Source: Acidimicrobiia bacterium (GTDB lineage Bacteria > Actinomycetota > Acidimicrobiia > Acidimicrobiales > Ilumatobacteraceae). From it: DNA of 18,254 bases. The stretch spans positions 1-18,254 of the forward strand of contig JAUHYJ010000009.1 of the NCBI GenBank assembly GCA_030425785.1, read 5' to 3'. The translations under genes were made by a program, and so were the position numbers. Positions 1 to 18,254 of the stretch are shown here, piece by piece (position 1 is the stretch's first letter; each line of letters opens with the position of its first letter). The notes under the pieces are model-generated. The model was not told where the DNA came from. It ran no database searches and was given only the letters and a program-made list of their open reading frames with translations.

Positions 1-242
1 CACGACCGGACGGTGCCGCCGCCTCGGTGCGAGGCCAGGTGGCGGTGGGCCTTCACCATGGCGTCCTGCACGATGTCGTTCGCCTCCTCCGTCGAACCCG
101 AGATCACCGCCGCGACCCGCAGGGCCGCCGCCTGGTGCCGCCGGACGAGCTCGCCGAACGCCGCCCGATCGCCGGTGCGGGCGCGCGCGGCCAACCGGTC
201 GTCGTCGAGCCCGAGCGCGTCGGGTGGCAGTGGTGGAGCCAT
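1..242 (-). CDS. ECF-family RNA polymerase sigma factor, N-terminal part (runs off left edge)
   Basis: Reading the minus strand from an ATG at 242-240 gives an open frame of 80 codons with no stop before the window edge. After a short proline-rich start, the protein shows a sigma-70 region 2 pattern: DDRLAARARTGDRAAFGEL at about residues 13-31, then VRRHQAAALRVAAV, then EEANDIVQDAMVKAHRHL at about 52-69. The last block is the conserved helix that contacts core RNA polymerase and the -10 element (compare the 'AEDVVQEAFLRAW' consensus). Region 4 lies outside the window, so the ECF subgroup cannot be assigned and no anti-sigma partner is visible. It lies downstream of the MFS gene on the same strand with a 98-bp gap. 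The family call is fairly sure; its regulon is unknown. Confidence 0.8.
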   Translation of the reverse strand, partial: MAPPLPPDALGLDDDRLAARARTGDRAAFGELVRRHQAAALRVAAVISGSTEEANDIVQDAMVKAHRHLASHRGGGTVRS

Positions 243-267
243 CGTCGGTGACAGCCTGTCGCACCGT

Positions 268-295
268 CCGACACCGCCGCCAGGGACGAGGTTCC
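268..295 (-). promoter_or_regulatory. Possible ECF-type promoter ahead of the sigma gene
   Basis: On the minus strand GGAACC (295-290) is followed after 16 nt by TGTCGG (273-268), roughly 25 nt upstream of the sigma start codon. GGAAC at -35 is the usual hallmark of ECF-recognised promoters, so this could be an autoregulatory promoter. The -10 half is weakly conserved and GC-rich DNA gives such matches by chance, so this is a weak call. Confidence 0.25.
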
Positions 296-340
296 CGAGC
301 GTCTCGCCACGGCGTCGCCGCGCCCCGCGGACGGGTTCGC

Positions 341-1612
341 CTACTCGGTGGTGAAGCTCGTCCGCCAGCCCACGATCGAGGCCGTGCCGGCGACACCGGC
401 GGCGACGCCGAGCGCGACGCGCACGTCGGTGAGGTCGGCCACCGTGCCGTCGACCAGCGCGGCGATCGGACGGCACCCGAGGAACGCGACCGACCACCAT
501 GCCATCACCCGGCCCCGCAGCCGCTCGGGCATCGCCTTCTGCAGCTCGGAGTTGCTGCCGGTGACCCCGAGCAGGAAGCCCGAACCACTGATGACGGCGC
601 CGGCCAACGCCACCGGCGTCATCGGGGCGACCGCGACGGTGGCGAGCCCGACGGTCGTCAGGGCGAGTCCGGTCGGGGTGATCCGGTCGCGGCCGAGCAG
701 GTCGAGCAGGCGGTCGAACGCCGGCGCCACCAGCGCGGCACCGAGCCCGAAGCTGCCGACGAGGAGGCCGACCGTCCCGTCGCCGCCACCGAGCGTCTCG
801 GCCATCGCGGGCATGAGCGTGCTGAACGGGTCGGAGGTCCAGCCGACGGCGAGGGTCGCCGCCAGCACGGTCAGCACCTGCGGGCGCGCACGGATCCAGT
901 CGAGCCCCTCCTTCACGTCGGCCGTGATCGGCGCGTCCGGGGTCTCGTCGGGCGCCACGTCGCCGCGGGGCGAGATCACGAGCAGCACGATCAAGAGCGG
1001 GAGGAACGTGAGCGCATTGATGCCGAAGGCCCACTCGGCACCGAGCGCCGCCACGGTGGCGCCCGCTGCGATCGGGCCGATCGAGCGGGCGATGTTGAAC
1101 GTCATCGAGTTGAGCGCGATCGCCTTGTCGAGATCGGGGCGCCGCACCAACGCCGGCACGACCGCCTGCAGCGAGGGGAGGATCGTCGCTGCGCCGAGCC
1201 CGATCACCGCCGTCGCGGCGTAGATCGGCCACGGTCCGGGGAGCCCGTCGACGCCGACGACGATGACCGCCACCGCGAGCGCAGCAGCGCCGCAGAAGGC
1301 GATCGTCTGGCCGGTGAACAGCATCCGCTGGCGGTCGACCCGGTCGGTCAGGCCGCCCATCCACGGGGTCAGCAACAGGGTGGCGATGAACTGGACCATC
1401 GACACCGCGCCGACCGCCGCGTTCGATCCGGTCAGCTCGTAGACGACGATGCCGGCGGCGACGTTCTGGAACCAGTTGCCGATGTTCGACAGCGAGTTGG
1501 CGTAGAAGAAGGGTGCGAAGACCCGGTCGGTGAGCAGATCGCGGAACCGGGTCGCTCCGTCCGCCGCGGACGCGGGCGCGTCGGCGCTGGTGGTGGGGGG
1601 CACGTCGGCCAC
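341..1612 (-). CDS. MFS transporter (EntS/MFS_3-like exporter)
   Basis: A 423-residue protein with about 12 hydrophobic helices, the normal size for a major facilitator. Residues 1-20 are an Ala/Pro-rich cytoplasmic tail. The first helix region reads FYANSLSNIGNWFQNVAAG, and the loop after helix 2 carries GGLTDRVDRQRM, the motif A-like signature (GxLxDRxxRR). GLGAATILPSLQAVVPALV and NSMTFNIARSIGPIAAG follow the helix 4/5 pattern of MFS_3 (enterobactin exporter-like) and actinobacterial drug or siderophore exporters. PERLRGRVMAWWSV near residue 365 is the second-half equivalent of motif A. The substrate cannot be read from sequence and no siderophore genes are nearby. The start is a GTG at 1612; another GTG lies three codons inside. 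It is divergent from the ligase with a 50-bp gap. Confidence 0.85.
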   Translation of the reverse strand: MADVPPTTSADAPASAADGATRFRDLLTDRVFAPFFYANSLSNIGNWFQNVAAGIVVYELTGSNAAVGAVSMVQFIATLLLTPWMGGLTDRVDRQRMLFTGQTIAFCGAAALAVAVIVVGVDGLPGPWPIYAATAVIGLGAATILPSLQAVVPALVRRPDLDKAIALNSMTFNIARSIGPIAAGATVAALGAEWAFGINALTFLPLLIVLLVISPRGDVAPDETPDAPITADVKEGLDWIRARPQVLTVLAATLAVGWTSDPFSTLMPAMAETLGGGDGTVGLLVGSFGLGAALVAPAFDRLLDLLGRDRITPTGLALTTVGLATVAVAPMTPVALAGAVISGSGFLLGVTGSNSELQKAMPERLRGRVMAWWSVAFLGCRPIAALVDGTVADLTDVRVALGVAAGVAGTASIVGWRTSFTTE

Positions 1613-1650
1613 GTACCCGACGCCGGCGCGCCCGAAACCGTGCCCGGCGG

Positions 1651-1656
1651 TACTGT
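1651..1656 (+). promoter_or_regulatory. -10 box for a leaderless ligase transcript
   Basis: TACTGT ends 6 nt before the ATG at 1663, which places the expected transcription start on the A of the start codon. No Shine-Dalgarno sequence lies between them and no clear -35 is visible. This supports both the start choice and a leaderless mRNA. Confidence 0.55.
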
Positions 1657-1662
1657 CGACGC

Positions 1663-2760
1663 ATGGATCTGCCGCTGGGGCACGACACGAAGCCGATGCT
1701 CGCCAAGCTGGCGCGCACGATCCCCGACGGTGACGGCTTCCTGTTCGAACCGAAGTGGGACGGGTTCCGCTGCATCGTCTTCCGAGACGGCGACGAGCTG
1801 CACATGGCGAGCCGCAACCAGCGTCCGTTCAACCGATACTTCCCCGAGCTGCTCGGTCCGCTGATGGCGGCGCTCCCCGACCGGGCGGTCGTCGACGGCG
1901 AGATCGTCGTCGCCGACGCGGACGGCAACGGGCTCGACTTCGACGCCCTGCAGCAGCGCATCCACCCGGCCGAGTCGCGCGTGAACATGCTCGCCGAGGC
2001 GACGCCGGCCCAGTTCGTCGCGTTCGATCTGCTCGCGCTCGGCGACGAGTCGCTGCTCGATCGCTCGATGCGTGAGCGCCGCGATCTGCTCGAGGCGAAC
2101 CTGACGACGAACGGCAGCGTGCACCTCACGCCGGCGACGACCGACCCGGCCGTGGCCGAGATCTGGTTCACCCGCTTCGAGGGCGCAGGGCTCGACGGGA
2201 TCATGGCCAAGTCGCTCGACGGGACGTACCTGCCCGACAAGCGCGCGCTCGTGAAGGTCAAGCACGAACGCACCGCCGAGTGCGCGGTCGCCGGGTTCCG
2301 CGTCCACAAGGACGGCGAGGGCGTGGGCTCGCTGCTGCTCGGTCTGTACGGGCCGGCGAGCGGCGAGGGCGGCGACGGCGGCGAGCGCCTGCACCACGTC
2401 GGTGTGTGCGCGTCGTTCACGGCGACGTTCCGGCGCGAGCTGATCGACGAGCTCGGGCCGCTCACCGTCGACGCGCTCGACGACCACCCCTGGCGCGAGT
2501 GGGCCGAGGCGCAAGCCCACAGCGATCAGCGGATGCCGGGCGGGTTCTCGCGCTGGAACGTCGACAAGGACCTCTCGTTCGTGCCGGTGCGCGTCGAGCG
2601 CGTCGTCGAGGTGACGTTCGGGCAGCTCGAGGGCGGCCGGTTCCGCCACGGTGTGAAGTTCCAGCGCTGGCGTCCGGACCGGACCCCGGACTCCTGTCGG
2701 TACTCCCAGCTCGACGTCGCCGATCCGGTCCGCTTCGACGCCCTCCTCGCCGAACTCTGA
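1663..2760 (+). CDS. ligC: ATP-dependent DNA ligase, LigC type
   Basis: A 365-residue single-module ligase that seals nicks through a lysyl-AMP intermediate. Motif I is EPKWDGFR (residues 29-36) with nucleophile K31; VVDGEIVV lies at 76-83, FVAFDLLALG at 118-127, motif IV GLDGIMAK at 176-183 and motif V LVKVKH at 196-201. The rest is an OB-fold domain ending in a motif VI-like region around KFQRWRPDRTPDSC. The length matches the stand-alone LigC ligases of Actinobacteria (about 350-360 aa), and there is no polymerase or nuclease domain as in LigD. In mycobacteria LigC has been linked to base-excision-type repair and backup end joining. Gene-neighbour partners (Ku, primase-polymerase) are absent here. 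The start is fixed by the -10 box 6 nt upstream. It is convergent with the copper-family gene. Confidence 0.88.
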   Translation: MDLPLGHDTKPMLAKLARTIPDGDGFLFEPKWDGFRCIVFRDGDELHMASRNQRPFNRYFPELLGPLMAALPDRAVVDGEIVVADADGNGLDFDALQQRIHPAESRVNMLAEATPAQFVAFDLLALGDESLLDRSMRERRDLLEANLTTNGSVHLTPATTDPAVAEIWFTRFEGAGLDGIMAKSLDGTYLPDKRALVKVKHERTAECAVAGFRVHKDGEGVGSLLLGLYGPASGEGGDGGERLHHVGVCASFTATFRRELIDELGPLTVDALDDHPWREWAEAQAHSDQRMPGGFSRWNVDKDLSFVPVRVERVVEVTFGQLEGGRFRHGVKFQRWRPDRTPDSCRYSQLDVADPVRFDALLAEL

Positions 2761-2776
2761 CCCACACGACGCTGCG

Positions 2777-2825
2777 TTCCGGTCGGACTCCCAGACGCCA
2801 ACCCGTCACACACCCCGCCCAGAAC
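2777..2825. repeat. 49-bp direct repeat, copy 1
   Basis: This copy begins TTCCGGTCGGACTCCCAGAC and ends ACACACCCCGCCCAGAAC. It matches copy 2 at 45 of 49 positions, and the copies start 62 bp apart. It lies in the gap between the convergent ligC and copCD genes. I saw no further copy in the window. It may be a member of a dispersed intergenic repeat family, or remains of a duplicated terminator. Confidence 0.8.
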
Positions 2826-2838
2826 CACCACCACCCCA

Positions 2839-2887
2839 TTCCGGTCGGACTCCCGGACACCCACCCGCCACACACCCCGCCCAGAAC
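2839..2887. repeat. 49-bp direct repeat, copy 2
   Basis: This copy begins TTCCGGTCGGACTCCCGGAC and ends with the same ACACACCCCGCCCAGAAC as copy 1. In this copy TCCGG and CCGGA can pair as a 5-bp stem around TCGGACTC; the stem is disrupted in copy 1. The minus strand over 2860-2882 has four G-runs close to a G-quadruplex pattern, with one loop of 8 nt. It ends 8 bp from the copCD stop codon. Confidence 0.8.
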
Positions 2888-2895
2888 GAGGACGG

Positions 2896-4845
2896 TCAGC
2901 CGCCGGGGGCCGTGGTGCCGGTGGTGTCGGTCGTGTCGGTGCTCGGCGCCGGCGTGGTGGGCGTCACGGCGAACGGGGCGGTCGTCGCGGTCGGGTCGAT
3001 CACCTCGACCGAGATGCTGGGCGCCTGGGTGACGACCGGCGTGGGCGTGGTGGCGACGGTGCCGTCGGCCTCCTCGATCCGGATCGTGGCGATCGCGTTG
3101 CTGATCGCGCCCTGCGGCGTGACCGCCTCGAGCTCGAGCGTCCAGTCGCCCGAGGCGAGCAGTGGCAGACCGTCGGCGGTCAGGCGGACGGCGGTGCCGG
3201 CACCGGTGAGCCGAATCGGTTGCTCGACGATGAACGCACCCTCCGCGGTCGCGGGCGGAGTCAGCCGCACGCGGACCCCGCTCAGCCCCTCGGCCGGTGC
3301 GTCGATCTCGACCTTGAGACCGTTCAGCCCGACGACCCCGGGGCCGACCGAGACCCGGGCCTGCAAGCCGGACGCGGGGTCGGTGAAGGCCACGGCCGGC
3401 AGGTAGTCCTCGCCGGCGAGCGGGTCGGCCTTGGCCGGTTCGAGTGACACGAGCCAGCCGCTGAACATCAGCACGACGACGCCGAGCGCGGCCTCGGCCG
3501 TGAAGGCCCGGCGGAACCGTTCGGCCAGGTTGACGGTCAGTTCGTGGGCGCGGTCGAGGCGCATCGCGACCTGCTGGCGCGCGGCGAGCGCGACGAACAG
3601 CATCGCGGCGACCACGACCGCCTTCAGCAGCACGACCCGCCCGTGACTGCTCGAGAACAGATCGCCGCCGTCGAGGCGGATCATCTGGGCGACGCCCGTG
3701 ACCGCGGTGAACAGCATCGCCGGCACGGAGATCTTGCCGAAGGCCTTGGTCGCCTGCACCAGATCGTCCTCGCCCGGGCCGGCCAGCACGACGCGCGCCA
3801 CGAGGGCGGCACCGCCGATCCAGATCGCGGCGGCGAACACGTGGACGATGCCGACGAGGAACCCGAGGAACGGGGCCGGGCCGTCGGTGCGGCTCATGGC
3901 CACCAGGATCAGGCCGAGGCCCGGGATGCCCCAGGCCCACATCGCCGTCGTCGGGTCGATGATGCGCTCGGGGCGCGTCACGACCCACCCGGACGCTGCG
4001 ACGACGACGAGCCGGAGGAGCGCGGCGCGACCGTCCCACCCCGCGTCGTAGAGCTCGAGCCAGCTCGACGGGCTGACCCCGTCACCGAACGATCCGGTCG
4101 TGACCTCGGCGGAGAACGCCATCAGATAGACCACGGTGCCCACGAGCCCGACCAGCCACACGAGTCGGAGGAAGCGCACCGTCACGATGTACTCCGGCCC
4201 TTCGGGCCATCCCACGCTGATGAGGGCGAGTGCGCCGAAGACGATGAGGATCGACATCGTCGACAGCATCCGGCCGAGCCACAGCGCGCCGTCGGTGCTG
4301 CCCTGTGACTCGACGTCGGCGACGGTCGAGGTCTGGGTCGGGGAGGCCGGCACCCGGACGAGCGGGTCGAGCGTCGTGCTCGTCACACCGTCGCCCGACG
4401 CCGGATCGGTGGCGGTGGCCGGTGGATCGTTCAGCACGGCGAAGGTCGTGCGGCCTTCGAGCAGGTTGTTCCCCTCGGCGTCACGCAGGAACCACGCGAG
4501 CGAGCACGTGCTGCGCGGCAGCGGGTTCGGGACGTCGAACGTGGCGATCAGGCCGTCGATGTCGACCTGGGCGATCCCGACCTCCTGGAACTCGAGGTCG
4601 CAGCTGAGCGTCACGACCGGCACCTCGGTGTTGCCGATCTCCTGGTTGAACACCAGGACGATCTCCTCGGGCGAGGTGTCGAGCGAGGCACCGTCTTCGG
4701 GGGTGATCGACTGGAGCGAGTTGGCGGTCTCCTGGGCGCGCACCGACCCGGCGACGCCGAGCACCGCCAGACACGCGACGACTGCGCCGAGGAGGAAGGG
4801 ACGGAGCGGGCCGGGGCGTGAGGGAACAAGGGTTCGAACACCCAC
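2896..4845 (-). CDS. CopC-CopD fusion membrane protein (copper resistance family, atypical)
   Basis: With a GTG start at 4845 the protein has 649 residues. A signal peptide covers about 1-37 (hydrophobic 17-33, then SVRAQ). A CopC-like beta domain spans about 43-139 (SITPEDGASLDTSPEEI, then NNLLEGRTTFAVL). A Ser/Thr-rich linker (141-185) leads to a CopD-type bundle of about eight helices (190-467) with the conserved GIVHVFAAAIWIGG (332-345, H335). An extracytoplasmic beta domain (about 485-592) and a Thr/Pro-rich tail of about 55 residues follow. CopC/CopD proteins handle periplasmic copper import or homeostasis. The CopC-like domain here contains no His and no Met, only C82 and C114, so the usual copper ligands are missing. 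An ATG at 4914 would add 23 residues, but the GTG has a -10 box 7 nt upstream and directly gives a signal peptide. Confidence 0.82.
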   Translation of the reverse strand: MGVRTLVPSRPGPLRPFLLGAVVACLAVLGVAGSVRAQETANSLQSITPEDGASLDTSPEEIVLVFNQEIGNTEVPVVTLSCDLEFQEVGIAQVDIDGLIATFDVPNPLPRSTCSLAWFLRDAEGNNLLEGRTTFAVLNDPPATATDPASGDGVTSTTLDPLVRVPASPTQTSTVADVESQGSTDGALWLGRMLSTMSILIVFGALALISVGWPEGPEYIVTVRFLRLVWLVGLVGTVVYLMAFSAEVTTGSFGDGVSPSSWLELYDAGWDGRAALLRLVVVAASGWVVTRPERIIDPTTAMWAWGIPGLGLILVAMSRTDGPAPFLGFLVGIVHVFAAAIWIGGAALVARVVLAGPGEDDLVQATKAFGKISVPAMLFTAVTGVAQMIRLDGGDLFSSSHGRVVLLKAVVVAAMLFVALAARQQVAMRLDRAHELTVNLAERFRRAFTAEAALGVVVLMFSGWLVSLEPAKADPLAGEDYLPAVAFTDPASGLQARVSVGPGVVGLNGLKVEIDAPAEGLSGVRVRLTPPATAEGAFIVEQPIRLTGAGTAVRLTADGLPLLASGDWTLELEAVTPQGAISNAIATIRIEEADGTVATTPTPVVTQAPSISVEVIDPTATTAPFAVTPTTPAPSTDTTDTTGTTAPGG

Positions 4846-4852
4846 GCCGTCC

Positions 4853-4858
4853 ACGGTA
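4853..4858 (-). promoter_or_regulatory. -10 box deciding the copCD start
   Basis: The minus strand reads TACCGT here, followed by 7 nt and then GTG at 4845. This is the spacing of a leaderless promoter. It argues for the GTG start and against the upstream ATG at 4914, which would put the promoter inside the coding sequence. Confidence 0.5.
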
Positions 4859-4922
4859 GCCAGCGGCGGTGCATCGGAGGGGACATGCCTCGCGCACGGC
4901 CGACGGCGGGACACCCACTCGG

Positions 4923-4928
4923 TAGGGT
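4923..4928 (+). promoter_or_regulatory. -10 box of dnaX
   Basis: TAGGGT ends 8 nt before the dnaX ATG at 4937. There is no Shine-Dalgarno sequence in the gap, so the transcript is probably leaderless or nearly so. The divergent copCD -10 box lies 64 bp away. Confidence 0.55.
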
Positions 4929-4936
4929 TGGCGGCG

Positions 4937-6790
4937 ATGGCAACCCAGTCGCTCTACCGCCGCTACCGGCCGCGCCGGTTCTCCGAGCTGAAGGGTCAGG
5001 ACCATGTCGTCAGGGCGTTGCGTGACGCCGTCGCACAGGGTCGCGAGGGCCAGGCCTACCTGTTCTCGGGGCCGCGCGGCACCGGCAAGACCACGTCGGC
5101 GCGCATCCTGGCCAAGGTGCTCAACTGCGACAACGTGGTCGACGGCGAGCCGTGCTGCATGTGCGAGTCGTGCAAGGCGGTCGAGTTGGGCACCAGCTAC
5201 GACGTGCACGAGCTCGACGCCGCGTCGAACAACGGCGTCGACGCGATCCGCGACCTGGTCGAGAAGGCGTCGCTCGGCACGCCGGGGCGCCACAAGGTGT
5301 ACATCCTCGACGAGGTCCACATGCTCTCGAAGGCGGCCGAGGCCGCGCTCCTGAAGACGCTCGAGGAGCCGCCGCCGCACGTGGTGTTCGTGCTGGCCAC
5401 GACCGATCCGCAGAAGATGAGCGACACGATCCGGTCGCGCACCCAGCACCTGCAGTTCCACCTGCTGCCGAGCGACACGCTGGCCGAGCACGTGAAGTGG
5501 GTGGCCGACGACGCCGGCTACGACCTGCCGCAGTCGGCGCTCGACGCCGCGCTCGAGCGTGGCGGTGGCTCCGCCCGCGACACGCTGTCGGCACTCGAGC
5601 TGCTGGCGTCGACCGGCGGCGACACCAGCGACATCATCGATCTCGACGAGTTCCTCGGTGCGCTGATCGATCGCGACCCGGGGCGCGTGCTCACCGCGAT
5701 GGGCCACGCGGTGTCGATGGGCCGCGATCCGCGCACGATCACCGAGGATCTGGTGCGGCACCTGCGCAACGCGTTCTTGTCGCTGATGGCGCCCGAACTG
5801 GTCGTGCTGCCGCCCGACCGGCTCGACGCGATCGCGGCCCGCGCCCACGAGCTCGGCGCCGCCGGCCTCGTGCGGGCGATCGAGCGGTTGGGTGAGGCGC
5901 TCGTCGACATGCGCCACGCGCCCGATCCGCGCATCCTGGTCGAGGTCGCGCTCGTCCAGCTGACCTCCGACCAGGCCGGTGGCGACGCGACGGCGTTCGC
6001 GGCCCGCATCGACCGCCTCGAGGCACAACTCGCCGAGCTGCGCGAGCGTGGCCCGGCGACGGCGGCCGCAGCGCCGCCACGCGACCCGCAGACCGGCCGG
6101 GCCAAGTTGGGTGGCGCCGCCACGCGTCCCGCGCCCGAACCGGCCGCAGCGCCGCCCGCCGACGAACCGGCACCTCCGGCCGCCGATGCACCGGCGACGC
6201 CCGCCGCCGACGGGACGGCCCCGGAACCCACACCGGCCGCACCCCCGGCCGCCGACCCGCCGCGATCGGTCGCGCCGGCCATGACGGTGCCCGAGGCGTG
6301 GTCGCACACCGTGAAGTCACAGCTGAAGGGGTTGGCACGGCCGCTCTTCGCGGCCGGTGAGTTCGTCGGCGAACGCGACGGCGAGTGGCTCTTCCAGGTG
6401 CCCAACGAGGCGCACGGCACGAAGTGCGAGGCCCACCGCGCCGATGTCGAAGCGGCGCTGTCCGCCGCGGTCGGCACCCCCGTCACGATCCGGATCGTGG
6501 CCGAGGGCGGCGCGGCACCGGCGGCCTCGGCCACTGCGCCGCCACCGGCGCCCGCCGCCGAGCCGGCCGCCGAACCGGCAGCACCGGCCGAGTCGCCGAT
6601 CGAGCGGGCGGCGCGGGCGGCGGCCGAGCAACCCGACGACGACGAGCCCGACGCGCCGGCCTACGTGCCACCCGACGACGACGAGGTCGACCTGTCCGAG
6701 CTCACCGATGCGCCGCCCGAGACGGTCAAGTCGCCGATCGACCGGCTGGCCGAGGCGTTCCCCGGCTCCGAGCTGATGCGCGACGACTGA
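4937..6790 (+). CDS. dnaX: DNA polymerase III subunit gamma/tau
   Basis: 617 residues; the AAA+ clamp-loader ATPase of the replicative polymerase. The start [18 protein letters not shown] is the canonical N-terminus. Walker A GPRGTGKT is at 45-52; the zinc-binding cysteines are C64, C73, C76 and C79; Walker B ILDEVH is at 123-128; sensor 1 LATTDP is at 153-158; and the arginine-finger motif is SRT (167-169), the form I know from Actinobacteria in place of SRC. The collar domain ends near residue 345, followed by an Ala/Pro-rich linker (about 375-448). A folded C-terminal domain (about 450-525) and an acidic, Ala/Pro-rich tail follow. No A-rich slippery site for a gamma product was seen. The upstream open frame reaches back to 4136, but the promoter and homology fix the ATG at 4937. 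recR follows after 1 nt. Confidence 0.97.
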
Positions 6791-6791
6791 C

Positions 6792-7400
6792 GTGGCACAC
6801 ACCTACACCCCTCCCGTCCAGGCGCTCATCGACGAACTCGGCCGGCTGCCGGGCATCGGCCCCAAGTCGGCCCAGCGGATCGCGTTCCACCTCCTCAAGA
6901 TCCCCGAGGACGACGCGAATCGGCTCGCCCACGCCATCCGCGAGGCCAAGGCGCGCGTTCGGTTCTGCGAGCGTTGTTTCAACGTCGCCGAGGACACCCT
7001 GTGCGGCTACTGCCAGGACGACCGTCGCGACTCGTCGATCATCTGCGTGGTCGAGGAGTCGCGCGACATCGTCGCCGTCGAGCGGACGGGCGAGTTCCGC
7101 GGTCGGTACCACGTCCTGCTGGGTGCGATGAGTCCACTCGAGGGGATCGGCCCCGAGCAACTCAAGATCCGCGAGCTGCTCAACCGACTCGGCCCGGAAG
7201 GGGTCGAGGAGGTCATCGTGTGCACGAACCCGAACACCGAAGGCGAGGTGACGGCGATGTACCTCGCCCGGATGCTGCAGCCGCTCGGCCTGCGGGTGAC
7301 GCGCATCGCGTCGGGGTTGCCGGTCGGCGGCGACCTCGAGTACGCCGACGAGCTCACCCTCGGGCGCGCCCTCGAGGGCCGGCGAGCCATCGACACCTGA
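6792..7400 (+). CDS. recR: Recombination mediator protein RecR
   Basis: 202 residues, the usual RecR size. Residues 10-35 hold the helix-hairpin-helix ([20 protein letters not shown]). The zinc finger is C59, C62, C71 and C74. The Toprim domain runs from about 83 ([19 protein letters not shown]) through [18 protein letters not shown], and the C-terminus has the Walker-like [26 protein letters not shown]. RecR works with RecF/RecO to load RecA on gapped DNA. The GTG start at 6792 lies 1 nt after the dnaX stop, so the two are translationally coupled. The ybaB/ebfC gene that usually sits between or beside them is missing. Confidence 0.97.
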
Positions 7401-7402
7401 TC

Positions 7403-7437
7403 ACGACGCCGATCTCGACGACGGCGTCAGGGTCGTG
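7403..7437. terminator. Hairpin between convergent recR and methyltransferase genes
   Basis: GACGCCG (7405-7411) pairs perfectly with CGGCGTC (7422-7428) around a 10-nt loop. The flanking CACGA and TCGTG (7433-7437) can extend the stem with a small bulge. It fills most of the 44-bp gap between two converging genes. There is no T-tract on either side, so termination would not be classical; function as a bidirectional terminator is inferred. Confidence 0.5.
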
Positions 7438-7444
7438 CCTGGCA

Positions 7445-8065
7445 CTACCCGTGACGGGCGACGACGGCGAGCACGGGGCCCGGCGCCTCGTGGCGGCTGA
7501 CGACGGCGTCGACGAGTCCGTGTTCGCGACAGGCGTCGGCGAACGCCTCGGCCTGCTCGGGCGTCCAGCCGTGGCCGGCGACACCCTCGGCGAGCGGGTC
7601 GTCGACCTGGCGCTCGATCGCCACGAAGCGGCCGCCCGGCGCGAGCAGCCGACCGACCTCCTCGAGACCACGGTCGATGTCGTGCCAGTGGTGGACCGTC
7701 GCGAGCGACCAGACGACGGTGGCCCAACCGGCGTCGACGGGCACCACCTCGGCGGTGCCGATGCGCCAGTCGATGCCACGGCGCAGCCAGCGCACCTTGG
7801 CGACCTGGAGCATCACCGATGCGGGGTCGACGCCGATCGCATCCGCACCCGCCTCGGCCGCCAGCGCGGCGGCGTAGCCGGGCCCGCACCCGATGTCGAC
7901 CAGGTGATCGCCGGCGCCGAGTTCGCCGAGATCGATCGCGAGCTGCGCGGCCTCGTGCCGCTTGAAGAGGAAGAACACCGCGGCCTTGAGACCGCTCAAC
8001 CCGGAGAATCCGGGGTGGTGCGCGTGGTGGTTGGGCGGGATCGCTGCGTCCGTCGCGGAGGTCAT
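7445..8065 (-). CDS. Class I SAM-dependent methyltransferase with His-rich N-terminus
   Basis: 206 residues from the ATG at 8065. Motif I VDIGCGPG is at 56-63, with the motif II acidic residue in GVDP (78-81). SLATVHHWHDIDRGLEEVGRLLAPGGRFV follows the post-III pattern of the Methyltransf_11/25 families. Residues 12-17 (NHHAHH) form a small histidine cluster before HPGFSGLSG. The substrate is not identifiable. The longer frame to 8173 would run across the divergent MerR promoter and start codon, so 8065 is preferred. A -10 box (CAAGGT) ends 7 nt before this ATG, and AGGTGA also sits at Shine-Dalgarno distance. The divergent MerR regulator probably controls it. Confidence 0.85.
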   Translation of the reverse strand: MTSATDAAIPPNHHAHHPGFSGLSGLKAAVFFLFKRHEAAQLAIDLGELGAGDHLVDIGCGPGYAAALAAEAGADAIGVDPASVMLQVAKVRWLRRGIDWRIGTAEVVPVDAGWATVVWSLATVHHWHDIDRGLEEVGRLLAPGGRFVAIERQVDDPLAEGVAGHGWTPEQAEAFADACREHGLVDAVVSRHEAPGPVLAVVARHG

Positions 8066-8072
8066 GGGCGTC

Positions 8073-8106
8073 ACCTTGACAGTTGAAGCCGGGTTCAGGT
8101 CAAGTG
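8073..8106. promoter_or_regulatory. Overlapping divergent promoters with MerR-type dyad and 19-bp spacers
   Basis: CTTGAC (8075-8080) and GTCAAG (8099-8104) are a perfect inverted repeat with an 18-nt centre. On the minus strand TTGACC (8103-8098), a 19-bp spacer and CAAGGT (8078-8073) give a promoter ending 7 nt before the methyltransferase ATG. On the plus strand TTGACA (8076-8081), a 19-bp spacer and CAAGTG (8101-8106) end 5 nt before the MerR ATG. A 19-bp spacer with a dyad inside it is the signature of MerR-activated promoters. The box positions are read directly; the regulatory link is inferred. Confidence 0.6.
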
Positions 8107-8111
8107 GTCGA

Positions 8112-8531
8112 ATGGGGAATTCCGAGCTGCCCTCGACGATCGGCGGCGTCGCCGCACTCGCCGGTGTCGCCACCTCGACGCTGCGCTACTACGACCGGCG
8201 GGGCCTGGTCTGCGCCGACGAGCGGGTCTCCGGCCAGCGGCGGTACGGACCGGCCACGATCCGCCGACTCGCCTTCGTGCAGATGCTCCAGGACGCCGGG
8301 CTCTCGCTCGACGACATCCAGGGCATCCTCGACGCCGAGGACAACTCGGCGTGGAAGGCGATCGCGACCGAACGCCTCGAGCGGCTGAACGACGAGATCG
8401 CACAGCTCGAACACGCCCGAGAGCTCCTGACCGCGGCACTGCTGTGCCGATTCGACCATCCGCTCGACGAGTGCCGGATCATGAACGACGAGATCGACCG
8501 CCGGCTCGGCCCGGGCGCCGGCCGGGGATGA
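8112..8531 (+). CDS. MerR-family transcriptional regulator
   Basis: 139 residues from the ATG at 8112. Residues 9-47 form the MerR winged helix (IGGVAALAGVATSTLRYYDRRGLV, then ERVSGQRRYG). Helices at 50-75 (TIRRLAFVQMLQDAGLSLDDI) are followed by a dimerisation coiled coil (about 80-107). The C-terminus has LCRFDHPLDECRIM with C112, H116 and C121, a possible metal or redox site; C34 is a third cysteine. The frame is open back to 7962, but that would overlap the divergent methyltransferase, and the family N-terminus starts here. Such regulators bind the long spacer of their target promoter and untwist it; the dyad just upstream fits self-regulation and control of the methyltransferase. The ligand is unknown. 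Confidence 0.9.
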   Translation: MGNSELPSTIGGVAALAGVATSTLRYYDRRGLVCADERVSGQRRYGPATIRRLAFVQMLQDAGLSLDDIQGILDAEDNSAWKAIATERLERLNDEIAQLEHARELLTAALLCRFDHPLDECRIMNDEIDRRLGPGAGRG

Positions 8532-8552
8532 CCGGCCGGCGCATCGGTGCCG

Positions 8553-8628
8553 GAAAACAATACGAGGCACTGCCTTCACGAACCGATAGCGGGCGGACGG
8601 GTCGGTTCGATCGGGCAATGCCTCGTAT
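8553..8628 (-). terminator. Long two-stem hairpin, probable terminator of the thiolase transcript
   Basis: Outer arms 8560-8574 (ATACGAGGCACTGCC) and 8614-8628 (GGCAATGCCTCGTAT) pair over 15 bp with one mismatch. After symmetric 4-nt internal loops, CGAACCGA (8579-8586) and TCGGTTCG (8602-8609) pair perfectly around a 15-nt loop. Read on the minus strand, the structure is followed by TTGTTTTCC, a T-rich tract, so it can work as an intrinsic terminator for the thiolase gene, which ends 80 bp before it. The stem is much longer and more symmetric than needed, so a mobile-repeat or RNA role is also possible. Confidence 0.6.
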
Positions 8629-8691
8629 ATGTCAGTTACGTTACGAACATGACGGAACAGTGTCAACCACCGACATGTGAATTCTCGCCCA

Positions 8692-8709
8692 ATCACCCGG
8701 ACGGGTGAT
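8692..8709. repeat. Perfect short inverted repeat at the thiolase stop codon
   Basis: ATCACCCG (8692-8699) and CGGGTGAT (8702-8709) are perfect inverted copies separated by GA, equivalent to a 7-bp stem with a 4-nt loop. It touches the stop codon of the thiolase gene. There is no T-tract, so it may stabilise the mRNA 3' end or assist the larger hairpin downstream. Confidence 0.6.
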
Positions 8710-9890
8710 CAGACCGTCTTGACGATCAGTGCGTCGCCCTGGCCACCGCCGCCGCAGAGCGCAGCGGCGCCGACCCCGCCGCCACGCCGGCGCAGCTCGT
8801 GCAGCAGCGTCAGGGCGAGGCGGTTGCCGCTCATGCCGATCGGGTGACCGAGGGCGATCGCACCGCCGTTCACGTTGACGACGTCCATCGAGATGCCGAG
8901 CTCACGGGCCGATGCGATGCCGACGGCGGCGAACGCCTCGTTGAGCTCGAACAGCGACAGGTCGGCGACGTCGAGGTCGGTCTTGGCGAGCGCGGTGCGG
9001 ATCGCGTTGGCCGGCTGCAGGTTGAGCGACGGGTTGTCGGGTCCGGCCACCATGCCGTAGCCGACGACCTCGCCGAGCGGCGACACACCGGCGGCCTCGA
9101 CCGCCCGCTTCGACATCATCACGACCGCCGACCCGCCGTCGGAGATCTGCGAGGCGTTGCCGGCGGTGATCGTGCCATCGGCGACGAACGCCGGGCGGAG
9201 CTTGCCGAGGCTCTCGGCGGTGGTGCCCGGGCGGACCCCCTCGTCGTCCTCGACCAGGATCGGGTCGCCCTTGCGCTGCGGGATCGAGATCGGTGCGATC
9301 TCCTCGGCGAGGATGCCGTCCTTGATCGCCTTGGCGGCGCGCTCGTGCGACTCGGCCGACACCTCGTCCATCTCGGCTCGGCTGATGCCGTCGCCGGTGT
9401 ACCCGTCGGTCGCCGTCCCCATCAGGCAGGCGTCGAACGAGCACCACAGCCCGTCGGTGATGATCGTGTCCTGCAGCTCGGTGTGGCCGTAGCGGAACCC
9501 GGCACGGGCGCCCGGCGCGAGGTACGGCGCGTTCGTCATCGACTCCATGCCGCCGGCGACGACGATGTCGGCGTCGCCGCTCGCGATCATCTGGTCGGCG
9601 AGGTAGATCGCATTGAGGCCCGACAGGCAGACCTTGTTGACGTTCACCGACGGCACGCTCATGGGGATGCCGGCCTTGGACGCGGCCTGACGCGCGGGTA
9701 CCTGGCCCTGCCCGGCCATGAGCACCTGGCCCATGATCACGTGCTCGACCTGGTCGGCCCCGACGCCGGCGCGTTCGAGTGCGGCAGCGATCGCGTGGCC
9801 GCCGAGATCGGCGGCGGACAATGCGGTGAGCGCGCCCGACATCTTCCCGATGGGAGTGCGGGCACCGGCGACGATGTACGAACCAGGCAT
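8709..9890 (-). CDS. Acetyl-CoA C-acetyltransferase (thiolase)
   Basis: 393 residues, the standard length of biosynthetic-type thiolases. C88 in VNKVCLSGLNAI is the acylated nucleophile, H349 in GGAIALGHPIG the general base and C379 in CGGGGQGDA the proton-shuttling cysteine. MESMTNAPYL and GNASQISDGGSAVVM are further family blocks. It condenses two acetyl-CoA, or cleaves acetoacetyl-CoA. It fits chemically upstream of the butyryl/ethylmalonyl-CoA flux handled by Ccr about 4 kb away, though the two are not in one operon. The frame is open to 9995, but MPGSYIVAGARTPIGK is the family N-terminus and a -10 box lies 7 nt before its ATG (9890). It is divergent from the EamA gene. Confidence 0.95.
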   Translation of the reverse strand: MPGSYIVAGARTPIGKMSGALTALSAADLGGHAIAAALERAGVGADQVEHVIMGQVLMAGQGQVPARQAASKAGIPMSVPSVNVNKVCLSGLNAIYLADQMIASGDADIVVAGGMESMTNAPYLAPGARAGFRYGHTELQDTIITDGLWCSFDACLMGTATDGYTGDGISRAEMDEVSAESHERAAKAIKDGILAEEIAPISIPQRKGDPILVEDDEGVRPGTTAESLGKLRPAFVADGTITAGNASQISDGGSAVVMMSKRAVEAAGVSPLGEVVGYGMVAGPDNPSLNLQPANAIRTALAKTDLDVADLSLFELNEAFAAVGIASARELGISMDVVNVNGGAIALGHPIGMSGNRLALTLLHELRRRGGGVGAAALCGGGGQGDALIVKTV

Positions 9891-9897
9891 GGCCGCG

Positions 9898-9903
9898 ACG
9901 CTA
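9898..9903 (-). promoter_or_regulatory. -10 box of the thiolase gene
   Basis: The minus strand reads TAGCGT, followed by 7 nt and the ATG at 9890. It has leaderless spacing and no Shine-Dalgarno sequence, and it fixes the start downstream of the longer open frame. Confidence 0.5.
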
Positions 9904-9957
9904 CCGCGGGGTAACCCGACCATGCGAACGCTGCCCGTCGCGCCGGCGCCGGGCCCG

Positions 9958-9963
9958 TAGGGT
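9958..9963 (+). promoter_or_regulatory. -10 box of the EamA transporter gene
   Basis: TAGGGT, identical to the dnaX box, ends 9 nt before the ATG at 9973. No Shine-Dalgarno sequence is seen. It forms a divergent pair with the thiolase box 54 bp away. Confidence 0.5.
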
Positions 9964-9972
9964 GCGGATCCG

Positions 9973-10875
9973 ATGATCGCCGGCCTGACACCCAACGCGT
10001 CGGGCGTGATCTACATGACGCTCTGGTCGCTCGCCTACGTGGTCAACGACGGGCTGGTCCGGTTGGCCACCGAGGAGGGGCTCGACGTCTACCAGGTGCT
10101 GTTCCTGCGCGGCTGCGGCATGGTGGCGATCTTCGCGGCCTGGAGCGCCTCGGGCACCCGGCGTCTCCGGCGCCGACACCTCACCGCGCCGCTCGTGACC
10201 CGGGTCGCGGCCGAGGTCGTCAGCACGGCGTGCTTCTTCGCCGCGCTCGTCCGACTCGAGTTCGCGAACGCACAGACGATCCTGATGCTGGTGCCGTTCG
10301 CGGTGACCCTGGTGGCGGCGGTGACGCTCGGCGAACAGGTCGACCGCGTGCGCTACGCGCTCGTCGCGGTGGGCTTCGCCGGGGTCGTCGCGGTCGCGCG
10401 ACCGGTCCCGTCGCAGTTCTCGGCGTGGTCGTTGATGGTCGTCGCCGCCGCTGCCGGGCTCGTCGTGCGCGAGTTCGCCACTCGGCGGGTCGAGGCATCG
10501 ACACCACCGGTCCCGATCGCGCTCCTGACCGCCGTCGCCATCACGTCGATGATGGGCGTCATCTCGGCCATCGCCGGGTGGGGTGCCGTCACGGCACGCG
10601 CGATCGTCATCATGGCGTTGGCGTGTCTGTGCCTGGTGGCGGGCTACGTGTTCGTCATCCAGGCGGCCCGCATCGGCGACCTCAGCGTGTCGGCGCCGTT
10701 CCGCTACACGACCGTCGTCGGCGCCGTCGCGGTCGGCATCGTGATGTTCGACGAGGTGCCCGACGCGCTCACCATCGCCGGCTGCACGCTCATCGTCGGC
10801 GCCGGCGTGGCGAGTGCTCGCCGCGACGCGTCCGCAGCGTCTCGTCCTCCTCGACACGGAGTCGCGGCAGACTGA
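9973..10875 (+). CDS. EamA/DMT-family membrane transporter
   Basis: 300 residues with about ten hydrophobic helices arranged as two EamA repeats. The first repeat ends with the conserved EFANAQTILMLVPFAVTLVAAVTLGEQVDRVRYALVAVGFAGVV (about 93-136). The second ends with IGDLSVSAPFRYTTVVGAVAVGIVMFDEVPDALTIAGCTLIVGAGV (about 235-280), where a charged residue in GE or DE precedes the final helices as is typical of the family. These proteins move amino acids, nucleobases or other small metabolites; the substrate cannot be told. The Arg/Ala-rich tail is cytoplasmic. The ABC ATPase gene starts 5 nt after its stop, so co-transcription is likely. Confidence 0.88.
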   Translation: MIAGLTPNASGVIYMTLWSLAYVVNDGLVRLATEEGLDVYQVLFLRGCGMVAIFAAWSASGTRRLRRRHLTAPLVTRVAAEVVSTACFFAALVRLEFANAQTILMLVPFAVTLVAAVTLGEQVDRVRYALVAVGFAGVVAVARPVPSQFSAWSLMVVAAAAGLVVREFATRRVEASTPPVPIALLTAVAITSMMGVISAIAGWGAVTARAIVIMALACLCLVAGYVFVIQAARIGDLSVSAPFRYTTVVGAVAVGIVMFDEVPDALTIAGCTLIVGAGVASARRDASAASRPPRHGVAAD

Positions 10876-10880
10876 CCGGC

Positions 10881-11789
10881 ATGTCGTTGGAGGTCCGCGA
10901 GGTCATGCAGGCGTTCGAGGGGCGCCGCGTGCTCGACGGCGTCGACCTCACCGTGCCGGCCGGGTCGGTCGTCGGGCTGCTCGGCCCGAACGGCGCGGGC
11001 AAGACGACGCTGATGCGCATCGTGTTCGGCGTGCTCGAACCCGACGCCGGCGAGGTGCGTTGGGACGGGCGGACAGCCGGCGACGCGGACCGGCGACGGT
11101 GGGGCTACATGCCCCAGGAGCGCGGGCTGTACCGCGAGATGCGCGTCCACGACCACCTCGTCTGGATCGCCCGGCTCTACGGCGTCGACCGCAAGCAGGC
11201 GGCCGACTACGCCGACGACCTGCTCGATCGGCTCGGCCTCGCCGACCGGTCGCGCGACGCGATCCGTGATCTGTCGGGTGGCATGGCGCAGCGCGTGCAG
11301 TTGGCGGTGGCGATGGTCCATCGACCCGAGCTCCTCGTCCTCGACGAGCCGTTCGCCGGCCTCGACCCGGCCGCCGTCGAGTTCCTGATGGCGGTCATCC
11401 GCGACCACGTCGCCGGCGGCGGGCACCTCGTGTTCTCGAGCCACCAACTCGACCTGGTCGAGGACCTGTGCGACACGATCGCACTCATCGACGGCGGCCG
11501 GGTCGTGCTCGAGGGGTCGCTGCGCGAGCTGCGGTCGGCGAGCGAGCGACGGGCGTTGCGGGTCGACGTCGACGTCGACCCGCGCTGGCTCGACGGACAA
11601 CCCGTCGGCGACGTGGCGACGACGGCATCCGGCAGCCGCGTCGCGCTCGAGCCGGGTGCCGAGGCGGCGACGGTGCTCGACGCCATCCGATCACACACCG
11701 ACGTGTCCGACTTCGGGGTCGAGGCGCCGAGCCTGTCCGAGCTGTTCCGGGCCGCGACGGGCCGGGCGGTCGAGGACGCGGGCGCATGA
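10881..11789 (+). CDS. ABC exporter ATP-binding subunit (NatA-like)
   Basis: 302 residues. Walker A GPNGAGKT is at 35-42, the Q-loop Q79 in YMPQERGLY, signature LSGGMAQ at 131-137, Walker B LLVLDEP at 151-157 and the switch histidine H188 in FSSHQLD. The region after residue 215 is the DUF4162-like C-terminal domain seen in NatA-type and drug-export ATPases, ending SLSELFRAATGR. The start follows the EamA stop by 5 nt; the longer frame upstream is the EamA gene read out of frame. Its stop overlaps the permease start (ATGA), so the pair is translationally coupled. NatA/NatB export sodium in Bacillus; the substrate here is not proven. Confidence 0.92.
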   Translation: MSLEVREVMQAFEGRRVLDGVDLTVPAGSVVGLLGPNGAGKTTLMRIVFGVLEPDAGEVRWDGRTAGDADRRRWGYMPQERGLYREMRVHDHLVWIARLYGVDRKQAADYADDLLDRLGLADRSRDAIRDLSGGMAQRVQLAVAMVHRPELLVLDEPFAGLDPAAVEFLMAVIRDHVAGGGHLVFSSHQLDLVEDLCDTIALIDGGRVVLEGSLRELRSASERRALRVDVDVDPRWLDGQPVGDVATTASGSRVALEPGAEAATVLDAIRSHTDVSDFGVEAPSLSELFRAATGRAVEDAGA

Positions 11790-12931
11790 CGTTCCGCTCG
11801 ACGCTCCTGGTCATCGAACGCGAGCTGCGCGAGGCGGCGCGCCGCAAGGGTCTGTGGCTGCTCGCGATCGGCATGTTCCTGGGGTCGTGCGCCATCGTGT
11901 TCCTTCCCGACCTGCTGGCCGACGACGGCCCCGGCGAGGCGACGGTGATGGTCGCCGGCGACGACGAGGTCGGCGTGGCCGCGGCGCTGGGCGAGGTCGA
12001 CGATCCCGTGATCGAGGTCACGAGCGGCGACGACCGGACGGCCGTCGTCGACGCGGTCGAGCAGGGAGACGCAGATCTCGGCGTCCTCCTCTCCGGCGCC
12101 TCCTCGACGCTGATCGTCGACGATCCCGACACCGGACTCGTCGACCTCGTCGCCGGCGTGGTCGCGGAGACCTCGGCCGCCGATCGGCTCGACGGCGCCG
12201 GCATCGATCCGGCCGAGGTCGAGGCGGCGTTCGCAGCCGCCAGCCCGGCGATCGAGCCGGTCGACGTCGAGCGCGGCGACCGCGAGGCGGCGGCGTTCAT
12301 CGTGATGCTCGTGCTGTACCTGCTGACGGTGATCCTGACGTCACAGATCGCAAGTGCCGTCGCGGTCGAGAAGTCGAACCGCGTCAGCGAGGTCCTGCTG
12401 GCGATCGTGCCGCCCCGCGCCCTGCTGTTCGGCAAGGTGATCGGCATCGGGTGCATCGGGGTCGTGACCCTCGGCTTGGTCGCCGTGCCGGTGATCGTCG
12501 ACCTCGCCAGAGGCGCGACCTTGCCGTCGGGGATCGGCGTCTCGATGCTCGCCTCGGCGATCTGGTTCGTCGGCGGGCTGGCGCTCTATCTGATCGTCGC
12601 CGGCGCGCTGGGCGCGCTCGTGTCGCGCCAGGAGGAGGTCGGGGCGTTGGTCGTGCCGCTCACGATGGTGCTCGTCGCGGCCTACTTCGCCACGATCTCG
12701 TTCGGTGACGGACCGGCCGGCGCGGTGCTGTCGTACATCCCGTTCACGTCGCCGATGAGTGTGCCGTACCGCATCGGCGTCGGCGCCGGGTCGCCCGTCG
12801 AGTACGTGGTGTCGGCGCTGCTGCTCGTCGTGGCGGTCGCCGTGGCCGCCCGCCTCGGATCGGTCGTGTTCCGTCGTGCCGTGGTTCGCACCGGGCGGCG
12901 CCTGTCGTTGCGCGACGTCCTGGGGCGCTGA
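11786..12931 (+). CDS. ABC-2 type exporter permease (NatB-like)
   Basis: 381 residues, beginning at the ATG that overlaps the stop of the ATPase by 4 nt. One N-terminal helix (about 22-40) is followed by a large extracytoplasmic domain rich in Asp, Gly and Val (about 45-165). Then come five or six helices (about 170 to 360), with the ABC2_membrane_3 signature AVEKSNRVSEVLLAIVPPRALLFGKVIGIG (about 192-221). The tail VRTGRRLSLRDVLGR is typical of NatB-like proteins. It forms the membrane channel partner of the preceding ATPase. It converges with the tetR gene, leaving 6 bp, with no visible terminator hairpin in that gap. Confidence 0.9.
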   Translation: MTFRSTLLVIERELREAARRKGLWLLAIGMFLGSCAIVFLPDLLADDGPGEATVMVAGDDEVGVAAALGEVDDPVIEVTSGDDRTAVVDAVEQGDADLGVLLSGASSTLIVDDPDTGLVDLVAGVVAETSAADRLDGAGIDPAEVEAAFAAASPAIEPVDVERGDREAAAFIVMLVLYLLTVILTSQIASAVAVEKSNRVSEVLLAIVPPRALLFGKVIGIGCIGVVTLGLVAVPVIVDLARGATLPSGIGVSMLASAIWFVGGLALYLIVAGALGALVSRQEEVGALVVPLTMVLVAAYFATISFGDGPAGAVLSYIPFTSPMSVPYRIGVGAGSPVEYVVSALLLVVAVAVAARLGSVVFRRAVVRTGRRLSLRDVLGR

Positions 12932-12937
12932 ACCGCC

Positions 12938-13585
12938 TCAGGTCAGCATGCGCAGCGCGAAGTCGGCGTAGGTGGCGGCGAGTTCGTCGGGCGCCACGCT
13001 GCCGGCCGGGTTGTACCAGGCCGACACGCCGATGCCCATGTCGAGGATCGCGTACGACGACCACCGGTCGGACGAGGTGTGGAACACGTCGCGCTCGCGC
13101 CCTTCCTGGACGAGCTCGCGGAAGTTCGACTCGTACTCGCGTCGCAGCTCGAGGATCCGGCTGCGCTCGGGTTCTTCGAGGCTGTCGATCTCGCGGTGAC
13201 CGACGAACGCTTCGTAGCGGTGCTCGGCGTGGTACTGGACGTGGACGGCGACGATCCGTTCGAGCCGCTCGCGTACGTCGCCACCGGCGTCGAGCGCGGC
13301 GCGCTGGCGACGCAGCAGCTCGGTCATCATGCCGGCCATGATCTCGACGAGCATCTCCTGCTTCGACGCGACGTGCTTGTAGAGGCTCGGTCCGCGGATG
13401 CCGAGTCGGTCACCGATCTGGGCCATCGTCGTGGCCCGGTAGCCGATGGTGGCGAACAGCTCGAGCGCGGCGTCGAGGATCTCACCGTGGCGGTCGGGCG
13501 GGGTGCGATGGGACGCATCGGCCCCGTTCGCCGCCACGCTCGGGACGTGGCTGCGGCCGGCGGCGGGGCGCTCTCGGGTCGACAT
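12938..13585 (-). CDS. TetR-family repressor (probable regulator of ccr)
   Basis: 215 residues from the ATG at 13585. The helix-turn-helix domain is at 34-79 (GEILDAALELFATIGYRATT, then MAQIGDRLGIRGPSLYKHVASKQEML). The helical ligand domain (about 80-215) has the pattern ERIVAVHVQYHAEHRYEAFVGHRE and AILDMGIGVSAWYNPAGS, resembling the KstR2-type subgroup that senses acyl-CoA thioesters. An ATG at 13630 would start inside an operator and place the -10 box in the coding region, so 13585 is preferred. Two near-identical palindromes lie between it and ccr and overlap the predicted promoter elements of both genes, which indicates autoregulation and ccr control. The effector assignment is inference. 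Confidence 0.9.
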   Translation of the reverse strand: MSTRERPAAGRSHVPSVAANGADASHRTPPDRHGEILDAALELFATIGYRATTMAQIGDRLGIRGPSLYKHVASKQEMLVEIMAGMMTELLRRQRAALDAGGDVRERLERIVAVHVQYHAEHRYEAFVGHREIDSLEEPERSRILELRREYESNFRELVQEGRERDVFHTSSDRWSSYAILDMGIGVSAWYNPAGSVAPDELAATYADFALRMLT

Positions 13586-13593
13586 CGAGCGAC

Positions 13594-13599
13594 ACCATA
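13594..13599 (-). promoter_or_regulatory. -10 box of tetR
   Basis: The minus strand reads TATGGT, followed by 8 nt and the ATG at 13585. The -35 region 17-18 nt upstream falls inside operator 1 (13617-13636), consistent with self-repression. Confidence 0.55.
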
Positions 13600-13616
13600 A
13601 CCCCGATCCGGCCGTC

Positions 13617-13636
13617 CGGCTAACACTCATTAGCCG
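13617..13636. promoter_or_regulatory. TetR operator 1
   Basis: CGGCTAACACTCATTAGCCG is a perfect 7-bp inverted repeat with a 6-nt centre. Its reverse complement matches operator 2 over the outer 8 bases on each side. It covers the predicted -35 regions of both tetR and ccr. Confidence 0.85.
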
Positions 13637-13644
13637 CGACGCGC

Positions 13645-13650
13645 TAGTGT
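13645..13650 (+). promoter_or_regulatory. Predicted -10 box of ccr
   Basis: TAGTGT lies between the two operators. The expected start of transcription, about 13657, falls inside operator 2, so a bound repressor would block it. This gives a leader of about 37 nt, consistent with the visible ribosome binding site. Confidence 0.45.
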
Positions 13651-13651
13651 C

Positions 13652-13671
13652 CGGCTAATCATCGTTAGCCG
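13652..13671. promoter_or_regulatory. TetR operator 2
   Basis: CGGCTAATCATCGTTAGCCG has the same arms as operator 1, CGGCTAA and TTAGCCG, around a 6-nt centre. The two sites are centred 35 bp apart. It covers the predicted transcription start of ccr. Confidence 0.85.
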
Positions 13672-13681
13672 CCTCACCCAC

Positions 13682-13685
13682 GGAG
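13682..13685 (+). promoter_or_regulatory. Ribosome binding site of ccr
   Basis: GGAG lies 8 nt before the ATG at 13694. It stands out because most other genes in the window lack a Shine-Dalgarno sequence and appear leaderless. Confidence 0.6.
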
Positions 13686-13693
13686 CGACTCCC

Positions 13694-15028
13694 ATGCAGC
13701 ACATCCTCGAAGCCATCCAGTCCGGTGCGTCCGGCGACGACATCGCCGCCCTCACGATCCCCGAGTCGTACCGCGCCGCGTTCGTGCTGCGCGAGGAGAC
13801 GGGGATGTTCGAGGGCATGGCGTCGGCCGACAAGGACCCGCGCAAGTCGCTCCACGTCGACGAGATCGCGACCCCCGAGCTCGCGCCCGACGAGGTCTAC
13901 CTCGCGGTGATGGCGAGCTCGATCAACTTCAACACGGTCTGGACGTCGATCTTCGAGCCGCTGCCGACGTTCGGGTTCCTCGATCGGCTCGCCCGCGAGT
14001 CCGAGATCGCGAAACGGCACAGCCAGCCGTTCCACGTGGTCGGCTCCGACGCGTCGGGCGTGGTGTTGCGAGTCGGCGAGGCCGTGCGCAACTGGAAGCC
14101 GGGCGATCGGGTCACGGTGCACTGCAACCACGTCGACAGCCAGGACCACAGCGCCCACAACGACTCGATGCTGGCGAACAACCAGCGCATCTGGGGGTTC
14201 GAGACGAACTACGGCGGCCTTGCCGACCTGTCGGTGGTCAAGGCCAACCAGCTGATGCCCAAGCCGACCCATCTGTCGTGGGAGGAGGCGGCGGTCAACG
14301 CCCTGTGCAACTCGACGTCGTACCGGATGCTCGTCAGCGAGAACGGCGCCAACATGAAGCAGGGCGACTCGGTGCTGGTGTGGGGCGCGACCGGCGGCAT
14401 CGGTGGGTACGCGGTGCAGTACGTGTTGAACGGTGGCGGCACGCCGATCGGCGTGGTGTCGTCGGCCGAGCGGGCGCAGCTGCTCAACGACATGGGTGTC
14501 GAGGCGGTGATCGACCGCAAGGCCGAGGGCTACCAGTTCTGGTCGGACGAGCACACCCAGGACGAGTCCGAGTGGCGGCGGTTCGGCAAGAAGATCCGCG
14601 AGCTGACGGGCGAGGACCCCGACATCGTGTTCGAACACCCGGGTCGCTCGACGATGGGCGCCTCGGTGTTCGCGGTGAAGCGCGGCGGCACCGTGGTGAC
14701 CTGCGCGGCGACGTCGGGCTACATGGTCGAGTTCGACAACCGCCACTTCTGGATGAAGCTGAAGAAGCTGATCTCGTCGCACTTCGCCAACTACGAAGAG
14801 GCGTGGGCCGCGAACAAGCTGATCGACCAGGGCCGCATCCATCCGATCATGAGCGATGTGTTCACGCTGGACCAGGTCGGCGAGGCGACGCTGGCGATGC
14901 ACCACAACCAGGCCGAGGGCAAGCTCGGCGTGCTGTGCCTCGCTCCCGAGGAGGGCCAGGGCATCGACGACGCCGAGAAGCGCGACCGCATCGGCGAGGA
15001 CAACATCACCCGTTTCCGCACTCGCTGA
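13694..15028 (+). CDS. ccr: Crotonyl-CoA carboxylase/reductase
   Basis: 444 residues, full length for the family. It reductively carboxylates crotonyl-CoA to ethylmalonyl-CoA with NADPH and CO2, the key step of the ethylmalonyl-CoA pathway and a source of extender units. The fold is a zinc-free medium-chain reductase. N80 in INFNTVW and F169-E170 in WGFETNYGG correspond to the CO2-pocket residues known as N81, F170 and E171 in the Kitasatospora enzyme. The conserved His of SSHFANYEEA is H363. The NADPH site is VWGATGGIGGYAVQY (229-243). It follows the divergent TetR gene and two operators, has a GGAG site, and no other ethylmalonyl-CoA pathway gene is in the window. Identification is firm; the pathway role depends on genes elsewhere. 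Confidence 0.95.
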   Translation: MQHILEAIQSGASGDDIAALTIPESYRAAFVLREETGMFEGMASADKDPRKSLHVDEIATPELAPDEVYLAVMASSINFNTVWTSIFEPLPTFGFLDRLARESEIAKRHSQPFHVVGSDASGVVLRVGEAVRNWKPGDRVTVHCNHVDSQDHSAHNDSMLANNQRIWGFETNYGGLADLSVVKANQLMPKPTHLSWEEAAVNALCNSTSYRMLVSENGANMKQGDSVLVWGATGGIGGYAVQYVLNGGGTPIGVVSSAERAQLLNDMGVEAVIDRKAEGYQFWSDEHTQDESEWRRFGKKIRELTGEDPDIVFEHPGRSTMGASVFAVKRGGTVVTCAATSGYMVEFDNRHFWMKLKKLISSHFANYEEAWAANKLIDQGRIHPIMSDVFTLDQVGEATLAMHHNQAEGKLGVLCLAPEEGQGIDDAEKRDRIGEDNITRFRTR

Positions 15029-15052
15029 CCTGCGTTTCCACCTCGGTTCCGC

Positions 15053-15058
15053 CATCCT
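15053..15058 (+). promoter_or_regulatory. Possible -10 box of msrB
   Basis: CATCCT ends 6 nt before the ATG at 15065. It fits the relaxed nAnnnT form and leaderless spacing but lacks the initial T, so this is a weak call. msrB could instead be read from the ccr transcript 36 bp upstream. Confidence 0.3.
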
Positions 15059-15064
15059 GGTGAC

Positions 15065-15481
15065 ATGGCCGACACGTCGAGCACCCCGAACGTCCCCACC
15101 ACCGACGAGCTCAAGCTGAAGCTCACGCCGATGCAGTTCCACGTCACCCAGGAAGCCGGCACCGAGCGACCGTTCACGGGCGAGTACTGGGATACGAAGG
15201 AGCCCGGCACGTACCACTGCATCGTGTGCGACACCGAGCTGTTCGACTCCGACACGAAGTACGACTCGCACTGCGGGTGGCCGAGCTTCTACGACGCGCT
15301 CGACACCGACAAGATCGAGTACCTCGAGGACAACACGCTCGGGATGCGCCGCGTCGAGGTCCGCTGCAAGAACTGCGGCGCCCACCTCGGCCACATCTTC
15401 CCCGACGGCCCCCAGCCGACCGGCCAGCGCTACTGCATCAACTCCGCCAGCCTGAACCTCGTCAAGCGCCCCACCGGCTGA
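15065..15481 (+). CDS. msrB: Peptide-methionine (R)-S-oxide reductase
   Basis: 138 residues, the normal MsrB length. It repairs methionine-R-sulfoxide in proteins. The structural zinc cysteines form two CxxC pairs, C52/C55 and C101/C104. The catalytic cysteine is C124 in [10 protein letters not shown]70 in SHCGWPSF is at the place of the resolving cysteine. The motifs [18 protein letters not shown] and [13 protein letters not shown] are hallmark MsrB blocks. No signal peptide, so it is cytoplasmic. It starts 36 bp after ccr on the same strand and may be co-transcribed with it, although a weak -10-like box precedes it. MsrA is not in the window. Confidence 0.96.
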
Positions 15482-15547
15482 CCGCCCCGTCACGATCCAT
15501 CTCCGTGGCGCGGACTCGCCCGCCGTGCCTACCGTGGCCGGGGAGTC

Positions 15548-16768
15548 ATGGATCGCGTCATGGATCGCATCATCCTCGTCCACGGCACATGGGGCCGCCG
15601 ATCGGGCTGGACCTTCCCCGACAGCGCGCTGCACGCGCGCCTCGGCACCGAGTTCCCCGACGCGAAGGTCGAGCGGTTCGAGTGGTCGGGCAAGAACCGG
15701 CACCGCGCCCGCGCCGAGGCAGCCGCCGAGCTCGGCCGGCACATCGACGCAGAACCGGCAGGCCATGTCGTGCTCGTCGGGCACAGCCACGGCGGCAGCG
15801 TCGCCGAGCGCACCTTGATCCATCGCGGCTGGGGGCGCGCCGACGGCGAGCGTGACGACGTCGGCGCGGTCACCGTCGGAACGCCGTTCCTCCACTTCCA
15901 TCGCAACGTCGGCAGCCCGGTGCCCGTGCTCGACTGGGTCCGGATGGCGATCTGCCTGGGCGGCATCGTGGCCGGCGTCCTCCTGCTCGGGGGTCAGGTC
16001 TCCGCCGACGTCGAGCCGGTCGTCGTCGACGGCGAGTTCGGCCCGCCCACCGAACTCAACGACTTCTCGGTCGGTCTCGCGTTCACGACGTGGATCGCGC
16101 TCGGCATCGCAGCGATCCCCCTGCTCGTGCTGCTGCTGTTCCACGCGGCGTTGTTGATCGGTCGCGTCGACGAGGTCAACGCACCGCTCTCACCGTTCCC
16201 CGGACAGCGGGTCGCGACACTCCAGGTGATCCGAACCCGGCGCGACGAGGCCGCCGGACTCCTGCGGTTCGGCCGGCTGATGGGTGGCGCCGTCGACCTC
16301 ACACGGCGCTTCGGGTCCGCGCCGGCCGCGCTCCTCGGCGTCATGGCCATCGTGCTCATCGTGCTCGGCAACGACATCAGCGACACCGAGGACACGACCT
16401 CCGGGTCACCATTCGAGGTCGCCGCGGCGCTGCTGCAGGTCTTCCTCGCGGACAACGTCAGCGGGACAGCGGCGGCCGAGATCACGACGATCCTGTTCGC
16501 GACGCTCGTGTTCGTCGGTGTCGCCGGGATCCTGCTCACCCAGTTCGCCGTCGCCGAGGCGCTGCTGTGCGGCACCGACGGCGGCCGTCTGCTCCGCCGG
16601 GGTCGCGTCCGCATCGACGGCGTCCCGAACGCCGACGACCACCAGGAGACCGTCGTCGCCCTCACCACGAAGCGATTCGGATTGCGGCACTCGCGGCTGA
16701 TGTCCGACCCCGCTTCGGTCGACGCCATCGTGGCCGCGTGCCGAGCACAGCTGGACGAGTCCGCCTGA
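15548..16768 (+). CDS. Alpha/beta hydrolase with inserted transmembrane helices
   Basis: 406 residues from the ATG at 15548; a second ATG at 15560 gives a 402-residue version. The N-terminal part is an alpha/beta hydrolase: IILVHGTWG (8-16) with an HG oxyanion segment, then [10 protein letters not shown] (74-83) with nucleophile S80, then VGTPFL (110-115). Four predicted membrane segments follow at about 131-150, 177-205, 259-275 and 313-340. The C-terminal end regains soluble character and carries H381 in [20 protein letters not shown], the usual context of the catalytic His. The hydrolase fold therefore appears to be interrupted by a membrane insertion between Ser and His. The catalytic acid is not clear. 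Function is unknown; a membrane-bound lipase or esterase is the reasonable guess. A possible -10 box TACCGT lies at 15530-15535. Confidence 0.75.
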
Positions 16769-16776
16769 CCGTCTGC

Positions 16777-16782
16777 CACACT
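16777..16782 (+). promoter_or_regulatory. Possible -10 box of the metallo-hydrolase gene
   Basis: CACACT ends 6 nt before the ATG at 16789, the leaderless spacing used elsewhere in the window. It lacks the initial T, so the call is weak. Confidence 0.3.
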
Positions 16783-16788
16783 GCGACC

Positions 16789-18254
16789 ATGGCAACGACG
16801 GTCGACTGGGGTGAGCGCGAGCGGCGGCTGACCGAACACGTGTCGGTGCTCGTCGGCGAGGCGAACGGCAAGTACCCGTCCGGCAACACGCTGGTCGTGC
16901 GCGGCGACGGCGAGGCGGTCGTCATCGACCCGTCCGTCGACGTCGTCGCGATGGGTGGCGCGCCCGTGCCGGTCGACGCCGTCATCAACTCCCACAGCCA
17001 CGAAGACCACATGCCCGGCAACGGCTTCTTCACCGAGGCCCGCCTCCACATCCATCACGAGGATCTCCCCGGCGCCCGATCGCTCGACGGGCTGATGGAC
17101 GTGTACGGGCTCGACGGCCAGCCACGCGCCGACTTCTCCGAGCAGGTCGTCGAGGAGTTCCACTACGCCCCACGTCCCGACGCCGAGGGCTTCGCCGACG
17201 GCCACTCCTGGGATCTGGGTCGGGTACAGATCGACGCCGTCCACCTGCCCGGCCACACCCGTGGCCACTGCGGCTTCCGGATCTCGGGCGGCGTGTTCTT
17301 CCTCTCCGACATCGACCTGACCGGCTTCGGCCCCTACTACGGCGACGCCTGGAGCGACCTCGATCAGTTCGAGGAGAGCCTGCGCTGCGTGCGCGACGAA
17401 GAGGCCGCCTACTACGTGACCTTCCACCAGAAGGGCGTGATCGAAGGGCGCGCGGACTTCCTGGCGCGCCTCGACGCGTTCGCGGAGGTGATCGAGCGCC
17501 GGCACGGCGCGATGCTCGCGTTCCTCTCGGAGCCGCGCTCGATCGAAGAGATGGTCGTGCACCGCTTCGTCTACCGGCCGACCGCCGAGACGCCGATCGC
17601 CGACGCCGTCGAGTGGGGCAGCGGCAACCCCGACATCACCCCGGCGCAGCTCGTGTCGAACAGCTCCGGTCTCGTCGGGCAGAACCCGAACCCGTTCATC
17701 GGACAGCCGCCGTTCGTGCCGCCGTCGTTCAACCCGACCAACGGGTCGATCGCGGGAGCCGCCAAACCGATCTACATCAACTTCCAGCGACCGATCGCAA
17801 ACCGGCAGATGGCTCAGGACGCCGTTCATATCACGTCGAATCCGCCGGTACCGGGACGTTTTTATTGGGTCACCGACACCCAGCTGCGTTGGCGGCCCCA
17901 GGACTTCTGGCCAGCGGGCACAGTCGTGCACATCGACGCTGCCGGCACCAAGTCGAGTTTCAGCGTCCCCGAGCAACTCGTCGCGACGATCGACAACTCA
18001 ACCCTTGAGATGGAAGTCATGCGCAATGGGGTGTTGGAGAAGACCTTCCCGGTCTCGCTGGGGAAGAAGGGCTACGAGACCAAAAACGGCACCTACTACG
18101 TGCTCGAGAAGTTCGCCGAGATGGTGATGGACTCATCCACCTATGGCGTACCGATCACCGATGCCGAGGGCTACAAGCTCGAGGTGGATGATGCGGGGCG
18201 GATCGACAACAGCGGCGTCTGCGTGCACAGCGCGCCCTGGTCGGTCGGCGCCCA
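16789..18254 (+). CDS. Metallo-beta-lactamase-fold hydrolase joined in frame to an L,D-transpeptidase (open at right edge)
   Basis: One uninterrupted frame of 488 codons with no stop before the window end. Residues 1 to about 275 are a cytosolic metallo-beta-lactamase-fold protein: HSHEDH (69-74) is the HxHxDH metal motif, H156 in PGHTRGH the next ligand, D174 in FLSDID the bridging aspartate and H213 in TFHQKG the last histidine. After VVHRFVYRP (257-264) the family sequence stops, and from about residue 277 the protein reads as a mycobacterial-type L,D-transpeptidase. There is no signal peptide at the N-terminus and no membrane helix between the parts, although L,D-transpeptidases act outside the membrane. 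The two halves therefore do not make functional sense as one protein. Confidence is high for each half and low for a natural fusion. Confidence 0.8.
17614..18254 (+). other. L,D-transpeptidase portion (lacks N-terminus and, within the window, the catalytic motif)
   Basis: Residues about 277-318 form an Asn/Pro-rich linker ([20 protein letters not shown]) like that found after the signal peptide in mycobacterial L,D-transpeptidases. An Ig-like domain follows at about 319-393 ([19 protein letters not shown], then [21 protein letters not shown]). The YkuD domain starts near 395 ([55 protein letters not shown]). The window ends just before the expected SHGC catalytic cysteine motif. Such enzymes make 3-3 peptidoglycan crosslinks outside the membrane. 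Its signal peptide is missing because the frame begins inside another gene. From about 17760 codons such as AAA, GTT, CAT, TTT, TAT, AGT and CTT become more frequent than in the rest of the window. Confidence 0.85.

Follow-up and report, generated by a model that had tools for sequence, protein, structure and literature searches.

A three-gene patchwork in one open reading frame at the end of an Ilumatobacteraceae contig probably reflects a chimeric contig end

Results

The last open frame of the contig combines parts of three genes

The window, meaning the whole stretch of DNA that we analyzed, is an entire contig (C425) of 18,254 bases. It belongs to a fragmented metagenome-assembled genome (MAG) of 4.42 Mb in 857 contigs, estimated to be 83.3% complete and 4.72% contaminated. 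Pfam assigned ordinary genes to positions 341-15481, encoding an MFS transporter, an ATP-dependent DNA ligase, a CopC/CopD-like protein, DnaX-like and RecR proteins, a thiolase, a TetR regulator, a zinc-binding dehydrogenase, and SelR. A 406-amino acid frame without a Pfam match at E≤1e-5 follows on the + strand (15548-16768), between the SelR gene and a hydrolase gene. A SelR (methionine sulfoxide reductase) stretch also lies near the hydrolase in 10 of 19 family loci examined, and the contig therefore looks genuine up to the hydrolase.

From the ATG at 16789, a single open frame of 488 codons runs on the + strand to the contig end. Pfam recognized three domains in it: Lactamase_B (PF00753, residues 32-186, E = 1.9e-09), Big_10 (residues 313-384, E = 4.2e-22), and YkuD (residues 399-484, E = 5.4e-09), the last matching profile positions 4-107 of 146. 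A sequence-only reading of this DNA had described one in-frame join between a metallo-hydrolase and an L,D-transpeptidase. Both partners are indeed present in one frame, but they are separated by two joins rather than one. The last 1.5 kb of the contig consists of parts of three distinct genes, with both joins located 574-674 bases before the contig end (Table 1).

Table 1 Features of the terminal open frame, in window coordinates
Feature	Position	Strand	Basis
MBL-fold hydrolase, residues 1-264, without C-terminal tail	16789..17580	+	Lactamase_B (1.9e-09); alignment
Join 1 zone, codons assignable with certainty to neither hydrolase nor serine hydrolase	17581..17613	+	Residue matches
CubicO/class-C beta-lactamase-type serine hydrolase (PF00144) piece, about 30 residues	17593..17680	+	DNA and protein matches
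Join 2, at most 5 bases common to serine-hydrolase and transpeptidase relatives	17676..17680	+	DNA identity limits
L,D-transpeptidase piece (linker, Big_10, part of YkuD), ended by the contig end	17677..18254	+	Big_10, YkuD, homologues
Residues 470 and 478, departures from near-invariant residues	18196..18222	+	120 homologues

The first piece is a metallo-hydrolase without its C-terminal tail

The best homologue of the hydrolase part (P0002) shares 81% identity over residues 1-264. Its relatives are proteins of about 303 amino acids; four of the best 120 listed are named Ilumatobacter sp., and most carry no genus name. The sequence HSHEDH at residues 69-74, which we take to be the HxHxDH metal motif of the Lactamase_B fold, is invariant across an eight-row alignment. 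Residues 1-264 align end to end with Ilumatobacter-type metallo-beta-lactamase (MBL)-fold, glyoxylase-like metallo-hydrolases (PF00753), whereas the usual C-terminal tail is swapped in the window for sequence of other genes. A tail of 27 residues after position 276 is found in 104 of 120 homologues, and other sequence stands here, in agreement with the earlier suggestion that the hydrolase lacks its C-terminal end. A DNA search of the own genome revealed a second hydrolase copy on another contig (C22), matching window positions 17289-17623.

A serine-hydrolase fragment lies between the two joins

The sequence-only reading had placed its join at 17600-17650 and had interpreted the codons within a dozen of residue 264 as the start of a transpeptidase linker. 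Neither assignment held. Two places on contig C592 of the same MAG match window positions 17593-17693 at 80-83% DNA identity, and the gene tested there encodes a class-C beta-lactamase/CubicO serine hydrolase (PF00144, 2.2e-31). A protein search with residues 264-304 alone (E≤1) returned 79 proteins, all 79 with PF00144, so the region proposed for the join lies inside a third gene piece that had been overlooked. Most of the best hits match at 76-91% over about 30 residues up to SSGLVG. The full catalytic domain is absent from the 488-codon frame, in which Pfam did not call PF00144.

The piece matches CubicO/class-C serine hydrolases of Ilumatobacter-type genomes as far as SSGLVG, after which those enzymes continue with L or I, whereas the transpeptidase takes over in the window. 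A motif pattern matched 78 of the 79 PF00144 proteins (P0306 gave no match, and P0259 matched falsely, at a site nearer its N-terminus). In the remaining 77, SSGLxG is followed by L or I and never by Q, the residue of the window.

Two simpler descriptions were considered and rejected. A genuine linker at 17600-17676 was discarded given the match of this stretch to PF00144, and a simple two-part join was discarded given that the sequence between the joins belongs to a third gene family.

On C592 itself, positions 3639-7847 (L003/L004) hold two adjacent CubicO-type genes of 430 and 374 amino acids that point the same way and look like a tandem duplication.

The third piece is a truncated mycobacterial-type L,D-transpeptidase

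From residue 297 on, the transpeptidase part is 98% identical to the protein P0122, and its DNA is 91% identical to a locus (L029) of a MAG named 'Actinomycetes bacterium'. Searching the two halves separately, as had been proposed, gave hydrolase relatives with Ilumatobacter names on one side and, on the other, a transpeptidase family in which 35 of the 40 named loci are from Mycobacterium or Mycolicibacterium. The other five are from two Actinomycetes MAGs, Nocardia, Speluncibacter, and Nocardiopsis. Position 298 is Q in all 120 transpeptidase homologues.

Like mycobacterial L,D-transpeptidases (Big_10 and YkuD, about 330-345 amino acids), the window piece has both domains; unlike them, it has no N-terminal signal region and ends before the catalytic motif. 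The earlier reading had remarked on the missing signal region, and the homologues bear this out: all 120 have 27-119 residues ahead of the join, 93 being the commonest number. The signal region and the motif SHGCIN, presumably the catalytic motif of L,D-transpeptidases, are found in aligned relatives and not in the window frame, where the motif would fall past the contig end. In the L029 locus (3241-3818), the transpeptidase has an in-frame stop codon in the linker relative to the family.

A drift toward A/T-ending codons after about 17760 had also been noted, and we observed the same shift. The G+C content at third codon positions (GC3) was 0.928 in the hydrolase, 0.839 in the transpeptidase piece as a whole, and 0.823 after 17760. 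The drop becomes visible only past 17760 owing to the high GC3 of positions 17677-17760 (0.929), which accounts for the offset noted in the earlier reading.

Match limits define both joins and bear on a recombination origin

We then examined how sharply the matches to each partner end. In blastn, matches to hydrolase loci stopped within 17546-17623. Of the 39 transpeptidase loci shown, 34 began to match at 17673-17680, and five more distant ones began later. This clustering of match limits indicates that the joins are not due to chance.

At join 1, residues 265-266 match none of 120 hydrolases, although T265 or PI at 269-270 appears in two loci of the wider hydrolase family (L020 and L025). 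The string ADAVE occurs in both partners, and up to 23 bases (17591-17613) could be common to the two unseen donor alleles if both agreed with the window there. Join 2 is tighter. The closest serine-hydrolase copy agrees with the window base for base as far as 17680, and 33 transpeptidase loci (those readable by pattern among the 38 loci L029-L066) are identical to it from 17676 (10 loci), 17677 (8 loci), or 17680 (15 loci).

An overlap of 4-5 bases is a size that microhomology joins in cells can have. Join 2 thus suits a real recombination scar, in which an Ilumatobacter-type cell would have taken up mycobacterial DNA and joined it illegitimately through a serine-hydrolase fragment, leaving a broken three-part chromosomal gene; the resemblance of the serine-hydrolase piece to genes of the same MAG points the same way. 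Such a scar would require a donor of a different class and two joins no more than about 100 bases apart. A search of the MAG with the full transpeptidase P0122 found no other transpeptidase match, and a search with the 7-kb locus L029 found no near-identical mycobacterial flank, the window stretch being the sole close match, though the contig stops before the far flank. Nine other matches of L029 to the MAG, at 70-74% identity, were taken as conserved genes. Together with the probable base errors at the contig end described below, these observations make a recombination scar improbable.

The same arrangement is confined to the window in the genomes searched

The sequence-only reading had proposed looking for the same domain pair in other genomes; we found none among the best 120 of 5406 protein hits or in 220 other genomes of the family. 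A protein search with the whole frame, scoring the 8000 candidates that shared most words, returned these 5406 hits, of which the best 120 listed cover 52-58% of the query. A protein spanning all three pieces would be expected to outscore them.

Among 221 family genomes, the own genome included, 52 matched the frame (at most seven candidates scored per genome, E≤1e-10). Hydrolase matches stopped by residue 290, or by residue 312 in one genome (G129) in which the alignment crosses a stop. The serine-hydrolase match, present in 12 other family genomes, started at 266-267 and ended no later than 332. No match outside the window covered the transpeptidase domains in these 221 genomes, none of the 220 others reaching that far. 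In two relatives assembled as single contigs (G102 and G110), the hydrolase and serine-hydrolase genes lie on opposite strands with over 250 kb between them. At the DNA level, a search for sequence across either join, allowing up to three mismatches, hit one of 397 genomes of the order, namely the own genome only.

These searches bear on whether the frame could encode a true new fusion enzyme, a metallo-hydrolase tethered to a cell-wall transpeptidase with both parts working. The 488-codon frame is unbroken through both joins and carries three recognizable Pfam domains, as such an enzyme would. Against this, coverage stays at or below 58% among the best 120 listed of the 5406 hits, the hydrolase has lost its tail and the transpeptidase its N-terminus, and what lies between them is only part of a third enzyme. 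We consider a working fusion the most far-fetched of the explanations. Its fuller version is just as hard to credit: an Ilumatobacter lineage would have captured a peptidoglycan-crosslinking transpeptidase from a mycobacterium and, by illegitimate recombination, fused a metallo-hydrolase to it with a serine-hydrolase fragment as the seam. If true, an enzyme of the beta-lactamase fold would be tethered to one that works on the cell wall.

The contig end shows signs of base errors

Across residues 297-488, the window differs from sites with at least 95% agreement at residues 470 and 478 only. The homologues agree in 120 of 120 cases at both, and both sites lie inside the last 59 bases of the contig. 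These departures are probably base errors at the contig end, of the kind that thin, uncorrected coverage would give; such thin coverage may itself apply here.

The second hydrolase copy also lies near a contig end. On C22, the hydrolase fragment (88% identical to P0002) loses its frame and its family match about 104 bases from the end. We searched for the extra piece in 10 genus genomes, Pfam, and PDB, and no PDB match was better than E = 0.23. The other strand gave a weak Pfam hint of FAD_binding_2 (E = 0.097), and a 50%-identity match to another contig (C52) was taken as chance. C22 is possibly a second chimeric contig end, although this is suggestive only.

Discussion

We interpret the frame at 16789-18254 as a chimeric contig end produced by a sequencing or assembly error, a reading to which we give a probability of roughly 93%. 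It is favored by three gene families from two source lineages, abrupt limits of DNA matching, the location at a contig end, and the absence of a spanning homologue from the searches made. With three loci of two lineages packed into about 100 bases, an origin in a cell is unlikely, and the count of two joins and three loci lowers the likelihood of one clean fusion event further. The earlier ranking, with a chimera ahead of recombination and a true fusion last, agrees with the two lineages, the lack of a spanning homologue, the joins near the contig end, and the probable base errors.

Under the chimeric reading, three separate genes would have been patched together: a metallo-hydrolase of Ilumatobacter type, a serine hydrolase contributing about 30 residues, and an L,D-transpeptidase of mycobacterial type. 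The metagenome assembler most likely accepted hybrid DNA molecules or reads where coverage was presumably thin; the joins would then date from library preparation or assembly rather than from a living cell. Join 2 likely entered as a hybrid molecule rather than through k-mer collapse, because the five or fewer shared bases are too short for a normal k-mer overlap. For join 1, either a hybrid or an assembly-graph error may apply, the latter being allowed because the overlap there may reach 23 bases. The protein encoded by this frame is not expected to exist.

Several points count against the chimeric reading. The frame stays open through both joins; two random joins would allow this by chance in about 1 in 9 cases, and selection for a fusion would account for it. 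Because the hydrolase and serine-hydrolase pieces match genes of one bacterial family, join 1 taken by itself could have arisen in a genome. The overlap at join 2 is too short for a plain k-mer misassembly. According to the GUNC study (PMC8201837), moreover, misassembly is a relatively rare problem in MAGs next to mis-binning.

The chimeric contigs of MAGs described in that study likewise bring fragments from more than one lineage together in a single contig by error. GUNC, as described there, works on genes assigned along contigs, and it could overlook a chimera confined to a single terminal gene. The patchwork itself has little biological significance. It has some value as a caution: ORF calling and domain annotation accept an in-frame chimera from three sources in a contig's last gene as a believable multi-domain enzyme, and such a chimera could enter databases as a false fusion.
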